Positions 1-64,000 of a stretch of DNA of 64,000 nt are shown here, piece after piece. The translations under genes and the position numbers were made by a program. Source of the DNA: Planctomycetaceae bacterium (lineage in GTDB: Bacteria; Planctomycetota; Phycisphaerae; Phycisphaerales; UBA1924); NCBI GenBank assembly GCA_021294835.1, contig JAJTDF010000014.1, positions 1-64,000 of the forward strand, in the 5' to 3' direction. The notes beneath the pieces are model-generated. The model searched no databases. It was not told the origin of the DNA and saw only the letters and a list, made by a program, of their open reading frames with translations. Positions within the stretch are counted from its first letter, which is position 1. Each line of letters opens with the position of its first letter.

Positions 1-64
1 GCTCGCCGCGTCACTGGGGGTGCTGAGGCTCCCGCGTCCTCAGATGTTCAAGATACAGGGTGTG

Positions 65-73
65 TGTGGATAA
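65..73 (-). promoter_or_regulatory. Perfect DnaA-box consensus in the same extended context
   Basis: + strand GGGTGTGTGTGGATAAGTGGGGG, sharing at least 22 bp with the 18616 copy. Confidence 0.4.
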
Positions 74-429
74 GTGGGGGTGGCGGGGGGTTGGGTGCGG
101 CTGGGTGTGGGCGCGGAGGGGGCGCGGGGGCTTGGGTGCCTGGGTTGTGTACGGTGAGTGTGCCCGATGGGGTTCGGGGTGGCACGGGAAATGTTTGGGT
201 TGGGGCGGTGTGTACAGCGGAGTGGCGGGAATCTGGCCTGGTGGGGCACAAATCCTCGCGTTTTTTGCGGAGGGATTGGTGCGGAGGCGGGGCGTTTGTG
301 GTACCTTCAAGGGCGACAAGCCGGAGGGCGTTGCCGATGGGCGGATGGGCTGGTACCAGACTGGTGAGCCGGGCGGGGTGGGCGGTTGGGGGCCGCGGCG
401 GTGGTGCGCTGGGGCGGGCGAGCGGCGAG

Positions 430-1869
430 CGTTATGGCGTGGATGCGACGGCCGGGGGGGTGAGAAGCGTGGCCGTGGGGACGGACACAGAAGCCCCGTG
501 GTACTACAAGGCGTATGACGGCTTCAGCCGGCATGTGGCGACGTTCCGCGGGACGGATGCGAGCCCGAAGGAGATCTATACGCATCACGAGATAGGGACT
601 GGTGGTAGCCAGTTGCCTATTCGGCGTGAGGTGGATGCGACGGGTGGTGGTGGGTGGGGCGGGAGCAGCGATGGGGTGTTGGAGACGCAGGCGTTTCTGC
701 TGCATCGGGCCAATGGGGATGTGATTGCGGTGGTGGGTGGGTTGATCGACAAGGGCGGGGGAGTCAAGCGGCCCGGCGCGGTACGGGAGCGGATGGAGTA
801 TGTGCCTGGTGGGGATGGGGCTGGAAGTGTGGAGCCGATGCGGCTGTCACCGGCGGACGGCTACCAGATTGGTGGGGCGCGGGGTGCGGATGGGTTGGTG
901 ACGGGTGATGACTACAACGCGTTCATCGCGGACTATGTCGCGGGGACGGCGAACAGCGCGACGGACCTGAACAACAACGGCGTGGTGGACGGGGACGACT
1001 TCACCGCGTGGAACGCGGAGTGGGACAGCGGAGCCCTGGTGGGGCGGGCCATCATGAGCGTGCCGGATGGGGCGGACGCGAAGGGGCCGGGCAACGTGCG
1101 CGGGGCGATGGCGGCGGCAGGTGTGGCGCTGGATGCGGTGCTGAGTGGGAAGGTGAGCGGGGGCAGTGGGCAGACGGGGAGGGTGAGGTGGGGAGGGATC
1201 GCATTTGTCATGCGGCGGCTCACGGCGGACTGGCCCTCCATTCAGCCTGGCGAGTACTTGGAGCCTGAGCAGTTTGATCCAGCTCCCGGCCCTCCTCCGA
1301 CGGATACTGATGTGCCCGTGCCGGGAACTGAAACTGTCGTGGTACGTTGTACAAAGATCAACGTTCCATGGTTTGATAACCCATTGCATTGTCATGTACT
1401 TATGTGCATGCAGTATCGGACGGCGAACGGACTGATAGTGACAAGATGTACTCGATATGGACTCAATCCACGTGATGGCATTCCGCTGCCCGGAATCTCA
1501 CCGGTCGATATCAGAGAGAATGCACCATTTGATATGCTTCCAACCTATCGAGAGACTATTCCATCAATTCCCTATCCAGGCGTGAGTGCTTGTTTGGCTG
1601 AAGCGACAAAATTGACAAGTCAAATCAGCCGTCCCTACGACCCGTTTAACTGCAATAGCAATTGGTTTGTTGTTTCGTTGATGCAATGCTGCCTGGGAGT
1701 GTCGCCACTGTTGTCGTCTCAAGCGGTAGGAGCGTATCGCTGTTGCCCCCCAGTTCAGCAATTCGATGCGAATGGCAACCCGAGACCTCGCGCAGAGCGA
1801 TTTGTGTGCCCCAGGGGTGCAGTTGGCGAAGGCCTTAGTTTTTACAATTGTCCGGTAACCGAACTTTAG
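430..1869 (+). CDS. RHS/YD-type C-terminal fragment with dockerin-like EF motifs (GADGLVTGDDYNAFIADY...NNNGVVDGDDFTAWNAEW) and an AT-richer cysteine-rich C-terminal tip; true start unclear (ORF open from 64)
   Basis: ORF 64..1869; WYYKAYDGFSRHVATFRG and ETQAFLLHRANGDVIAVV resemble RHS repeats; two D-x-[DN]-x-D-G type motifs; base composition drops after about 1260. Confidence 0.6.
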   Translation, partial: RYGVDATAGGVRSVAVGTDTEAPWYYKAYDGFSRHVATFRGTDASPKEIYTHHEIGTGGSQLPIRREVDATGGGGWGGSSDGVLETQAFLLHRANGDVIAVVGGLIDKGGGVKRPGAVRERMEYVPGGDGAGSVEPMRLSPADGYQIGGARGADGLVTGDDYNAFIADYVAGTANSATDLNNNGVVDGDDFTAWNAEWDSGALVGRAIMSVPDGADAKGPGNVRGAMAAAGVALDAVLSGKVSGGSGQTGRVRWGGIAFVMRRLTADWPSIQPGEYLEPEQFDPAPGPPPTDTDVPVPGTETVVVRCTKINVPWFDNPLHCHVLMCMQYRTANGLIVTRCTRYGLNPRDGIPLPGISPVDIRENAPFDMLPTYRETIPSIPYPGVSACLAEATKLTSQISRPYDPFNCNSNWFVVSLMQCCLGVSPLLSSQAVGAYRCCPPVQQFDANGNPRPRAERFVCPRGAVGEGLSFYNCPVTEL

Positions 1870-1983
1870 GCAAAGCCGCTGCAAGCAAATATTGCAAGCA
1901 TTAGCGAGTCTGGTTCATGTTCTTTGGCGCATGCTTGTTCTTTATTCGCGGCTCAATCGCTTGGTTCTGAGGGAGATTAACAG

Positions 1984-2643
1984 ATGGCATCAGTACGTTG
2001 TGCGTTACTCTCGTGTGTCACGGTCTTCTGGTTCTGCGTTGTCGCTGGCTGTTCGGTTGCTCCAGGCTTTCGTATACTTGCAGAGCCACCTTTTACAAAG
2101 GTCGAGCCACAGCACTGGACTACAGGTCTCGCATATGCGGACGCGCGGCCGTGGCATAAATGGGAGACTGTAGAGATACCGTTTGCAGTTAGTAACGTTA
2201 TCGATGCACAATTCAAAATCATGACGCGGACTGCATATGGGGTCGAGCAAGTACAGATGGATCGTTCGTCAGATACAATACGTATGCTGAATCAAAATAT
2301 TAGATTCCAAATCATGAAGGAGGATCGAACAGTTGTATTTGAAGGTCGGGATGATGATCTGAGCTTTGAAGATATGCAGCAAGACAATACATGGTACTGG
2401 AGTAATTTACGGGTATCTTCTGGTTTCATTCTTGACGATACGGCAGCAAACCGACGCGATGCTTCAGTCCTGTACATCGGAAGAAATATGGAAATGCGGA
2501 TCCGGCTTTTGCCAAAGAAAAAGTACATTGTGCGGATTAGTCGTCGGCCCGGCACGGCATTGCCTGGTTCATGGGGTGACAATATTGGTGTTCAGGTTGA
2601 GTCATTTCGCTCGATGATGCAGTTGGCTCCAGTCATATACTGA
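1984..2643 (+). CDS. Putative lipoprotein, candidate immunity partner of the upstream RHS tip
   Basis: 219-aa ORF with signal and lipobox (CVTVFWFCVVAGCS); AT-rich like the adjacent tip. Confidence 0.65.
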   Translation: MASVRCALLSCVTVFWFCVVAGCSVAPGFRILAEPPFTKVEPQHWTTGLAYADARPWHKWETVEIPFAVSNVIDAQFKIMTRTAYGVEQVQMDRSSDTIRMLNQNIRFQIMKEDRTVVFEGRDDDLSFEDMQQDNTWYWSNLRVSSGFILDDTAANRRDASVLYIGRNMEMRIRLLPKKKYIVRISRRPGTALPGSWGDNIGVQVESFRSMMQLAPVIY

Positions 2644-2713
2644 AGGAAGCAAGCCTCAATACTGCAAGTGGATAAGCGGTAGAGTGTGGACTCCGGTGGA
2701 GTGCGTGAGTCTG

Positions 2714-2850
2714 TCAGCCGTGGCTCGCCTCGAACTCTTCGGGGTTGACGCAGCTCAGGCTGCTGTTGATTCTCTGCCGTCAGCAGTACGCTTCGATGCA
2801 CTCGAAGATCGTCGCCGCTGTAGGCTGTCCGACAGTCGCGCTCGTTGCGG
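2714..2850 (-). pseudogene. IS3-family transposase (OrfB) C-terminal remnant with internal stop
   Basis: Minus-strand translation ...TVGQPTAATIFECIEAYC*RQRINSSLSCVNPEEFEASHG* resembles the conserved IS3 end (IFEYIE.FYNRQR.HSSLGY.SPEEFE). Confidence 0.7.
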
Positions 2851-3078
2851 GATGATTGGTGAACGGGATACGCACCATGGCAAACAAGGTCGCGGGGGTC
2901 GGTATCGGTTCGGTTGGTTCGGCAGGTGGGGGCGGAAATCTGAGCGTGGTGCGGGTTGGATGGCCCTTGAGGTGAGGAAGTGGGCAAGAAGGGGCGGCCG
3001 ACGCTTGCCCCGGGGCCTTGGGTGACCGACACTTGCCGACGCGGCGGGGGCCACGTCCGACTTATCAGACCCACTTCT

Positions 3079-4206
3079 ATGAGCCACGCCATGCAGAACG
3101 GAAGCACCCCCAAAGCCCCCAGCCCCCCTCCCACCGCCGGTCGCGTCGCGTTGATCACCGGCATCACCGGGCAGGACGGGTCGTACCTGGCGGAGTTCCT
3201 GCTGGCCAAGGGGTATCAGGTTCACGGGCTGATTCGGCGTGCCAGCAGCTTCAACACCGACCGCATCGACCACCTGTATCTGGACCCGCACATCAAGGCG
3301 GCGATGGCGGCCTCGGGCGGGCGGATGACGCTGCACTACGGCGACCTGTGCGACAGCAACGTGCTGAGCAAGCTGGTGAAGGCCGTGAACCCCGACGAGG
3401 TGTACAACCTCGGTGCGCAGAGCCACGTGCGGGTGAGCTTTGACATGCCGGTGTATACCGCCGAGACGGTGGCGATGGGGGCGCTGAAGCTGCTGGAGGC
3501 GGTGCGCGACCACCAGCAGACGGCGGGCAAGCAGATCCGCTACTACCAGGCGAGCTCCAGCGAGCAGTATGGGCTGGTGCAGGAGGTGCCCCAGCGCGAG
3601 AACACGCCGTTCTACCCGCGGAGCCCCTACGCCTGCGCCAAGGTGATGGCGCACTGGGCGACGGTGAACTACCGCGAGAGCTACAAGATGCACGCCTCGT
3701 GCGGCATCCTGTTCAACCACGAGAGCCCGCGCCGGGGCGAGACGTTTGTGACCCGCAAGATCACGCGGGCGGTGGGGCGGATCAAGATGGGCCTGCAGGA
3801 CAAGGTGTTCCTGGGCAATCTGGACTCCAAGCGCGACTGGGGCTTTGCCGGCGACTACGTGAAGATGATGTGGCTGATGCTGCAGCAGCCGGAGGCCGAC
3901 GACTACGTGATCGCGACCGGCAAGACGATCACGGTGCGCGAGTTCGCCGAGTTGGCCTTCAAGCACGCCGGGCTGGATTGGGACAAGCACGTGGCGTTTG
4001 ACCCGCGGTATCTGCGGCCGGCCGAGGTGGACCTGCTGCTGGGCGACCCCAGCAAGGCGATGAGCAAGCTGGGCTGGAAGCCGGAGACCAGCGTGGAGCA
4101 GTTGGCCGCGATGATGGTGGATTCGGACATGGAGCTGGCCCGTCGGGAGCGCACGCTGCGCGACGCGGGCCACACGCTGCCGGCGATCGCCGGGCACGAT
4201 CAGTGA
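3079..4206 (+). CDS. gmd: GDP-mannose 4,6-dehydratase
   Basis: [44 protein letters not shown]; full-length SDR; ATG at 3079 in frame with ORF 2980..4206. Confidence 0.95.
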
Positions 4207-4255
4207 GCGACCACCCTCACCCCCACACCCCTCCCCTTCATCGGAGCCGGCGCGC

Positions 4256-4903
4256 ATGGCCCTCCCCCGACCGCGAGCCCACTGGACGCCCCGCTACGTC
4301 CGCGACCGCATCCGTCTGGCGCTCTGGCAACGGGCCAACCCCGGTGCGCCCTGGCTGACCGCCGACGCGGTGTCGGCGTTGACCACGCTGCTGCGGCCGA
4401 CGGACGTGCTGGTGGAGTTTGGGTCGGGGCGGTCCACGGCGTGGTTCGCGCGGCGGCTGAGTGCCGGGCGGGTGGTCTCGGTGGAGCATCACGCTGAGTG
4501 GTTCGCCAAGGTGCAGGGGGACCTGCGGGCGGCGGGGCTGGGCAACGTGGTGTACCGCCAGGCGCCGCAGGATGCCTCGGGGTACGTCGCGGCGGCCGAG
4601 GCGGCGCTGGCCGAGGCCAGCCCCGACGGCCGGGCGGATGTGATCCTCAACGATGGGATCGTGCGCGACGCGGTAGCGGCATGGTCGCTGGGCAAGGTGC
4701 GGCCGGGGGGGATGATCATCGTGGACAACGTGCAGCGGTATCTGCCGTGCGAGAGCGGCTCGCCCGCGGCCATCGGGCCGAGCGCCCGGCCGATCAACGC
4801 CGACTGGCAGGCGTTCGCCGACGCGACGGTGGGTTGGCGGCAACTGTGGACGCAGAACGGGATTGAGAACACGGCGTTCTTCTTCGCACCGCCCACCGGC
4901 TGA
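4256..4903 (+). CDS. Class I SAM-dependent methyltransferase-like protein
   Basis: VLVEFGSGRSTAWFARRL SAM-binding-like motif, ADVILNDGIVRDAV. Confidence 0.65.
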   Translation: MALPRPRAHWTPRYVRDRIRLALWQRANPGAPWLTADAVSALTTLLRPTDVLVEFGSGRSTAWFARRLSAGRVVSVEHHAEWFAKVQGDLRAAGLGNVVYRQAPQDASGYVAAAEAALAEASPDGRADVILNDGIVRDAVAAWSLGKVRPGGMIIVDNVQRYLPCESGSPAAIGPSARPINADWQAFADATVGWRQLWTQNGIENTAFFFAPPTG

Positions 4904-4930
4904 GCGAAGGCGGGCGCATCCGAGAGCATC

Positions 4931-5899
4931 ATGCTGAACCTGAAAGACAAGAAGATCATCCTCACCGGCGGCGCGGGCTTTCTTGGCAAGGCCGTGCAGG
5001 CGGCGCTGGCTGCCCGGGGCGTCAAGCCGGCGGACGTGTTCATCCCCCGTCGCAAGGACTTTGACCTGACCGAGAAGGACGACGTGGCGAGGCTGTACCG
5101 CACGGCGTTCCCCGGTTCCAAGGCCGACGTGGTGATCCACCTGGCGGCGGAGGTGGGGGGCATCGGCGCCAACCGCAAGAACCCCGGGCGGTACTTCTAC
5201 GCCAACATGGCCATGGCCCTGCACCTGATCGAACTGGCCCGGCAGGACGGGCTGATCGATCGGCACGGCAAGTTCGTGCAGGTGGGCACGATCTGCGCGT
5301 ACCCGAAGTTCACGCCGGTGCCCTTCCGCGAGGAGGAACTGTGGAACGGCTACCCGGAAGAGACCAACGCGCCGTACGGCGTCGCCAAGAAGGCGGCGTG
5401 GCAGATGCTTGACGCGTACAAGCTGCAGTACGGCCTGCACTCGGCGTATGTGCTGCCGGTGAACCTGTACGGCCCGCACGACAACTTTGACCTGGAGAGC
5501 AGCCACGTCATCCCCGCGCTCATCCGCAAGTGCATCGAGGCGCAGCGGCGGGGCGACAGCCAGATCGTCTGCTGGGGGACGGGCTCGGCCTCGCGCGAGT
5601 TCCTGTACAGCGAGGACGCGGCGGAGGGGATTGTGCGTGCCGCGGAGGTGATGGAGGACCCGACGCCGATCAACCTGGGCGCCAGCTTCGAGATCACCAT
5701 CAAGGACCTGGTGGAGTTGATCGTGCGGCTGACGGGGTTCTCGGGCAAGATCGTGTGGGACGCCACCAAGCCCGACGGCCAGCCCCGGCGCTGCCTGAGC
5801 ACCGAGCGGGCGGCCAAGTTGCTGGACTGGCGTGCCAAGGTGGGCTTTGAGGAAGGCCTCAAGCGCACCATCGAGTGGTATCGGACGCACGGCGGCTGA
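4931..5899 (+). CDS. fcl: GDP-L-fucose synthase
   Basis: [43 protein letters not shown]; adjacent to gmd. Confidence 0.92.
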
Positions 5900-6067
5900 G
5901 AAGCCGGGCAACCCGTGCTCGATGCGCGGCCTGACTGGGGCCGCGGTCGCGTTTCCGACTCGCGGCCGGCAGCTTGCGCTTGTTTTCTGTGGTAAGGTCA
6001 TGTGCTGTCCTGCTCGTGTGTGTGCCGAGCGGCGGCGGACCGGAGCGGACCGCAGAGAGGGAGCCCA

Positions 6068-6424
6068 GTGAATCTCAGAGGCATCATCGCTGTCGGGATC
6101 AATGCGACGCTCGTGCTGAGCGGCCCGGGCGCTTTGGCCGGAACTGAGACCGCCGGCGCAGCGTTGAACGCGCTGCGGATCACGATCATCGCCGACGACG
6201 GCGCGGGTGTTGCCTCGTCGGGCGTGCCGGTGGTGGGGATTGATGAACCAGGCGGGCCGTCGCCGGCTCGGGCGGCGGCGTGCGGCAGCGGCCGGCGTGT
6301 GACGCCACCCCGGCCGACCTCACCGGCATGGGCAGCGGAGGGTGTCGGGACCGGCGGATGGTCCTGATGTCGACGAAGGCGTTCCGCCGCCGTCGGTGAT
6401 GGTCATCACGGACGGGTGAAACAT
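6068..6424 (+). pseudogene. Possible frameshifted small exported protein
   Basis: Signal-like start (GTG at 6068, NLRGIIAVGINATLVLSGPGALAG); plausible downstream coding (DATPADLTGMGSGG, then PADGPDVDEGVPPPSVMVITDG*) lies in other frames. Confidence 0.3.
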
Positions 6425-6438
6425 GCAGTTTGTGCATT

Positions 6439-6476
6439 GCGGGGACCCTTCGGGCAGGATGGGTCCCCGCTTTGTT
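6439..6476 (+). terminator. Intrinsic terminator-like hairpin (GCGGGGACCC...GGGTCCCCGCTTTGTT)
   Basis: 10-bp perfect stem followed by a T-rich run, between the 6068 reading frame and topA. Confidence 0.6.
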
Positions 6477-6506
6477 GCGCGCGGCGGGCATACGCCGCGG
6501 CTTCGC

Positions 6507-9302
6507 TCAGACGCCCAACTCGTCAGCGACGGACTCCAGCGACTCGTCGCCGGTGGAGCCGGGGGGCTTCACGCCGGGCAGGGGCTTGCCGTCGGCACCG
6601 GTGAGGGGCTGGCCGTCGAGCGTTTTGACGATGACAACGGGATGGGCCTTCTGGTGGGCCTCCAGGGCGCCCAGCAGTCTGGTCTTCTCTTCTTCGGGGA
6701 GCTTCTTGAAATCACCCCGTCCCCGGCACTTGGGGAACTTGCTGCAGCCCAGCCAGGGCCCGTATTTGCCGGGCCGGAGGTACATCGGTGCCGAGCACTT
6801 GGTGCAGGGCTGGGGCGGTTCGGGCGTGAAGGGCTTGGCCGAGGGGGCGATGGCGAAGCCCTTCTTGTCAAGCCGCACGATGCCGTCGCAGGGGTTCTGC
6901 TTGTCGTTGTAGCGGGTGCAGCCCAGGAAGGCGCCGAAGCGGCCGGTGCGCTTGCTCATGGGGCTCTTGCATTTGGGACAGGCGACCTCGGTGGCCTCGA
7001 TGGCGCGGGGCACGCCGTCGCGGTCGACCGGGGCGGCGTAGTCGCACGCGGGGTAGGTGGAGCAGGAGAGGAAGCGGCCGTTCTTGCCCAGGCGGTAGAC
7101 GGTCGGGGCGCCGCACTTGGCGCAGCGGAACTCGTCGGGGGCGGGCACGGTCTCGGCCTTGGCGTGGGTGAGGGTGTTTTCAACCTGGCTGAGCCGCTGG
7201 GCGAAGGGCCCGTAGAAGCGGTGGAGCATCTGCACCCAGTCCAGATGCTCTTCCTCGATCTTGTCCAGGTCGGCTTCCATCTCGCGGGTGTAGCCGAGGT
7301 CCATGATCTGGGGGAAGGCCTCGATGAGCTTGTCGGTCACGGCCTCGCCCAGGCTGGTCGCGTAGAAGCGGCGCTCGAGCAGTTCGACGTACTTGCGGTC
7401 CTGAATGACCGAGATGATGCTGGCGTAGGTGCTGGGTCGGCCGATGCCCTCCTCTTCCAGCGACTTGATCAGGCCGGCTTCGGTGTACCGCGGGGGCGGG
7501 GAGGAGAACTTCTGGCGGGGGGCCATGCCGAAGGGGGCGACCTTCTGCTTCTCGGCCAGAGTCGGCAGGGTCTGCTCGTCGGCGCTCTGCGGCACGCCGG
7601 TGACCTTGAGGAAGCCGTCGAAGACCAGCACACGCCCGGAAGCACGGAAGGTCAGCGGGCGGGCGGGGTCTTTGCCGCCGGTGATCGAGACGGTGGTCGC
7701 GTCCCACTGGGCCGGGGTGCACTGGCAGGCGACAAAGCGCTTCCAGATCAGTTCGTAGACGCGGAGCAGGTCGGGCTTGAGGATGGAGCGAAGCCGCGAG
7801 GGCGGGTAGTTCAGGCTGGTGGGGCGGATGGCCTCGTGGGCCTCCTGGGCGTCTTTGTTGGAGGAGGTGTAGAAGTTGGGCTTGTCGGGCAGGTAGGCCG
7901 GGCCGAGGGCCTTGGGAATGTACTCGCGGACCATCTCGATCGCCTCGCGAGAGAGATGCGTCGAGTCGGTACGCATGTAGGTGATCAGCGCGACGGGGCC
8001 TTCGCCGGGGATATCTACGCCCTGGTACAACTGCTGCGCCGCGGCCATCGTCCGCTTGGCGGTGAAGCCGAGCTGCACGCTGCCGGCCTGCTGCAGGGTG
8101 CTGGTGATGAACGGCGCCGACGGGCGCGAGGTGGTGCGGCGTGTTTCAATGCCGCTGACGGCGTAGGGCGTGGAGGGGTCGATTTCGCCGGTGAGCGAGC
8201 GGACGAACCGCGCCGGGCCCTTGCCCTTGGGGTCGGGGCGGGTGGTGACACGGACGTTGTTCAGGCCGGCGGCCTGGGCGATCTGCACGGCGCGCTGGGC
8301 GAGGGCTTCGCCGGCTTTCTCAAGATCCTTCTCCGCGCCGTCGGCCGGCAGCGAGAGGTCGAACTTCTGCCCGGCGACCTCGGCCAGTTCGGCGCGGAAG
8401 CCGCCGTTCTCGGCCAGCCATGCGGTGACCTCTTTGACCGTCGGGCCGTCGCCCTTCTCGTTGCGCTGGGCGAGCAGGGACTTGAAGCCCTGGGCCATTC
8501 CCGCCGCCTGCGCGAGCTGCGCCGTGAACACGCCGTTGATGGCCCACGACTCATCGGGCACGAAGGCGCGGATCTCGCGTTCGCGTTCGACGATCAGCCG
8601 CACGGCGACGCTCTGCACGCGTCCGGCCGAGAGGCCCCGGGCGACCTTCTTCCACAGCAGCGGGGAGACCTGGTAGCCGACGATGCGGTCAACGATGCGG
8701 CGGGCCTGCTGCGCGTTGACCCGATCCATGTTGATCGGGTGCGGGTTGTTGAAGGCCCGCTTGATCTCGTCCTTGGTGATGGCGTTGAACATCACACGCT
8801 TGGCGCGGAGCGGATCCACGCCCAGTTCGCTGGCGATGTGCCAGGCGATGGCCTCGCCCTCGCGATCCGGGTCGGTGGCGAACCAGATCTCGCTGGCCCG
8901 CTTGGCCGCCTTGCGCAGGTCGCCCATCACGCGGCCCTTGTCCTCCATCACCACGTAGGTGGGCGAGAAGTCGTGCTGGAGGTCCACGCCGGGGACGGGG
9001 CTCTTGACGCCCTTGGGGTTGCGGTTGGGCAGGTCGCGTACGTGCCCGACCGAGGCCAGCACCTGATAGCCCGGGCCGAGATACTTGTTGATGGTCTTGG
9101 CCTTGGCCGGAGACTCGACGATCACCAGTTGCTTGCCCGAACCGCCGCCCGGGCCGGCGTCGGTGGCATCGGCCTCCATCACCCCGTCGCCCGCGTCAAA
9201 CGGAGCATCCGCAGCAGGGGCAGCAGCGGTGGCCGCGGCCTTCTTGCTCGAGCGGCGGGTGGAGGGGGCTTTGGTGCGGGATGTCGAAGGAGCCTTGGCC
9301 AT
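6507..9302 (-). CDS. topA: DNA topoisomerase I with C-terminal zinc ribbons
   Basis: QLVIVESPAKAKTINKYLGPGYQVLASVGHVRDLP; ATDPDREGEAIAWH; YMRTDSTHLS; CxxC zinc ribbons near the C-terminus; start MAKAPSTS at 9302. Confidence 0.96.
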   Translation of the reverse strand: MAKAPSTSRTKAPSTRRSSKKAAATAAAPAADAPFDAGDGVMEADATDAGPGGGSGKQLVIVESPAKAKTINKYLGPGYQVLASVGHVRDLPNRNPKGVKSPVPGVDLQHDFSPTYVVMEDKGRVMGDLRKAAKRASEIWFATDPDREGEAIAWHIASELGVDPLRAKRVMFNAITKDEIKRAFNNPHPINMDRVNAQQARRIVDRIVGYQVSPLLWKKVARGLSAGRVQSVAVRLIVEREREIRAFVPDESWAINGVFTAQLAQAAGMAQGFKSLLAQRNEKGDGPTVKEVTAWLAENGGFRAELAEVAGQKFDLSLPADGAEKDLEKAGEALAQRAVQIAQAAGLNNVRVTTRPDPKGKGPARFVRSLTGEIDPSTPYAVSGIETRRTTSRPSAPFITSTLQQAGSVQLGFTAKRTMAAAQQLYQGVDIPGEGPVALITYMRTDSTHLSREAIEMVREYIPKALGPAYLPDKPNFYTSSNKDAQEAHEAIRPTSLNYPPSRLRSILKPDLLRVYELIWKRFVACQCTPAQWDATTVSITGGKDPARPLTFRASGRVLVFDGFLKVTGVPQSADEQTLPTLAEKQKVAPFGMAPRQKFSSPPPRYTEAGLIKSLEEEGIGRPSTYASIISVIQDRKYVELLERRFYATSLGEAVTDKLIEAFPQIMDLGYTREMEADLDKIEEEHLDWVQMLHRFYGPFAQRLSQVENTLTHAKAETVPAPDEFRCAKCGAPTVYRLGKNGRFLSCSTYPACDYAAPVDRDGVPRAIEATEVACPKCKSPMSKRTGRFGAFLGCTRYNDKQNPCDGIVRLDKKGFAIAPSAKPFTPEPPQPCTKCSAPMYLRPGKYGPWLGCSKFPKCRGRGDFKKLPEEEKTRLLGALEAHQKAHPVVIVKTLDGQPLTGADGKPLPGVKPPGSTGDESLESVADELGV

Positions 9303-9583
9303 GGCGGACGCTTGTGCGGGGAATCCAGAGGGCCGGTTGGCCGGTGGCTGGGAGGGCGAGGGGTCAGGACGGGTCAGGACGGGGTGGGTCGGCAACTGAT
9401 ACGGTGAAAGTTTGGTATCGGATCGGTCGGCCGAACCAATATAGAGAGAAGCCAGCGGTCGGGTTCGGGTCAAGTGCTGGAATATGCGTCGAACGTGCAA
9501 TCTGAATCGGGAATGTGACCCGGCCAACCACCTCGGGGTTTCGGCCGGAGGCCGAAGACGGCTGGAAAGAAGCGAAAAGGAAA

Positions 9584-9606
9584 AGCCCCGGACTTGCTCC
9601 GGGCAA
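9584..9606 (-). terminator. Intrinsic terminator-like hairpin downstream of miaA
   Basis: Minus strand: CCCGGAGCAAGTCCGGGG then CTTTTCCTTTT. Confidence 0.5.
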
Positions 9607-9697
9607 CGTGGGGGGGTGGTCTTCAGAATGAGTGAAAAACCCGAGTGTGCCGTGACGGGATTTCTGGGCGGGCCGGCGGGTGGCCGATCAGGCTGGA

Positions 9698-10744
9698 TCA
9701 GGCTTGGCCGGGAGTGGAGGCTTGGCAGGCGGCGCATACGGCCAGCAGATGGGCGGGCAGGGTGTCGGGTGCGGGTGGCTCGGGTGGAAGGGTGACCGAG
9801 ACCGGCGTGCTGCCCAGGCGGTTGAGCCAGGTGCGCTGGTTCTTGGCGAAGCGGCGGGTGAGGATCTTGATCTGCTCGCGGGCGTCGTCGACCTCGCCGG
9901 GGCGGGGGGGCCAGCGGTTGGCGGCCAGCGCGGCGGAGACGGCGGGGATGAGTTGCTTGTAGCCCAGGGCCTCGGCGGGCTGCGTCGCGAGGGGGCCGAC
10001 GCGGAGCAGGGCGGCGACCTCGTCAACCAGACCGGCGGCGAACATGGCCTTGACGCGGGCGTTGATGCGCGGGCTGAGGGTCTCTTTGGGCGGGTTGAGC
10101 ACGCAGACGGCCAGGCCGGGGCGAGGGCGGGCGTCGCGGGCCCACTGCTGTTGCAGGGCGGTGATCGGGTAGCCGGTGAGGGTGTGAACCTCCAGGGCGC
10201 GGACGGTGCGGCGGAGATCAGCGGGGTGGATGCGGGCGGCGGCTTCGGGGTCGATGGCCAGAAGGCGGGCGCGGAGGGCCTCGGGGCCGAGGGCGTGCAG
10301 TTCGGCGCGGAGCGCAGGATCAGCGGGCGGGCCGGCGAAGAGCCCGTAGAGCAGGGCCTGGACGTACAGCCCGGTGCCGCCGACGACGATGGCGGGCGTG
10401 CCGGCAGCGCGGAGTTCGGCCAGACGGGCATCGGCGCGGGCGAGCCAGTCCTCGACGGTGAAGGGCGTCGGGTCGTGCGGGCTGACCAGGTCGATCAGAT
10501 CATGGGCGAAGCCGGCCCGCTCGTCGGGCGGGGGCTTGGCGGTGCCGATGTCCATGCCCCGGTAGATCTGAAAGGCGTCGGCGGCGAGGATGACCGGGGC
10601 CGGGCCGCCGGCGCGGACGATGTGCTGCGCCAAGGCGACAGCGAGGGCGGACTTGCCACTGGCGGTGGGGCCAAAGAGGACCGGCGTGACGCGGCCGAGC
10701 CAGGGGAGGGACGGGAGAGAGGGAACCGGGGAGGGCGGGAGGAT
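9698..10744 (-). CDS. miaA: tRNA dimethylallyltransferase; N-terminus without a conventional start codon
   Basis: ORF 9698..10633 begins at a TTG inside the Walker A region; the same frame upstream encodes TPVLFGPTASGKSALAVALAQHIV directly after the speA stop. Confidence 0.85.
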   Translation of the reverse strand: MLPPSPVPSLPSLPWLGRVTPVLFGPTASGKSALAVALAQHIVRAGGPAPVILAADAFQIYRGMDIGTAKPPPDERAGFAHDLIDLVSPHDPTPFTVEDWLARADARLAELRAAGTPAIVVGGTGLYVQALLYGLFAGPPADPALRAELHALGPEALRARLLAIDPEAAARIHPADLRRTVRALEVHTLTGYPITALQQQWARDARPRPGLAVCVLNPPKETLSPRINARVKAMFAAGLVDEVAALLRVGPLATQPAEALGYKQLIPAVSAALAANRWPPRPGEVDDAREQIKILTRRFAKNQRTWLNRLGSTPVSVTLPPEPPAPDTLPAHLLAVCAACQASTPGQA

Positions 10745-10747
10745 GGC

Positions 10748-12739
10748 TTACTCCTCGAGGTAGGTGTAGCCCTCCAGGCCGTTGTCGTAGTACTGCAGGA
10801 GGGACTTGCCCTCGGCGAAGGTCAGGCGGCCCTGCTTGCAGGCGGCCTCGATGTCCAGCCGCATGGCCCGCTTCATGTCGGCGATGTCGTACTGCACGTA
10901 CGAGAGCACCTCTTCAACGGTGTCGCCCTCGATGACCTCTTCGATGTCCCAGCCGCCGGAGGGGTCGACGGAGATGTGCACCGCGTGGGTGTCGCCCAGG
11001 AGGTTGTGCAGGTCGCCGAGGATCTCCTGGTAGGCTCCCAGCAGGAAGACGCCCAGGTAGTAGGGCTCGACGCCGATCTCATCACCGGTGAGGGCGCGGA
11101 CTTCGTGGAGTTCCAGGGACTTCTTGTCGATGCGCTTGTCGACGAAGTGGTCGATCTTGCCATCGGAGTCGCAGGTGACATCCGAGAGGATGCCCCGGCG
11201 GGTGGGCTCCTCGGTGAGGCGGTGGATGGGGGCGATGGGGAAGAGTTGGTCGATGGCCCAGGAGTCGGGCATGGACTGGAAGAGCGAGAAGTTGCAGAAG
11301 TAGATGTCCGAGAGGGACTCGGGGAGGGACTCGAACTCCTCGGGCAGTTCGCCCTTCTTGAGGGCGCGCTCCAGGAGCTTGTGGCCGATGGCCCAGAACA
11401 GCCGCTCGGCGGCGGCCCGCATGGGCAGGGACATGTAGCCCAGCGAGAACAACTGCATGGCCTCGTCGCGGGCCTGGGTGGCGTCGTGGTAGGTCTCCAC
11501 CAGGTTGCGGTCGGTGAGGTTGGTGTGGGCGTCGATGAGGTCCAGCACGGGCTGGGGGACCTCGGTCTCCTTCTTCATGTCCGCGGTGATGGCGTCCATG
11601 CCGGGGTCGGCCTCGAAGCGCGAGGTGCCCAGCACGTCCATGACCAGAATGGAGGAGTAGGCGACCATGGCCCGGCCGCTCTCGGTGAGGATCATGGGGT
11701 GCGGGACGCCGGCGTCCTCGCAGACGGTCTTGATGCGGTAGACCACGTCGGCGGCGTACTCGGCGACGGAGTAGTTGATGCTGCTGGACCAGGCGGACTG
11801 CGAGCCGTCGTAGTCCACGCCCATGCCGCCGCCGATGTCCAGCATCGTCAGGCCGGCGCCCAGGCGGTGCAGCTCGGTGTAGATGTGCGTGAGCTCGTTG
11901 ACGGCGTTCTTGAGCACGCGGATGTCGTACAGCTGCGAGCCGACGTGGCAGTGCAGCAGGTTCAGGCAGTCGAGCATGTTCTGGCTGCGGAGGTAGTCCA
12001 CGGCCTTGAGGACTTCCGAGACGAACAGGCCGAACTTCGAGCGGGCGCCGGCGGAGGATTCCCAGCGGCCGGCGCCGCGGGAGGAGAGCTTGACGCGCAG
12101 GCCGATCTTGGGCTTGACGTTGTACGCCTTGGCGTGCTTGACGATCAGCTCAAGCTCGGAGAACTTCTCGACGACGGGGATGATGTTGCGGCCGAGCTTG
12201 GTGGCCAGGATGACCGTCTCGATGAACTCCGAGTCCTTAAAGCCGTTGCAGATGATCGGCATGCCGTTGACGCCGGGGCCGCCGGCGACGGCGGACAGGC
12301 CCAGCACGGCGAGCAGTTCGGGCTTGCTGCCGGCCTCCAGGCCGAAGTTCAGTTGAACGGCCAGGTTGGCGATCTGCTCGCAGACGTGGCGCTGCTGGTT
12401 GACCTTGATGGGGTACACGCAGCAGTAGCCGCCGTTGTACTGCTGCTCGGCCATGGCGTCGTCGAAGGCCTTGCGGATCTCGCGGAGGCGGTGGTCGAGC
12501 AGGTCGTTGAAGCGGAGCAGGACCGGCGTGTGGATGCCGCGCTCACGCAGGCCGGTGATGATCTCGTGGAGATCGACCTGGCGGGCGGGGTCCTTGGTGG
12601 GCATGACGGTGATGTGGCCGGCGGGGTTGACGCCGATGTAGCCCTTGCCCCAGTCAACGATGCCGTAGAGGCGGGCGGACTCTTCAGCGGTCCAGCGTCC
12701 GTGGAGGAAGGCGTTCTTCTGCGTGCTGATGGTGGCCAT
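10748..12739 (-). CDS. speA: Biosynthetic arginine decarboxylase
   Basis: YCCVYPIKVNQQRHVCEQI (PLP lysine region), GLEAGSKPELLAVLG, LDIGGGMGVDYDGS; start MATISTQKNAF at 12739. Confidence 0.94.
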   Translation of the reverse strand: MATISTQKNAFLHGRWTAEESARLYGIVDWGKGYIGVNPAGHITVMPTKDPARQVDLHEIITGLRERGIHTPVLLRFNDLLDHRLREIRKAFDDAMAEQQYNGGYCCVYPIKVNQQRHVCEQIANLAVQLNFGLEAGSKPELLAVLGLSAVAGGPGVNGMPIICNGFKDSEFIETVILATKLGRNIIPVVEKFSELELIVKHAKAYNVKPKIGLRVKLSSRGAGRWESSAGARSKFGLFVSEVLKAVDYLRSQNMLDCLNLLHCHVGSQLYDIRVLKNAVNELTHIYTELHRLGAGLTMLDIGGGMGVDYDGSQSAWSSSINYSVAEYAADVVYRIKTVCEDAGVPHPMILTESGRAMVAYSSILVMDVLGTSRFEADPGMDAITADMKKETEVPQPVLDLIDAHTNLTDRNLVETYHDATQARDEAMQLFSLGYMSLPMRAAAERLFWAIGHKLLERALKKGELPEEFESLPESLSDIYFCNFSLFQSMPDSWAIDQLFPIAPIHRLTEEPTRRGILSDVTCDSDGKIDHFVDKRIDKKSLELHEVRALTGDEIGVEPYYLGVFLLGAYQEILGDLHNLLGDTHAVHISVDPSGGWDIEEVIEGDTVEEVLSYVQYDIADMKRAMRLDIEAACKQGRLTFAEGKSLLQYYDNGLEGYTYLEE

Positions 12740-13114
12740 GGTGAAAGGGAACTCCGTCCGCGAACAATCGCGAGTGCTGACAGATGCTGGATGCCGTGTG
12801 GCGGCGGGTGGCGCGGGGACTGGTCGGTGGGTGCGGCTGGGGGCGGCGGTGGGGGTGGGGGGTGGCCCGGGGCTGGAGCGTGCGTGGGCGGGTAGCCGGT
12901 GGAGAGCGTGAGCGGGCCGAGGTGGGTCTGGCGCCGGGGAGAATGATATCGGGATGGTGCGGGCGGCGCAGCCGGGTGAGCAGGTGAACCGGCGGTTCGG
13001 GGTGACGCCGGGCGGGTGGCCGGTGGCGGGCGGCGGGCGAGCCGCCGGGGGCCAACAATGAGGATGGTCATGTCCAGAGCCATGCTCATGTTTCACACCC
13101 TCTTTGCCAACTCG

Positions 13115-13507
13115 ATGTCCGGTCCGTCCTTGAACCAGGAGCCGCCGGCGACGCCGGCCCCCGAGCCGGAGCCCAAGCCGGCGCAGACGGCGACGGCGGT
13201 GGAGGAAGCTCCGCCGGAGGAGCCTTCCCGCGCGGCCAGGCCCCGGCCGACGCCGCCCCGGCCCAAGCTGGACGAGATGCCGCCGTGGAGCGTGCTGCTG
13301 CACAACGACGATGTGAACGACCAGGAATATGTCGCCATGCGGCTGGTGGAACTGGGCAACCTGCCGGTGGAGCGGGCGGTGGAGGTGATGCTGGAGGCTC
13401 ACGAGTCCGGCGTGGCGCTGGTGCGGGTGACCCACCAGGAGCACGCGGAACTGCTGCGCGACCAGTTCGTGTCGGTGGGGCTGACGGTGAGCATCGAGCC
13501 GGCGTGA
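13115..13507 (+). CDS. clpS: ATP-dependent Clp protease adaptor ClpS
   Basis: PPWSVLLHNDDVNDQEYVAMRLVELGNLPVERAVEVMLEAHESGVALV; in-frame upstream ATGs leave the start uncertain. Confidence 0.9.
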   Translation: MSGPSLNQEPPATPAPEPEPKPAQTATAVEEAPPEEPSRAARPRPTPPRPKLDEMPPWSVLLHNDDVNDQEYVAMRLVELGNLPVERAVEVMLEAHESGVALVRVTHQEHAELLRDQFVSVGLTVSIEPA

Positions 13508-13553
13508 GGTGGCGGCCGGCGGGGGGAGGTGGGCGTGGACAAGGGGCACGAAC

Positions 13554-14624
13554 ATGGGCGTGGCCGAGAGCGGGCGGGGTGACGGTCCGGAGGGGAGCCC
13601 ACAACCAGCAACAGGTGGCCGCGGGCGGGATGGCAGGCTGGTGGCGGGCCTGCGCTGCATGGAGTGCGGCTTCGCACTTGGCGGACTGCCGTCCAGCGAG
13701 CTTTGTCCGGGGTGCTTCACGCCGCTGCGGCGGGCAGTCCTCGGGCAGGCTGCGGCGTGTGACGAACGCACCAAGGCGTGTCGCTCGATCGGCAACTGCG
13801 TGAGTTGTGGCTATCGACTGGCGGGCCTGTTGGCGAGCGGGCACTGCCCGGAATGCGGCACTGAGGTGCGGCAGTCGCTGCGCGGGTGGCTGTTGCAGCA
13901 TGCATCGCCGGCGTATCTGGTCAGGCTGCATCGCGGATTGAGCCTTGTGCTGTATGGGATGGCGGGCCAGTTTGTTCTGGTGCTGCTGATGGTGGTGACG
14001 GAAGTCGGGAGGACGTTCGGAACCGCCTGGGCGGGGGGCGGGATGCAACTGGGGCTCACGCTGGCCGGGGTGGCGGTAAGCGGGGTGGTGGCGATCGGGT
14101 ACTGGCTGGTCACCGAGCCGGACCCGCAGTTGACCGGGCTGGAGTCGCCCCGGTCCTCACGGGTGGTTCTGCGGGTCGCGGTTGTGGTGGGGGTGCTTTG
14201 CGCGGTGGCAGGCTTGCCGGGTGCGGTGAGCGGAGCGGGTGGAGGGTTGGTGACGGGCCCGCTGGGGGCGATCACCGAGGCACTGTACTGGATGGGTTGG
14301 CTGGCGTGGGTGACGCAGATCTGGGCCATGCTGTTGTTTGCCCGGTTTCTGGCTCGACGCGTGCCGGACAGTTGGGTGGTTGGCCGCAGCGAGGTGTATG
14401 TTTGGCTGTTGCCCGTGGTTGCGCTCTCGGGCCTCTGTCTCCCCGTGATCGCATTGGTGAGTTGCTGCTTGCCGCTGGCGTGGTTGGCGTTCTCCGGCGG
14501 GCATTACCTGGGGCTGCTGGTTGCGCTGGCGATGTACTGGAACCTGCTGCACCGGCTGAGCGAGCATGTGCGGGCAATTGTGCGGACGGGGGAGCCGGCG
14601 CGGTTGAAGGGGATGATGGCGTAA
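13554..14624 (+). CDS. Zinc-ribbon multi-pass membrane protein, paralog A
   Basis: CMECGFALGGLPSSELCPGC and CVSCGYRLAGLLASGHCPECGTEVRQSL; several hydrophobic segments; C-terminal YWNLLHRLSEHVRAI. Confidence 0.8.
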   Translation: MGVAESGRGDGPEGSPQPATGGRGRDGRLVAGLRCMECGFALGGLPSSELCPGCFTPLRRAVLGQAAACDERTKACRSIGNCVSCGYRLAGLLASGHCPECGTEVRQSLRGWLLQHASPAYLVRLHRGLSLVLYGMAGQFVLVLLMVVTEVGRTFGTAWAGGGMQLGLTLAGVAVSGVVAIGYWLVTEPDPQLTGLESPRSSRVVLRVAVVVGVLCAVAGLPGAVSGAGGGLVTGPLGAITEALYWMGWLAWVTQIWAMLLFARFLARRVPDSWVVGRSEVYVWLLPVVALSGLCLPVIALVSCCLPLAWLAFSGGHYLGLLVALAMYWNLLHRLSEHVRAIVRTGEPARLKGMMA

Positions 14625-14651
14625 AGTCGACGCCCGGGTTTGGAGGGCTGG

Positions 14652-15599
14652 ATGATGATGATTGGGGCAACCGGACAAGCAGGCGCGGATGGGCCAGGGG
14701 GCACGGTGCCGGCGATGCCGCTGGGGCGGGTGCGGTGCGTGAACTGCCAGGAAGACCTGACCGGGGCGGAGCGGGGCAGCGCGTGCGCGGGGTGCCGGGC
14801 GCCGGTGCGGGTGTCGTACGAGCGGTTTTTGCTGATGTTCTCTGAGCGGGCGGATGTTCGCCGGCTGTGGTGGGGCGTGGTGCTGCTGCTGACGGGGACG
14901 GGGCTGGGGCTGCTGGCGCAGATGGGCGGGGCGCTGGGGGTGATTCTGGGCGTTGCGGGGAGCAGCGGGCTGGGTCTGGTGGCGGCGGGGCTGCTGCTGG
15001 CGGGCGTGCTGACGGTGGCGGCGTGCTGGATGCTCAGCCGGCCGGAGCGGCGGCTGCTGCGGGTGGAGGGGACGGCGGCGAACTGGCGGCAGTGGCTGTG
15101 GACGGCGGGCGTGACGGCGGTGGTGCTGGATGTGGCGCTGGCGGCGTCGCTGGCGCTGGTGCTGGCGCAGCGGGAGGGTGCGGGCGGGACGTCGATGGTG
15201 GAGGTGGTGCTGCTGCTGGGGGCGATGCTGACCATTCCGGTGGCGCCGGTGCTGATCATGGCGGTGGACCTGCTGGTGGTGCTGGCGATGCTGAACTTCA
15301 TGGTGCTGCTGGCGCAGCGGGTGCCGGATGACTGGCTGGTGAGTCGGGCGAGGCTGTATCGCTGGCTGCTGCCGGCGGTGACGCTGCTGGGGCTGCCGGC
15401 GGCGTGGCTGTGGGGGGCGATGGGCGGGCGGATGCTCAGCGCCACGCTGCGGGGGGTGGACCCGGGGGCGGTGCTGGTGCTGTTCTCGGGGCTGGTGATC
15501 GCGGGGGTGATGTACCTGAACCTGCTGGACCGCCTGCGGCGGCACATGGGGGCGATTCTGCGGGGGGATGAGGTGAACGACGACGGATCGCTGGCGTGA
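14652..15599 (+). CDS. Zinc-ribbon multi-pass membrane protein, paralog B
   Basis: CVNCQEDLTGAERGSACAGC; hydrophobic segments; C-terminal YLNLLDRLRRHMGAIL. Confidence 0.78.
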   Translation: MMMIGATGQAGADGPGGTVPAMPLGRVRCVNCQEDLTGAERGSACAGCRAPVRVSYERFLLMFSERADVRRLWWGVVLLLTGTGLGLLAQMGGALGVILGVAGSSGLGLVAAGLLLAGVLTVAACWMLSRPERRLLRVEGTAANWRQWLWTAGVTAVVLDVALAASLALVLAQREGAGGTSMVEVVLLLGAMLTIPVAPVLIMAVDLLVVLAMLNFMVLLAQRVPDDWLVSRARLYRWLLPAVTLLGLPAAWLWGAMGGRMLSATLRGVDPGAVLVLFSGLVIAGVMYLNLLDRLRRHMGAILRGDEVNDDGSLA

Positions 15600-15635
15600 G
15601 CGTGCGAGCGGGCGGGGCAAAGGGCGGATGAACCG

Positions 15636-16649
15636 ATGAGTGAACCGGACGGTGCAAACGGGCAGCGGGAAGCGGGGGAGCGGGAGGCGGTGGTGCCCGA
15701 CGGGGCGAGCCTGGGCCGGCCACTGGTGCGCGGGGTGGCGTGCGTGAGTTGCCAGTATCCGCTGGACGGCCTGCCGACCGGCGGGGTGTGCCCGGAGTGC
15801 GCCACGGAGATTCGCCGATCATTGATGGCGGCGGGGATGGACCCGGCGGCGGGGGTGCTGGGGGTGGTGCAGGGCGGGCACACGTGCGTGTCATGCGGGT
15901 ATGCGCTGGCGGGGCTGCCGGTGCATGGCAAGTGCCCGGAGTGCGGCACCGATGTGCAGCGTTCGCTGCGGGGGTTCCTGCTGCAGTACGCCTCGCCGGA
16001 GTACATCGGTTCGCTGCACACGGGGCTGCGGCTGGTGCTGTGGGGCATCCTGGGCAAGGTCGTGCTGATGGTCACGGTGTTTCTCGCGGGTGCCGCGGCC
16101 AGCGGGCTGCCGGGGTTCCTGCAGGTGTTCATGCCGGCGGTGATGGGCGTGGATGTGCTGGTGAGCCTGGTGATGGCGGTGGGGTACTGGAAGGTGAGCG
16201 AGCCGGACCCGCAGTTGCAGGGGATGGAGTCGCCGGTGACGGCGCGGGTGGTGCTGCGGGCGTCGACGGTGATCGGGGCGGTGTGCACGGTGGTGGCGGC
16301 GCCGCAGGCGCTGGTGGCCGGCACGGGGGGCGGGGTGGCGGGGTATGGGCTGCTGGCAGCGATCATGGGGCTGGCCGGGCTGCTGGGCACGCTGGCGTGG
16401 CTGGTGCAGGCGGTGGCGATGCTGACGCAGGCGCGGTTTCTGGGGCGGCGGGTGCCGGACCGGAAGATCGTGGACCTGGCGGGGCGGTATCGGTGGGTGC
16501 TGCCGTTGATCTCGGTGCTGTTCTTCTGTGTGCTGTTTCTGGGGCCGCTGCTGGCGATCGTGCTGTACTGGAACCTGCTGGACCGGCTGCGCAAGCACGT
16601 GAAGATGATCCAGGAGCGGGGCGTGCCGGCGGGGCTGGTGGGGATGTGA
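15636..16649 (+). CDS. Zinc-ribbon multi-pass membrane protein, paralog C
   Basis: CVSCQYPLDGLPTGGVCPECATEIRRSL and CVSCGYALAGLPVHGKCPECGTDVQRSL; C-terminal YWNLLDRLRKHVKMI. Confidence 0.8.
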   Translation: MSEPDGANGQREAGEREAVVPDGASLGRPLVRGVACVSCQYPLDGLPTGGVCPECATEIRRSLMAAGMDPAAGVLGVVQGGHTCVSCGYALAGLPVHGKCPECGTDVQRSLRGFLLQYASPEYIGSLHTGLRLVLWGILGKVVLMVTVFLAGAAASGLPGFLQVFMPAVMGVDVLVSLVMAVGYWKVSEPDPQLQGMESPVTARVVLRASTVIGAVCTVVAAPQALVAGTGGGVAGYGLLAAIMGLAGLLGTLAWLVQAVAMLTQARFLGRRVPDRKIVDLAGRYRWVLPLISVLFFCVLFLGPLLAIVLYWNLLDRLRKHVKMIQERGVPAGLVGM

Positions 16650-16701
16650 GGCGAGCGGGGTGGGCGGCGGTGTGCGGATGGTGTGCGCGTGTCGGGTCAG
16701 G

Positions 16702-16736
16702 AAAAAACAACCGGCGCTCCAGGGCGGAGCGCCGGT
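16702..16736 (-). terminator. Intrinsic terminator of lpdA
   Basis: Perfect 11-bp stem ACCGGCGCTCC/GGAGCGCCGGT with 5-nt loop; minus strand continues into TTGTTTTTTCC. Confidence 0.8.
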
Positions 16737-16772
16737 CGAGTGTTGACATGGGGTTGATGGCCGAGCCGGGGC

Positions 16773-18335
16773 TCAGGCGTGGATGACGCGGCCTTCGGCG
16801 GCGAGGGCGGCCTCGTGGATGCTCTCGTGCATGGTGGGGTGGGCGTGCACGGTGGCGATGAGTTCCTCGGTGGTGGCCTCCAGGCGGCGGGCGAGGCTCA
16901 TCTCGGCGATCAGTTCGGTGGCCTGGTCGCCGATGATGTGGGCGCCGAGGATCTCGCCCCGGGGCAGGCCGCGGATGATCTTGACGAAGCCGTCGGTGTG
17001 GGCGGTGGCGATGGCCTTGCCCAGCGCGGTGAAGGGGAACTGGCCGACGGCGTAGTCCTTGCCCTTGACCTTGCCGTCGGCGATGAGCTTCTGCTCGGTG
17101 AGGCCGACGGAGGCGACCTGCGGGATGCAGTAGGTGCAGCCGGGGATGGTGGTGTAGTCCATCGGGTGCGGCTCGTGATGCCAGACGCCCTTGCGCCAGG
17201 CGATGCGCTCGACGCAGAGGATGGCCTCTTCAGAGGCGACGTGGGCGAGCCAGGGCGGGCCGATGACATCACCGACGGCGTAGATGCCGGGGAGGTTGGT
17301 CTTGTAGTCCACCGGCTGGTTGGTGGTCTTGCCGACGACGTAGTCGGTCTGGATGTGGCCGGTGTTGTCGAGCTTGAGGCCCAGCGCGGGGTCGAACAGG
17401 CCGTCGGTGCGGCCCTTGACGCCGACGGCGAGCAGGACGCGGTCGGCCTCGATGGTCTGCTTGCGGGACTCGTCGGCCTTGCCGTTGACGAACGGGGCGC
17501 AGGTGACCTTGACGCCGCCGGCGGTCTTCTCCACGGCGGTGGTGGTGGTGGCCGTGAGGATGGTCATGCCGTGCTTTTCGTAGATCTTCTGGAGGGCCTT
17601 GGAGACGTCGGTGTCCTCGACGGGCAGGACGCGGTCCATCATCTCGATGACGGTGACCTTGGTGCCCATGGAGTGGTAGAAGTAGGCGAACTCCATGCCG
17701 ATGGCGCCGGCGCCGATGACCACGAGGCTCTTGGGCTTCTCTTTGTTGTACATGGCCTCGCGGGCGCCCCAGATGCGGTCGCCGTCAAAGCGGGCGAAGG
17801 GCAGGTCGCGGGCGACGGAGCCGGTGGCGACGATGACGTGGTCGGCGGTGATGGTCTGGGTGGTCTTGCCGGGGGTGGCGGGGGCGGAGGTGAGTTCCTC
17901 CTTGACGGCGCACTCCTGGATCTCGACCTTGCACTTGCCGCCGTTGGCCGGGGTGGCGGCGCCGGTGATCTTGGCGTTGCCGGTGAAGAAGGTGATCTTG
18001 TTCTTCTTCATCAGGAACTCGATGCCCTTGTTGAGCTTGGAGGCGACATCGCGGCTGCGGCCGATGATGCGGTCCCAATCAAGCTCGACCGAGCCGGAGA
18101 TCTTCAGCCCCCAGAACTTCTGGGCGTCCTGCTTGCCCATCTTCTCGACCAGTTCGGCGTTGGCCAGCAGGGACTTGGAGGGGATGCAGCCCCAGTTCAG
18201 GCAGACTCCGCCGAGCTTGGCGCGCTCGACGATGGCGGTCTTGAAACCGAGCTGGGCGGCGCGGATGGCCCCGACGTATCCGGCGGGTCCGCCGCCGATG
18301 ACGATGACATCAAAGTGAGAGGGGGCGTCGGCCAT
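16773..18335 (-). CDS. lpdA: Dihydrolipoyl dehydrogenase
   Basis: FDVIVIGGGPAGYVGAIRAAQLG, GGVCLNWGCIPSKSLL, C-terminal HAHPTMHESIHEA. Confidence 0.95.
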   Translation of the reverse strand: MADAPSHFDVIVIGGGPAGYVGAIRAAQLGFKTAIVERAKLGGVCLNWGCIPSKSLLANAELVEKMGKQDAQKFWGLKISGSVELDWDRIIGRSRDVASKLNKGIEFLMKKNKITFFTGNAKITGAATPANGGKCKVEIQECAVKEELTSAPATPGKTTQTITADHVIVATGSVARDLPFARFDGDRIWGAREAMYNKEKPKSLVVIGAGAIGMEFAYFYHSMGTKVTVIEMMDRVLPVEDTDVSKALQKIYEKHGMTILTATTTTAVEKTAGGVKVTCAPFVNGKADESRKQTIEADRVLLAVGVKGRTDGLFDPALGLKLDNTGHIQTDYVVGKTTNQPVDYKTNLPGIYAVGDVIGPPWLAHVASEEAILCVERIAWRKGVWHHEPHPMDYTTIPGCTYCIPQVASVGLTEQKLIADGKVKGKDYAVGQFPFTALGKAIATAHTDGFVKIIRGLPRGEILGAHIIGDQATELIAEMSLARRLEATTEELIATVHAHPTMHESIHEAALAAEGRVIHA

Positions 18336-18622
18336 GGTGTGCGATCCTTCTGTCTGGCAGGCGTGCTGCGGGTTTGAGGGGGGCCGATGGTAGGGGAAAG
18401 GCGGGGGCGAAATGGCCAACGGGTCAGGGGGGCAGATGGTCAAATGAAGGCGCGGTGGGGGGGGGTGGGGGGCAGGCGAAAGGTGGAGGGGCGGGGGATG
18501 GAGGTTGACCGGCCTGGTCAACGAGGTCGGCACGAGTGGGCGGCACGACGGGACGGTGGGGGTGTGGGGGTGTGGGCAGGACGGTGTGCGCCGGGCTGTG
18601 TCAAAGATGGGATGGGGGTGTG

Positions 18623-18631
18623 TGTGGATAA
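18623..18631 (-). promoter_or_regulatory. Perfect DnaA-box consensus (TTATCCACA on the minus strand)
   Basis: + strand GGGTGTGTGTGGATAAGTGGGG in non-coding DNA. Confidence 0.5.
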
Positions 18632-18708
18632 GTGGGGAGGCTGGTGGGTGTTTTGTAGGGTTTTATATGGGTGTTCGTCGTGTGACGAAGAACTTTGAGA
18701 GGGGTGTG

Positions 18709-18717
18709 TGTGGATAA
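18709..18717 (-). promoter_or_regulatory. Perfect DnaA-box consensus (TTATCCACA on the minus strand)
   Basis: + strand GGGGTGTGTGTGGATAAAG, 86 bp from the preceding box. Confidence 0.5.
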
Positions 18718-19048
18718 AGATGCTGCATGGGCCTTGAACGAGGGGGAAGAGGCTGAGGAAGCGGAATGGGCGCGGAGGGGGCGCAGCGGGTGAGGATGGC
18801 CTTTGTACGGTTCAGATTGACTGGGGTTCCGGGTGAGAATGGATTCTGTTTGGATTTGGATTCTCGGTCGTTGAGAACGGTGGATCGGCGCGGTTTCTGG
18901 AGCGGCCTAGCCCAAGGTCGGGCAAAGTGTGGTAGTCTCTGGTTGGCGCGGTGCTGGGGTGGGCGGGCGAGCGGGGGGGACGGGCAGGGAGGGGCAGGGA
19001 GGGGGGAGGGCGGGGAGAACCGGTGGGCGATCAAGGAGGCCAGGCGCA

Positions 19049-19315
19049 TGTCCGCGGTGCGGTGGGCGGGTGGAGCGAGGGTCGAGCGGTGGCGGGGCGC
19101 TTGGGGTGGCGGCGCTGTTTGGGGTTGTGGGGGTGCTGGTTGCGGGGGCGGTGGGGCCGCTGCGCTGTGAGCGGTGCGGGCGGATTCGGCGGGCGGAGTT
19201 TGCGCCGTCGGTGCGTGCGGAGATGGTGCGGAACCCAGTGGTGCTGGGGGCGAGCGCGGTGGCGCTGGTGGTGGTGGCGGTGTTGGTGCTGGTGAAGCTG
19301 GCGGAGATGCGGTGA
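19049..19315 (+). CDS. Small zinc-ribbon/two-TM protein; start codon frame problematic
   Basis: CPRCGGRVERG-[hydrophobic]-LRCERCGRIRRAEF-[hydrophobic]-VKLAEMR*; Shine-Dalgarno AAGGAGG and ATG at 19048 are out of frame by one. Confidence 0.45.
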   Translation, partial: CPRCGGRVERGSSGGGALGVAALFGVVGVLVAGAVGPLRCERCGRIRRAEFAPSVRAEMVRNPVVLGASAVALVVVAVLVLVKLAEMR

Positions 19316-19601
19316 GGGGGAGGTGTGGCGGTGCTGGGGTGCTGGGGGGGCTGGGGTGTGACTTGGTGTTGCCGGTGCGGGGCGGTTCCGGGTGAGGTTG
19401 CGCGGGTGCGGGACTTGCGATGGGGCTGGGCGATGGGGTGTCGGCCGGCGGCGGCGTGGACGGAGGACGGCGCGGGGTAATTGGGTTCGGGCGGCGCCAG
19501 TGAGGATGGCGTGGGCGAGGATGGCGTGGGCGAGGGCGGTGATGCGGGGATGGCTGATGCGGGTGGGTCGGGGGGCTGGGGGGGCGAGGTTGTCGCAGCG
19601 G

Positions 19602-22103
19602 TTATGGGCAGCCGGAGGCGAAGGAGTTGACGAAGGCGTTGAAGTCGTCGCCGGTGATCAGGCCGTCGGGTGGGTTGGGCGGTCCGCCGATGCCGGTGAT
19701 GTCGGCCAGGGACTCTTGAGCGGCGAAGGCGTTGATGAAGGCGACGAAGTCGTCGCCGGTGAGCAGGCCGTCGCCGGGGGGGAGGCCGCCGATGGAGACG
19801 ATGTCGGCCCACGACGAGAGGACCAGCGTGACGGTGGAGGCGGTGTAGGCGATGGCTGCGGCAGAGGGCGGCTGTGTGCCGGGGAAGGTCTGGGTGGAGA
19901 AGGTCCCGGAGATGGGCCCGGCGGCGGAGAGGATGCCGAAGCTGCTGTTGCAGGCATTGGGTACGAATGTGCTCGCGAGGTTGGTTTGGACGGCACCGGC
20001 AAGGGTGACTGAGCCAGTGGCGGACAGGGCGCCGATGTTGTTGGCGGACGTGCCGTTGATGGTGGAAGCGAAGGTGCCGGAGGCGGTTTGGACGAAGTTT
20101 CCGTTGACGGTGAAGAGGGAGCCAGGGCTGAGGGAGAGGGTGCCGTTGTTGGTGAAGGTGCCGCTGACCGGGTTGGCGGTGAAGTCACGGCCGGAGAGGA
20201 GTTCGAGACCGCCGTCGATGCTGGTGAGTTCGGCCAAGGCGGCGACCGAGCCGGAGCCGGCGAAGAGACTGGCTGTGGGGCCATCGAGACTGATGGATGC
20301 ACTGACGCCAAGGGTGCGGATGTTGGCGCCGGCGGGGAGCCGCAAGGTCGCGCCTGGCCCAACCTTCCAGCGGCCTCCGATCAATGTATTGCCCGCAGCG
20401 GAGTAGTTCAGCAGGTTGCCGCTGATCGACAGCACGCGGCCACTTCCAGCGACATCGATCGTGCCGAGCACTCTGATGGGGTTGGAGGCGGTGGGGCTGA
20501 TGGAGTAGACGAAGAACGACCCGGTGGAGCGGGTCCGCACTGTGATGTTGTCACCGATGGTGGTGGAGCCGATGCCGGAGGTGTCGATGCCGCCCCAGGC
20601 GATCTCGATGATGCCCGAACCGCTGATGGCCTGGGCGGCGCCGCTGAAGCGGAGGATGCCCGGGCAGCAGAAGGTGTCGCCCATGGTGACCAGGACGCCG
20701 GCGTTGATGGTCAGGCCGTTGGTGACGGTGAGCGTGGTGGCGGAGGTGATGCTGGCGTCAAGGGTGACGCCGGAGAGGGTGACGCCGGAGCCGATGGTGT
20801 AGGGCAGGCCGTCAAGCGCGGTCAGGGTGCCGCCGTTGATGGTGGCCGACGTGATGCGGATCACACCGCCGGTGGTCCGCGAGACGGTGCCGATCTCGGC
20901 GGCGTTGAACGTGCCCGAGAAACTGATCTGGCCACCGTTGGAGGCGGCGACGGTGCCCAGGTTGGTCAAGTTGGTCAGGTTGAGATTAAGGTTGCGTCCG
21001 TTCCCTTCCGAGCGGATGGTGCCGCGGTTGATGATGGGGTTGGAGACGGTGGGGCTGATGAAGTAGCCCCAGACCGACCCGGTGGAGCGGGTGCGGACGG
21101 TGATGTTGTCGCCGATGGTGGTGGAGCCGGAGCCGGAGGTGTCGATGGTGCCCCAGGCGATCTCGATGGTGCCCGAACCGCCGATGGTCTGGGCGCCGCC
21201 GCTGAAGCGGAGGGTGCCGCTGGTGTTGTTGGTGTCGCCGATGGTGACCAGGACGCCGGCGTTGACGGTCAGACCGTTCGTGACGGTGAGCGTGGTGGTG
21301 GAGGTGATGCTGGCGTCAAGGGTGACGCCGGAGAGGGTGACGCCGGAGCCGATGGCGTAGGGCAGGCCGTCGGAGGCGGTCAGGGTACCACCGTTGATGG
21401 TGGCCGACGTGAAGCGGATCACACCGCCGTTGGTCCGCGAGACGGTGCCGATCTCGGCGGCGTTGAACGTGCCCGAGATAATGAGCTGGCCGCCGTCGGA
21501 GGCGGCGAAGGTGCCCAGGTTGGTCAAGTTGGTCAGGTCGAGTTCGAAAAAGCGTCCGAGGTTACCGACCCGGATTGTGCCGCGGTTGATGATGCGGTTG
21601 GAGGCGGTGGGGGCGATGGGGTAGACGTTGGACCCGTTGGAGCCGGCGTGGACGGTGATGTTGTCGCCGATGGTGGTGGAGCCGGAGCCGGAAGTGTCGA
21701 TCCTCCCCAGGGCGATCTCGATGGTGCCCGAACCGCTGATGGTCTGGGCGGCCCCGCTGAAGCGGAGGGTGCCGGTGCTGTTGAACATGCCGAGGGTCAC
21801 CACCACACCGGGGTTGATGGTCAGGCCACCGCCGCTCACGGTGAAGAGTGAGGTCAGCGTGAGGGGGCGGTCAAGGGCGAGCGAGCGGACGGTGACCGGT
21901 GACGCAGAGCGGATGGCCGTACCGGGGCCGACGATGACGTCACTGGTGGAGGAAGGGAGCGTGTCACCCGACCAGTTGAACCGATCCGACCAGCTGATAC
22001 CGTCGCCGCCGCCGTCCCAGGTGATTTGGGCGGAGGCGGGGGCGGTGAGGAGGGCGCAGGCGGCGGCGATGAGGAACGCGAGGACGATGCGGAACGGCGG
22101 CAT
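19602..22103 (-). CDS. Large secreted repeat protein (predicted beta-solenoid) with tandem C-terminal GC-type dockerin-like tag
   Basis: Signal MPPFRIVLAFLIAAACALLTAPASAQ; 186-aa internal repeat; C-term GDGLLTGDDFVAFINAFAAQ...PDGLITGDDFNAFVNSFASGCP*. Confidence 0.85.
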   Translation of the reverse strand: MPPFRIVLAFLIAAACALLTAPASAQITWDGGGDGISWSDRFNWSGDTLPSSTSDVIVGPGTAIRSASPVTVRSLALDRPLTLTSLFTVSGGGLTINPGVVVTLGMFNSTGTLRFSGAAQTISGSGTIEIALGRIDTSGSGSTTIGDNITVHAGSNGSNVYPIAPTASNRIINRGTIRVGNLGRFFELDLTNLTNLGTFAASDGGQLIISGTFNAAEIGTVSRTNGGVIRFTSATINGGTLTASDGLPYAIGSGVTLSGVTLDASITSTTTLTVTNGLTVNAGVLVTIGDTNNTSGTLRFSGGAQTIGGSGTIEIAWGTIDTSGSGSTTIGDNITVRTRSTGSVWGYFISPTVSNPIINRGTIRSEGNGRNLNLNLTNLTNLGTVAASNGGQISFSGTFNAAEIGTVSRTTGGVIRITSATINGGTLTALDGLPYTIGSGVTLSGVTLDASITSATTLTVTNGLTINAGVLVTMGDTFCCPGILRFSGAAQAISGSGIIEIAWGGIDTSGIGSTTIGDNITVRTRSTGSFFVYSISPTASNPIRVLGTIDVAGSGRVLSISGNLLNYSAAGNTLIGGRWKVGPGATLRLPAGANIRTLGVSASISLDGPTASLFAGSGSVAALAELTSIDGGLELLSGRDFTANPVSGTFTNNGTLSLSPGSLFTVNGNFVQTASGTFASTINGTSANNIGALSATGSVTLAGAVQTNLASTFVPNACNSSFGILSAAGPISGTFSTQTFPGTQPPSAAAIAYTASTVTLVLSSWADIVSIGGLPPGDGLLTGDDFVAFINAFAAQESLADITGIGGPPNPPDGLITGDDFNAFVNSFASGCP
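20524..21640 (-). repeat. 558-bp tandem coding repeat within the secreted protein
   Basis: GTGGAGCGGGT(C/G)CG...GTGATGTTGTC and ATGGTGGCCGACGTG...CGGATCACACCGCC recur exactly 558 bp apart; a partial third copy lies around 21640-21790. Confidence 0.85.
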
Positions 22104-22383
22104 GGCGATCTCCGGGCGGATGAACGGCACCCGGGTGGAGTCTACCACAAAGGGGGTGGGTGGTGGGACGAAGAGTCGGCGAATTTGGTGATGTGGAAGT
22201 GTTGTGGATAGTGGCCTGTCAGTGCGGGCGAAAGAGGCTCGATTTGGTGGTTATCCGGTCCTTTTCGAGGTCGCTGCCGGGTCCGAGGGGGTTGAGGGGC
22301 AGGGTTGACGGGGCGGAAGAATGCCTCCCGGGTTGATGGGAGAGGGGGTGACGTGCAGTACGGGGGCACGAGGAGGTCGATGT

Positions 22384-22473
22384 GTGAGCAGGTTTTTGGC
22401 GTTGAACTTCTCTCTGGCGGCGGTGGGGTTGCTGATGGGCTTCAGCCTGATGGGGGTGTGGCGGGTGTGGTGA
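22384..22473 (+). CDS. Candidate 29-aa single-TM microprotein (GTG start)
   Basis: VSRFLALNFSLAAVGLLMGFSLMGVWRVW*; AGGAGG 7 nt upstream; absent from the ORF track because of size. Confidence 0.4.
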   Translation: MSRFLALNFSLAAVGLLMGFSLMGVWRVW

Positions 22474-22642
22474 CCGTACAATGACCTTACCACGGAAATC
22501 GGGTTGGGCAAGGGAGTTGATCGGATTTTGTGAGGATATTGGGCGGCCCGGCGGGCGGGCTGGCTGCCGCGGACGTTGTACCCTGTTCACGGGATGGTGC
22601 CAATGCCATCAGTTGATGGGGCGGTGGGAAGGGAGCGCGGCG

Positions 22643-23053
22643 ATGTGGCGGTTGGTGGATTGGGCATTGGGGTGGACGGAGCGGGCCCGGTTGGCGCTGC
22701 TGCTGCCGCTGCGCGAGTCGTGGCGGTATGTGGTGCCGCTGGCGCTGGCGGTGGGTGTGGCGCTCGCGGTGGTGCTGGTGCGGTACCCGTGGTTTGCGAC
22801 GGTGGTGATCTTCTTGCTCTCATCGCACCTGGTCGGTCGGTTGGACAAGGCGAAGCCTGGGGCGAAGGGTGAGGCGGGGGGTGATGCAAGCGTTCGGGAT
22901 GGTGGCGAGCCTGCCGGACCTGTTGCGGGGCAGGGTTGGCGAGCGGGTGACGCTTGTGGCGGCGAAGTGACATCTGACGCTGGCCCGCCAAGTCCGCAGC
23001 GCGGCAGCCGGCCAGACTGTCGGCGGTTGGCGACATCCTCGAGGGGCGCATGA
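22643..23053 (+). CDS. Small membrane protein, hypothetical
   Basis: MWRLVDWALGWTERARLALLLPLRESWRYVVPLALAVGVALAVVLVRYPWFATVVIFLLSSHLVG. Confidence 0.4.
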   Translation: MWRLVDWALGWTERARLALLLPLRESWRYVVPLALAVGVALAVVLVRYPWFATVVIFLLSSHLVGRLDKAKPGAKGEAGGDASVRDGGEPAGPVAGQGWRAGDACGGEVTSDAGPPSPQRGSRPDCRRLATSSRGA

Positions 23054-24240
23054 TGCGGTACGACCCAAAGCTCTGGTCTCGCACCGCGGTCAAGTTCATG
23101 CCGCGTGGATCGGGTTCGACGCACATCGTCTGCGACGCGGTCGTCGTGGCCGAGGCATTGGCGGGCATCTCAGAAGCGCACGGCTGGCCGCTGTCGCTGG
23201 TCGCGTTCCGATTCGAGCGTCACGCGCCCGGGTCGCGGACGGGACGCGTTGTCGTCGAGCCGCACCCCATCAGCGACCTGCCTCGCCGGGTCGCCGGAGG
23301 AGAAGACTACTTCTACTTCGTCCGCGACGAGTCGCGCCATCCGGACCTGGCAATGATCAACGAGACCGATGCCCAAGCTTTGCTCATCATCAACGGCCTG
23401 CCCCTGATCATGTTCAACACCCGCGACGCAGACGGCGGCCCGGGACCCGCGACGCACTTCTCGATCGCCGGCGCGATCGCCCACGAGTCCACGTGGGAGA
23501 TCGTCCGACACGAGGCCGACGTTGAGATGTACCGGGCGCTCGTGGCGCACGTTCGGAAGCTGGTCCGCCGGCAGGTCCGCACGCCTTCAAGGGCCGCGTC
23601 GCCATCGACGGCCAAAGGGGCACCCATGCCAAAATCGAATCGATCTTCCAACACCCGCGGCACACCTGCGAAGCGGAGCAAGCCGCGGTCGCCCAACTCG
23701 CCGCCGCGGGAGGGCGACGTCTACGCGATCCAACTCGACCAAGGCGGGTTCGCGTACGCCCACGTCCTGAAGATTGCCCGCGACCCACCCCATCACGGCC
23801 CGTTCATCCGCGTCTTCCAAACCGTCACACCCGAGCTTGCCTGGGACGAGGCGATCGCCCAGAGCGGCGAGCGGTTCCGAACGTTCTTCCCCGTGTCGTA
23901 CGCTCAGCGCGCCAAGCTTGCCACCCGCGTTGCGAGCATCGAGGTGCCCGCTGTCGATCAGCGTTGGCCGGTGTTCAAAGGCCATTGCCAGAAGCCCAAG
24001 AGCGAAGAGCGCGTTTGGTTCAAGGACGATTGGTCGAACAGGCCACCTCCGACCGACAAGCCGCGAGACATGGACGCCATTCTCGTGGACATCAAGGAGA
24101 ACAAGCTCGGCGATACACTGCCCCGAGACCTGCTCGACGCACCGTTCGCGCGAGTCGTCAACCTCACGGCGCTGTGCCGAATGGTGGCAACCAACTGGAC
24201 TCACCGTACGGAGGTGCGGGAGAGAGATCTCCGGGGGTGA
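23050..24240 (+). CDS. Two-domain protein: novel N-terminal domain fused to an Imm26-like immunity domain
   Basis: C-terminal half PREGDVYAIQLDQGGFAYAHVLKI...GPFIRVF resembles the Imm26 GDvfaiPL..G.yayGrVl pattern; codon bias differs from neighbours. Confidence 0.5.
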   Translation: MMRYDPKLWSRTAVKFMPRGSGSTHIVCDAVVVAEALAGISEAHGWPLSLVAFRFERHAPGSRTGRVVVEPHPISDLPRRVAGGEDYFYFVRDESRHPDLAMINETDAQALLIINGLPLIMFNTRDADGGPGPATHFSIAGAIAHESTWEIVRHEADVEMYRALVAHVRKLVRRQVRTPSRAASPSTAKGAPMPKSNRSSNTRGTPAKRSKPRSPNSPPREGDVYAIQLDQGGFAYAHVLKIARDPPHHGPFIRVFQTVTPELAWDEAIAQSGERFRTFFPVSYAQRAKLATRVASIEVPAVDQRWPVFKGHCQKPKSEERVWFKDDWSNRPPPTDKPRDMDAILVDIKENKLGDTLPRDLLDAPFARVVNLTALCRMVATNWTHRTEVRERDLRG

Positions 24241-24334
24241 CGGCCCGGCTGGGCCCCGCGGGGGGGTCAGGAGGGGTCGGGGAGCTACCGCCTCGGGAGA
24301 TGGGCAGTCGGGAGTGAACTCTGGAGCCTCATGC

Positions 24335-24841
24335 ATGAGCGGAACGACCACAGACCAAGCGTTGGCATTTCTGCAAGAGCATCAGCCCCTGCCGCCGACG
24401 GCGGAGATGAGTGCGGAATTGCTTGACCGCTTCGAGGCGGTGTGCCGGCACTTCGTGGATGCTCCGGACGAGCGGGCGATCCCGCTGTTGCTCGGTGCAC
24501 TCAGCGAGGGCGACGGCCACGGCGTCTTCCAGCGCGTCGAAGACTGCCTGCAGCAGCACCCGGCGGAGGTCGTTGCGCCGCATCTTGCCGCTGTGCTGCG
24601 GGAAGGCCGCCCCGAGGCGCAGTACTGGGCCGCGACTTTCGCGATGGGGTTCCCGCACGCGGAGCTGGTCGGACCGCTGGGGCAGATCGCCCGTGACGGC
24701 GATACAGAGTCCCGCACTGCTGCGATCATGGCTCTGGATCTCAACGAGTCGGCGGAGGCTCGGGCGTTGGTCGGCCAACTCGCCGCTGCGGACCCCGAGG
24801 TCGCGGCGATTCTGGCGGAGGTGCGCGACACGGAGCAGTAA
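24335..24841 (+). CDS. HEAT-repeat-like protein, candidate immunity protein
   Basis: DERAIPLLLGALSEGDGHGVFQRVEDCLQQHPAEVVAPHLAAVLREG...RTAAIMALDLNESAEARALV helical repeats. Confidence 0.6.
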   Translation: MSGTTTDQALAFLQEHQPLPPTAEMSAELLDRFEAVCRHFVDAPDERAIPLLLGALSEGDGHGVFQRVEDCLQQHPAEVVAPHLAAVLREGRPEAQYWAATFAMGFPHAELVGPLGQIARDGDTESRTAAIMALDLNESAEARALVGQLAAADPEVAAILAEVRDTEQ

Positions 24842-25026
24842 GTCGCGTGCACAGCCGCCAGGCTCATCCTTGGCAGGCCTTGGGCGGCGACTGGCACCCG
24901 CTCTGGCGAACGAGTTTGCCGAAGCGGGCGTCCGCTCGGATGATGGCGTGGTATCGGCGGCAGATCAATGGTCGAAGGGCGGGTGCCCGGAGGCCCGCTG
25001 CGTGGTGGAGTGGGCAAGGATGGTGT

Positions 25027-26151
25027 ATGGCGAGTCTGATCGGCATGACCGACATGTTGGTTGCGGCGTTGCAGGCGACCGGCGGCGGGCCCGCGGGCGG
25101 TGGTGGCGAGGAGGCGGTGGTGTACCGCCTGCTCAACGAGCAACTGCTGCTGCTGGCGACGGTGGTGGGGGCGATCGCGGCGTTGCCGTCGCTGATCGAG
25201 TTCATCGTGGAGTATCGCAAGCGGCGGGAGCGGATGGCGCTGAGCCTGGATGACGAGCAGGTGTCGGGGTTGACGGTGCGGCTGGCGGGGATGGACGGGT
25301 TTCTGGCGGCCAATGCGGACCTGATTGATCGGGCGCGGTTCCCGGAGGCGTATCGGGACGTGGCGGCGGGCAACGAGATGCTGCTGATCGGGCCGCCGCT
25401 GTCGGGCAAGAAGACGGTGGCCAGGCGGATGGCGCAACTGGCGGGGATGGATCGGCTGATCACGGTGCACAACCCGCGGAACTCTGACGCGCTGGCGCGG
25501 GCGAAGGCGTTGCTGCGGCGGGCGAAGCACGAGAAGGTGATGCTGCTGCTGCCGAACATCGACGAGGTGTTTGACGATGACGATGGGGAGGCGGAGGCGG
25601 AACTGGATGCGCTGATCGAGGCGACGGCGGCACGTGAGAACATTCTGGTGGTGGCGACGGCCAACGCGTGCCCGCCGGGCTCGGCCCTGGACAACCTGTT
25701 TGGCGTGGTGCTGGCGTTGCCGGGGACGCAGGTGGCGGCAAGGGCGGTGCCCGAGGTGAACGCGATCGGGCAGGGCCGCGAGCGGGCGGCGGTGCTGCGG
25801 GAGGTGGCGCTGTTCTACCTCGCCAGGGCGGAGGCGGGCGGGGCGCGGCTGGTGGGAATGGATGCCGCGGCAGCGGCGGAGCGGCTGGTGGCGGTGGCGA
25901 GCAACCCGGCGGAGGTGGAGGACGTGGTGGCGGTGGCGCGTACGGCGGCGACGTGGGCGGCGCGGCAGCGGACCGGGGCGGGGGCGGGGGCTGGGGCCAG
26001 GGCGGGGGCATCGGGAGGTGGCACGGGGAGCGGCGGGGGCGGGGCGGTGGCGGAGATCACGCCGGCGGTGCTGGAGAAGGCGATTGCGCGGGTGCTGCCG
26101 GGAACGGTGCCCGTAGACTGGGGGCATGGCACACGTACGGCTGAGTCTTGA
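25027..26151 (+). CDS. Membrane-anchored AAA ATPase
   Basis: N-terminal hydrophobic segment; Walker A LLIGPPLSGKKTVAR; Walker B VMLLLPNIDEVFDD; sensor ILVVATAN. Confidence 0.8.
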   Translation: MASLIGMTDMLVAALQATGGGPAGGGGEEAVVYRLLNEQLLLLATVVGAIAALPSLIEFIVEYRKRRERMALSLDDEQVSGLTVRLAGMDGFLAANADLIDRARFPEAYRDVAAGNEMLLIGPPLSGKKTVARRMAQLAGMDRLITVHNPRNSDALARAKALLRRAKHEKVMLLLPNIDEVFDDDDGEAEAELDALIEATAARENILVVATANACPPGSALDNLFGVVLALPGTQVAARAVPEVNAIGQGRERAAVLREVALFYLARAEAGGARLVGMDAAAAAERLVAVASNPAEVEDVVAVARTAATWAARQRTGAGAGAGARAGASGGGTGSGGGGAVAEITPAVLEKAIARVLPGTVPVDWGHGTRTAES

Positions 26152-27703
26152 TTGCACGCCGGTGGAGTTGCTGCGGGCCTGGCCCGCGAACCAGCAGGTG
26201 GTGCTGCTGCATTCAGGCGGGGGGGTTGAGGGCGGTGGACAGAGCGGCGGCGAGTTGCCGGAGATGGTGCGGGCGACGGCGGCGCGGTGGTCGATCTTCG
26301 CAGCGCCGGCGTCGAACACCTACCAAGGGTGGCCGGAGGCGTTGCAGGCGGCCAGGCCCAACGACGGGCTGATTGATGCCCCGGACGCGGTGCCGTTTGA
26401 CGGCGGGTGGATCGGGTGGCTCGGGTATGACCTTGGGTTTGATTTGGAGCCCGCGGCACGGCGGGGCGATGTGCACGCGACTGATGACCGGCACTGGCCG
26501 GTGAGCCAGTGGGCCAACTGCCCGTCGGCGCTGGTGTACGACCATTGGCGGGGCGGGTGGCTGATGGCCGGGGAGCAACGCGGGGCTGAGCGGCTGGCGA
26601 TGACGGCGGTGCAGGCGGTGGGTGCGTGGCGCAAGGCGCAGCAGAAGGCGGCCGGTGAGGCCCGGACGGGCTTTGCGCTCGGGCGGCTGAGCAGCGGCAC
26701 GGGGCGGGCGGGGTATCTGGCGGCGGTGAAGCGGGCGCTGGAGCACATTGGCGCGGGGGACATTTATCAGGTGAACCTGGCGCACCGGCTGAGCGGAAGC
26801 TTCGAGGGATCAAGCCGCGAGCTGCATGCGGCGCTGGCGGCGGGTGCGGGGCCGTGGTACGGGGCGTACATCGAGGCTCCGGGCGGGGCGATGGCGCTGG
26901 AGATGCCGATGGGCAGTGATGAGGCCAGGCAGGCGGAGGTGCACACGCGGGTGGCGCGGAGCAAGCGGGCGGTGTGCTGCGTGAGCCCGGAGTTGTTCCT
27001 GGCGGTGTCGCCGTCGGGCGCGGTGGTGACGCGGCCGATGAAGGGGACGCGGCGGGTGGACGGCTCGGCCGAGCCGGCGCGGGAACTGGAGATGAGCGAG
27101 AAGGAGCGGGCGGAACTGACGATGATCACCGACCTGATGCGATCAGACCTGGGGCGGGTGTGCGTGCCGGGGTCGATCAAGGTGTCGGCGGATCGGACGA
27201 TTGAGCGGCACGGGGGCGAAGGGCAGGTGGAAGGTGGCGGCGGTGGGGGCGGTGGGGGCGGTGGCGGGGTGTGGCAGGCGACGGCGACGGTGCGCGGGCA
27301 GTTGGGGCACGGGGTGAGCCTGGCGGGGGTGCTCAAGGCGGCGTTCCCGGGCGGGAGCATCACCGGCGCGCCGAAGGTGCGGGCGATGCAGATCATCGAC
27401 GGGCTGGAGCCGACGGCGCGGGGGCCGTATTGCGGGTGCGTGGGGTTTGTCAGCCGCAGCGGGCACGCGGCGTTTGCGATGACGATCCGCACGGCGCTGA
27501 TCAGCACCGAGGCGGAGAAGCCCAAGGGGCCGAGCGCGTTTGCGGGGGCGACGCTGGACTACTGGGTGGGGGCGGGCATCGTGGCGGACAGCGTGCCGGA
27601 GGCGGAGTGGGAGGAGACGCTGGCCAAGGCGGGGGTGATTGCGCGGCTGGCGGAGGCCGGGGTGGTGAGCGAGCGCGGGGTGGTGGCGGGAGGTGGGGCG
27701 TGA
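26126..27703 (+). CDS. pabB: Aminodeoxychorismate synthase component I
   Basis: GDIYQVNLAHRL, SPELFL, RPMKGTRR, MITDLMRSDLGRV, AFPGGSITGAPKVRAMQIIDGLEP. Confidence 0.88.
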   Translation: MAHVRLSLDCTPVELLRAWPANQQVVLLHSGGGVEGGGQSGGELPEMVRATAARWSIFAAPASNTYQGWPEALQAARPNDGLIDAPDAVPFDGGWIGWLGYDLGFDLEPAARRGDVHATDDRHWPVSQWANCPSALVYDHWRGGWLMAGEQRGAERLAMTAVQAVGAWRKAQQKAAGEARTGFALGRLSSGTGRAGYLAAVKRALEHIGAGDIYQVNLAHRLSGSFEGSSRELHAALAAGAGPWYGAYIEAPGGAMALEMPMGSDEARQAEVHTRVARSKRAVCCVSPELFLAVSPSGAVVTRPMKGTRRVDGSAEPARELEMSEKERAELTMITDLMRSDLGRVCVPGSIKVSADRTIERHGGEGQVEGGGGGGGGGGGGVWQATATVRGQLGHGVSLAGVLKAAFPGGSITGAPKVRAMQIIDGLEPTARGPYCGCVGFVSRSGHAAFAMTIRTALISTEAEKPKGPSAFAGATLDYWVGAGIVADSVPEAEWEETLAKAGVIARLAEAGVVSERGVVAGGGA

Positions 27704-28356
27704 GCGGCCGGCCGGTGGGCGCTGAGGGCGATCGCGATGCGCGGGGGTATCGGGTGGCGCCGGGGCAGGGGCCCCGGTTGCGGGCGGATGTGGTGGATGT
27801 GTATGTGCTGCGGCTGGCGGCGGGGGACCAGCGGCAGCGGGGAGCACATGGCTACGGCGGAGACACCGAGAGCGGGCACAGCGCGGGCGGTGGTGATGGT
27901 GGCGGGGGGGTGACGCTGGCGCGGGCGGGAGAGCCCGGGCTGCTGCAGTTGCGGCGGAACAAGGACCCGCTGCGGGGGACGTGGCAGCCGATCATGGGGC
28001 ACATTGAGCCGGGGGAAACCGCGGTGGACGCGGCCCTGCGCGAGCTGCGCGAGGAGGCGGGGCTGGGGAGCGAGGACGGAGTGCTGGAGGGTGTGTGGGC
28101 GCTGGAGCAGGTGCACCCGTTTTTCATATGGCAGATCGACTGCGTGGTGCTGTCGCCCCGCTTTCTGGCGGTGGTGAAGCCGGGGTGGGAGCCTCGGCTG
28201 AACGCCGAGCACGATGCGGCGCGGTGGGTGGGGGTGTATGGCGGAGCGGAGGTGGACCGGGCGTGGGTGTGGCCGGGCCAGCGGGCGGCGGTGGCGGAGA
28301 TCCGGGCGTTGCGCGAGCCGGGGAGCGTGGCGGCGGGGGTGCAGCGGGTGCGGTGA
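27700..28356 (+). CDS. NUDIX hydrolase
   Basis: GHIEPGETAVDAALRELREEAGL NUDIX box; GTGA overlap with pabB. Confidence 0.88.
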   Translation: MSGRPVGAEGDRDARGYRVAPGQGPRLRADVVDVYVLRLAAGDQRQRGAHGYGGDTESGHSAGGGDGGGGVTLARAGEPGLLQLRRNKDPLRGTWQPIMGHIEPGETAVDAALRELREEAGLGSEDGVLEGVWALEQVHPFFIWQIDCVVLSPRFLAVVKPGWEPRLNAEHDAARWVGVYGGAEVDRAWVWPGQRAAVAEIRALREPGSVAAGVQRVR

Positions 28357-28373
28357 GGCCGGAGGGATGCGAC

Positions 28374-29072
28374 ATGGGTGACGGGCAGGATGACAATCGG
28401 GCGGCGGATGCGGAGGGGAGCGCGGCTCAGCAGCGGGCGCAGGGGATCGGGTGGTTTGGCCGTGTGACCCCGGCCGTATGGCGATCGACTTTGGAGGTTG
28501 TGCGGACCAAGGAGTCCGCATGGGAGCGGGCCAGGGATCTGGCATCGCTGGCAACCTCGGCCCCTGATGGCCGCGGCGATGAGATGTTGGCCCTGGCGAT
28601 GGAAGCGGCCCCGCAGGGGCGGGATGTGTTTGAGTGTGTGCGGGCGTATCGGTACATCGCTGCGGCGGCGCGTCACTGCGGTCGACGCGGGTTGGCTTTG
28701 AAGTTGTACAATCTCGCGTTGGTGATGAGCGAATCGGTGACGCCGCCTGCTTCGCGGGCCACGGCTTTGCTGGGGCTGGTGGAAGACGCGAAGGATCTGC
28801 GCGAGGTTGACATACGGGTCCCGGCGGCGGGCGTGGCGGATGCGGCGATGGTGCTCTTGGCGGACCCGGTGCGCAAGTGGCGCAAGTGGCGCAAGTGGGG
28901 CGCAACGTACCTGCACCGGTTGATTGACGCGCTGGGGCCGGAGCATCGGCGGGTGGCTGAGGAGGTGCTGGCCGAGCGCCTGGGCGTGGGGCGGGCGGCG
29001 GCGGTGCTGGCGAGACGGATCGCGAGGGAGCAAGCGTGGCTGGAGCAGCGACAGCGCTCAGCGGAGCGGTGA
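28374..29072 (+). CDS. Hypothetical protein with TPR-like helices
   Basis: 232-aa ORF, MGDGQDDNRAADAEG...; no recognised family. Confidence 0.55.
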   Translation: MGDGQDDNRAADAEGSAAQQRAQGIGWFGRVTPAVWRSTLEVVRTKESAWERARDLASLATSAPDGRGDEMLALAMEAAPQGRDVFECVRAYRYIAAAARHCGRRGLALKLYNLALVMSESVTPPASRATALLGLVEDAKDLREVDIRVPAAGVADAAMVLLADPVRKWRKWRKWGATYLHRLIDALGPEHRRVAEEVLAERLGVGRAAAVLARRIAREQAWLEQRQRSAER

Positions 29073-29462
29073 GGCCGGCAGTATTGGCGTCTGGCCGTGG
29101 AACGCGGCATGGTCGGCTGCGGTGTGGCCGAGCGCGTCGGTGTCGGTGGGGTCGGCTCCGTGCGCAAGCAGCAGATCGACCAGCGCCTGGTTGCCGGTGG
29201 CGGCGGCGACCATGAGTGGTGTGGCACCGTTGAACCTGCCGGAAGCGGTTGTGGCGGCGCGAGCGTGCACGGCGGCCGGATCGGCGGCGAGCAGACGGAC
29301 GACAACGGGCATGTCCTCCCGCCAAACAGCGCCGTGCAGCGGGGGCATGAACAGATCGCGGCTCCGGGCCATGGTGACAAGCAGGCCTCCGACCAGGACG
29401 GCGGTGACGCCGAGGATTGCCAGAACGAGCAGAACCGGGATGGAGCGGCGGCGGCGGTGCAT
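29058..29462 (-). CDS. Membrane-anchored ankyrin-repeat protein
   Basis: N-terminal TM; MPPLHGAVWREDMPVVVRLLAADPAAV, NGATPLMVAAATGNQALVDLLLAHGADP. Confidence 0.8.
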   Translation of the reverse strand: MHRRRRSIPVLLVLAILGVTAVLVGGLLVTMARSRDLFMPPLHGAVWREDMPVVVRLLAADPAAVHARAATTASGRFNGATPLMVAAATGNQALVDLLLAHGADPTDTDALGHTAADHAAFHGQTPILPASPLR

Positions 29463-29606
29463 GGCAGGGGCGTGGCGGGGAGGCCGGTCGCTGGAGGGTT
29501 GCCTGGCGGCACCCGGCTGTTTCGGCGGCCGGGCTGGGGGTGTTCCGAGGTTTGGTGGTGAATCCGCTCGGAGGCGAAACTCCGAAGCGGGGTGCGCTGT
29601 ACCATT

Positions 29607-29628
29607 GATTGAAACGTGTGTTTGAATC
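29607..29628. promoter_or_regulatory. Candidate TetR operator, imperfect palindrome GATTGAAAC-GTGT-GTTTGAATC
   Basis: 8/9 matching arms, about 35 bp upstream of the TetR ORF. Confidence 0.5.
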
Positions 29629-29663
29629 GGTTGATTGAGTTCTGGTAGGTATGTGGTAAGTCG

Positions 29664-30410
29664 TTGGCAGGTATTGATTTGGAGCGATGTGTGGCGGATC
29701 GCGAGGCGGAACATCTGGTCGGCACGCGAGCGCGGCTGGTGGAGGTCGCGGGGGAGGAGTTTGCGCGGCGCGGGTTTGCGGATGCCACCGTGCGGGCGAT
29801 CTGCGAGCGGGCGGGGGTGAACATCGCCGCCGTCAACTACCACTTTGGCGACAAGGCCGGGCTGTATCGCGCCTGCGTGCAGAGCAAGTACGAGAAGAGC
29901 CTGGCCCATCGGCCCCCCGAGGGCGGGCTGGGCCCGGAGCGGCCGGCCGAGGAGCGGCTGGGCGTGTTCATCGCGACCATGCTCGAGCGGATGCTCGACA
30001 GCAGCGAGCCGGCGTGGCTGGCACGGATCATGGCGCGGGAGATGGTGCAGCCGACTGAAGTGTTCGACGAGATGTGCGACCACTTCATCCGGCCCCAGTT
30101 TGCCATGCTGCGGGGGATTGTCGCGGAGATCATCGGGGCGGAGGCCGAGAGCGTGACGGCGTATCGGGCTGCGTACTCGGTGGTGGGGCAGTGTTTGTTC
30201 TACAAACACTGCCGCGCGGTGGTGGAACGGATCACGCCGGGGCAGGGGTACGACCTGGCGGCGGTGGCGGGCATCGCCGAGCATGTCACGCGGATGTCGC
30301 TGGCGGGGCTGCGGGCGATGCGTGAGGCGGGCGCGGATGGGGCGGCGGGTGATGCGTGGGCCGCCGACAAGGCCCGGTTCTTCAGCGGCGATGGTCGGGG
30401 GATGAGTTGA
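29664..30410 (+). CDS. TetR family regulator (CecR/CerR-like)
   Basis: TRARLVEVAGEEFARRGFADATVRAICERAGVNIAAVNYHFGDKAGLYRA. Confidence 0.9.
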   Translation: MAGIDLERCVADREAEHLVGTRARLVEVAGEEFARRGFADATVRAICERAGVNIAAVNYHFGDKAGLYRACVQSKYEKSLAHRPPEGGLGPERPAEERLGVFIATMLERMLDSSEPAWLARIMAREMVQPTEVFDEMCDHFIRPQFAMLRGIVAEIIGAEAESVTAYRAAYSVVGQCLFYKHCRAVVERITPGQGYDLAAVAGIAEHVTRMSLAGLRAMREAGADGAAGDAWAADKARFFSGDGRGMS

Positions 30411-30422
30411 AAGGGACAGCCG

Positions 30423-31613
30423 ATGGTGTTTGTGGCGCTGAAGATGCTGGTGGGGGACCGGGCGAAGTTCCTGGGCATTGTGTTCGGGATCACCTTCGCC
30501 GCGATGCTGATCACGCAGCAGGCGTCGATCTTCATCGGGCTGATGACGAGGACGTTCGGCTTCATCACCGATACCACGCAGCCGGATGTGTGGGTGATGG
30601 ACCCGAAGGTGCAGTTCGTCGATGACATCAAGCCGATGCAGGACACGCAGTTGCTGCGGGTGCGGGGGATTGAGGGGGTGGCGTGGGCGATGCCGCTGTA
30701 CAAGGGGCTGATTCAGGCCCGGATGGACAACGGCACGTTTCAGAACTGCAACGTGATCGGGATTGACGATGCGACGCTGATCGGTGGGCCGCCGGAGATG
30801 GTCGAGGGCCGGCTGGAGGACCTGCGGCGGTCGGACTCGGTGATTGTGGACGAGGTGGGGGCGCGGACGCGGCTGGCCAAGCCGGCGCCGGGGGCGCCCC
30901 GGGATGCCGAAGGGAACATTCCGCCGGACTGGCCCCGCGTGCCGCTGACCATCGGTGACACGCTGGAACTCAACGACCGCCGGGCGGTGGTGGTGGGCAT
31001 CTGCAAGGTGAGCCGGACGTTTCAGAGCCAGCCGGTGCTGTACACCACGTACGGACGGGCGACGCAGTATGCCCCGCGGCAGCGGAAACTGCTGAGTTTC
31101 ATCCTGGTGAAGGCCGAGGACGGCCTGAAGCCGGAGGAGTTGACGCGGCGGATCCGCGAGCAGACGGGGCTGGCGGCGTACACCGGATGGGAGTTCAGCG
31201 AGAAGACGTACATGTACTTCGTGCGCTTCACCGGTATTCCGATCAACTTCGGGATCGCGGTGGCGCTGGGCTTTCTGGTGGGAACGGCGATCGCCGGGCA
31301 GACGTTTTACAACTTCACGCTGGACAACCTGCGGCAGTTCGGCGCGCTCAAGGCGATGGGGGCGAGCAACCGGACGCTGCTGGGGATGATCCTGCTGCAG
31401 GCGGCGGTGGTGGGGGTGATCGGGTATGGGCTGGGGGTGGGTCTGGCGTCGCAGTTTGCGCAGTTGTCGGCGCGGTCGGAACTGGCGTTCCGGTTGATCT
31501 GGCAGACGCTGGCGGCGACGGGGGGGGCGATCGTGGTGATCTCGATGCTGGCGGCGAGCCTAAGCCTGCTGAAGGTGATCCGGCTGGAACCGGCGATCGT
31601 GTTCAAGGGCTGA
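30423..31613 (+). CDS. ABC transporter permease, DevC/FtsX-like (copy 1)
   Basis: ALKMLVGDRAKFLGIVFGITFAAMLITQQASIF; FtsX-like C-terminus LDNLRQFGALKAMGASNRTLLGMI. Confidence 0.88.
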   Translation: MVFVALKMLVGDRAKFLGIVFGITFAAMLITQQASIFIGLMTRTFGFITDTTQPDVWVMDPKVQFVDDIKPMQDTQLLRVRGIEGVAWAMPLYKGLIQARMDNGTFQNCNVIGIDDATLIGGPPEMVEGRLEDLRRSDSVIVDEVGARTRLAKPAPGAPRDAEGNIPPDWPRVPLTIGDTLELNDRRAVVVGICKVSRTFQSQPVLYTTYGRATQYAPRQRKLLSFILVKAEDGLKPEELTRRIREQTGLAAYTGWEFSEKTYMYFVRFTGIPINFGIAVALGFLVGTAIAGQTFYNFTLDNLRQFGALKAMGASNRTLLGMILLQAAVVGVIGYGLGVGLASQFAQLSARSELAFRLIWQTLAATGGAIVVISMLAASLSLLKVIRLEPAIVFKG

Positions 31614-31675
31614 AGTCCGAGAAAAACAAGTCTTTTCAGCCGAATCAGGCGATCGGCGTAAAAAGTCGACCATTT

Positions 31676-31738
31676 TGAACGGCGTTCATTGACTGATCGA
31701 TGATCAGTGATCATAATTCACGCAATGAACGGAGTTCA
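31676..31738. promoter_or_regulatory. TetR-type operator/promoter: two TGAACGG(C/A)GTTCA palindromes flanking ACTGATC-GAT-GATCAGT and a sigma70-like promoter
   Basis: TGAACGGCGTTCA 31676-31688; -35 TTGACT 31689-31694; palindrome 31692-31708; -10 CATAAT 31712-31717 (17-bp spacer); TGAACGGAGTTCA 31726-31738. Confidence 0.8.
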
Positions 31739-31741
31739 CTC

Positions 31742-32464
31742 ATGAGCCCGATGGACAGGCGGACACGCGAGAAGCAGCAGGTTCAGGAGCGGATCCTGAA
31801 TGCGGCCCGCGATCTGTTCGCGGCCGAGGGGTTTGAAGCGGTGACGATGCGGCGGATCGCCGAGGCGATTGAGTACACGCCCGGCGCGCTCTATGTGCAC
31901 TTCCGCGACAAGGCGGAACTGATCCGGGCGTTGTGCCGGAATGACTATGAGGCGTTGCGGCTGGCGACGGAGGATCTTCGGCGGACGGAGGCGGATCCGG
32001 TGCGGCGGATCTGGGCGATGGGGCACGGGTATCTGTCGTTCGCGGCGGCACATCCGAACCACTACAAACTGATGTTCATGACCTCTCCGCCGGCGGGGGT
32101 TGAGCCTGACGCGGAGGACCTGGCGTGCATGGAGGACCCGGACCGGGACGGGTATGCGGCGCTGGTGGAGTCGGTGATGCAGGCGATGGCGCAGGGGCGG
32201 TGGCGTGCGGACCTGAAGGACCCGGAGCTGGTGGCGCAGACGCTGTGGGCGGCGTTGCACGGGGTGGCGGCGCTGCAGATCGTCTACGGGCATGACCCGC
32301 TGTGGCAGATGCGGCCGTGGGATGAGCGGGCGAAGGAGATGGCGGTGACGGTGCTGCGGGGGATGCTGCGGGACCCGGGCGAGATTGAGCGAATGCCGGA
32401 CCTGGGGACGGTGGAGCAGTGGCGTGGGGGCGAGGCGGGGGCGGATAAGGAGGCGGCGTCATGA
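31742..32464 (+). CDS. TetR family regulator
   Basis: RILNAARDLFAAEGFEAVTMRRIAEAIEYTPGALYVHFRDKAELIRAL. Confidence 0.92.
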   Translation: MSPMDRRTREKQQVQERILNAARDLFAAEGFEAVTMRRIAEAIEYTPGALYVHFRDKAELIRALCRNDYEALRLATEDLRRTEADPVRRIWAMGHGYLSFAAAHPNHYKLMFMTSPPAGVEPDAEDLACMEDPDRDGYAALVESVMQAMAQGRWRADLKDPELVAQTLWAALHGVAALQIVYGHDPLWQMRPWDERAKEMAVTVLRGMLRDPGEIERMPDLGTVEQWRGGEAGADKEAAS

Positions 32465-33624
32465 TGTCTGTCGCGCTGAAGATGCTGGTGGGGGACAAGC
32501 TCAAGTACATCGGGCTGGTGGCGGGGATCGCCTTCGCGGCCATGCTGGTGGTGCAGCAGGCGGGCATTCTGGTGGGTTTGGCGCAGCAGACGGGGTCGTT
32601 CATTCGGGACACCAGTCAGGCGGACCTGTGGGTGATGGAATCGCAGGTGCGCTTCAGCCAGGACGTTCTGCCGATCTCGGATGGAACGTTGCTGCGGACG
32701 CGGGGGATTGAGGGCGTGGATTGGGCGGTGCCGATGTACCAGGGCTTCCTCAAGGCCAGACTGGAGGACGGGACGCGGGCGACGATGATCCTGATCGGGC
32801 TTGACGACGCGACGCTGATGGGCGGGCCGCCGGAGATGGTCAGCGGCCGTCTGGCGGATCTGCGGACGGACAAGGCGGTGTTGATCGATCATGACGCGCG
32901 GGACACGAAGCTGAAGTTGAAGCGTTCGCCGCGGCCGGAGGGTGAGCCGGCGGGGTTGCGGGTTGGGGACAGCTTCGCGATCAACGACGTGGAGGTGCGG
33001 GTGGCGGGCGAGTATCGCGCCAGCAAGAGCTTCTTCTGGGAGCCGGTGGTGTACACGACGTACTCGCGGGCGCTTCAGATCGCCCCGCGTGAGCGGAAGC
33101 TGATGACCTACTTGATGGTGAAGGTGAAGGACGGGCACGACAAGCGGGAGGTGGCCGAGCGGATCCGGGCGGCGACGGGTCTGGAGGCGCGGACGAGCGA
33201 CGAGTTCATCAGGATCACGGCCGACTACATCCTTACCGAGACGGGGATTCTGGTGAACTTCGCGCTGGCGGTGGGGCTGGGCTTTCTGGTGGGCACGCTG
33301 GTGTCAGGGCAGATGCTGTACAACTTCACGCTGGACAACCTGCGGTACTACGGGACGCTCAAGGCGATGGGGGCGAGCAACCTGCGGCTGGTGGGGATGG
33401 TGCTGGTGCAGGCGGTGGTGGTGGCGTGCATCGGATACGGGATCGGGCTGGGGGCCGGGAGCCTGCTGGGCAAGGTGGTGGGGGATGCGGGGCTGGCGTT
33501 CTCGATGCCGTGGCAGGTGCCGGTGGGCGGGTTTGTGGCGATCACGCTGTGCTGCGTGATCGCGGGGCTGATCAGCGTGATTCGGGTGCTGCAACTGGAG
33601 CCGGCGGTGGTGTTCAGGTCGTGA
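32461..33624 (+). CDS. ABC transporter permease, DevC/FtsX-like (copy 2)
   Basis: Paralog of 30423..31613 (ALKMLVGDKLKYIGLVAGIAFAAMLVVQQAGI; LDNLRYYGTLKAMGASNLRLVGMVL). Confidence 0.88.
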   Translation: MMSVALKMLVGDKLKYIGLVAGIAFAAMLVVQQAGILVGLAQQTGSFIRDTSQADLWVMESQVRFSQDVLPISDGTLLRTRGIEGVDWAVPMYQGFLKARLEDGTRATMILIGLDDATLMGGPPEMVSGRLADLRTDKAVLIDHDARDTKLKLKRSPRPEGEPAGLRVGDSFAINDVEVRVAGEYRASKSFFWEPVVYTTYSRALQIAPRERKLMTYLMVKVKDGHDKREVAERIRAATGLEARTSDEFIRITADYILTETGILVNFALAVGLGFLVGTLVSGQMLYNFTLDNLRYYGTLKAMGASNLRLVGMVLVQAVVVACIGYGIGLGAGSLLGKVVGDAGLAFSMPWQVPVGGFVAITLCCVIAGLISVIRVLQLEPAVVFRS

Positions 33625-33722
33625 GTCGGTCGGGCGGGCCCGCCCGCGAAGGGGGTGGGGTGGGGTAGCGGACCGCGGACGGATGGTGTCGGTCGGGGCG
33701 GGAAATCAGGAAGGACTGGGTC

Positions 33723-34514
33723 ATGAGTGCGACAGCGACGATGCAGGCGGGAATGGGGACGGCCACGCGACGCGGGGAGACGGCGGTGCACTGCAAGGGC
33801 GTGACCAAGCACTATGGCGAGGGCACCAGCAAGGTGTGGGCGTTGCGGGGGATTGACCTGGAGATCGGCGCCGGCGAACTGACCATGCTGGTGGGGCCGT
33901 CGGGCTGCGGGAAGACGACGCTGATCTCGGTGGTGGCGGGGATTCTGGACCGTGACGACGGTGAGTGCACGGTGTTCGGTCGCGACTTCACCAGGATGTC
34001 GGCGTCGGAGAAGACGCGATTCCGCGGGGAGAACGTGGGCTTTGTGTTCCAGCAGTTCAACCTGCTGCCGACGCTGACGGCGGCGGAGAACGTGGCCGTG
34101 CCGCTGATGATTTTGGGCAAGGGGCGGTCGGCGGCGGTGAAGCAGGGCGCCGAGATGCTGGAGAAGGTGGGGCTGAAGGACAAGCTCAAGAGCCTGCCGA
34201 GTCAGTTGTCGGGCGGTCAGCAGCAGCGGGTGGCCATCGCGCGGGCGCTGGTGCACGAGCCGAAGCTGATCGTGTGCGACGAGCCGACGAGCGCCCTGGA
34301 CCACGACACTGGGCACGTGATCATGCGGATGCTCAAGAACGTGGCGTTGAACGAGTCGCGGTCGCTGGTGATCGTGACGCACGACGCCCGCATCTTCGAG
34401 TTTGCCGACAAGATCGCCAAGATGGACGACGGGCGGATCAAGGAGGTGAGCAACGGGGTGGCGGAGGTGGCCAGGCGGAACGGGGGGGGTGGTGGTGGCG
34501 GCGCGGGGCATTGA
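33723..34514 (+). CDS. ABC transporter ATPase (MacB/DevA/LolD-like)
   Basis: VGPSGCGKTTLISVVAG, QLSGGQQQRVAIARALVHEPKLIVCDEPTSALD. Confidence 0.93.
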   Translation: MSATATMQAGMGTATRRGETAVHCKGVTKHYGEGTSKVWALRGIDLEIGAGELTMLVGPSGCGKTTLISVVAGILDRDDGECTVFGRDFTRMSASEKTRFRGENVGFVFQQFNLLPTLTAAENVAVPLMILGKGRSAAVKQGAEMLEKVGLKDKLKSLPSQLSGGQQQRVAIARALVHEPKLIVCDEPTSALDHDTGHVIMRMLKNVALNESRSLVIVTHDARIFEFADKIAKMDDGRIKEVSNGVAEVARRNGGGGGGGAGH

Positions 34515-34602
34515 ACAACGTGCCGGCAAGGGGGCCGGAGGGGACGGCGGCGGGGTGGAAGTGTTGAGCGTGACGGTCTGCGGTTGAATCAGGAGTCCAA
34601 GC

Positions 34603-35724
34603 ATGTTCCGGAAGTACATCATCCCGTTGCTGGCGGTGGCCGGCGTGATCACGGCGATTCAGACGGTGCGGTCCTCAGGGCAGACCCGCCCCCCGGCTCC
34701 GCCGGTGAGCGAGCCGGCGCGGTCGCCGTTCGCGTACTCGATCGCGGGGTCGGGGATCATTGAGTCCTCCAGCGAGAACATCGCCATCAGCACCAACATC
34801 GCCGGCGTGGTGACCGAGGTGATGGTCAGGCCCGGGCAGCGGGTCAAGGCGGGTGATCCGCTTTTCAAGGTCGACGACCGGTCGCTGAAGGCCGAACTGG
34901 GCGCCCGCAAGGCGGCTCTGGCGGCGGCGGAGGCGCAGTTGGCCCGGCTGCGGCAGTCGCCCCGGCCGGAGGATGTGCCCCCCGCCCAGGCGCGGGTGAC
35001 GGCGGCGGAGGCGGCGGTGAGCACGGCGGAATCGCAACTGGCCGACGCGCGGAACCAGTTCGCGCTGCTGGAAGCGGTGAGCGACAAGCGCGCCGTGGTG
35101 GTGGAAGATCTGACCAAGCGCCGCGACGCGGTGACGACAGCGCAGGCGCGGCTGAGCGAGGCGAGGGCGAGCCTGCTGGAGGCACAGAGCCAGCTCGCGC
35201 TGCTGAAGGCGGGCACGTGGTCGGCGGACCTGGCCGTCTCGGAGGCGGAGGTGGAGCGGGCCCGCGCGGCGGTGGCGGCGGTGGAGACGGACCTGGAGCG
35301 GCTGACGGTGCGGGCGCCGATCGACGGCGAGGTGCTGCAGCGGAACGTGCGGGCGGGCGAGTTCGCCACCGCGGGCGTGCTGACGGCGCCGCTGATCCTG
35401 CTGGGCGAGACGGCGGTGCTGCACGTGCGGTGCGACATTGACGAGAACGACGCCTGGCGGCTGGCGCCGGGCTCCAAGGCCCGCGTGAGCCTGCGGGGCA
35501 ATGGGGAGATCTTCACCGACGTGCAGTTCGTGCGGGTCGAGCCATACGTGATCCCCAAGCGTTCGCTCACCGGCGAGTCGACCGAGCGGGTGGACACGCG
35601 GGTGCTGCAGGTGCTGTTCTCGTTCCCGCGGGATGCGATGCGGGTGTACGTGGGGCAGTTGGTGGACGTGCGGATCGAGGCGGCGGCGGTGCGGTCAGCG
35701 TTGGAGCGGGTCTCGGCGAAATGA
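34603..35724 (+). CDS. HlyD-type periplasmic adaptor
   Basis: Coiled-coil Ala/Glu/Arg region; VRAPIDGEVLQRNVRAGEFA. Confidence 0.85.
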   Translation: MFRKYIIPLLAVAGVITAIQTVRSSGQTRPPAPPVSEPARSPFAYSIAGSGIIESSSENIAISTNIAGVVTEVMVRPGQRVKAGDPLFKVDDRSLKAELGARKAALAAAEAQLARLRQSPRPEDVPPAQARVTAAEAAVSTAESQLADARNQFALLEAVSDKRAVVVEDLTKRRDAVTTAQARLSEARASLLEAQSQLALLKAGTWSADLAVSEAEVERARAAVAAVETDLERLTVRAPIDGEVLQRNVRAGEFATAGVLTAPLILLGETAVLHVRCDIDENDAWRLAPGSKARVSLRGNGEIFTDVQFVRVEPYVIPKRSLTGESTERVDTRVLQVLFSFPRDAMRVYVGQLVDVRIEAAAVRSALERVSAK

Positions 35725-35877
35725 CTGGCCGGTGAGCGGTGATGGCCCGGGAGGGCGGCCGCTACGCTGGGGGGCCACCGGAGGGGGCAGGACTTGCCCC
35801 GGAGCGGGCGGGGCCAACGTATGCGGATTGAGGGGCCTTGGAAAACGGCCGGGCCCCGGACCAGAAAGCAGGACACC

Positions 35878-37401
35878 ATGAATCGTGATGTGCGGACGGC
35901 GGCGGCGTTGATGATGGCGGCGGGTCTGGCGGTGCTCGGTGGGTGCAACGTGGGGCCCGAGGCCAAGGCGCCCGAGCCGACACAGGTTGACGGGTGGTCG
36001 GCCAGCCTGGCCGGCGCCGGCCTGAGCCCGGACCCGGTGGCCAACGCCGCGTGGTGGGAGCAGTTCAACGACCCGGCGCTGAACAGCCTGGTGCAGCGGG
36101 CGGTGGAGGGGAACAAGGATCTGGCGATCGCCGCGGCCCGCGTGCGTGAGGCCCGGGCGGCGCGGGGCGTGGTGGCGGCGGATAGCCTGCCGACGCTGGA
36201 CGCCAGCGGCGGGTACACGCGGTCGCAGAACAGCGAGACGACCCGGGGCGGGCGGTTCAACCCCGGCTCGAGCGAGTCGTTCGACACCTATCAGGCCGGC
36301 TTTGACGCCAACTGGGAAATCGACCTGTGGGGGCGCGTGCGCCGCAGCGTGGAGGCGGCCGATGCGGACGTGGCGGCGGCGGAAGAGGCGCGTCGCGACA
36401 CGCTGGTGGTGCTGCTGGGCGAGGTGGGGCGGAACTATGTCGAGGCCCGCTCGCTGCAGCGGCGGCTGGAGATCGCGCGGGCAAACATCCGCAGCCAGAG
36501 CCAGTCGCTGGACCTGACGACCTCGCGTTTCAACGCCGGCCTGACCAGCGAGCTTGACGTGGCTCAGGCGCGCAGCCAGTTGGCCAACACGCAGGCGGTG
36601 GTGCCGAGCTTTGAGAGCGCGCTGGAGCAGACGCTCAACCGGCTGGCGGTGCTGACCGGCCAGCAGCCCGGCGCCCTGAAGGCTGAGTTTGCCCAGACCG
36701 GCCCGCTGCCGGCCCCGCCGGAGGTGGTGGCCATCGGCATGCCCGGCGATGCGTTGCGGCGGCGGGCGGACGTGCGGCGTGCGGAGCGTGAGATCTCGGC
36801 GGCGACGGCCCGCATCGGCGTGGCGACGGCGGACCTGTACCCGCGGGTGCGGCTGCTGGGCAGCTTCGGCTTCCAGACCAGCCAGTTTGCGTCGCTGTTC
36901 GACGGCGACAGCCGGGCGTGGTCGGTCGGCCCGTCGATCTCGTGGAACGTGTTTGACGGCGGGCGGATCCGCAGCAACATCAAGGTGTTCCAGGCGCGCG
37001 AGCAGCAGGCCCTGCTGGGCTATCAGCGGACGGTGCTGGGGGCGCTGGAAGAGGCCAACAACGCGATTGTCGCGTATGACAAGGAGCGGCAGCGGCGGGC
37101 CCGGCTGATGGAGGCCGAAGTGGCGGCACGCCGGGCGGTGGCGTTGTCTGAAGCGCAGTATCAGGCCGGCAAGGTGGCCTTCCTGCAGGTGCTCGATTCG
37201 CAGCGCAGCCTGTTCGCAGCGCAGGACAACCTGGCGGCCAGCGATGCGGTGGTGTCGGCCAATCTGGTGGCTGTGTACAAGGCTCTGGGCGGCGCGTGGG
37301 AGCCGTTTGAGCAGCCGGCGGAGGTGAAGGAGAGGATGGACGAGGGTGGGGGCGGTGCCAGCGGGCCGGGTGGTGCGGGTGGTGGGGGTAGTCAAGGCTG
37401 A
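35878..37401 (+). CDS. Outer-membrane efflux lipoprotein (TolC/NodT family)
   Basis: Lipobox LAVLGGCNVGPE; WWEQFNDPALNSLVQRAVEGNKDLAIAAARVREARA; SLTG-like tail repeats. Confidence 0.92.
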   Translation: MNRDVRTAAALMMAAGLAVLGGCNVGPEAKAPEPTQVDGWSASLAGAGLSPDPVANAAWWEQFNDPALNSLVQRAVEGNKDLAIAAARVREARAARGVVAADSLPTLDASGGYTRSQNSETTRGGRFNPGSSESFDTYQAGFDANWEIDLWGRVRRSVEAADADVAAAEEARRDTLVVLLGEVGRNYVEARSLQRRLEIARANIRSQSQSLDLTTSRFNAGLTSELDVAQARSQLANTQAVVPSFESALEQTLNRLAVLTGQQPGALKAEFAQTGPLPAPPEVVAIGMPGDALRRRADVRRAEREISAATARIGVATADLYPRVRLLGSFGFQTSQFASLFDGDSRAWSVGPSISWNVFDGGRIRSNIKVFQAREQQALLGYQRTVLGALEEANNAIVAYDKERQRRARLMEAEVAARRAVALSEAQYQAGKVAFLQVLDSQRSLFAAQDNLAASDAVVSANLVAVYKALGGAWEPFEQPAEVKERMDEGGGGASGPGGAGGGGSQG

Positions 37402-37740
37402 GGCGACGGAGGTTGACGCTGGGCAGGGGCGGGCTTGGCCGGGCGGCCGATGGTGGCTGCGCGGAGCGAGATGAACGCCGCGGGCGTCTTGAGGCTGCGG
37501 TTGGGTTCGGCGCTGCGCGGTGGAGAGCGCGGTGGGAGGTGCGCCGTCCGGCTAGAAGGCGGAAGGTTGAAACGCAGGCCAGCCAAGAGTCGCGTGCCTG
37601 CCAGCGAGCCGGCGGGTTGAGCGCTGCGCGGTTAGCTTGCCATACGTGCGCCTGTCATGGGCCGAGTCGATCGGACTCGCCGAGAGGCGGGCGCGATGGT
37701 TGGCTCTGACAGCGCGGTGTGGCGGCCCGCGTGTGGGCTC

Positions 37741-37783
37741 GACGCGCCCATCGCCGTTTTCGCGGCGGGTTGCCCGTGAGGCC
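37741..37783 (+). pseudogene. Decayed orphan 3' end of a tag protein (...LDAPIAVFAAGCP*)
   Basis: Nucleotide and frame match to the tag end of the 41322 gene (29/35 positions over CAT...GCCCGTGAGGCC by hand count). Confidence 0.6.
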
Positions 37784-38484
37784 CGTGCTGTTGTGCCGAG
37801 CAGCATGATCGCGCGAGTGAGGGCTCGGTGGGCTGCTGGGGGGCCGGCGTGTCGGTGGCAGAGCATCAGTCGGTGCCGCGCGCAGGGGCGATGCGGTGTG
37901 ATGGATCACCCGCAGTGCGTGGGGGTTCAGCCGAAGCGGGTCGATGGCCTTTGCCGCCTCCGCGCCTCTCCACACTCCCCTCCAAACTCCACTGCCCACC
38001 TTCCCCCCGCCCTCCCGCCCCGCCCCCCCGCTGCGGCGGGGGCTTCACTGCCCTCAGCGGGGTGGTGCCGCTGGGTCGCCCGGAGGGCGGCGTGACGCTG
38101 ATGGCGCCTGACCGGGCCGGGCCTTGGGTCCGCATCGGAATCGCTCAGCGTGTGGCAAGGGAACTGTGCTTGATTGGGGTTGCGGGTGCGGCGGCCGGAC
38201 GGCTGACGGAGCCTTGGGCAAGGGGAAGTGTCCGGCGACCTGCCCCGAAGCAGCACAAGAGCGCGGATGACGGCGTAGTGAACAGTGGATATCCATGTCG
38301 GAGCAGTGGCAAGCGGCCGACCGGTGCTGGCCACTCGGCACGGCCTTCTGGCCGGCCGTGATGGAGAGTCAGGACGTCGGCTTCTCCGGCCGTTGTCCCG
38401 GGAGAGCATCCAGATGCAACAGCAAGCCCGCCGTCGTGTGTCCGGCTCGGTGAGTCTGTGGTGTGCCGCGGTGTTGCCGGCGTG

Positions 38485-38553
38485 GGCGACGGGCTGATCA
38501 CGGGTGATGACGTCATCGCCTTCATTGCGGCGTTCGCGGCGGGGTGCCCGTCA
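38485..38553 (+). pseudogene. Orphan GC-type dockerin-like tag copy with lost stop (GDGLITGDDVIAFIAAFAAGCPS)
   Basis: Near-identical to the tag DNA at 41256-41332; stop TGA is TCA here. Confidence 0.75.
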
Positions 38554-38658
38554 GGCCGAGGTGATCTCGGCGGGCGCCCACGGCGACGGCTCAACGCGGA
38601 AGGCACGCCTGCGTGCGGGCACCCACACGCGAGATTGAACAACCAAAGGAGCAGCACC

Positions 38659-41322
38659 ATGCAACGCACGACCAGACCCTTTGGAGCGCGTCGCAGCGCA
38701 CGAGTGTCCATCGCCTCGGCGGTGGCGTTGATCGTCAGTGCGGTGCTCGGGCTTGTGTGCATGCTGGCGGCGGCGCCCGCGGCGGCCCAGTGCACGAGTT
38801 CGACGTGGCTGCCGAGTGACGGCATCCCCGGCGTCGGCGGCACGGTGTACGCGATGGTTGCGTGGGACCCCGACGGGGCCGGCCCGCTGCCGGAGAAGCT
38901 CGTGGTTGGCGGGACGTTCACCACGGCGGGGGGCGTAGCGGCGAACCGCATCGCGGTGTACAACCCCGGCACGGGCCAGTGGGCAGCGCTGGGTACAGGG
39001 ATGGACAACTCGGTGTACGCGTTGACGGCGCTGCCCAACGGCGACCTGATCGCGGGCGGTGACTTCGGCGCTGCCGGCGCGGTGTCGGCCAATCGCATCG
39101 CGCGGTGGAACGGCACGGCGTGGTCAGCGCTGGGGAGCGGGATGAACAGCGCCGTGACGGCGCTGACAACGTTGCCGAGCGGCGAACTGATCGCGGGCGG
39201 CTACTTCACGACCGCCGGGGGCGTCGCGGCGAACCGCATCGCACGATGGAACGGCACGGCGTGGTCGGCCATGGGCACGGGGATGAACAACGCCGTGGCA
39301 GCGCTGAAGGCGCTGCCGGGCGGGGACCTGATCGCCGGCGGCTACTTCACCACCGCCGGGGGCGGTGCGGCCAACCGGATCGCCCGCTGGAGCGGCGGAG
39401 TCTGGTCGGCGATGGGGTCGGGCATGAACAGCACGGTCTTTGCGCTGGCAACGCTGCCGAACGGCGATGTGGTCGCCGGCGGCAACTTCACGTCGGCCGG
39501 AGGTGCAGCCGCGGCGCGCATCGCCCGGTGGAGCGGCGGTGCCTGGTCGGCCTTCGGCACGGGCATGAACGGCCTGGTGCAGGCGCTGACGGTTCTTCCG
39601 AATGGCGACCTGATCGCGGGCGGCGCGTTCACCACGGCCGGAGGCGTCAGCGCGAACCGAATCGCCCGCTGGAACATCTACACCTCTCCGATCTGGGCCG
39701 GTCTGGGAACGGGGGTGAACGGCACGGTGTGGTCCGTGACGGGCTTGGGCAACACGGCGGTCGCGGGCGGCGAGTTCTTCATCGCCGGACCGGTCAGCGC
39801 CAGCGGCATCGCCCGCTGGGACGGGACGACCTGGCTCGGCGGCAGAATGAACGCCGATGTCAACGTCATGAAGGCCATGCCCAACGGTGACCTGATCGTG
39901 GCCGGGTTCTTCACAACCGCCGGTGGGTTGACGGTCAATCGCATCGCCCGCTGGGACGGCATCGCTTGGTCAGCGCTCGGATCGGGCATGGACACGCGGG
40001 TGCTGGCACTGACGATGTTGGGCAACGGCGACCTTGTCGCGGCCGGGTACTTCACCACGGCCGGTGGCCGCGCAGCGGCCCGAATCGCGAGGTGGAACGG
40101 CAGCGACTGGTCCGCCTTCGGCTCGGGCATGAACGACTCGGTCGAGGCGCTGACGACCCTGCCCAACGGTGATCTGATCGCCGGCGGCAACTTCACGGTG
40201 GTCGACGGCGTGCCGGCCAACTCGGTCGCTCGGTGGAACGGCACGACGTGGTCGGCGATGGGGACCGGCATGACCAGTCTGAGCCGATCGGTGTGGGCGC
40301 TGGCGGCGCTGCCCAACGGTGATGTGGTCGCGGGCGGCAGTTTCACCATCGCCGGCGGGGTGGCGGCCAGCAAGATCGCCCGCTGGAACGGAACCGCCTG
40401 GCTGCCGCTGGGTTCGGGCATCAGCGGCCAGTGGGTGGGAGACCTGCTCACCATGCCCAATGGTGACCTGATCGTGGCGGGCCGCTTCAGCAGTGCCGGT
40501 GGTGTGACGGCCAACAACATCGCCCGCTGGGACGGCACGCAGTGGCACGCGCTGGGTACGGGCACGAACGGCCCGGTGCAGGGCGTGACCCTGCTGCCCG
40601 GCGGCGACCTGATCGCCGGTGGTGAGTTCAGCACCGCCGGGGGCGTAGCGGTCAACAGCATCGCTCGCTGGAACGGGACGCAGTGGTCCGCCGTGGGTGG
40701 CGGGTTGAACTCGGACGTCATCACCGTGGCGCCGCTGCCCAACGGTGGTGTGGCGGCGGGCGGCTTCTTCACCGCGGCGGACGGGAACGTCGCTTCCTAC
40801 TTCGCCCGCTACACCGTCGACACGTCCTCCGCCTCGATCACCCAGCAGCCCGCGTCCAGCACGGTGTGCCCGGGCGGCGGCGCCTGGTTCTCGGTGACGG
40901 CGATGGGTGTCGGCCCGCTCACGTATCAGTGGCGCAAGGGCGGAGCGGGCATCAACCCCGTCACCAACCCGTCGGCCGCCACCGCGACGTTGAGCCTCTC
41001 CGGCGTTCAGTTGACCGATGCGGGCACGTACGACTGTGTGGTGAGCAACATCTGCGGCACCGTCGTCAGCACCGCGGCGACCCTGACAATCTACCAGGGC
41101 TGCTCGATCGCGGATGTCTGCGGCATCGGCGGACCCGGCGCTGTGCCGTGCGGGGATGGGCTGCTCACCGGCGATGACTTCAACGCGTTCATCGCCGCCT
41201 TCGCGGCCGATGCACCGCTGGCCGATGTGGTCGCCATCGGCGGTGTGCCGCCGGGGGACGGGCTGATCACCGGTGATGACTTCAACGCCTTCATTGCGGC
41301 GTTTGCGGCGGGCTGCCCGTGA
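38659..41322 (+). CDS. Secreted beta-propeller protein (about 14 repeats) with Ig-like domain and tandem GC-type dockerin-like tag
   Basis: Signal sequence; repeat xxVxALTxLPNGDLIAGGxFTTAGGVxANRIARWNGTxWSALGSGMN; Ig-like GPLTYQWRKGG...DAGTYDCVVSN; C-term GDGLITGDDFNAFIAAFAAGCP*. Confidence 0.88.
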   Translation: MQRTTRPFGARRSARVSIASAVALIVSAVLGLVCMLAAAPAAAQCTSSTWLPSDGIPGVGGTVYAMVAWDPDGAGPLPEKLVVGGTFTTAGGVAANRIAVYNPGTGQWAALGTGMDNSVYALTALPNGDLIAGGDFGAAGAVSANRIARWNGTAWSALGSGMNSAVTALTTLPSGELIAGGYFTTAGGVAANRIARWNGTAWSAMGTGMNNAVAALKALPGGDLIAGGYFTTAGGGAANRIARWSGGVWSAMGSGMNSTVFALATLPNGDVVAGGNFTSAGGAAAARIARWSGGAWSAFGTGMNGLVQALTVLPNGDLIAGGAFTTAGGVSANRIARWNIYTSPIWAGLGTGVNGTVWSVTGLGNTAVAGGEFFIAGPVSASGIARWDGTTWLGGRMNADVNVMKAMPNGDLIVAGFFTTAGGLTVNRIARWDGIAWSALGSGMDTRVLALTMLGNGDLVAAGYFTTAGGRAAARIARWNGSDWSAFGSGMNDSVEALTTLPNGDLIAGGNFTVVDGVPANSVARWNGTTWSAMGTGMTSLSRSVWALAALPNGDVVAGGSFTIAGGVAASKIARWNGTAWLPLGSGISGQWVGDLLTMPNGDLIVAGRFSSAGGVTANNIARWDGTQWHALGTGTNGPVQGVTLLPGGDLIAGGEFSTAGGVAVNSIARWNGTQWSAVGGGLNSDVITVAPLPNGGVAAGGFFTAADGNVASYFARYTVDTSSASITQQPASSTVCPGGGAWFSVTAMGVGPLTYQWRKGGAGINPVTNPSAATATLSLSGVQLTDAGTYDCVVSNICGTVVSTAATLTIYQGCSIADVCGIGGPGAVPCGDGLLTGDDFNAFIAAFAADAPLADVVAIGGVPPGDGLITGDDFNAFIAAFAAGCP

Positions 41323-41788
41323 GGCCGAACACCGTCTGCATCTGAGCCGCGGCGGACATCGCGCATCTCTCCCCAGCGCTCGGAAGCCGACTTCCGGGCG
41401 CTGTACTGCGCTCCGGGGCCGGGGGGCAAGGCGGCGGCACTCACCAAGGCCCGGAGCGGTGCGGCCGGATCACCTTGGCCGAGATGCGTCGGTGCCCAGC
41501 GTGGGGCCGAGCGGCAGGGCACCCACCAGCCCGGGTGGCGGACACCGTGACTGGGCGGCGGTGGTGTTGGGGCATGCTGCTCATGCGTCGGCGGTGTGCT
41601 CCCCGGGGGCCATCCGCAGCGTGCCCACGAGGGCGGCGGCTGGTGGTTCGGAGAAGGCTCGCCGGGGCGGTGGATGATGGGTCAGCCTGCTGGGTGGATG
41701 GGTCGATGGTCGGGGACGGGGGCGGTCGGAAGCCCGGAAAACGGGTGCTAAATGCCTCCCGTGATAAGGGCATGTGTGTGTGGTGGTC

Positions 41789-41797
41789 TGGTATACT
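41789..41797 (+). promoter_or_regulatory. Extended -10 promoter (TGGTATACT), probably leaderless
   Basis: TGnTATAAT-type motif ending 5 nt before the ATG at 41803; no Shine-Dalgarno at usable spacing. Confidence 0.55.
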
Positions 41798-41802
41798 CAG
41801 GT

Positions 41803-42234
41803 ATGCCGCTGACGATCTCGGGGCGGGCGGTGTCTTCGCGCCGGCCCCTGTTTGAGGATTGGTCGATCCCGGTGACGCCCGATGACTTCGGGGGCGGGGA
41901 GGGGCTGACGCTGCGTGCGCTGATCGCGCTGGTGGTGCGGGCGGAAGTGGCGGCGTATTCGGCCCGACGCGAAGCGCGAAGGCTGGATCGGGTGCTGAGC
42001 CGCGAGGCCATTGAGCGGGGTGCAGCGCAAGGGAGCGTGCGACCGGAGGGGCGGCCGATGGCGGCGCCGCCGCCGGAGGACGTAGCGATCGCGAGCGCGT
42101 GGCAGGCGTTTGAGGATGGGCTGTACATCGTGGCGGTGGACGGGCGGGAGGTGAAGGAGTTGGACGCGCAGGTGTTTGTGCGACCGGACAGCCGGGTGGT
42201 GTTCATTCGATTGGTGTTTTTGGCGGGAGCGTGA
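41803..42234 (+). CDS. Small conserved-looking hypothetical protein, partner of the downstream DUF4132-like protein
   Basis: GLTLRALIALVVRAEVAAYSARREARRLDRVLS...AFEDGLYIVAVDGREVKELDAQVFVRPDSRVVFIRLVFLAGA*; 3 nt before the next ATG. Confidence 0.75.
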   Translation: MPLTISGRAVSSRRPLFEDWSIPVTPDDFGGGEGLTLRALIALVVRAEVAAYSARREARRLDRVLSREAIERGAAQGSVRPEGRPMAAPPPEDVAIASAWQAFEDGLYIVAVDGREVKELDAQVFVRPDSRVVFIRLVFLAGA

Positions 42235-42237
42235 GCG

Positions 42238-45200
42238 ATGACCGAACGTGATGAGATGCGCATGCGACTGGAGGGGGCTCGGGATAAGCGGTGGGCGGCG
42301 GTGCGAATGGAGCGGCTTGTCGGCGTCCCGTATGCCGCGGCGTGGCTGCGGCAGGTGACGCTGAGCGACCCGACGCGGATGAGCGGTGCTGAGCGTGCCG
42401 CGGCGATGCGTTTTTCCGTCACCGGGCTGACGGACCGTGAGCGGGCGGCGCTGTTCGGGGCGCTGTTTCCCAAGATGGTCAAGGTGGTGGAGCGGGCGTG
42501 GCAGGACATGGCGTGTGCAACGCTGGATCGTGGTCAAGGGCGGGCCTTTCGGGCACCTGGGCACGTTGCGGCGACGCGGGCGGTGCGCGAGACGTGGTTC
42601 GGGCAGATGGTGAAGGAACTGGAGGGGCACGACCCGGACGTGGAGTGGCTGGCGAGCAACGCGGGGTATCTGGGGTACTTCGGGGGGCTGGCGGCCAGTC
42701 GGCTGCTGTCGGCGGCGATCAACCTTGGCGGCGAGCTGGGCGAGGCGGTGCTGGAGACGCTGCGGGCGACGGCGAACGGGCAGCGCGATCCGGGGTCGAT
42801 GGGTCGGCATGTGATCTGCGGGTTGCTGTGGAGTGAGCGGCCGGAGGCATGGGAGGTGGTGGTGAAGTTGCTGCTGGCGGCGCAACGGGAGGAGGGGCTG
42901 CGGCAGTCGATCCTGGAGTTGGCACACACGGGGCACCCGGGGGCATTTGCGCGGGTGCTTGAGGTGGTGGACGCAGAAGATCTGGTGCGGTTTGCGGCGA
43001 CGGTGCGAGCGGTGGACGTGTGGCTGGGGCTGGGCTGGGATTCGGCATCGACGGGGGTGGTGCGGTCGACGATTCAACAGGTTCGGGGGTTGCTGGCATC
43101 GGAAGCGGCCCGGCGGGCGGCGATTGGGGGAGCGGACGCAGAGGCGGCGTACTTTGGTCTGTGGTGTGAGGCGGTCGGGGATGCGCCGGCGGCGGTGCGA
43201 CTGGCGACGGAGATGAGCGCGGAGAAGTTGCCGGCGCGGCGCTGGGTGGGTGTGACCATGCTGGGGATGATCGGCCTGCCGGAGGGGGTGCCGGCGCTGG
43301 TGCGGGCACTGAAGGATGAGGACTGGGCGGTGGTGGCGGCGGCGCTGGAGGGTCTGGCGGCGCAGCCGGTGTGGGAGTTCTGGCTTGACGATGTGGCCAA
43401 CGCTGATGACGCGGCGGTGGCGGAGGCGATGCTGGAGAGCGGCGACGCGGAAGCACGTGTGGAGAGTCTGCTCGGCCTGCTGGGTCGGATGGATAAGGCG
43501 GAGGTGAAGTTCAAGCCGCCGGTGTTTGCGTGGGGGCCGACCACGCTGAAGGCAGCGGCGGTGGGGCGGCAGTTGGTGCACTCATGCCCGGCGCGGCTGA
43601 GCGAGCGGCTGCTGGACGTGGTAGACCGGCTGGATGCTTCGACGCGGTACGTGATGGTGCTGCGGTGGCGGGTGAACGCGGCAGGGGGCAATGTGTGGCC
43701 GTTTGGGAGGGAGAAGTCGTCTGAGCCGCCGCCGCCGTTGTCACCGGCGGTTCGTCGGCTGATGATCCGGAGCCTGGCGGATGGCTCTGTGATGGTGCGG
43801 ACGGAGGCGGGTGAGCGGCTTGGTTACGAGAAACTGAGCGATGAGGAGGTGGCGCAGCATGAGGCCTTGCTGGAGCGGAAGGCGGCGGACATCCGTACGC
43901 GTGCGGTGGCGCGGCTGCTGACGGCGGATGATGCCACGGTGCTGGCGACGGCGGAGCGGCTCTTGGGGCGGGGTGGGGCGTCGGCACGCGGCGGGGTGGA
44001 GTTGCTGGGCGCGATGGTGGAGAGCAAGCGGGCGGTGAGCGCAGCGCGGGCACTGCTGGAGGGATGTGCGGGAGGCTCGGAGAGCAAGGCGAGCGCGCAG
44101 GTGGCGGCGCAGGCGGGGGCTGTGTTGCGCCCTGCGGTGGAGTGGACAGCGGCGGATGCGTTCGGGCTGGCCAAAGGGTTCAAGGCGCGGCCGTTGCCGG
44201 AGATCAAGGCCAAGGGGCCGCTGACGGATTCGGCAGCGGCCCTTGCGTGTCTGGCGTCGTTGGATGACTTGGTGGCGGCGAGGAAGACGATGCTGCTGCA
44301 GCCACCGAAGGGCGAGGGAGACGCCGAGGACGGCGTGGTGCGGGAGCCGCTGCTGTTGGGCGGGGAAGTGGGGATGGGGTTGTTTGGGCCAGGGGGGCGG
44401 GACGACGCGGCCGAGGCCGAGAAGTTCGAGCAGGTGCGGGGGCTGCTGGAGGAGTGGGAGAAGCAGCGTGGGAAGGACACGCGGGACCGGGACGGGCGGG
44501 AATTCCTGCGGGCGTGGATGATGCTCGAGCGGATGAGGGAAGCCGATCGGACGAACACGGTGACCGCGGAAGGCACGGTGTTTGGGCTGCTGAAGAAGCG
44601 GCTGAGCCGGAAGATCAAGTACCCCGACGCGGTGGGGGTGCTGGTGGCATGGCTGGTGCGCACCAGCAAGGCGGACGCACCGGGGTACTTTCTGGATGGG
44701 CTTGAGGCAGCGCTGAAGCAGGGGGACGTGGGGCGGAAGCGGGACTATGACTTTGCGCCATCGCTGAGCCAGCCGGGACTGAGCGTTCGCGGGTGGATGG
44801 CCCGAATGGACCTGTGCCGACCGGTGCCTGCAGCGCTGTGGACGCTGGAGCACCGCCGACGCCGGGAGGGGCTGGTGCGGGCAGTGTTGGCGGCGGTGGC
44901 GGCGGGGAAGGCGAAGGACCTGTCAGCGGATGATCTGGGCCCATTGCAGCCCGGCTTTGACGATGCGGAGGCGTTGTGGCGGGCGGGTGAGGTGAGCGAT
45001 GATGAGATGCTGGTGCTGCTGTGCTGGCACAGCCCGGACTGGGAGCGGCGCTACGGACGGGCGGCGGAGCACCTGCACGATGTGCTCAGACGGCGGCTCA
45101 AGCGGCGGTCAACGAAGACGGCAACAGTGAGCACCGCTGCGGAGACGCAGGCCTCAGCACGGCTGGATGGGCTTGCGGAGAGGGTCCGCCGGAAGGTGCT

Positions 45201-47343
45201 GGAGATTGAGTTTGTGCGGGGCGACCGGGTGACGGTGGCGACGCCGCTGGTGTTCTCGCTGGAGCCGTCGGGCGGGATTGATGCGGCGATCGGGGCGATG
45301 GCGGCACTGGGGGAGGAGGCACTGCAACGGAGGCAGGGCTACAAGGACTGGAGCAAGCAGGCGGCGATGACGCATGTGGTGCGCGAGTCGCGACCAGGGC
45401 CGGAGGACACGCCGGAGGCGTTTGCCAAGGCGGCAGAAGCGGCGGGGTTGAGCGACGAGCGACTGGTGGCGCTCGCGGTGTTTCAGCCGCGCTGGGCAGA
45501 GCACGCGGAAAAGGCGACGGGCTGGGTGGGTCTGGAGGATGCTGTGCTGTGGGTGCGGGCGCACACCAAGGGGCGGACGGAGATTGACACAACCGATGAC
45601 CTCGAGGAAGCGTGGGAGGGCAAGGCGGCGGAGCGGACGCCGATTTCGCCGGGCAGTTTGCGAGACGGGGCGGTGGACCGGGCGTGGTTTGAGCGCTGCT
45701 TCAAGCAGTTGGGTGGCAAGCGGTGGGAGGTGGTGTATGCGGCGGCGAAGTATGCCTCGAGCGGCTCGGGGCACACGCGGGCGCGGCTGTTCGCCGATGC
45801 CATGCTGGGTAAGGTGACAGAGAAGGAGTTGCTGCTGCGGATGAGTGCCAAGCGCAACCAGGATGCGGCGCGGGCGCTGGGTTTGGTGCCGCTGCCGGAG
45901 GGGAAGCAGCGATCAGAGGCCGTGCTGCGCCGCTATGCAGCACTTCAGGAGATGCTCAGGACCAGCCGCAAGCACGGGGGCTCTGCGCTCCAAGCCAGCG
46001 AGAAACGCGCCGTGGAGATCGGCCTTGAGAACCTCGCCTGGGCCGCGGGGTATCCCGATCCGCTGCGGCTGCAGTGGGCGATGGAGATCGAGCAGTATGG
46101 CGACCTGGCCGAGGGGCCGGTGACGGTGACAGTGGACGGCGTGCGCGTGAGTCTGGCGGTGGACGAGCAGGGCGTGCCAACGCTGACGGCCAGCAAGCCC
46201 GTCAAGGCTGGCGGGCCGGAGAAGGAACTCAAAGCAGTGCCGCCGGCGGTGAAGAAGGACAAGCGGGTGGCGGTGCTGGCGGAGCGGCTGGCCGATCTGC
46301 GGCGGCAGACCTCGCGCGTGCGTGACGGGCTGGAGGCGGCGATGTACCGCGGGGATGAGTTCTCCGGGGCGGAATTGGCGGAGTTGTTCGGGCATCCGCT
46401 GCTGCGGCCGATGCTCTCGCGGCTGGTGCTGATGGGGCGGACGAGCGCGGGTGGTGAGTTGATCGGGTATCCGGACAAGTCGGGCAAGGCCCTGCGCGGG
46501 CTCGGGGGCGAGCTGGAGCCGGTGAAAGCGGCCGACCGGCTGCGGATCGCCCACCCGCTGGACCTGCTGGCGGGCAAGCAATGGCACCAGTGGCAGGCTG
46601 AGTGCTTCCGTGCCGAGCGGGTGCAGCCGTTCAAGCAGGTGTTCCGCGAGGTGTATGTGCCGGCGGCGCCGGAGGCGCGGGGCAAGGGCGTGTCAACGCG
46701 GTACGACGGCCAGCAGGTGCGGCCGAGTCAGGCGCTGGCGCTCTTCGGCAGGCGGGGCTGGGTGGCGCGGCCCGAGGAGGGCGTGCAACGCACGTTCCAT
46801 CGTGAGGGTGTGACGGTGGCGGTGGCGTTCCAGGAGGGCTTCTACACGCCCGCCGAGGTCGATGGGCTGACGCTGGCGGGGCTGGTGTTCAGAAAGGCCG
46901 GCAGCGAGGAGCCGATGGAGGTGGCCAAGGTGCCGGCGCGGGTGTTCAGCGAAGTGATGCGCGATGTGGATCTGGTGGTGAGCGTGGCGCACCGGGGCGG
47001 GGTCGATCCGGAGGCGAGCTTCAGCACGGTGGAGATGCGGGCGGCGCTGGTGCGCGAGACGTGTGCCCTGCTGTCGCTGAGCAACGTGAGGATCGAGAGC
47101 AACCGGGCGATGATCAAGGGCACGCTGGGCGACTACGCGGTGCACCTTGGCAGCGGCATGATCACCCGCTTGCCGGGCGGGCTGGTGTGGGTGGTGCCGG
47201 TGCACAGCCAGCATCGGGGCCGGGTCTTCCTGCCGTTTGCGGATGATGATCCGACGACGGCGGAAGTGGTCAGCAAGGTGCTGCTGCTGGCGCGGGATGC
47301 GGAGATCCGCGACCCGGCGATTCTGGCGCAGTTGCGGGGGTAA
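42238..47343 (+). CDS. Giant HEAT-repeat DUF5724/DUF4132-like protein (MolR/YehI-type C-terminus)
   Basis: 1701-aa ORF; helical repeats; C-terminal ...LIGYPDKSG...HPLDLLAGKQWHQWQAECFRAERVQPFKQVFREVYVP. Confidence 0.75.
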   Translation: MTERDEMRMRLEGARDKRWAAVRMERLVGVPYAAAWLRQVTLSDPTRMSGAERAAAMRFSVTGLTDRERAALFGALFPKMVKVVERAWQDMACATLDRGQGRAFRAPGHVAATRAVRETWFGQMVKELEGHDPDVEWLASNAGYLGYFGGLAASRLLSAAINLGGELGEAVLETLRATANGQRDPGSMGRHVICGLLWSERPEAWEVVVKLLLAAQREEGLRQSILELAHTGHPGAFARVLEVVDAEDLVRFAATVRAVDVWLGLGWDSASTGVVRSTIQQVRGLLASEAARRAAIGGADAEAAYFGLWCEAVGDAPAAVRLATEMSAEKLPARRWVGVTMLGMIGLPEGVPALVRALKDEDWAVVAAALEGLAAQPVWEFWLDDVANADDAAVAEAMLESGDAEARVESLLGLLGRMDKAEVKFKPPVFAWGPTTLKAAAVGRQLVHSCPARLSERLLDVVDRLDASTRYVMVLRWRVNAAGGNVWPFGREKSSEPPPPLSPAVRRLMIRSLADGSVMVRTEAGERLGYEKLSDEEVAQHEALLERKAADIRTRAVARLLTADDATVLATAERLLGRGGASARGGVELLGAMVESKRAVSAARALLEGCAGGSESKASAQVAAQAGAVLRPAVEWTAADAFGLAKGFKARPLPEIKAKGPLTDSAAALACLASLDDLVAARKTMLLQPPKGEGDAEDGVVREPLLLGGEVGMGLFGPGGRDDAAEAEKFEQVRGLLEEWEKQRGKDTRDRDGREFLRAWMMLERMREADRTNTVTAEGTVFGLLKKRLSRKIKYPDAVGVLVAWLVRTSKADAPGYFLDGLEAALKQGDVGRKRDYDFAPSLSQPGLSVRGWMARMDLCRPVPAALWTLEHRRRREGLVRAVLAAVAAGKAKDLSADDLGPLQPGFDDAEALWRAGEVSDDEMLVLLCWHSPDWERRYGRAAEHLHDVLRRRLKRRSTKTATVSTAAETQASARLDGLAERVRRKVLEIEFVRGDRVTVATPLVFSLEPSGGIDAAIGAMAALGEEALQRRQGYKDWSKQAAMTHVVRESRPGPEDTPEAFAKAAEAAGLSDERLVALAVFQPRWAEHAEKATGWVGLEDAVLWVRAHTKGRTEIDTTDDLEEAWEGKAAERTPISPGSLRDGAVDRAWFERCFKQLGGKRWEVVYAAAKYASSGSGHTRARLFADAMLGKVTEKELLLRMSAKRNQDAARALGLVPLPEGKQRSEAVLRRYAALQEMLRTSRKHGGSALQASEKRAVEIGLENLAWAAGYPDPLRLQWAMEIEQYGDLAEGPVTVTVDGVRVSLAVDEQGVPTLTASKPVKAGGPEKELKAVPPAVKKDKRVAVLAERLADLRRQTSRVRDGLEAAMYRGDEFSGAELAELFGHPLLRPMLSRLVLMGRTSAGGELIGYPDKSGKALRGLGGELEPVKAADRLRIAHPLDLLAGKQWHQWQAECFRAERVQPFKQVFREVYVPAAPEARGKGVSTRYDGQQVRPSQALALFGRRGWVARPEEGVQRTFHREGVTVAVAFQEGFYTPAEVDGLTLAGLVFRKAGSEEPMEVAKVPARVFSEVMRDVDLVVSVAHRGGVDPEASFSTVEMRAALVRETCALLSLSNVRIESNRAMIKGTLGDYAVHLGSGMITRLPGGLVWVVPVHSQHRGRVFLPFADDDPTTAEVVSKVLLLARDAEIRDPAILAQLRG

Positions 47344-47663
47344 GAGAGAATCCCGGTGGACGGAGGTGAGCGGGGCGGTGGTGGCCGCGATGGGACCGAT
47401 AACCTTTCGGTGCGCTCGGCTGTCTTCGCCCGGGCTTTCCATAACTTCTCGGCCATCCCCGTCTTCCAGACCGTAAATCAGGAACCATCGCCGGGATTCG
47501 GGCGTAACGTGGCTGGTCGGCCGTTGTTCTTGGCGCATCTTTCTGCGGCGCCGGCGTCCGCGGTCGGGCAGGGGGGCGTGACGGGCTTTGCAATTACTGA
47601 TGCGTGTGTGTGCCGCGGGGGTGGTGGTGAACGGCTCCGGCGAGGAGCGAAGGGCTATCGATC

Positions 47664-50168
47664 ATGAGCAATCGTGTCATCCAGATGGGTCGGGCGGCGG
47701 GAGTGGCGGCGGTGTTGTCGGCGGCGGGGAGCGTGTGGGCGATGGGGGAGCAGCCGGTGTCGGCCGGCGGGGGCGCGGCGCCGGGTGTGGCGGGTGCTGA
47801 GGGCGGACGGGTGGTGGAACGGGCGGAGGTGGCCCGTCGGATGAACCTGCTGGCGACGATGAGCAACCGGTTCATCGTGAGCACGCACTGCTATGCACCG
47901 GAGTTGACCGAAGCGCAGTTTGCAACGCTGATGGCGCGGTACATGCTGCTTCCGCCGACGATGGTGCCGGCGCCGGGGGAGATTGCGCCGCAGTTCGCGG
48001 TGGACACGACCGCGTGGGTGGGCTCGGGGAGCCAGCAGGCCAGCGGGCGGGCGCAGCGGGCGAGCCTGACGTATTCGTTTGTTCCCGACGGCACGCTGTG
48101 GGGCAACCCGAACCCGGCTCGTGTGGCGAGCCGGCTGAGGGCGGACCTGGAACTGGAGTTCGGCACGGCGGATGTCGATCGGGGCCGGGAGCTGATCCGA
48201 CAGGCGCTGGGTGCCTGGCGGCGGTACGCCGGGCTGGATTACAACGAGGTGGGCGATTCGGGCATTCAGTCCGATTTCACGCTGACTCGGCGTTCGACGG
48301 TGGGGGACATTCGCATCGGCGGGTTCAACCTGGGGGACACGGGGGTTTTGGCGTACAACTTTTTCCCCGGCTCCGGCGGGGACATGACGATCAATTCGTT
48401 CTACTGGCAGACGGACAACTCGGCCTACCGCAGCCCGGGCAGCAACTACCGGTACCTGCGGAACGTGATCGCTCACGAGCACGGGCACGGGCTCGGGCTG
48501 GAGCATCAGGTGCCGTGCAACCAGACCAAGCTGATGGAGCCGCAGCTGTCCACGTCTTTCGACGTGCTGACGGTGGACGATCGTCGCGGCGGGAACCGCA
48601 ACTATGGGGACCGATTCGCGGGGAACCAGAGCAACACGGCGGCGCGGGACTTCGGCAACCTGACGACGCCGGCGCTGCGTTCGGTGATTGCGAACGACCT
48701 TTCGCTCAACGGGCCGTGGTCGTCGACCAATCCGTCTGGGGCGGACTGGTTCCGCTTCACGATCGACACTGCGCAGACCGTGACGATCACGGCGGCGCCG
48801 ACGGGCGGGAGCTACCAGGCGGGCGGGCAGGGATCGGGGTGCACGGCGTCGACGGCCGAGCCGGTGGTGACGCTGAACGCGATCGGCGCCGGTGACATGA
48901 ACATCGAGCTGCGCAACTCGGCGGGCACGGCGATCCTCCAGACGGCGGCCTCGGCGGGCAAGGGCGTGTCGGAGGTGCTGACGGCGATAAACCTTCAGCC
49001 GGGAACGTATCTGGTGCGGGTGTTCGATGTGGATCCGATCACGACCGGCGAGACGGCCAACCAGTGGCTGCAGACGTACAACCTGACGATCCGGACGGGG
49101 ACGGCGCTGGCGTCGCCCTATGCGAATGCCGGTGTGAACAAGCGGATCAACGCGGGCGAGCGGTGCTGGTTCATGGGGAACATCAACTCGGCGCCGACGG
49201 AGTCGGGGACGACGCTGACCAGCTTCGCGTGGGACTTTGACAACGACGGCACGTTTGAGACCACGGGCGGCCAGGTGTTCCGGACGTACGTCTCCAACGG
49301 GACGTACAACGCGACGCTGCGGGTGACGGCCAACAACGGCACGACGGGAACGGACACGATCCTGGTGACGGTGGTGGGGGCGACGATGTCGCTGGATGGC
49401 GTCACGCCGGGCGTGATCCAGCCGGGGCAGACGCTGCCGATCGTGATCACCGGGACCAACCTGCGCAACGCCCAGCGGTCGCAGTTCACGATCTCGGGCA
49501 CCGGCGTGAGCCTGGTGGGGACGGCGGTGAGCGACTACTTCGGCACGCAGGTGACCGGGCTGTCACTGCAGGCGACGGCGTCGGCTCCGGTGGGCGTGCG
49601 GAACCTGACGCTGAGCAACGCCGACGGCACGGCGACGCTGACCGGTGCGTTCGAGTTGGCTGTGTCATGCCCCACGGTGACGCAGAACCCGGCCGGTCAG
49701 TCCGTGAATGCCGGCGGGTCGGCAAGCTTCACCGTGATCGCTTCCGGTGCGGGACCGCTGAGCTATCAGTGGAGCCGCGACGGCTTGCCTCTGAGCAACG
49801 ACGCCCGTGTGGGCGGGGCTGATTCTTCAACACTGACGATCAATCCGGTGAGTGAGGGTGACGCCGGCGTGTACAGCGTGACGGTGAGCAACGCCTGCGG
49901 TTCGGCCAGCAGCGGCACAGCCACCCTGGTGGTGATCCCCTCCGGACCGACGGCGTGCAGTCCGGCGGACGTTGTGGGCGTGGGCGGGCAGCCCCCGGCC
50001 GACGGCCTGCTGACCGGCGACGACTTCACGGCGTTCATCAACGCGTTCAGCTCCGGCGGCACACTGGCGGACATCGTGGGTGTCGGCGGCTTGCCCCCGG
50101 GCGGCGATGGCATCACGGGCGACGACTTCATCGCGTTCATCAACGCCTTCGCGGGCGGCTGCCCGTAA
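47664..50168 (+). CDS. Secreted matrixin-like metalloprotease with PKD-like and Ig-like domains and tandem GC-type dockerin-like tag
   Basis: NVIAHEHGHGLGLEHQ zinc site; FAWDFDNDGTFETTGG PKD-like; C-term DGLLTGDDFTAFINAFSSGG...DGITGDDFIAFINAFAGGCP*. Confidence 0.88.
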   Translation: MSNRVIQMGRAAGVAAVLSAAGSVWAMGEQPVSAGGGAAPGVAGAEGGRVVERAEVARRMNLLATMSNRFIVSTHCYAPELTEAQFATLMARYMLLPPTMVPAPGEIAPQFAVDTTAWVGSGSQQASGRAQRASLTYSFVPDGTLWGNPNPARVASRLRADLELEFGTADVDRGRELIRQALGAWRRYAGLDYNEVGDSGIQSDFTLTRRSTVGDIRIGGFNLGDTGVLAYNFFPGSGGDMTINSFYWQTDNSAYRSPGSNYRYLRNVIAHEHGHGLGLEHQVPCNQTKLMEPQLSTSFDVLTVDDRRGGNRNYGDRFAGNQSNTAARDFGNLTTPALRSVIANDLSLNGPWSSTNPSGADWFRFTIDTAQTVTITAAPTGGSYQAGGQGSGCTASTAEPVVTLNAIGAGDMNIELRNSAGTAILQTAASAGKGVSEVLTAINLQPGTYLVRVFDVDPITTGETANQWLQTYNLTIRTGTALASPYANAGVNKRINAGERCWFMGNINSAPTESGTTLTSFAWDFDNDGTFETTGGQVFRTYVSNGTYNATLRVTANNGTTGTDTILVTVVGATMSLDGVTPGVIQPGQTLPIVITGTNLRNAQRSQFTISGTGVSLVGTAVSDYFGTQVTGLSLQATASAPVGVRNLTLSNADGTATLTGAFELAVSCPTVTQNPAGQSVNAGGSASFTVIASGAGPLSYQWSRDGLPLSNDARVGGADSSTLTINPVSEGDAGVYSVTVSNACGSASSGTATLVVIPSGPTACSPADVVGVGGQPPADGLLTGDDFTAFINAFSSGGTLADIVGVGGLPPGGDGITGDDFIAFINAFAGGCP

Positions 50169-50181
50169 CGGCACGGCCCGG

Positions 50182-51666
50182 TTACTGAAGCGGGGCCAGC
50201 AGGCGGGCGCAGCGGGCGGCGAAACGCAGCACGGCGTGGCGCTGGGCGAAATCGCCGGCGCCCACGCGGTGGCAGCGTTCAAAGTCGCGGTGGAGCATGG
50301 TCTGCACCTGGGCGATGAAGGGCTGAGATCGCACCACCACGGTGATCTCAAAGTTGATGCGGAACGAGCGGTTGTCGAAGTTGGCGGTGCCGATGGCCGC
50401 GACGTCGTCGGAAAGCACGCACTTTTGGTGCAGAAAGCCGGCGTTGTAGCGGTAGAGCTTCACGCCCTGGCCGACCGACTGCGGATCGAAGGTCAGGTGC
50501 GAGAGCGCCACCAGGAAGCTGTCCGGCCGGCGGGGCATGATGACGCGCACGTCGACTCCGCGAAGAGCGGCGAGTTGAAGAGCGTTGATGATCCCCTCGT
50601 CGGGCACGAAGTAGGGCGTGGCGATCCACAGGCGGCGGCGGGCTGTGGTGATCAGGTGGCTGAACAGCAGGTGGCAGGTCTCCACGTCATCAGCGGGACC
50701 GCTGGGGACGACCAGCACGCGCTGGTCGGTGTCCGGAGCGTTCTCGGCGACGCCGGCGGCCGAGCCGGGCTCGGCGCTCCAGTGAAGTTCGGGTACGGCG
50801 CCGGTGGCCCACTGCCAGTCCTCGACGAATGCGAGCTGCGCGCCGGCGACGGCGGGGCCGGTCAAGCCCAGGTGCGTGTCGCGCCAGGGGCCGCCGGTGT
50901 CGTCGCGGCCCAGATACTCATCGCCGATGTTGTGCCCGCCGACCAGGGCCTCGTGCCCGTCAATCACCACGACCTTGCGGTGGTTTCGGAAGTTGATCTT
51001 GAAGCGGTTGCGGGGGATGCGGCTGTTCTTGAAGGCGGCGACGGCGCAGCCCGCGTCCTCAAGCCGGCGGAGCCAGGCGCGGGAGAGCGAGGCCGAGCCC
51101 ACATCGTCGTACAGCAGATACACGCGGACGCCGCGGGCCGCGGCGGTCAGCAGATGCTCCTGGAACAGCGAGCCGATGCGATCGTCGCGGATGATGTAGA
51201 ACTGGACGAGGATGTACCGCTGGGCGCGGTCGATGGCGGCCAGCAGTGCGGCGAAGGTGTCGGGGCCGTCAATGAGCAGGCTGACGGCGTTGGCGTCGGT
51301 GGCGGGCAGCCGGGCCAGACTTTCAAGCACGGCGTGCGGGTCGGCGTCGTCGGACGGGTCGGAAGATTCAGCAGCCGCGGAGCGTCGGGCGGGGAGCATG
51401 AGCTCACACACGCGGCGGCCGAGGTCGGCCAGCCGGCGGTCGCCTCGGCGGCGGGCGGAGATGTAGCCATAGAAACGGCGGGAGCCGAAGGCGAGATACA
51501 GCGGGATGGCCAGCAGGGGGAAGGTGACCAGACCGAGGGCCCAGGCGATGGTGCCCTGCGGGGTTCGGCCCCGCATGATGGCGTCGATGGCAAAGAGGAT
51601 GCCGGTGACCTGCACGGCAATGAGCAGGTAGGGCCAGAGTCCCAGGAGAACCGACCAGAGGGGCAC
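50182..51666 (-). CDS. cls: Cardiolipin synthase
   Basis: Two HxK PLD motifs (NHRKVVVIDGHEALVGGHNI, LHQKCVLSDDVAAIGTANFDNRSF); N-terminal TMs. Confidence 0.92.
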   Translation of the reverse strand: MPLWSVLLGLWPYLLIAVQVTGILFAIDAIMRGRTPQGTIAWALGLVTFPLLAIPLYLAFGSRRFYGYISARRRGDRRLADLGRRVCELMLPARRSAAAESSDPSDDADPHAVLESLARLPATDANAVSLLIDGPDTFAALLAAIDRAQRYILVQFYIIRDDRIGSLFQEHLLTAAARGVRVYLLYDDVGSASLSRAWLRRLEDAGCAVAAFKNSRIPRNRFKINFRNHRKVVVIDGHEALVGGHNIGDEYLGRDDTGGPWRDTHLGLTGPAVAGAQLAFVEDWQWATGAVPELHWSAEPGSAAGVAENAPDTDQRVLVVPSGPADDVETCHLLFSHLITTARRRLWIATPYFVPDEGIINALQLAALRGVDVRVIMPRRPDSFLVALSHLTFDPQSVGQGVKLYRYNAGFLHQKCVLSDDVAAIGTANFDNRSFRINFEITVVVRSQPFIAQVQTMLHRDFERCHRVGAGDFAQRHAVLRFAARCARLLAPLQ

Positions 51667-51731
51667 GGGGGAGATTAGCCGCGGAGGGTGGCGGGAGCCG
51701 GGGATGCGGGAGCGAGAAACGTAGAGGGCGA

Positions 51732-54572
51732 TCAGCCGCGGGGTGGAGAGGTTTCGCGTACGGGTGCGTCCGGCGGAGCGACTTCGGCCTCAACGGCCGA
51801 GAGCAGCGCACGGTCATCATCGGGCCGGGTGGAGGTGGGCAGGGCGGCGCGAGCGGCGGCGAGCAGTTCGGCAGCGCGTGCCGCGGAGCGGGGCGCCGCC
51901 GGGCCGAGCGACTGGGCGGCCCGGGCGAGGTTGGCGAAGAAGCGTGCGGCCTGCGGTGAGGCGGTCGGCCCGCCACCGGCCAGAATGCTGCGCTGGGAGG
52001 TGAGGCAAGCGGTGAAGATGTCGCTGAGCGCTGCGTCCGCGTCGGCCGGTTGGGCTCCTTGGGAGAGCAGGGCGAGCAGTTCGCGGGCCCGAGCCTTGAC
52101 GCCCTCGGCCTCGCCCGGGCCGGCGGCCATGCAGCGGGACTGGAAGAACAGCGTGAAGAACTCAACGGTGGCGGCGCGGTCGCCGGCCTGGCGGGCGATG
52201 CCCGCGGCGTTGCCGGCGAAGCGCTCGACGGCGAAGTCACCGTCGTCAAAGTTGGCGCGGAGGATCTCCACCGCGGAGGAGATGTGGCCCAGGGCTTCAG
52301 ATGCGCGCCGCGCCTCGGCGAGGACGAACGCGGCCGAACCGTGCAGGTACCCCAGCTCGCGGTTGGTCGGGCCGAAGCTCGTGCGGGCGTTGTTCAGAGC
52401 TCGCAGGATGACGATCGCAGCCTCATCGTGCCGGCCGGACCGGGAGAGGACCAGGGCATGGGCGTTGAAGGCCGCCAGGGCGGCGGGGTCGGTCGGCGGC
52501 AGGCGCTCGGCGGCGATGGCGGCGGCCTCGCCGAGCAAGGCCTGGGCCCGCTCCGGTTCGATCTTGCGGGCCCGCAGCGACGCGGCCAGACTCAGCCGCG
52601 CGCCGACGAGGTGCTGCCAGCCGCGCGGGGTGGCGGTGGAGGTCCGCGTGAGCAGCGGAGCCAGGATGGCCTCGGCCTGGTCGTGCCGTCCGCTCCGCTG
52701 GAGGCCTTCGCCGAGTTGAGAGTCGATCCGCAGCGGCAGATCGTCAAGCGGGTCGGTCGCGGCGGCGCAGCGTTCCCTGGCCTGACCAAGCACATCGATC
52801 GCCTCATCGGCCCGGCCCATGCCCATCAGAATGGAGCCCCTCAGGGTCAATGTCTCCAACGCCATCGCCGAGGAGGTCTCGCCCGCGCCGGTCAGTTCCT
52901 GATCGGCCCGCGTCGCCTGATCCAGCGCTGCAGAGTCCTGACCGGTGGAGAACAGCAAGTTGGCCAGCGTGGCGCGAACGCGGCCCCGTGCGGCGGCGTC
53001 GGTAGCGAAGCGGGTGTCGACCTTCGCCAGCGCATCGCTGACCACGGAGGCGACGGTGACGGTGGGCCCTTTGGCGCTGGCGGCGGCGGCGCCGAAGGTG
53101 TCGCGGATGAGAAAGTCGGAGATCTGCCGCTGCAGATCGGCCTCGTGCTCGGCGCGGGCCTGGGCGGCCTGGGCCAGAGCGCGGGCGGACTGCTCGCGGG
53201 TGTACAGCACGGCGATCACCGCTGACGAGGTGACGGTCAGGGCGGCGACGGCCGCGGCAGCGCCCACCAGCAGGCGGTGGCGGGCGGCAAAGCGGCTGAG
53301 CAGGTACCCCGGGGTTGCCGGCCGGGCGGAGATGGGCTGGCTGGCCAGATAACGGCGGATGTCGGCGGCCAACTGCGCTGCCGAGTCATAGCGGCGGGCT
53401 TTGTCCTTGGCCATCGCGGTGGCGATGATGGTCTCGATGTCGCCCCGGCAGGCGGGCGCCAGCGTGCCGAGCCTCGCGGGCTCGCTGTTCAGGGTGCGCT
53501 GGGCGACGTCGAAGGCGCTCTGGCCGATCTCTGCATGCGGCATCATGCCCGAGAGCAGCAGATAGCCGATCACGCCCAGTGAGTAGATGTCCGACCGGGT
53601 GTCGACCTCGCCGGGCCGATTGCGAACCTGCTCGGGCGACATGAAGCCCGGCGTGCCGATGAGCTGGCCGGTCTCGGTGGCCAGCGAGGGGCCCAGGCTT
53701 GGGTCGGCGGTGGCGGCGGTGGCGGCGGCGGTGTCGACCACGCGGGCGATGCCGAAGTCCAGGATGCGGGGCAGGGGCAGGCCGGAGGCGACCGAGGGCC
53801 GGCCGGGAACGCCGGTGCCGCCGGCCGGGGTGGGAAGCGTGGCGGCGGTGGCGGTCTCGCCATCAGCAACCAGGATGTTGGCGGGCTTGAGGTCGCGGTG
53901 AATCACGCCCTGCTGGTGGGCGAACTGCACGATGTCGCACACCGAGGCCAGCAGGGCCAGCCGCTGCGGGACGCTCAGCCCCCGCGCCTCGGCGTAGTGC
54001 GTCAGCGACACCCCCCGCACCAGTTCCATGGTGAAGTAGGGCACCTCAAAGCCGCCGATGACCGTCACGCCCGCGTCGTAGATCTGCGCGATGCCCGGGT
54101 GGGCCAGGCGGCCCAGGAACTGCACCTCGCGCCGGAAGCGGCGCAGCAGGCCGGGCGAGCAGGCCCCGGGCCGCATGAGCTTGATGGCCACGTCGCGGTC
54201 CGGGTTGCTCTGGCGGCCCTGATACACCTCACCCATGCCGCCGGCGCCCAATCGGCCGGTGACGGTGTACGGCCCGATGCGTTCGGGCATCGTCCGTCGG
54301 ACGGCCATGGACGGCGCGGAGCCGCTCGTCTCCGACGGGGCCTGATCGCCTCGCGTGGTGCTGTTCAGCAGTTGCTCGAGGTCTTCCCGCATGGCCGCGA
54401 CCGGGGTCAGGCTCAGCGGCTGTGCATCGGCCGCCAGCAGCTCTTCCACCGCCCGGGCCAGAGCGGCGTTGCCGGCGGTCAGGCGGTCGACCTCGGCCCG
54501 CCGGCGGTCGGGCGCAAGGTCACAGATCTGGTCGAAGATGCTGGCGGCCTGCCGGTAGAGCTCGGGGGTCAC
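51732..54572 (-). CDS. Serine/threonine protein kinase with C-terminal TPR-like region
   Basis: IGPYTVTGRLGAGGMGEVYQGRQ, VIHRDLKPANILV, GTPGFMSPEQ. Confidence 0.92.
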   Translation of the reverse strand: MTPELYRQAASIFDQICDLAPDRRRAEVDRLTAGNAALARAVEELLAADAQPLSLTPVAAMREDLEQLLNSTTRGDQAPSETSGSAPSMAVRRTMPERIGPYTVTGRLGAGGMGEVYQGRQSNPDRDVAIKLMRPGACSPGLLRRFRREVQFLGRLAHPGIAQIYDAGVTVIGGFEVPYFTMELVRGVSLTHYAEARGLSVPQRLALLASVCDIVQFAHQQGVIHRDLKPANILVADGETATAATLPTPAGGTGVPGRPSVASGLPLPRILDFGIARVVDTAAATAATADPSLGPSLATETGQLIGTPGFMSPEQVRNRPGEVDTRSDIYSLGVIGYLLLSGMMPHAEIGQSAFDVAQRTLNSEPARLGTLAPACRGDIETIIATAMAKDKARRYDSAAQLAADIRRYLASQPISARPATPGYLLSRFAARHRLLVGAAAAVAALTVTSSAVIAVLYTREQSARALAQAAQARAEHEADLQRQISDFLIRDTFGAAAASAKGPTVTVASVVSDALAKVDTRFATDAAARGRVRATLANLLFSTGQDSAALDQATRADQELTGAGETSSAMALETLTLRGSILMGMGRADEAIDVLGQARERCAAATDPLDDLPLRIDSQLGEGLQRSGRHDQAEAILAPLLTRTSTATPRGWQHLVGARLSLAASLRARKIEPERAQALLGEAAAIAAERLPPTDPAALAAFNAHALVLSRSGRHDEAAIVILRALNNARTSFGPTNRELGYLHGSAAFVLAEARRASEALGHISSAVEILRANFDDGDFAVERFAGNAAGIARQAGDRAATVEFFTLFFQSRCMAAGPGEAEGVKARARELLALLSQGAQPADADAALSDIFTACLTSQRSILAGGGPTASPQAARFFANLARAAQSLGPAAPRSAARAAELLAAARAALPTSTRPDDDRALLSAVEAEVAPPDAPVRETSPPRG

Positions 54573-55222
54573 GGTGCATCCTGCGCAGGGGGGTCATCGG
54601 TCGGGGCCGCCGCTTCGCCCAGCCGGGCGGTGAGCCAGGCGCGGGCGATGCGCCAGTCGCGGTTGAGGCTGCGGACCGACACCCCCAGCACGTGCGCCGC
54701 ATCTTCGATTGACAGACCGGCGTAGAAACGCAGTTCGATCAGCCGGGCGTGTCGCTCATCGAGCTGGGCGAGCTGGGTGAGGGCCTCGTCCAAAGCCAGG
54801 TGGTCGATGGGCGGGCCGGCGTCGGCCACGTCCATGAGCGTGAGGCGGTGGCCGGGGGCGCGGCGTTTGTCGGCATTGCGGGCGCGGGCGTGGGAGGCGA
54901 GCACCTGCCGCATGGCGCGGGCGGCGATGGCGAAGAAGTGGGCCCGGTCGTTGAACGAGAGGCTGCGGGCACCCAGCAGGCGGATCGCCGCCTCGTTGAC
55001 CAGGGCGGTCGGCTGCAGGGTGTGCCCGGGGCGGTCGTCGCGAATGAGGTTGCGGGCGACGGCCCGCAGTTCGTCGTACACCAGCGGCAGCAGGCGTTCA
55101 ACCGCCTGACGGTCGCCCGCGGAGGCCCCTGCCAGCAGCGTTGGGGCCTCACTGGCCTGAGTGGGGGGGGCGGGCCGGTCTGGTTCCGGCGGCGGCACTG
55201 GGGCAGGAGGTGGTGAGGCCAT
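54569..55222 (-). CDS. ECF sigma factor, planctomycete type
   Basis: VERLLPLVYDELRAVARNLIRDDRPGHTLQPTALVNEAAIRLLG; HTH AGLSIEDAAHVLGVSVRSLNRDWRIARAWL; 4-nt ATGA overlap with the kinase. Confidence 0.9.
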   Translation of the reverse strand: MASPPPAPVPPPEPDRPAPPTQASEAPTLLAGASAGDRQAVERLLPLVYDELRAVARNLIRDDRPGHTLQPTALVNEAAIRLLGARSLSFNDRAHFFAIAARAMRQVLASHARARNADKRRAPGHRLTLMDVADAGPPIDHLALDEALTQLAQLDERHARLIELRFYAGLSIEDAAHVLGVSVRSLNRDWRIARAWLTARLGEAAAPTDDPPAQDAP

Positions 55223-55455
55223 AACAGCAGCCGGTGCCGGACCGAGGCGGGGTGATGGAACGGCCGGGGCAACGGGCCAGACAGGCCCAACCGGCCTGGG
55301 GGAGGGGGGGGGTGGGGGGCGTGCCCCGGAACACAAAAATCATAACCCATGGCACGCGCCCGGCACGGATGGCGTGTTGAAGGTCGAGCCGGCGGTGCGG
55401 ACCCATCCGGCCGGCGGGGCGGGGCTTCTGGTAAGCCATACATAAGGACAGCGTC

Positions 55456-57171
55456 ATGAACTCGTTCACGAACGTCGGGATGCAGCGGCCAACGGCGGTG
55501 GGCCTCACCCAGGGCGGACACGGCCCGAGTCGGTGGGCGGCCATGGTGCTGGCGTTTGCCGGCGGGCTGGGCGGCCTTGGCGGCGTGGGTGATCTGGGTG
55601 GGTTGGCGGGAACGGCCAGCGCCCAGGTGCCGGTGTCCACGGCGATCACCTACCAGGGCAAACTTGCCGGGCCGGGCGGGGCGGTGAACAGCCCGGTGGA
55701 TATGCGTTTCCGCCTCATCGACGGCGACACCGGGCTGCCCATCGGGCCGGTGGTGTGCCTGGATGCGGTGGCGGTCAGTGGCGGTGTGTTCACCGCGACG
55801 CTGGACTTCGGCGCGGTGTTCGACGGCCGGCTGCTGGAACTGGAGATCGCGGTGCGTGAGGACGCCGCCCTGCCGTGCGCTGATCCGGCGGGGTACGTGG
55901 AGCTCTCGCCCCGGCAGCCGCTGGCGGTGGCGCCCTACGCCCAGTACGCCCTCAACGGCGTGCCTGGTCCGGCAGGGCCGGCAGGGCCGGGTGGGCCAAG
56001 CGGGCCGCCGGGTCCTGCCGGACCGACGGGTCCCGTGGGTCCGGCCGGAGTTCAGGGTGTGCCCGGCCCGGTCGGCCCGGTTGGTCCGATCGGCCCCCAG
56101 GGTCCGGCGGGGGCCTCGCCGTTCTCGCTGGTGGGCGGCAACGCGGTGTACACGGCCGGGTCGGTGGGCGTGGGCACCACGTCGCCGGTGCAGCGGCTTG
56201 ATGTTGACGGCCGGCTGAACGTGCGTGGCGGCGTGATCCAAAACGGCGCCACGCCGCTGACCGGCACGGCGGACCTGGGGTTGTACTCGCAGATTGCGGG
56301 CAATTGGATGCGCTTTGTCACCAGCAGCGGCCCCTTCAACTGGTTCACCGACGGCGGCATGGGCACCAACCCGCGGATGTCGCTTTCGGCAAACGGGCAA
56401 CTGTCACTCGGCCTGCCGCTGACGGGGCCCGTCGGCGGCCTGGCGGTGGGCAGCCAGATGACCACCAGCGCGTACAACACGCTGCCCCAGGGCGTGCACA
56501 TGGGCCGGGTGCCCGGCTACCCGAACGCCACCGACCTGGTGATCGTCGGCTCGGGCCCCGAGGCCGGGGGCGGCGTGTACTTCACCTCCGCCACCGGCTG
56601 GCGGGGTCTGCAGTATCGGGGCGTCAACGACAGCCTGACGGTGTACAACTCGATGACCTTCCTGCCCAACGGCAACGTGGGCATCGGCCGCGCCACGCCC
56701 ACGGCCCGGCTTGATGTCGCCGGTCGTACGCGGACGTTCGAACTGGAGATCACCGGCGGGGCCGACATCGTCGAGGGCTTTAGCAGCCGCGCTGGGGATC
56801 TGGAGCCGGGCACCCTGGTGGTGATCGATGCGGAGCACGCCGGCAAGGTGCTGCCGTCGTGCACGGCGTACGACACCAAGGTGGCGGGCGTGGTCTCCGG
56901 GGCGGGCGGGGTCAAGCCGGGCATCCGGCTGGGGCAGGAGGGTGTGATGGACGGCGACGTGCCGATCGCGATGACCGGCCGGGTGTATGTGAAGGCGACG
57001 GTTCAGGGCGGGGCGATTCGTCCCGGCGATCTGCTGACCAGCAGTGCGCTGGCCGGGCACGCCATGAAGGCCAATGACGCCGAACGCCGGGGCGGGGCGG
57101 TGATCGGCAAGGCGATGAGCGGCCTGGACGAGGGCACCGGCCTGGTGCTGGTGCTGGTGAACCTGCAGTGA
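55456..57171 (+). CDS. Secreted collagen-like (Gly-X-Y) protein
   Basis: [53 protein letters not shown]-term [27 protein letters not shown]. Confidence 0.85.
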
Positions 57172-57203
57172 TCGACGGTCGGCCAACTGAGAAGGAGCAC
57201 ACC

Positions 57204-59051
57204 ATGAACACGAGAACACTGGGACGCCTGGCGGCCATCGTCGGGGCGGTGACCGGCGTGATGGCGGGCGGCGCGGCAGCGCAGGAGACCAATCGGCACG
57301 GCGTGCCGGTGGGGCTGGTGCGGATTCACGGGGCCGGCGGCCCGCTGAACTACGCGGTGGGCTTCGCCAAATCAGCCGTGACGCCGGCGAGTCTGATGTC
57401 ACCGGTTCCCGGCGGCTCCGAGCCGGCCGAGGCGCTCTGGGCCGGCGAGGGCAGGGGCGTGACCATGGAGATCAACTGGGGCCTGCTGTTGGGCATGGAG
57501 ACGGTGGCGGCCCAGCCCGGCGCCGCCAGCGTGGGGGCCGCGGCGGCGGACCCGTGGAACGGCATCCTCGCCCAGCCGCTGCGGGCCAGCCTGCCCCTGC
57601 CCGACGGGCAGGTGCGCGAACTGGTGTTCGTGCGCAAGCAGCAGCACAGCCCGGACCGGGTGACCTGGCTGGGGCAGATCGCCGGCGTCCCCGCGTCGGA
57701 CTTCATTCTCTCCCGCGTGGGCGACGCGGTGCTGCTGTGGGTGCGCGATTACGACCGCAAGGAGCATTACACCGTTCGCTTCGCCCCGGCGCTGGGCGAG
57801 CGGCCGGCCCGGCACATCATGACCACCCCCCGCGAGGGCGGCCCGCCCGAAGAGTGCGGCACCTGCCGGGGCGATGTCGGTGCACCGCCCGCGCCCGGCA
57901 CTGCAGCCCCTGGAACCGGAACGGGTTCGGCCACGCCCCCGACTGGCACCGGAACGCCGCCCGGCGGCGGCACGACTGAGGGTGAGGGCGAGGGCATCCT
58001 GCCTGAGTCCGGCGGTGGTGGGGGGGGTGGGGGCGGCGGATATGGCATCCTGAACGCCTCGGATCCCACCAACTTCACCAGCGTGATGTTCGTCGCCAGC
58101 AACGAGGCGATGGCCGTGCTGGGCAGCCGCAACGCCCTGCAGACCCAGTCGCTGAACATGGCGACCGACTTCGCCAACGCTCTGACCAACTCGAACATCG
58201 GCGGGTGGATGCAGGTGGTGGCCGTGGAACTCATCCCCGGCGGCTACAGCCAGGCGGCCAGCGGAGGGACGGACCTGAGCAACCTCCGCGACGGCGTGGG
58301 CACACTGGCCTCGGTGCAAAGCACGCGTCAGATGGTGCGTGCCGACCATGTCGTGCTGCTGCGTTCGGTGCGGTGGGACAACATCATCGGCTTGGCTTAT
58401 CGCCCCATCGCAACCGATCGATTGGTCCCGGAGAACGGACTGTCGGTGGTCTCGCTGGACTCCAGCAACGTCGGCGGCACCTTCAGCCATGAGATCGGTC
58501 ACAACTTCGGCGCCTGCCACGATCTGGCCCAGGGCGCCTGCACGGCGATCACCAGTTCACCCCACGGCAAGCGGTGGTCGTGCAACCGCGTGGTCTGCAC
58601 CGACCACTGGCACACCACCATGGCCTATGGCGCCGGCGGCGGCTGCTCGCCGAGCACACGGGTGCCCTTCTTCTCCAACCCCGCGCTCACCTTCAACACC
58701 GGCTTCGGCTGCTCGAACTTCGTCCTGGGCGACAGCGTCTCCAACGTCAGCAACATGATCCAGACCACCCGGCCCGCCGTCTCGCAGTACATGCTCGGTG
58801 CCTCGCGCCGCTGGGTGGCGGCCGGCCAGCCCGCCGTCGGCACCCAAGGCTCTTGGTTCAGCCCCTTCGGCCTGGTTCGCACCGGTGTGCAGCAGGTGGT
58901 CGGCGGAACCGCTCAGGGCGAGGTGCTCGTCGGCGGCGGCGTCTACAACGAAACCACCGCCAATGGCGGGCCGGTGCTGCTGTCCAACCCCTGCGTTATC
59001 AAGAACGTGGTCGGCCCGACCCAGTCCTCGGGCACCAGCGTGCTGCGGTAA
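57204..59051 (+). CDS. Secreted reprolysin-like zinc metalloprotease
   Basis: GTFSHEIGHNFGACHD (HExxHxxxxxH); signal peptide; Gly/Thr-rich linker. Confidence 0.88.
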   Translation: MNTRTLGRLAAIVGAVTGVMAGGAAAQETNRHGVPVGLVRIHGAGGPLNYAVGFAKSAVTPASLMSPVPGGSEPAEALWAGEGRGVTMEINWGLLLGMETVAAQPGAASVGAAAADPWNGILAQPLRASLPLPDGQVRELVFVRKQQHSPDRVTWLGQIAGVPASDFILSRVGDAVLLWVRDYDRKEHYTVRFAPALGERPARHIMTTPREGGPPEECGTCRGDVGAPPAPGTAAPGTGTGSATPPTGTGTPPGGGTTEGEGEGILPESGGGGGGGGGGYGILNASDPTNFTSVMFVASNEAMAVLGSRNALQTQSLNMATDFANALTNSNIGGWMQVVAVELIPGGYSQAASGGTDLSNLRDGVGTLASVQSTRQMVRADHVVLLRSVRWDNIIGLAYRPIATDRLVPENGLSVVSLDSSNVGGTFSHEIGHNFGACHDLAQGACTAITSSPHGKRWSCNRVVCTDHWHTTMAYGAGGGCSPSTRVPFFSNPALTFNTGFGCSNFVLGDSVSNVSNMIQTTRPAVSQYMLGASRRWVAAGQPAVGTQGSWFSPFGLVRTGVQQVVGGTAQGEVLVGGGVYNETTANGGPVLLSNPCVIKNVVGPTQSSGTSVLR

Positions 59052-59086
59052 CTCGCACGGCAAACGACATTTCGGATCACGTGGGG

Positions 59087-59118
59087 ATGGGCCGCGGGCA
59101 CTGCTCGCGGCCCATTTC
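59087..59118 (+). terminator. Intrinsic terminator-like hairpin after the metalloprotease
   Basis: ATGGGCCGCG-GGCACTGCT-CGCGGCCCAT followed by TTCATT. Confidence 0.7.
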
Positions 59119-59158
59119 ATTGCTGGCGGATGTACAGAACGCCAAGAGTTCTCGGACC

Positions 59159-59207
59159 TCTTGAACTTTCAAGAAGTTTTGAAAATTGGCCGTTTGTGCG
59201 GTAGAAT
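59159..59207 (+). promoter_or_regulatory. mqnC promoter with adjacent operator-like palindrome
   Basis: TCTTGAA-CT-TTCAAGA (59159-59174); -35 TTGAAA 59179-59184, 17-nt spacer, -10 TAGAAT 59202-59207. Confidence 0.65.
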
Positions 59208-59359
59208 GGCCCGGGTCGAGGGTTGGCTTGGCGAGGGGGGTGCAGGAGCTGGGCCGGGGGGCATGGCGGGGGAGAACAGGGAGGGAGCAGGGGGGGCGAC
59301 GGGGGGTAAGCGGGGGGCAAGGAGGGGGCAGACGCACGCGAAGCGTGCAGGATGTGACC

Positions 59360-60973
59360 ATGGCGAGCGAGCAGACCAGGCAGCGTGCAGGCGGGGCGGG
59401 TGTCGCGGGCAACGGCTTTGCGCCCGGCGCCGGCGGGCTGGTCCTGCCCCATCGGCCCGAGCACCCGCAGTTGAGCGGGCTGGATGACGGTCTGCTCGAG
59501 GCGGTGGTGACCGGGCAGGCGCGGCTGACCGGGGCCCAGGCGCTGGAGATCTACCAGCGCATGCCGCTGGCGACGCTGGGGCGGTACGCCGACCGGCGGG
59601 CCCGCGTGCTGCACGGCGACCGCATCCGCACGTACGTGATCGACCGGAACATCAACTACACCAACGTCTGCTCGGCCAAGTGCACCTTCTGCGCTTTCCG
59701 CCGCGACGGCGACGAGGCCGACGCGTACACGCTCGAGCCTTCGGTGATCCACGAGAAGATCGCCGAACTGGTGGCCATCGGTGGGACGCAGATCCTCATG
59801 CAGGGCGGCATGAACCCGGCCCTGCCGCTGGAGTGGTACACCGATCTGCTCAAGGGCATCAAGTCGCGCTTCCCCGGCGTGCACGTGCACGCGTTCTCCC
59901 CGCCGGAGTTCATCGAGTTCGTGCGCTTCTTCGACCCGCCGGGCAGCACGCTGGCGGAGAAGATCCGCTGGGTGATGGTGCGGCTGCGCGACGCGGGGCT
60001 GGACAGCCTGCCCGGCGGCGGCGGCGAGATCTTCGCGCCGGCGGTTCGCAAGAAGATCGGCCTTGGCAAGTGTGATGCGGAGGCGTGGCTGACATGCATG
60101 AACGTCGCCCACTCGCTGGGCATGTTCACCTCGGCGACGATGATGTTCGGGCACATCGAAGGTGTGGCCGACCGCGTGCACCACATGCTGCTGGTCCGCC
60201 ACTGGCAGGACCTGGCCCTGGCCGGGCACACCCTCGGCGGGGCGGGCGGTGAGCGTGATGGTGTGATGTCCTCGCGGTCCCCGGCCTCCACGGGGCACTA
60301 CGTCAGCTTCATCTCCTGGCCCTTCCAGCGTGAGAACACCCCGCTGGGCCGCGTGCCCGACTGGGGCGCCGACCCGCGTGAACTGGAGAGCGAGTTCCCC
60401 GGCGAGGCCATCGCCCGGGCCTGGGCCATGGGCGAGGGCGACGCCGCCCACCCCGCAGGCAAGCGCGCCGCCGACCACTTTGACTTTGAGGCCATGGACC
60501 GCGCTGCCTTCCCCACCGCGCACCTGTTCGGCAAGCGCGTACGGCAGTCGGGCAGCACCGATTACCTGCGCACCCAGGCCCTCTCGCGGCTGGTGCTCGA
60601 CAACGTCTACTCCATCGGCGCCAGTTGGGTGACCATGGGCCCGCACATCGGGCAGGTGGCCCTGGCCTACGGCGCCAACGACATGGGCAGCGTGATGATG
60701 GAAGAGAACGTCGTCTCCTCCGCCGGCACGACGTATTGCCTTGACGAAGCGGTGATCTGCCGACTGGTCCGCGAGGCGGGCTTTGTGCCCACGCAGCGGA
60801 ACAACACCTACGACGTGCTCAAGGTGCACGACGGCCCGGAGGCCCCGGACCTGCGCGTCACCGACTGGAGCACGCACCGCGCCCGCAAGATGCACCAGCA
60901 GGCGCCCAAGGCGGGCTCCGCCGCCGGCGGCACCGCCCAGCTGACCGTCTCGGCCGGCAAGGAACGGGCCTGA
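59360..60973 (+). CDS. mqnC: Radical SAM cyclic dehypoxanthinyl futalosine synthase
   Basis: DRNINYTNVCSAKCTFCAFRR; GGTQILMQGGMNPALPLEWY; SLPGGGGEIF. Confidence 0.88.
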   Translation: MASEQTRQRAGGAGVAGNGFAPGAGGLVLPHRPEHPQLSGLDDGLLEAVVTGQARLTGAQALEIYQRMPLATLGRYADRRARVLHGDRIRTYVIDRNINYTNVCSAKCTFCAFRRDGDEADAYTLEPSVIHEKIAELVAIGGTQILMQGGMNPALPLEWYTDLLKGIKSRFPGVHVHAFSPPEFIEFVRFFDPPGSTLAEKIRWVMVRLRDAGLDSLPGGGGEIFAPAVRKKIGLGKCDAEAWLTCMNVAHSLGMFTSATMMFGHIEGVADRVHHMLLVRHWQDLALAGHTLGGAGGERDGVMSSRSPASTGHYVSFISWPFQRENTPLGRVPDWGADPRELESEFPGEAIARAWAMGEGDAAHPAGKRAADHFDFEAMDRAAFPTAHLFGKRVRQSGSTDYLRTQALSRLVLDNVYSIGASWVTMGPHIGQVALAYGANDMGSVMMEENVVSSAGTTYCLDEAVICRLVREAGFVPTQRNNTYDVLKVHDGPEAPDLRVTDWSTHRARKMHQQAPKAGSAAGGTAQLTVSAGKERA

Positions 60974-60984
60974 GCCCCGCAGCT

Positions 60985-61458
60985 ATGCCCAGCATGATGT
61001 CGACCATGGTGCTGCCCCTGGTGCTGGCCCTGCTGGCCGGGGTGGCGACAGCGTTCCAGCCCGGGATCAACGCCAAGTTCGCGCAGGCGGCGGGCCACCC
61101 GCTGCACGGCGGGGTGGTGAACTTTGCCGTCGGCTGCGCCGTGATGCTGATGCTCTGGGCGGTGATGAGCCGGGCCGCGGGCATGCCCACGCCGGAGGCG
61201 GCGAAGCTGGCCGGCGGGCCGTGGTGGATGTGGCTGGGCGGGGCGCTGGGCGCGTTCTTCGTGTGCACCGCGGTGTACCTGATCCCCAAGGTGGGAGCGG
61301 CGAACTATCTGGCGGCGATGGTGGCCGGGCAACTGATCACCAGCCTGCTGATCGACCACTTCGGTCTGATGGGCCTGCGTGAGGTGGCCATCACGCCGAT
61401 GCGGGTGGCCGGCGTGCTGCTGATCCTCGGCGGCATGGCGGCGGTGAAGTTCGGGTGA
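60985..61458 (+). CDS. YdcZ/DMT-type membrane transporter
   Basis: LALLAGVATAFQPGINAKFAQAAGHPLHGGVVNFAVG; VGAANYLAAMVAGQLITSLLIDHFGL. Confidence 0.85.
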   Translation: MPSMMSTMVLPLVLALLAGVATAFQPGINAKFAQAAGHPLHGGVVNFAVGCAVMLMLWAVMSRAAGMPTPEAAKLAGGPWWMWLGGALGAFFVCTAVYLIPKVGAANYLAAMVAGQLITSLLIDHFGLMGLREVAITPMRVAGVLLILGGMAAVKFG

Positions 61459-61505
61459 AGGGCAGGTCGCAACCGCGACACGCGGCTGCGCAAGGAGGGC
61501 CGAGC

Positions 61506-62090
61506 GTGGAGTTCATCCGCATCGTGGTGCTGTGCGTGATCGGCTCGATCGTGTACGGCGTGCTGCACAACCAGGTCACCGTTCGCATCAGCCTCGAGTA
61601 CTTCACCGTGGCCCATGAGCGGATCATGATCAACCCCACGCCCACGGTGCTCGCCGCGGCGTGGGGCGTGCTGGCCACTTGGTGGGCCGGCCTGCTGGTG
61701 GGCCTGCCAGTGGCGGTGTGCTGCCGCGTGGGGCGGGCGACCAAGTTGGACTGGATGTGGCTGGCTCCCCGGCTGGGCGTGGCGCTGGCGTGCATGGGTG
61801 GGCTGGCGGTCGTCGCCGCGGTGGGCGGGCGGGCCCTGGCGGCGACCGGGGTGGTGCGCATCACCCCGTGGCTGGCCGAGCGGGTTCCCGAGGCGGAGCA
61901 TGTCAACCTGCTGACCGCTGGCTTTGCCCACGGCGCGTCCTACGCGGGCGGGGTGATAGCGGGCGCCGTGCTGTGCACGCTGGCTGTGGTCACCCGGCGC
62001 CAGGGGCGTGGGAAGGCTGCGGAGGTGGCCGCTGCCGATGCCCCCGAGCCGGCACCAGCGGTGATCGCCGATGAATCTCGGGCATCCTGA
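61506..62090 (+). CDS. Multi-pass membrane protein, hypothetical
   Basis: MEFIRIVVLCVIGSIVYGVLHNQVTVRISLEYFTVAHERI; AAGGAGG upstream. Confidence 0.7.
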   Translation: MEFIRIVVLCVIGSIVYGVLHNQVTVRISLEYFTVAHERIMINPTPTVLAAAWGVLATWWAGLLVGLPVAVCCRVGRATKLDWMWLAPRLGVALACMGGLAVVAAVGGRALAATGVVRITPWLAERVPEAEHVNLLTAGFAHGASYAGGVIAGAVLCTLAVVTRRQGRGKAAEVAAADAPEPAPAVIADESRAS

Positions 62091-62176
62091 GCCGTCTCCG
62101 GGCAGCATGCGGGCCGGATTCTGCAGTCGCTCGGTCGGTCGGCCGGTGCAGCCCGTCGGCTGCCGGCTAAGGTGAG

Positions 62177-62848
62177 GTGAGGAGACCTCGCGTGGACGTG
62201 GACGCAGTGGCCGCCATGGTGCGGCTGATCAGCCTCAAGGACCTCACGACCGCCGCCCACACCTGGCGGGTGGTGCTCTACACGCGAGCCATGGCCGAGG
62301 AGTTCGGTCTGCCCCCGGCCGAGGTGGAGCGGCTGGGCATCGCCGCGGCGTTGCACGACATCGGCAAGCTGGACGTCCCCGATGAGATCCTCCAGAAGCC
62401 CGGCAAACTCACCGACGACGAGTTTCGCACCATGCAGCTGCACACCGTCCGCGGGCACGAGCGGCTGCTGCTCAGCGGCGAGACCGACCAAGTGACGCTT
62501 GAACTGGTGCGGCACCACCACGAGCGCTGGGACGGCCTGGGCTACCCCGACAGGCTCAAGGGTGAGGCGATCACGCGGGCCCCGCGGATTTTCGCGGTGA
62601 TCGACTCGTTTGATGCGATGACCAGCCTGCGGCCCTATCGGCAGGACGTGGGCCCCGAGGCGGCCGAGCGTGCGATGGCCGAACTGCACGCCGGATCGGG
62701 CACGCGCTACTGGCCCCAGGCGGTGGAACTGTTCGACCGGCTCTACCGCAGCGGGCACGTGGACTGGATCCTCGAGTACTACAACGACCGCGCCGAGCAC
62801 CCGCAGTTCTGCGCCCGCGCCGTCAGCACGCTTCGCCGGGGCGGGTGA
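62177..62848 (+). CDS. HD-GYP domain phosphodiesterase-like protein
   Basis: AAALHDIGKLDVPDEILQKPGKLTDDE, HHHERWDGLGYPDRLKGE. Confidence 0.93.
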   Translation: MRRPRVDVDAVAAMVRLISLKDLTTAAHTWRVVLYTRAMAEEFGLPPAEVERLGIAAALHDIGKLDVPDEILQKPGKLTDDEFRTMQLHTVRGHERLLLSGETDQVTLELVRHHHERWDGLGYPDRLKGEAITRAPRIFAVIDSFDAMTSLRPYRQDVGPEAAERAMAELHAGSGTRYWPQAVELFDRLYRSGHVDWILEYYNDRAEHPQFCARAVSTLRRGG

Positions 62849-62851
62849 GAC

Positions 62852-63910
62852 TCAGAGCCAGCCTTGGCTCTGCAGAACCTGCCAGGCCTTGTGCAGGTGC
62901 TGGTCGGGGAACATGGCCTTGCGAGAGTTCCACCGATGCGTCAGGTCGACGGCCTGCTCGGGGTTGGCGGCTCCCTCCTGCCGGGCGACCCAGTGCACCG
63001 TGGCCAGCAGTTCCATGCCGTACGAAGACTCGAAGCCCTCGGTGAGTCGCGCCACGCGATCGAACCGGGCAAGGGCCTCCTGACGTGTCGCCAGATAAGC
63101 CTCGGCCTGCTCGGCGGCGTTCGGCAGCAGAGCCAGCGGCTTGGCGGGGTCATCCTCGCCATCGCCATAGCCGGTGATCAAGTGCCCCTCGACATGCTTG
63201 AGCACCTGGCCGAGGTTGGTGGCGTACGGGCCGTACGCCGCCTTGACGTAGTTCAGCCGCAGCGGCTCCCCAGCCGCCTGCATGAAATACATCAGCTTGT
63301 GTACCTCCAGCAGCGTGACCGACGGGTCCATCACCGCTTGAAGGTACCGGCGGAGCAGTCCCACCAGCGCCGCACGGCCGGGGGTCATGGCAGGGGCCTT
63401 TGCCGCTCGCGCCATCTGCGAGGCGGGCGGGGCCGGGCCCGGCTCGTAGAGCACCACGCGAACGTCCCGAAGGCCGTCGAGTGCTTCGACGATCATCGGG
63501 CGCACCTGCTCCCAGTCCAGCCCGCCAAGACCGCAGCCCAGCGGCGGCACCGCCACCGAACGGATCGACCGGGCAACCAGCTCCTCGCGCAAGGCTGCCA
63601 GTCCGGAGGCGATGTCCTCCATGCGGCTGCCCTCTCGCCAATGACGCTTGGTTGGGAAGTTGATGATGTACCGCGGTGTCTTCGCCGCCCCCACGTCGTA
63701 CACGAACATGCGGCCCGGCCGCACCTCGCCCCGGTCGCACGCCGCTTTGTAGGCCCGAAAGTTCCCCGGATACCGGTTCTTGAACTGCAGCGCGATCCCG
63801 CGGCCCATCACGCCAACACAGTTGACGGTGTTCACGACCGCCTCGACATCGGTCTTCAAGATGTCCCCGACGCCTTGTTCCACGTGCCGCAACTCCTTAC
63901 CGCCGCTCAA
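62852..63910 (-). CDS. darG: DarG-type DNA ADP-ribosyl glycohydrolase antitoxin (macrodomain plus C-terminal domain)
   Basis: DILKTDVEAVVNTVNCVGVMGRGIALQFKNRYP; VPPLGCGLGGLDW; HKLMYFMQAAGEPLRLNYVKAAYGPYATNL. Confidence 0.93.
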   Translation of the reverse strand: MSGGKELRHVEQGVGDILKTDVEAVVNTVNCVGVMGRGIALQFKNRYPGNFRAYKAACDRGEVRPGRMFVYDVGAAKTPRYIINFPTKRHWREGSRMEDIASGLAALREELVARSIRSVAVPPLGCGLGGLDWEQVRPMIVEALDGLRDVRVVLYEPGPAPPASQMARAAKAPAMTPGRAALVGLLRRYLQAVMDPSVTLLEVHKLMYFMQAAGEPLRLNYVKAAYGPYATNLGQVLKHVEGHLITGYGDGEDDPAKPLALLPNAAEQAEAYLATRQEALARFDRVARLTEGFESSYGMELLATVHWVARQEGAANPEQAVDLTHRWNSRKAMFPDQHLHKAWQVLQSQGWL

Positions 63911-64000
63911 TAGTACCAGTCGGGCCGCACGGCCAGTCGCGGGCGGTGCACCGCCCGGGCGATGGCAGTCTCAGCCAGGGCCAGCCGCTGCTGGTCGTAC
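63907..64000 (-). CDS. darT: DarT toxin C-terminus, truncated by the window edge
   Basis: Minus-strand YDQQRLALAETAIARAVHRPRLAVRPDWYY* ending in the DarT-like xPxWYY; stop overlaps the darG TTG start. Confidence 0.8.
   Translation of the reverse strand, partial: YDQQRLALAETAIARAVHRPRLAVRPDWYY

Follow-up and report, generated by a model that had tools for sequence, protein, structure and literature searches.

Proteins with a DUF4132 domain are giants found in many phyla, and their function is not known. In E. coli, the domain stands alone in YehI, a long protein of the MolR type that has neither DUF5724 nor DUF7737 and whose gene lies among a MoxR gene (yehL), a vWA gene (yehP), yehM and SWIM genes, with no small protein of the beta-grasp family discussed here annotated beside it. 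In Deinococcus radiodurans, the gene pair DR_A0165-DR_A0166 has been described as a unit no further than as a putative operon (PMC8533742, PMC9650054). This pair belongs to the DdrO DNA-damage regulon, its operator being listed at -83; DRA0166 rises with mitomycin C (MMC) only if IrrE is present (PMC8533742). DR_A0165, also known as SEP068184, is induced by gamma radiation and H2O2 and has been likened to MoaD-type proteins; its deletion is viable, increases resistance to H2O2 and leaves the transcript level of DR_A0166 unchanged, and the validated binder named in the main text is thioredoxin, not DR_A0166 (PMC9650054). The same study stated that DR_A0165 is restricted to Deinococcus and lacks an operator (RDRM) (PMC9650054).

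A planctomycete relative of the Deinococcus pair

The window analysed here comprises 64,000 nucleotides (bases 1-64000 of contig C114 in an assembly of 3.85 Mb) with a G+C content of 69%, and holds on its forward strand a small gene (41803..42234) followed by a gene for a giant protein of 1701 aa (42238..47343), the stop of the former and the ATG of the latter being separated by 3 nt. An earlier note on this DNA had placed both reading frames in this way, and its position for the small gene holds, although its length of 144 aa does not, as the frame consists of 143 codons and a stop from the ATG at 41803. An alternative, longer in-frame start is present at 41752; aligned homologues start at or near 41803. 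The sequence TATACT (41792..41797), a possible -10 element, ends 5 nt upstream of this ATG, a placement that would fit a leaderless message from 41803, and no -35 element was found upstream of it. The small protein, which ends in FIRLVFLAGA, could be assigned to no Pfam, NCBIfam or PADLOC family, and scans of 13 small proteins against Pfam and NCBIfam returned chance matches only. Given its full-length conservation at up to 61% identity in other genomes, and because its own genome carries another small-giant pair, the frame represents a real gene; its nearest named relatives are from Phycisphaerales and Phycisphaeraceae in the Planctomycetota. This second pair lies on contig C18 (minus strand; giant of 1113 aa with a partial DUF5724 at 660-4001, small gene at 4021-4443). 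The tail of its small protein is altered, with WED at the end, and the pair is possibly a diverging paralogue.

As the earlier note had proposed, the giant is a DUF5724/DUF4132 protein, and it additionally carries DUF7737. All three Pfam domains score above the curated cut-offs of 25, 27 and 27 bits, respectively: PF18991 DUF5724 (E = 4e-162, 542 bits) in a helical region spanning 42439..46083 with matched stretches at 42439-44220 and 44950-46083, PF13569 DUF4132 (4e-40, 138 bits) at 46222..46761, and PF24879 DUF7737 (5e-32, 110 bits) at 47029..47334. The HEAT-like repeats that the note had also named give weak Pfam matches. The resemblance it saw to MolR/YehI is confined to the DUF4132 domain and does not extend to the rest of the protein, and its remark that no MoxR/vWA partner is nearby agrees with our scan of the neighbouring window genes, which detected none, in contrast to the yehI locus.

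In D. radiodurans, a tblastn search placed the small family on the 412-kb replicon, in the order trxC, hypothetical protein, DUF4132 protein, which matches the published order DR_A0164-DR_A0165-DR_A0166. The D. radiodurans small protein shares 42% identity with that of the window over 97 aa, and its giant 48% over 718 aa at the C-terminal end; the giant has the same three domains, DUF5724, DUF4132 and DUF7737, and the gap between the two genes is 2 nt. Judged from these sequence comparisons, the window pair is orthologous to DR_A0165-DR_A0166. The two differ in that the D. radiodurans small protein ends in GG and that of the window in GA.

Conserved pairing and the DUF7737 domain

Related loci were fetched with the small protein alone from a collection of one genome per species, using a type-A profile and requiring the AFEDG motif; because the scan demanded this motif, we left the near-invariant AFEDG block of the small protein out of the evidence. 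Type-B small proteins are known here from Planctomycetota only. The 80 loci obtained span more than ten phyla, including Planctomycetota, Verrucomicrobiota, Chloroflexota, Cyanobacteria and Armatimonadota, and extend to Actinomycetota, Bacteroidota, Bacillota, Deinococcota and Gammaproteobacteria. The giant adjoins the small gene in 74 of them, and as the small protein alone was used to collect the loci, this adjacency is far above chance; of the remaining six loci, one lacks a giant and five are cut off by the contig end shortly beyond the small gene. In Planctomycetota, the small-protein profile found the gene in 20 of 393 genomes, PF13569 being present in 38, and in 19 of the 20 the small gene adjoins a DUF4132 gene of the same orientation. 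In addition, the tree distances of 59 small/giant pairs correlate with r = 0.83, the largest value among 999 shuffles being 0.23, and part of this correlation stems from shared species history. The conserved pairing of the two genes is thus well supported; the pairing guessed at in the earlier note is strongly borne out, and the small family is not scattered independently of DUF4132 proteins. Beyond these two, the collected loci have no recurrent gene family in common.

With respect to the individual exceptions, the locus without a giant (L088, Verrucomicrobia LW23, small gene at 9001-9435) has none in the 9 kb downstream, and the planctomycete exception (L137 in genome G208, small gene at 1810-2421) is a weaker match with no giant detected nearby. 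A further match, in genome G053, was discarded since no separate, matching reading frame contains it.

The small gene is usually located upstream of the giant, with estimated gaps often of 0-30 nt, and this nearly invariable proximity is what would be expected if the small protein were a folding or assembly helper, or merely an upstream coupled gene that sets translation of the giant, with no role in the final activity. We regard this as unlikely, given that the order is reversed with adjacency retained in two loci (L105 and L077) and that deletion of DR_A0165 has a phenotype with no change in the DR_A0166 transcript (PMC9650054). The patchy distribution of the pair, with occasional plasmid or second copies, could likewise point to a defence or toxin-antitoxin system, and defence was among the roles suggested earlier. 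This reading is weak and in our view very unlikely: PADLOC gave no match, the genes around the pair are ordinary ones, whether in the window, in Deinococcus or on plasmids, and the viability of the DR_A0165 deletion argues that D. radiodurans does not need the protein as an antitoxin (PMC9650054).

The presence of DUF7737 tracks the small gene. The 393 Planctomycetota genomes contain 56 DUF4132 loci, 24 with and 32 without DUF7737, and the small gene lies beside 21 of the former versus none of the latter (Fisher p = 1.5e-12); of the three DUF7737 loci without it, one (G184) begins at a contig end and in two (G359 and G456) none was detected. Partners of the small protein are of two types, one of about 1650 aa with DUF5724 and the other mostly of about 870 aa without it, and by profile they have only the DUF4132-DUF7737 module in common. 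As the sole part common to both, this C-terminal end (46138..47340 in the window) is the likeliest place for the small protein to dock. Three loci with DUF4132 and no DUF7737 (L142, L146 and L148) lie beside MoxR-type AAA_5 and/or VWA_CoxE genes and represent a separate, yeh-like system in Planctomycetota; DUF5682 is also present at L142. Thus, a DUF7737-bearing subset can now be set apart within the DUF4132 giants, which carries a partner with a predicted ubiquitin fold instead of MoxR/vWA genes. At one locus (L020, genome G043), a second DUF4132-DUF7737-like reading frame (17121-18551) just upstream of a type-B pair suggests a tandem duplication or its remnant.

Predicted folds and the C-terminal tail

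The AlphaFold2 model of the window small protein, made from an alignment of nine sequences, has a mean pLDDT of 81, with strands at residues 2-9, 15-23, 108-112, 115-117 and 131-136, a main helix at 37-62 and insert helices at 67-75 and 92-104, that is, a bb-alpha-(helical insert)-bbb topology in which the insert follows the main helix and precedes strand 3. Ubiquitin-fold proteins make up most of the 50 best Foldseek matches in the PDB, among them ubiquitin, ISG15, Urm1, MoaD, the parkin Ubl and a PI3K RBD, and each match is weak by itself (E about 0.1). The model therefore gives moderate support to the guess of the earlier note, a beta-grasp (here ubiquitin/MoaD-like) fold around a helical insert. 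For the last 401 residues of the giant, the AlphaFold2 model has a pLDDT of 90.8, and Foldseek found no convincing match for them in the PDB (best E 0.008, TM-scores 0.15 and 0.21); PDB sequence searches with the profiles of the small protein and of the C-terminal module returned nothing significant. Confidence is very low in one stretch of this module only, model residues 357-368. This stretch overlaps with the invariant FLPF-D segment and looks as a loop ordered by a partner might.

Members of the small family resemble MoaD, ThiS, Urm1 and ubiquitin in predicted fold and frequently in ending with GG; they differ by their helical insert, the lack of a sequence match, the absence of an adjacent E1 gene and their independence of MoaE. 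The C-termini of type-A members end exactly in GG in 43 of 80 cases and in GA in another 14, those of Bacteroidota and Bacillota end in AGRMW, AGSYW and similar, and the most constant part of the tail is L-x-G; the type-B members listed all end in VGG or AGG. A ubiquitin-type diglycine is hence frequent in the family but not required. Obligatory conjugation is unlikely, since GG is absent from the window protein, which does not have the C-terminal Gly-Gly of the MoaD/ThiS sulfur carriers, and from nearly half of its type-A relatives.

It is nonetheless conceivable that the small protein acts as a genuine sulfur carrier or ubiquitin-like modifier. Its C-terminal glycine would then be activated by an E1/ThiF enzyme and either linked to a target or converted to a thiocarboxylate, and the giant would be the receiver, ligase or target. 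The predicted fold and the frequent glycine tails are compatible with this, as are the E1-like ThiF-family enzymes present in 22 of 22 genomes checked. We consider it improbable, however, in light of the GA tail in the window, the WED tail of the C18 paralogue and the bulky endings in Bacteroidota and Bacillota, and because no E1/ThiF gene recurs beside the pair in the collected loci and Pfam detects no E1 domain in the giant. A more specific version, namely a Ubl family with a dedicated DUF4132-DUF7737 receiver and tail-dependent activation or transfer under DNA damage, appears quite a long shot; if true, it would constitute a DNA-damage ubiquitin-like signalling route apart from the known bacterial ubiquitin-like operons.

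The structural likeness to MoaD (by Foldseek and in PMC9650054) and the MolR name could also suggest that the small protein is the MoaD of a molybdopterin synthase and that the giant takes part in molybdenum cofactor synthesis, and moaA-, mobA- and modE-like genes, recognised by eye, lie upstream of the pair in five related Bacteroidota loci. This weak reading is, to our mind, highly improbable. No MoaE was found in the 99%-complete, single-contig genome G012 or in the 89%-complete genome of the window, both of which hold the small gene; the best ThiS/MoaD sequence match had an E-value of 0.17, in one of 13 small proteins; and moeA and moeB, which belong to molybdate metabolism, were unaffected by DdrO depletion (PMC8533742). 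The five Bacteroidota loci (L102, L103, L109, L114 and L121) have in common an upstream block that also includes xdhC-like genes and is likely lineage synteny.

Hub1-type ubiquitin-like proteins are not conjugated; their ubiquitin fold docks non-covalently and their tail is not a diglycine. By analogy only, the small protein, if its modelled MoaD/ubiquitin-like shape is correct, may work as a docking ubiquitin-like protein.

Regulation in Deinococcus and a proposed stress module

In four Deinococcus species (L160, L161, L165 and L166), the pair is preceded by a DdrO-type operator. The sequence TTATGCTATTTACATAA occurs exactly in three of them, 80-93 bases upstream, and as a symmetric variant in D. 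ficus, whereas no DdrO box was found in the window. These data contradict two statements made about DR_A0165 (PMC9650054): it is not confined to Deinococcus, because the small family spans many phyla, and it does not lack an operator, because TTATGCTATTTACATAA or its variant precedes the pair in four Deinococcus species. In other phyla, SOS-type boxes showed no clear enrichment upstream of the small genes, with exact GAAC-N4-GTTC matches in 2 of 79 small-gene upstream regions versus 2 of 496 control genes, and a claim of such enrichment was dropped as these matches are too few.

Of the roles suggested in the earlier note, stress is favoured by the Deinococcus orthologue, with its place in the DdrO regulon and its conserved operator. 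Here we propose that the two genes form a conserved stress module in which the small protein, as a ubiquitin-like subunit bound non-covalently, regulates a giant scaffold; this is the likeliest reading, and we give it an even chance of being correct. As a dedicated subunit, the small protein would dock on the C-terminal DUF4132-DUF7737 module of the giant, with its LxG tail forming part of the contact, and once docked it would control how active the DUF5724 HEAT-type solenoid is, a region that might scaffold substrates. DNA damage induces the pair in Deinococcus, where the small protein behaves like a brake on the survival of oxidative stress; we infer that a stress role could reach the organism of the window as well.

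The DdrO regulation of DRA0166 and the stress induction of SEP068184, both published but so far unlinked, can in this way be brought together as one testable module present in more than ten phyla, and a pair of unexplained genes becomes open to study as a single stress-response unit. For the large and unexplained DUF4132 family, the present analysis adds a partner, a division into two systems and, for the DUF7737-bearing subset, a tie to the DNA-damage regulon of Deinococcus.

Apart from the pair itself, both genes that flank it in the window (38458-41322 and 47664-50168, encoding beta-propeller and matrixin proteins) end in a tandemly repeated GDGLLTGDDFNAFIAAFA-type motif, which is probably a shared sorting or dockerin-like tail.
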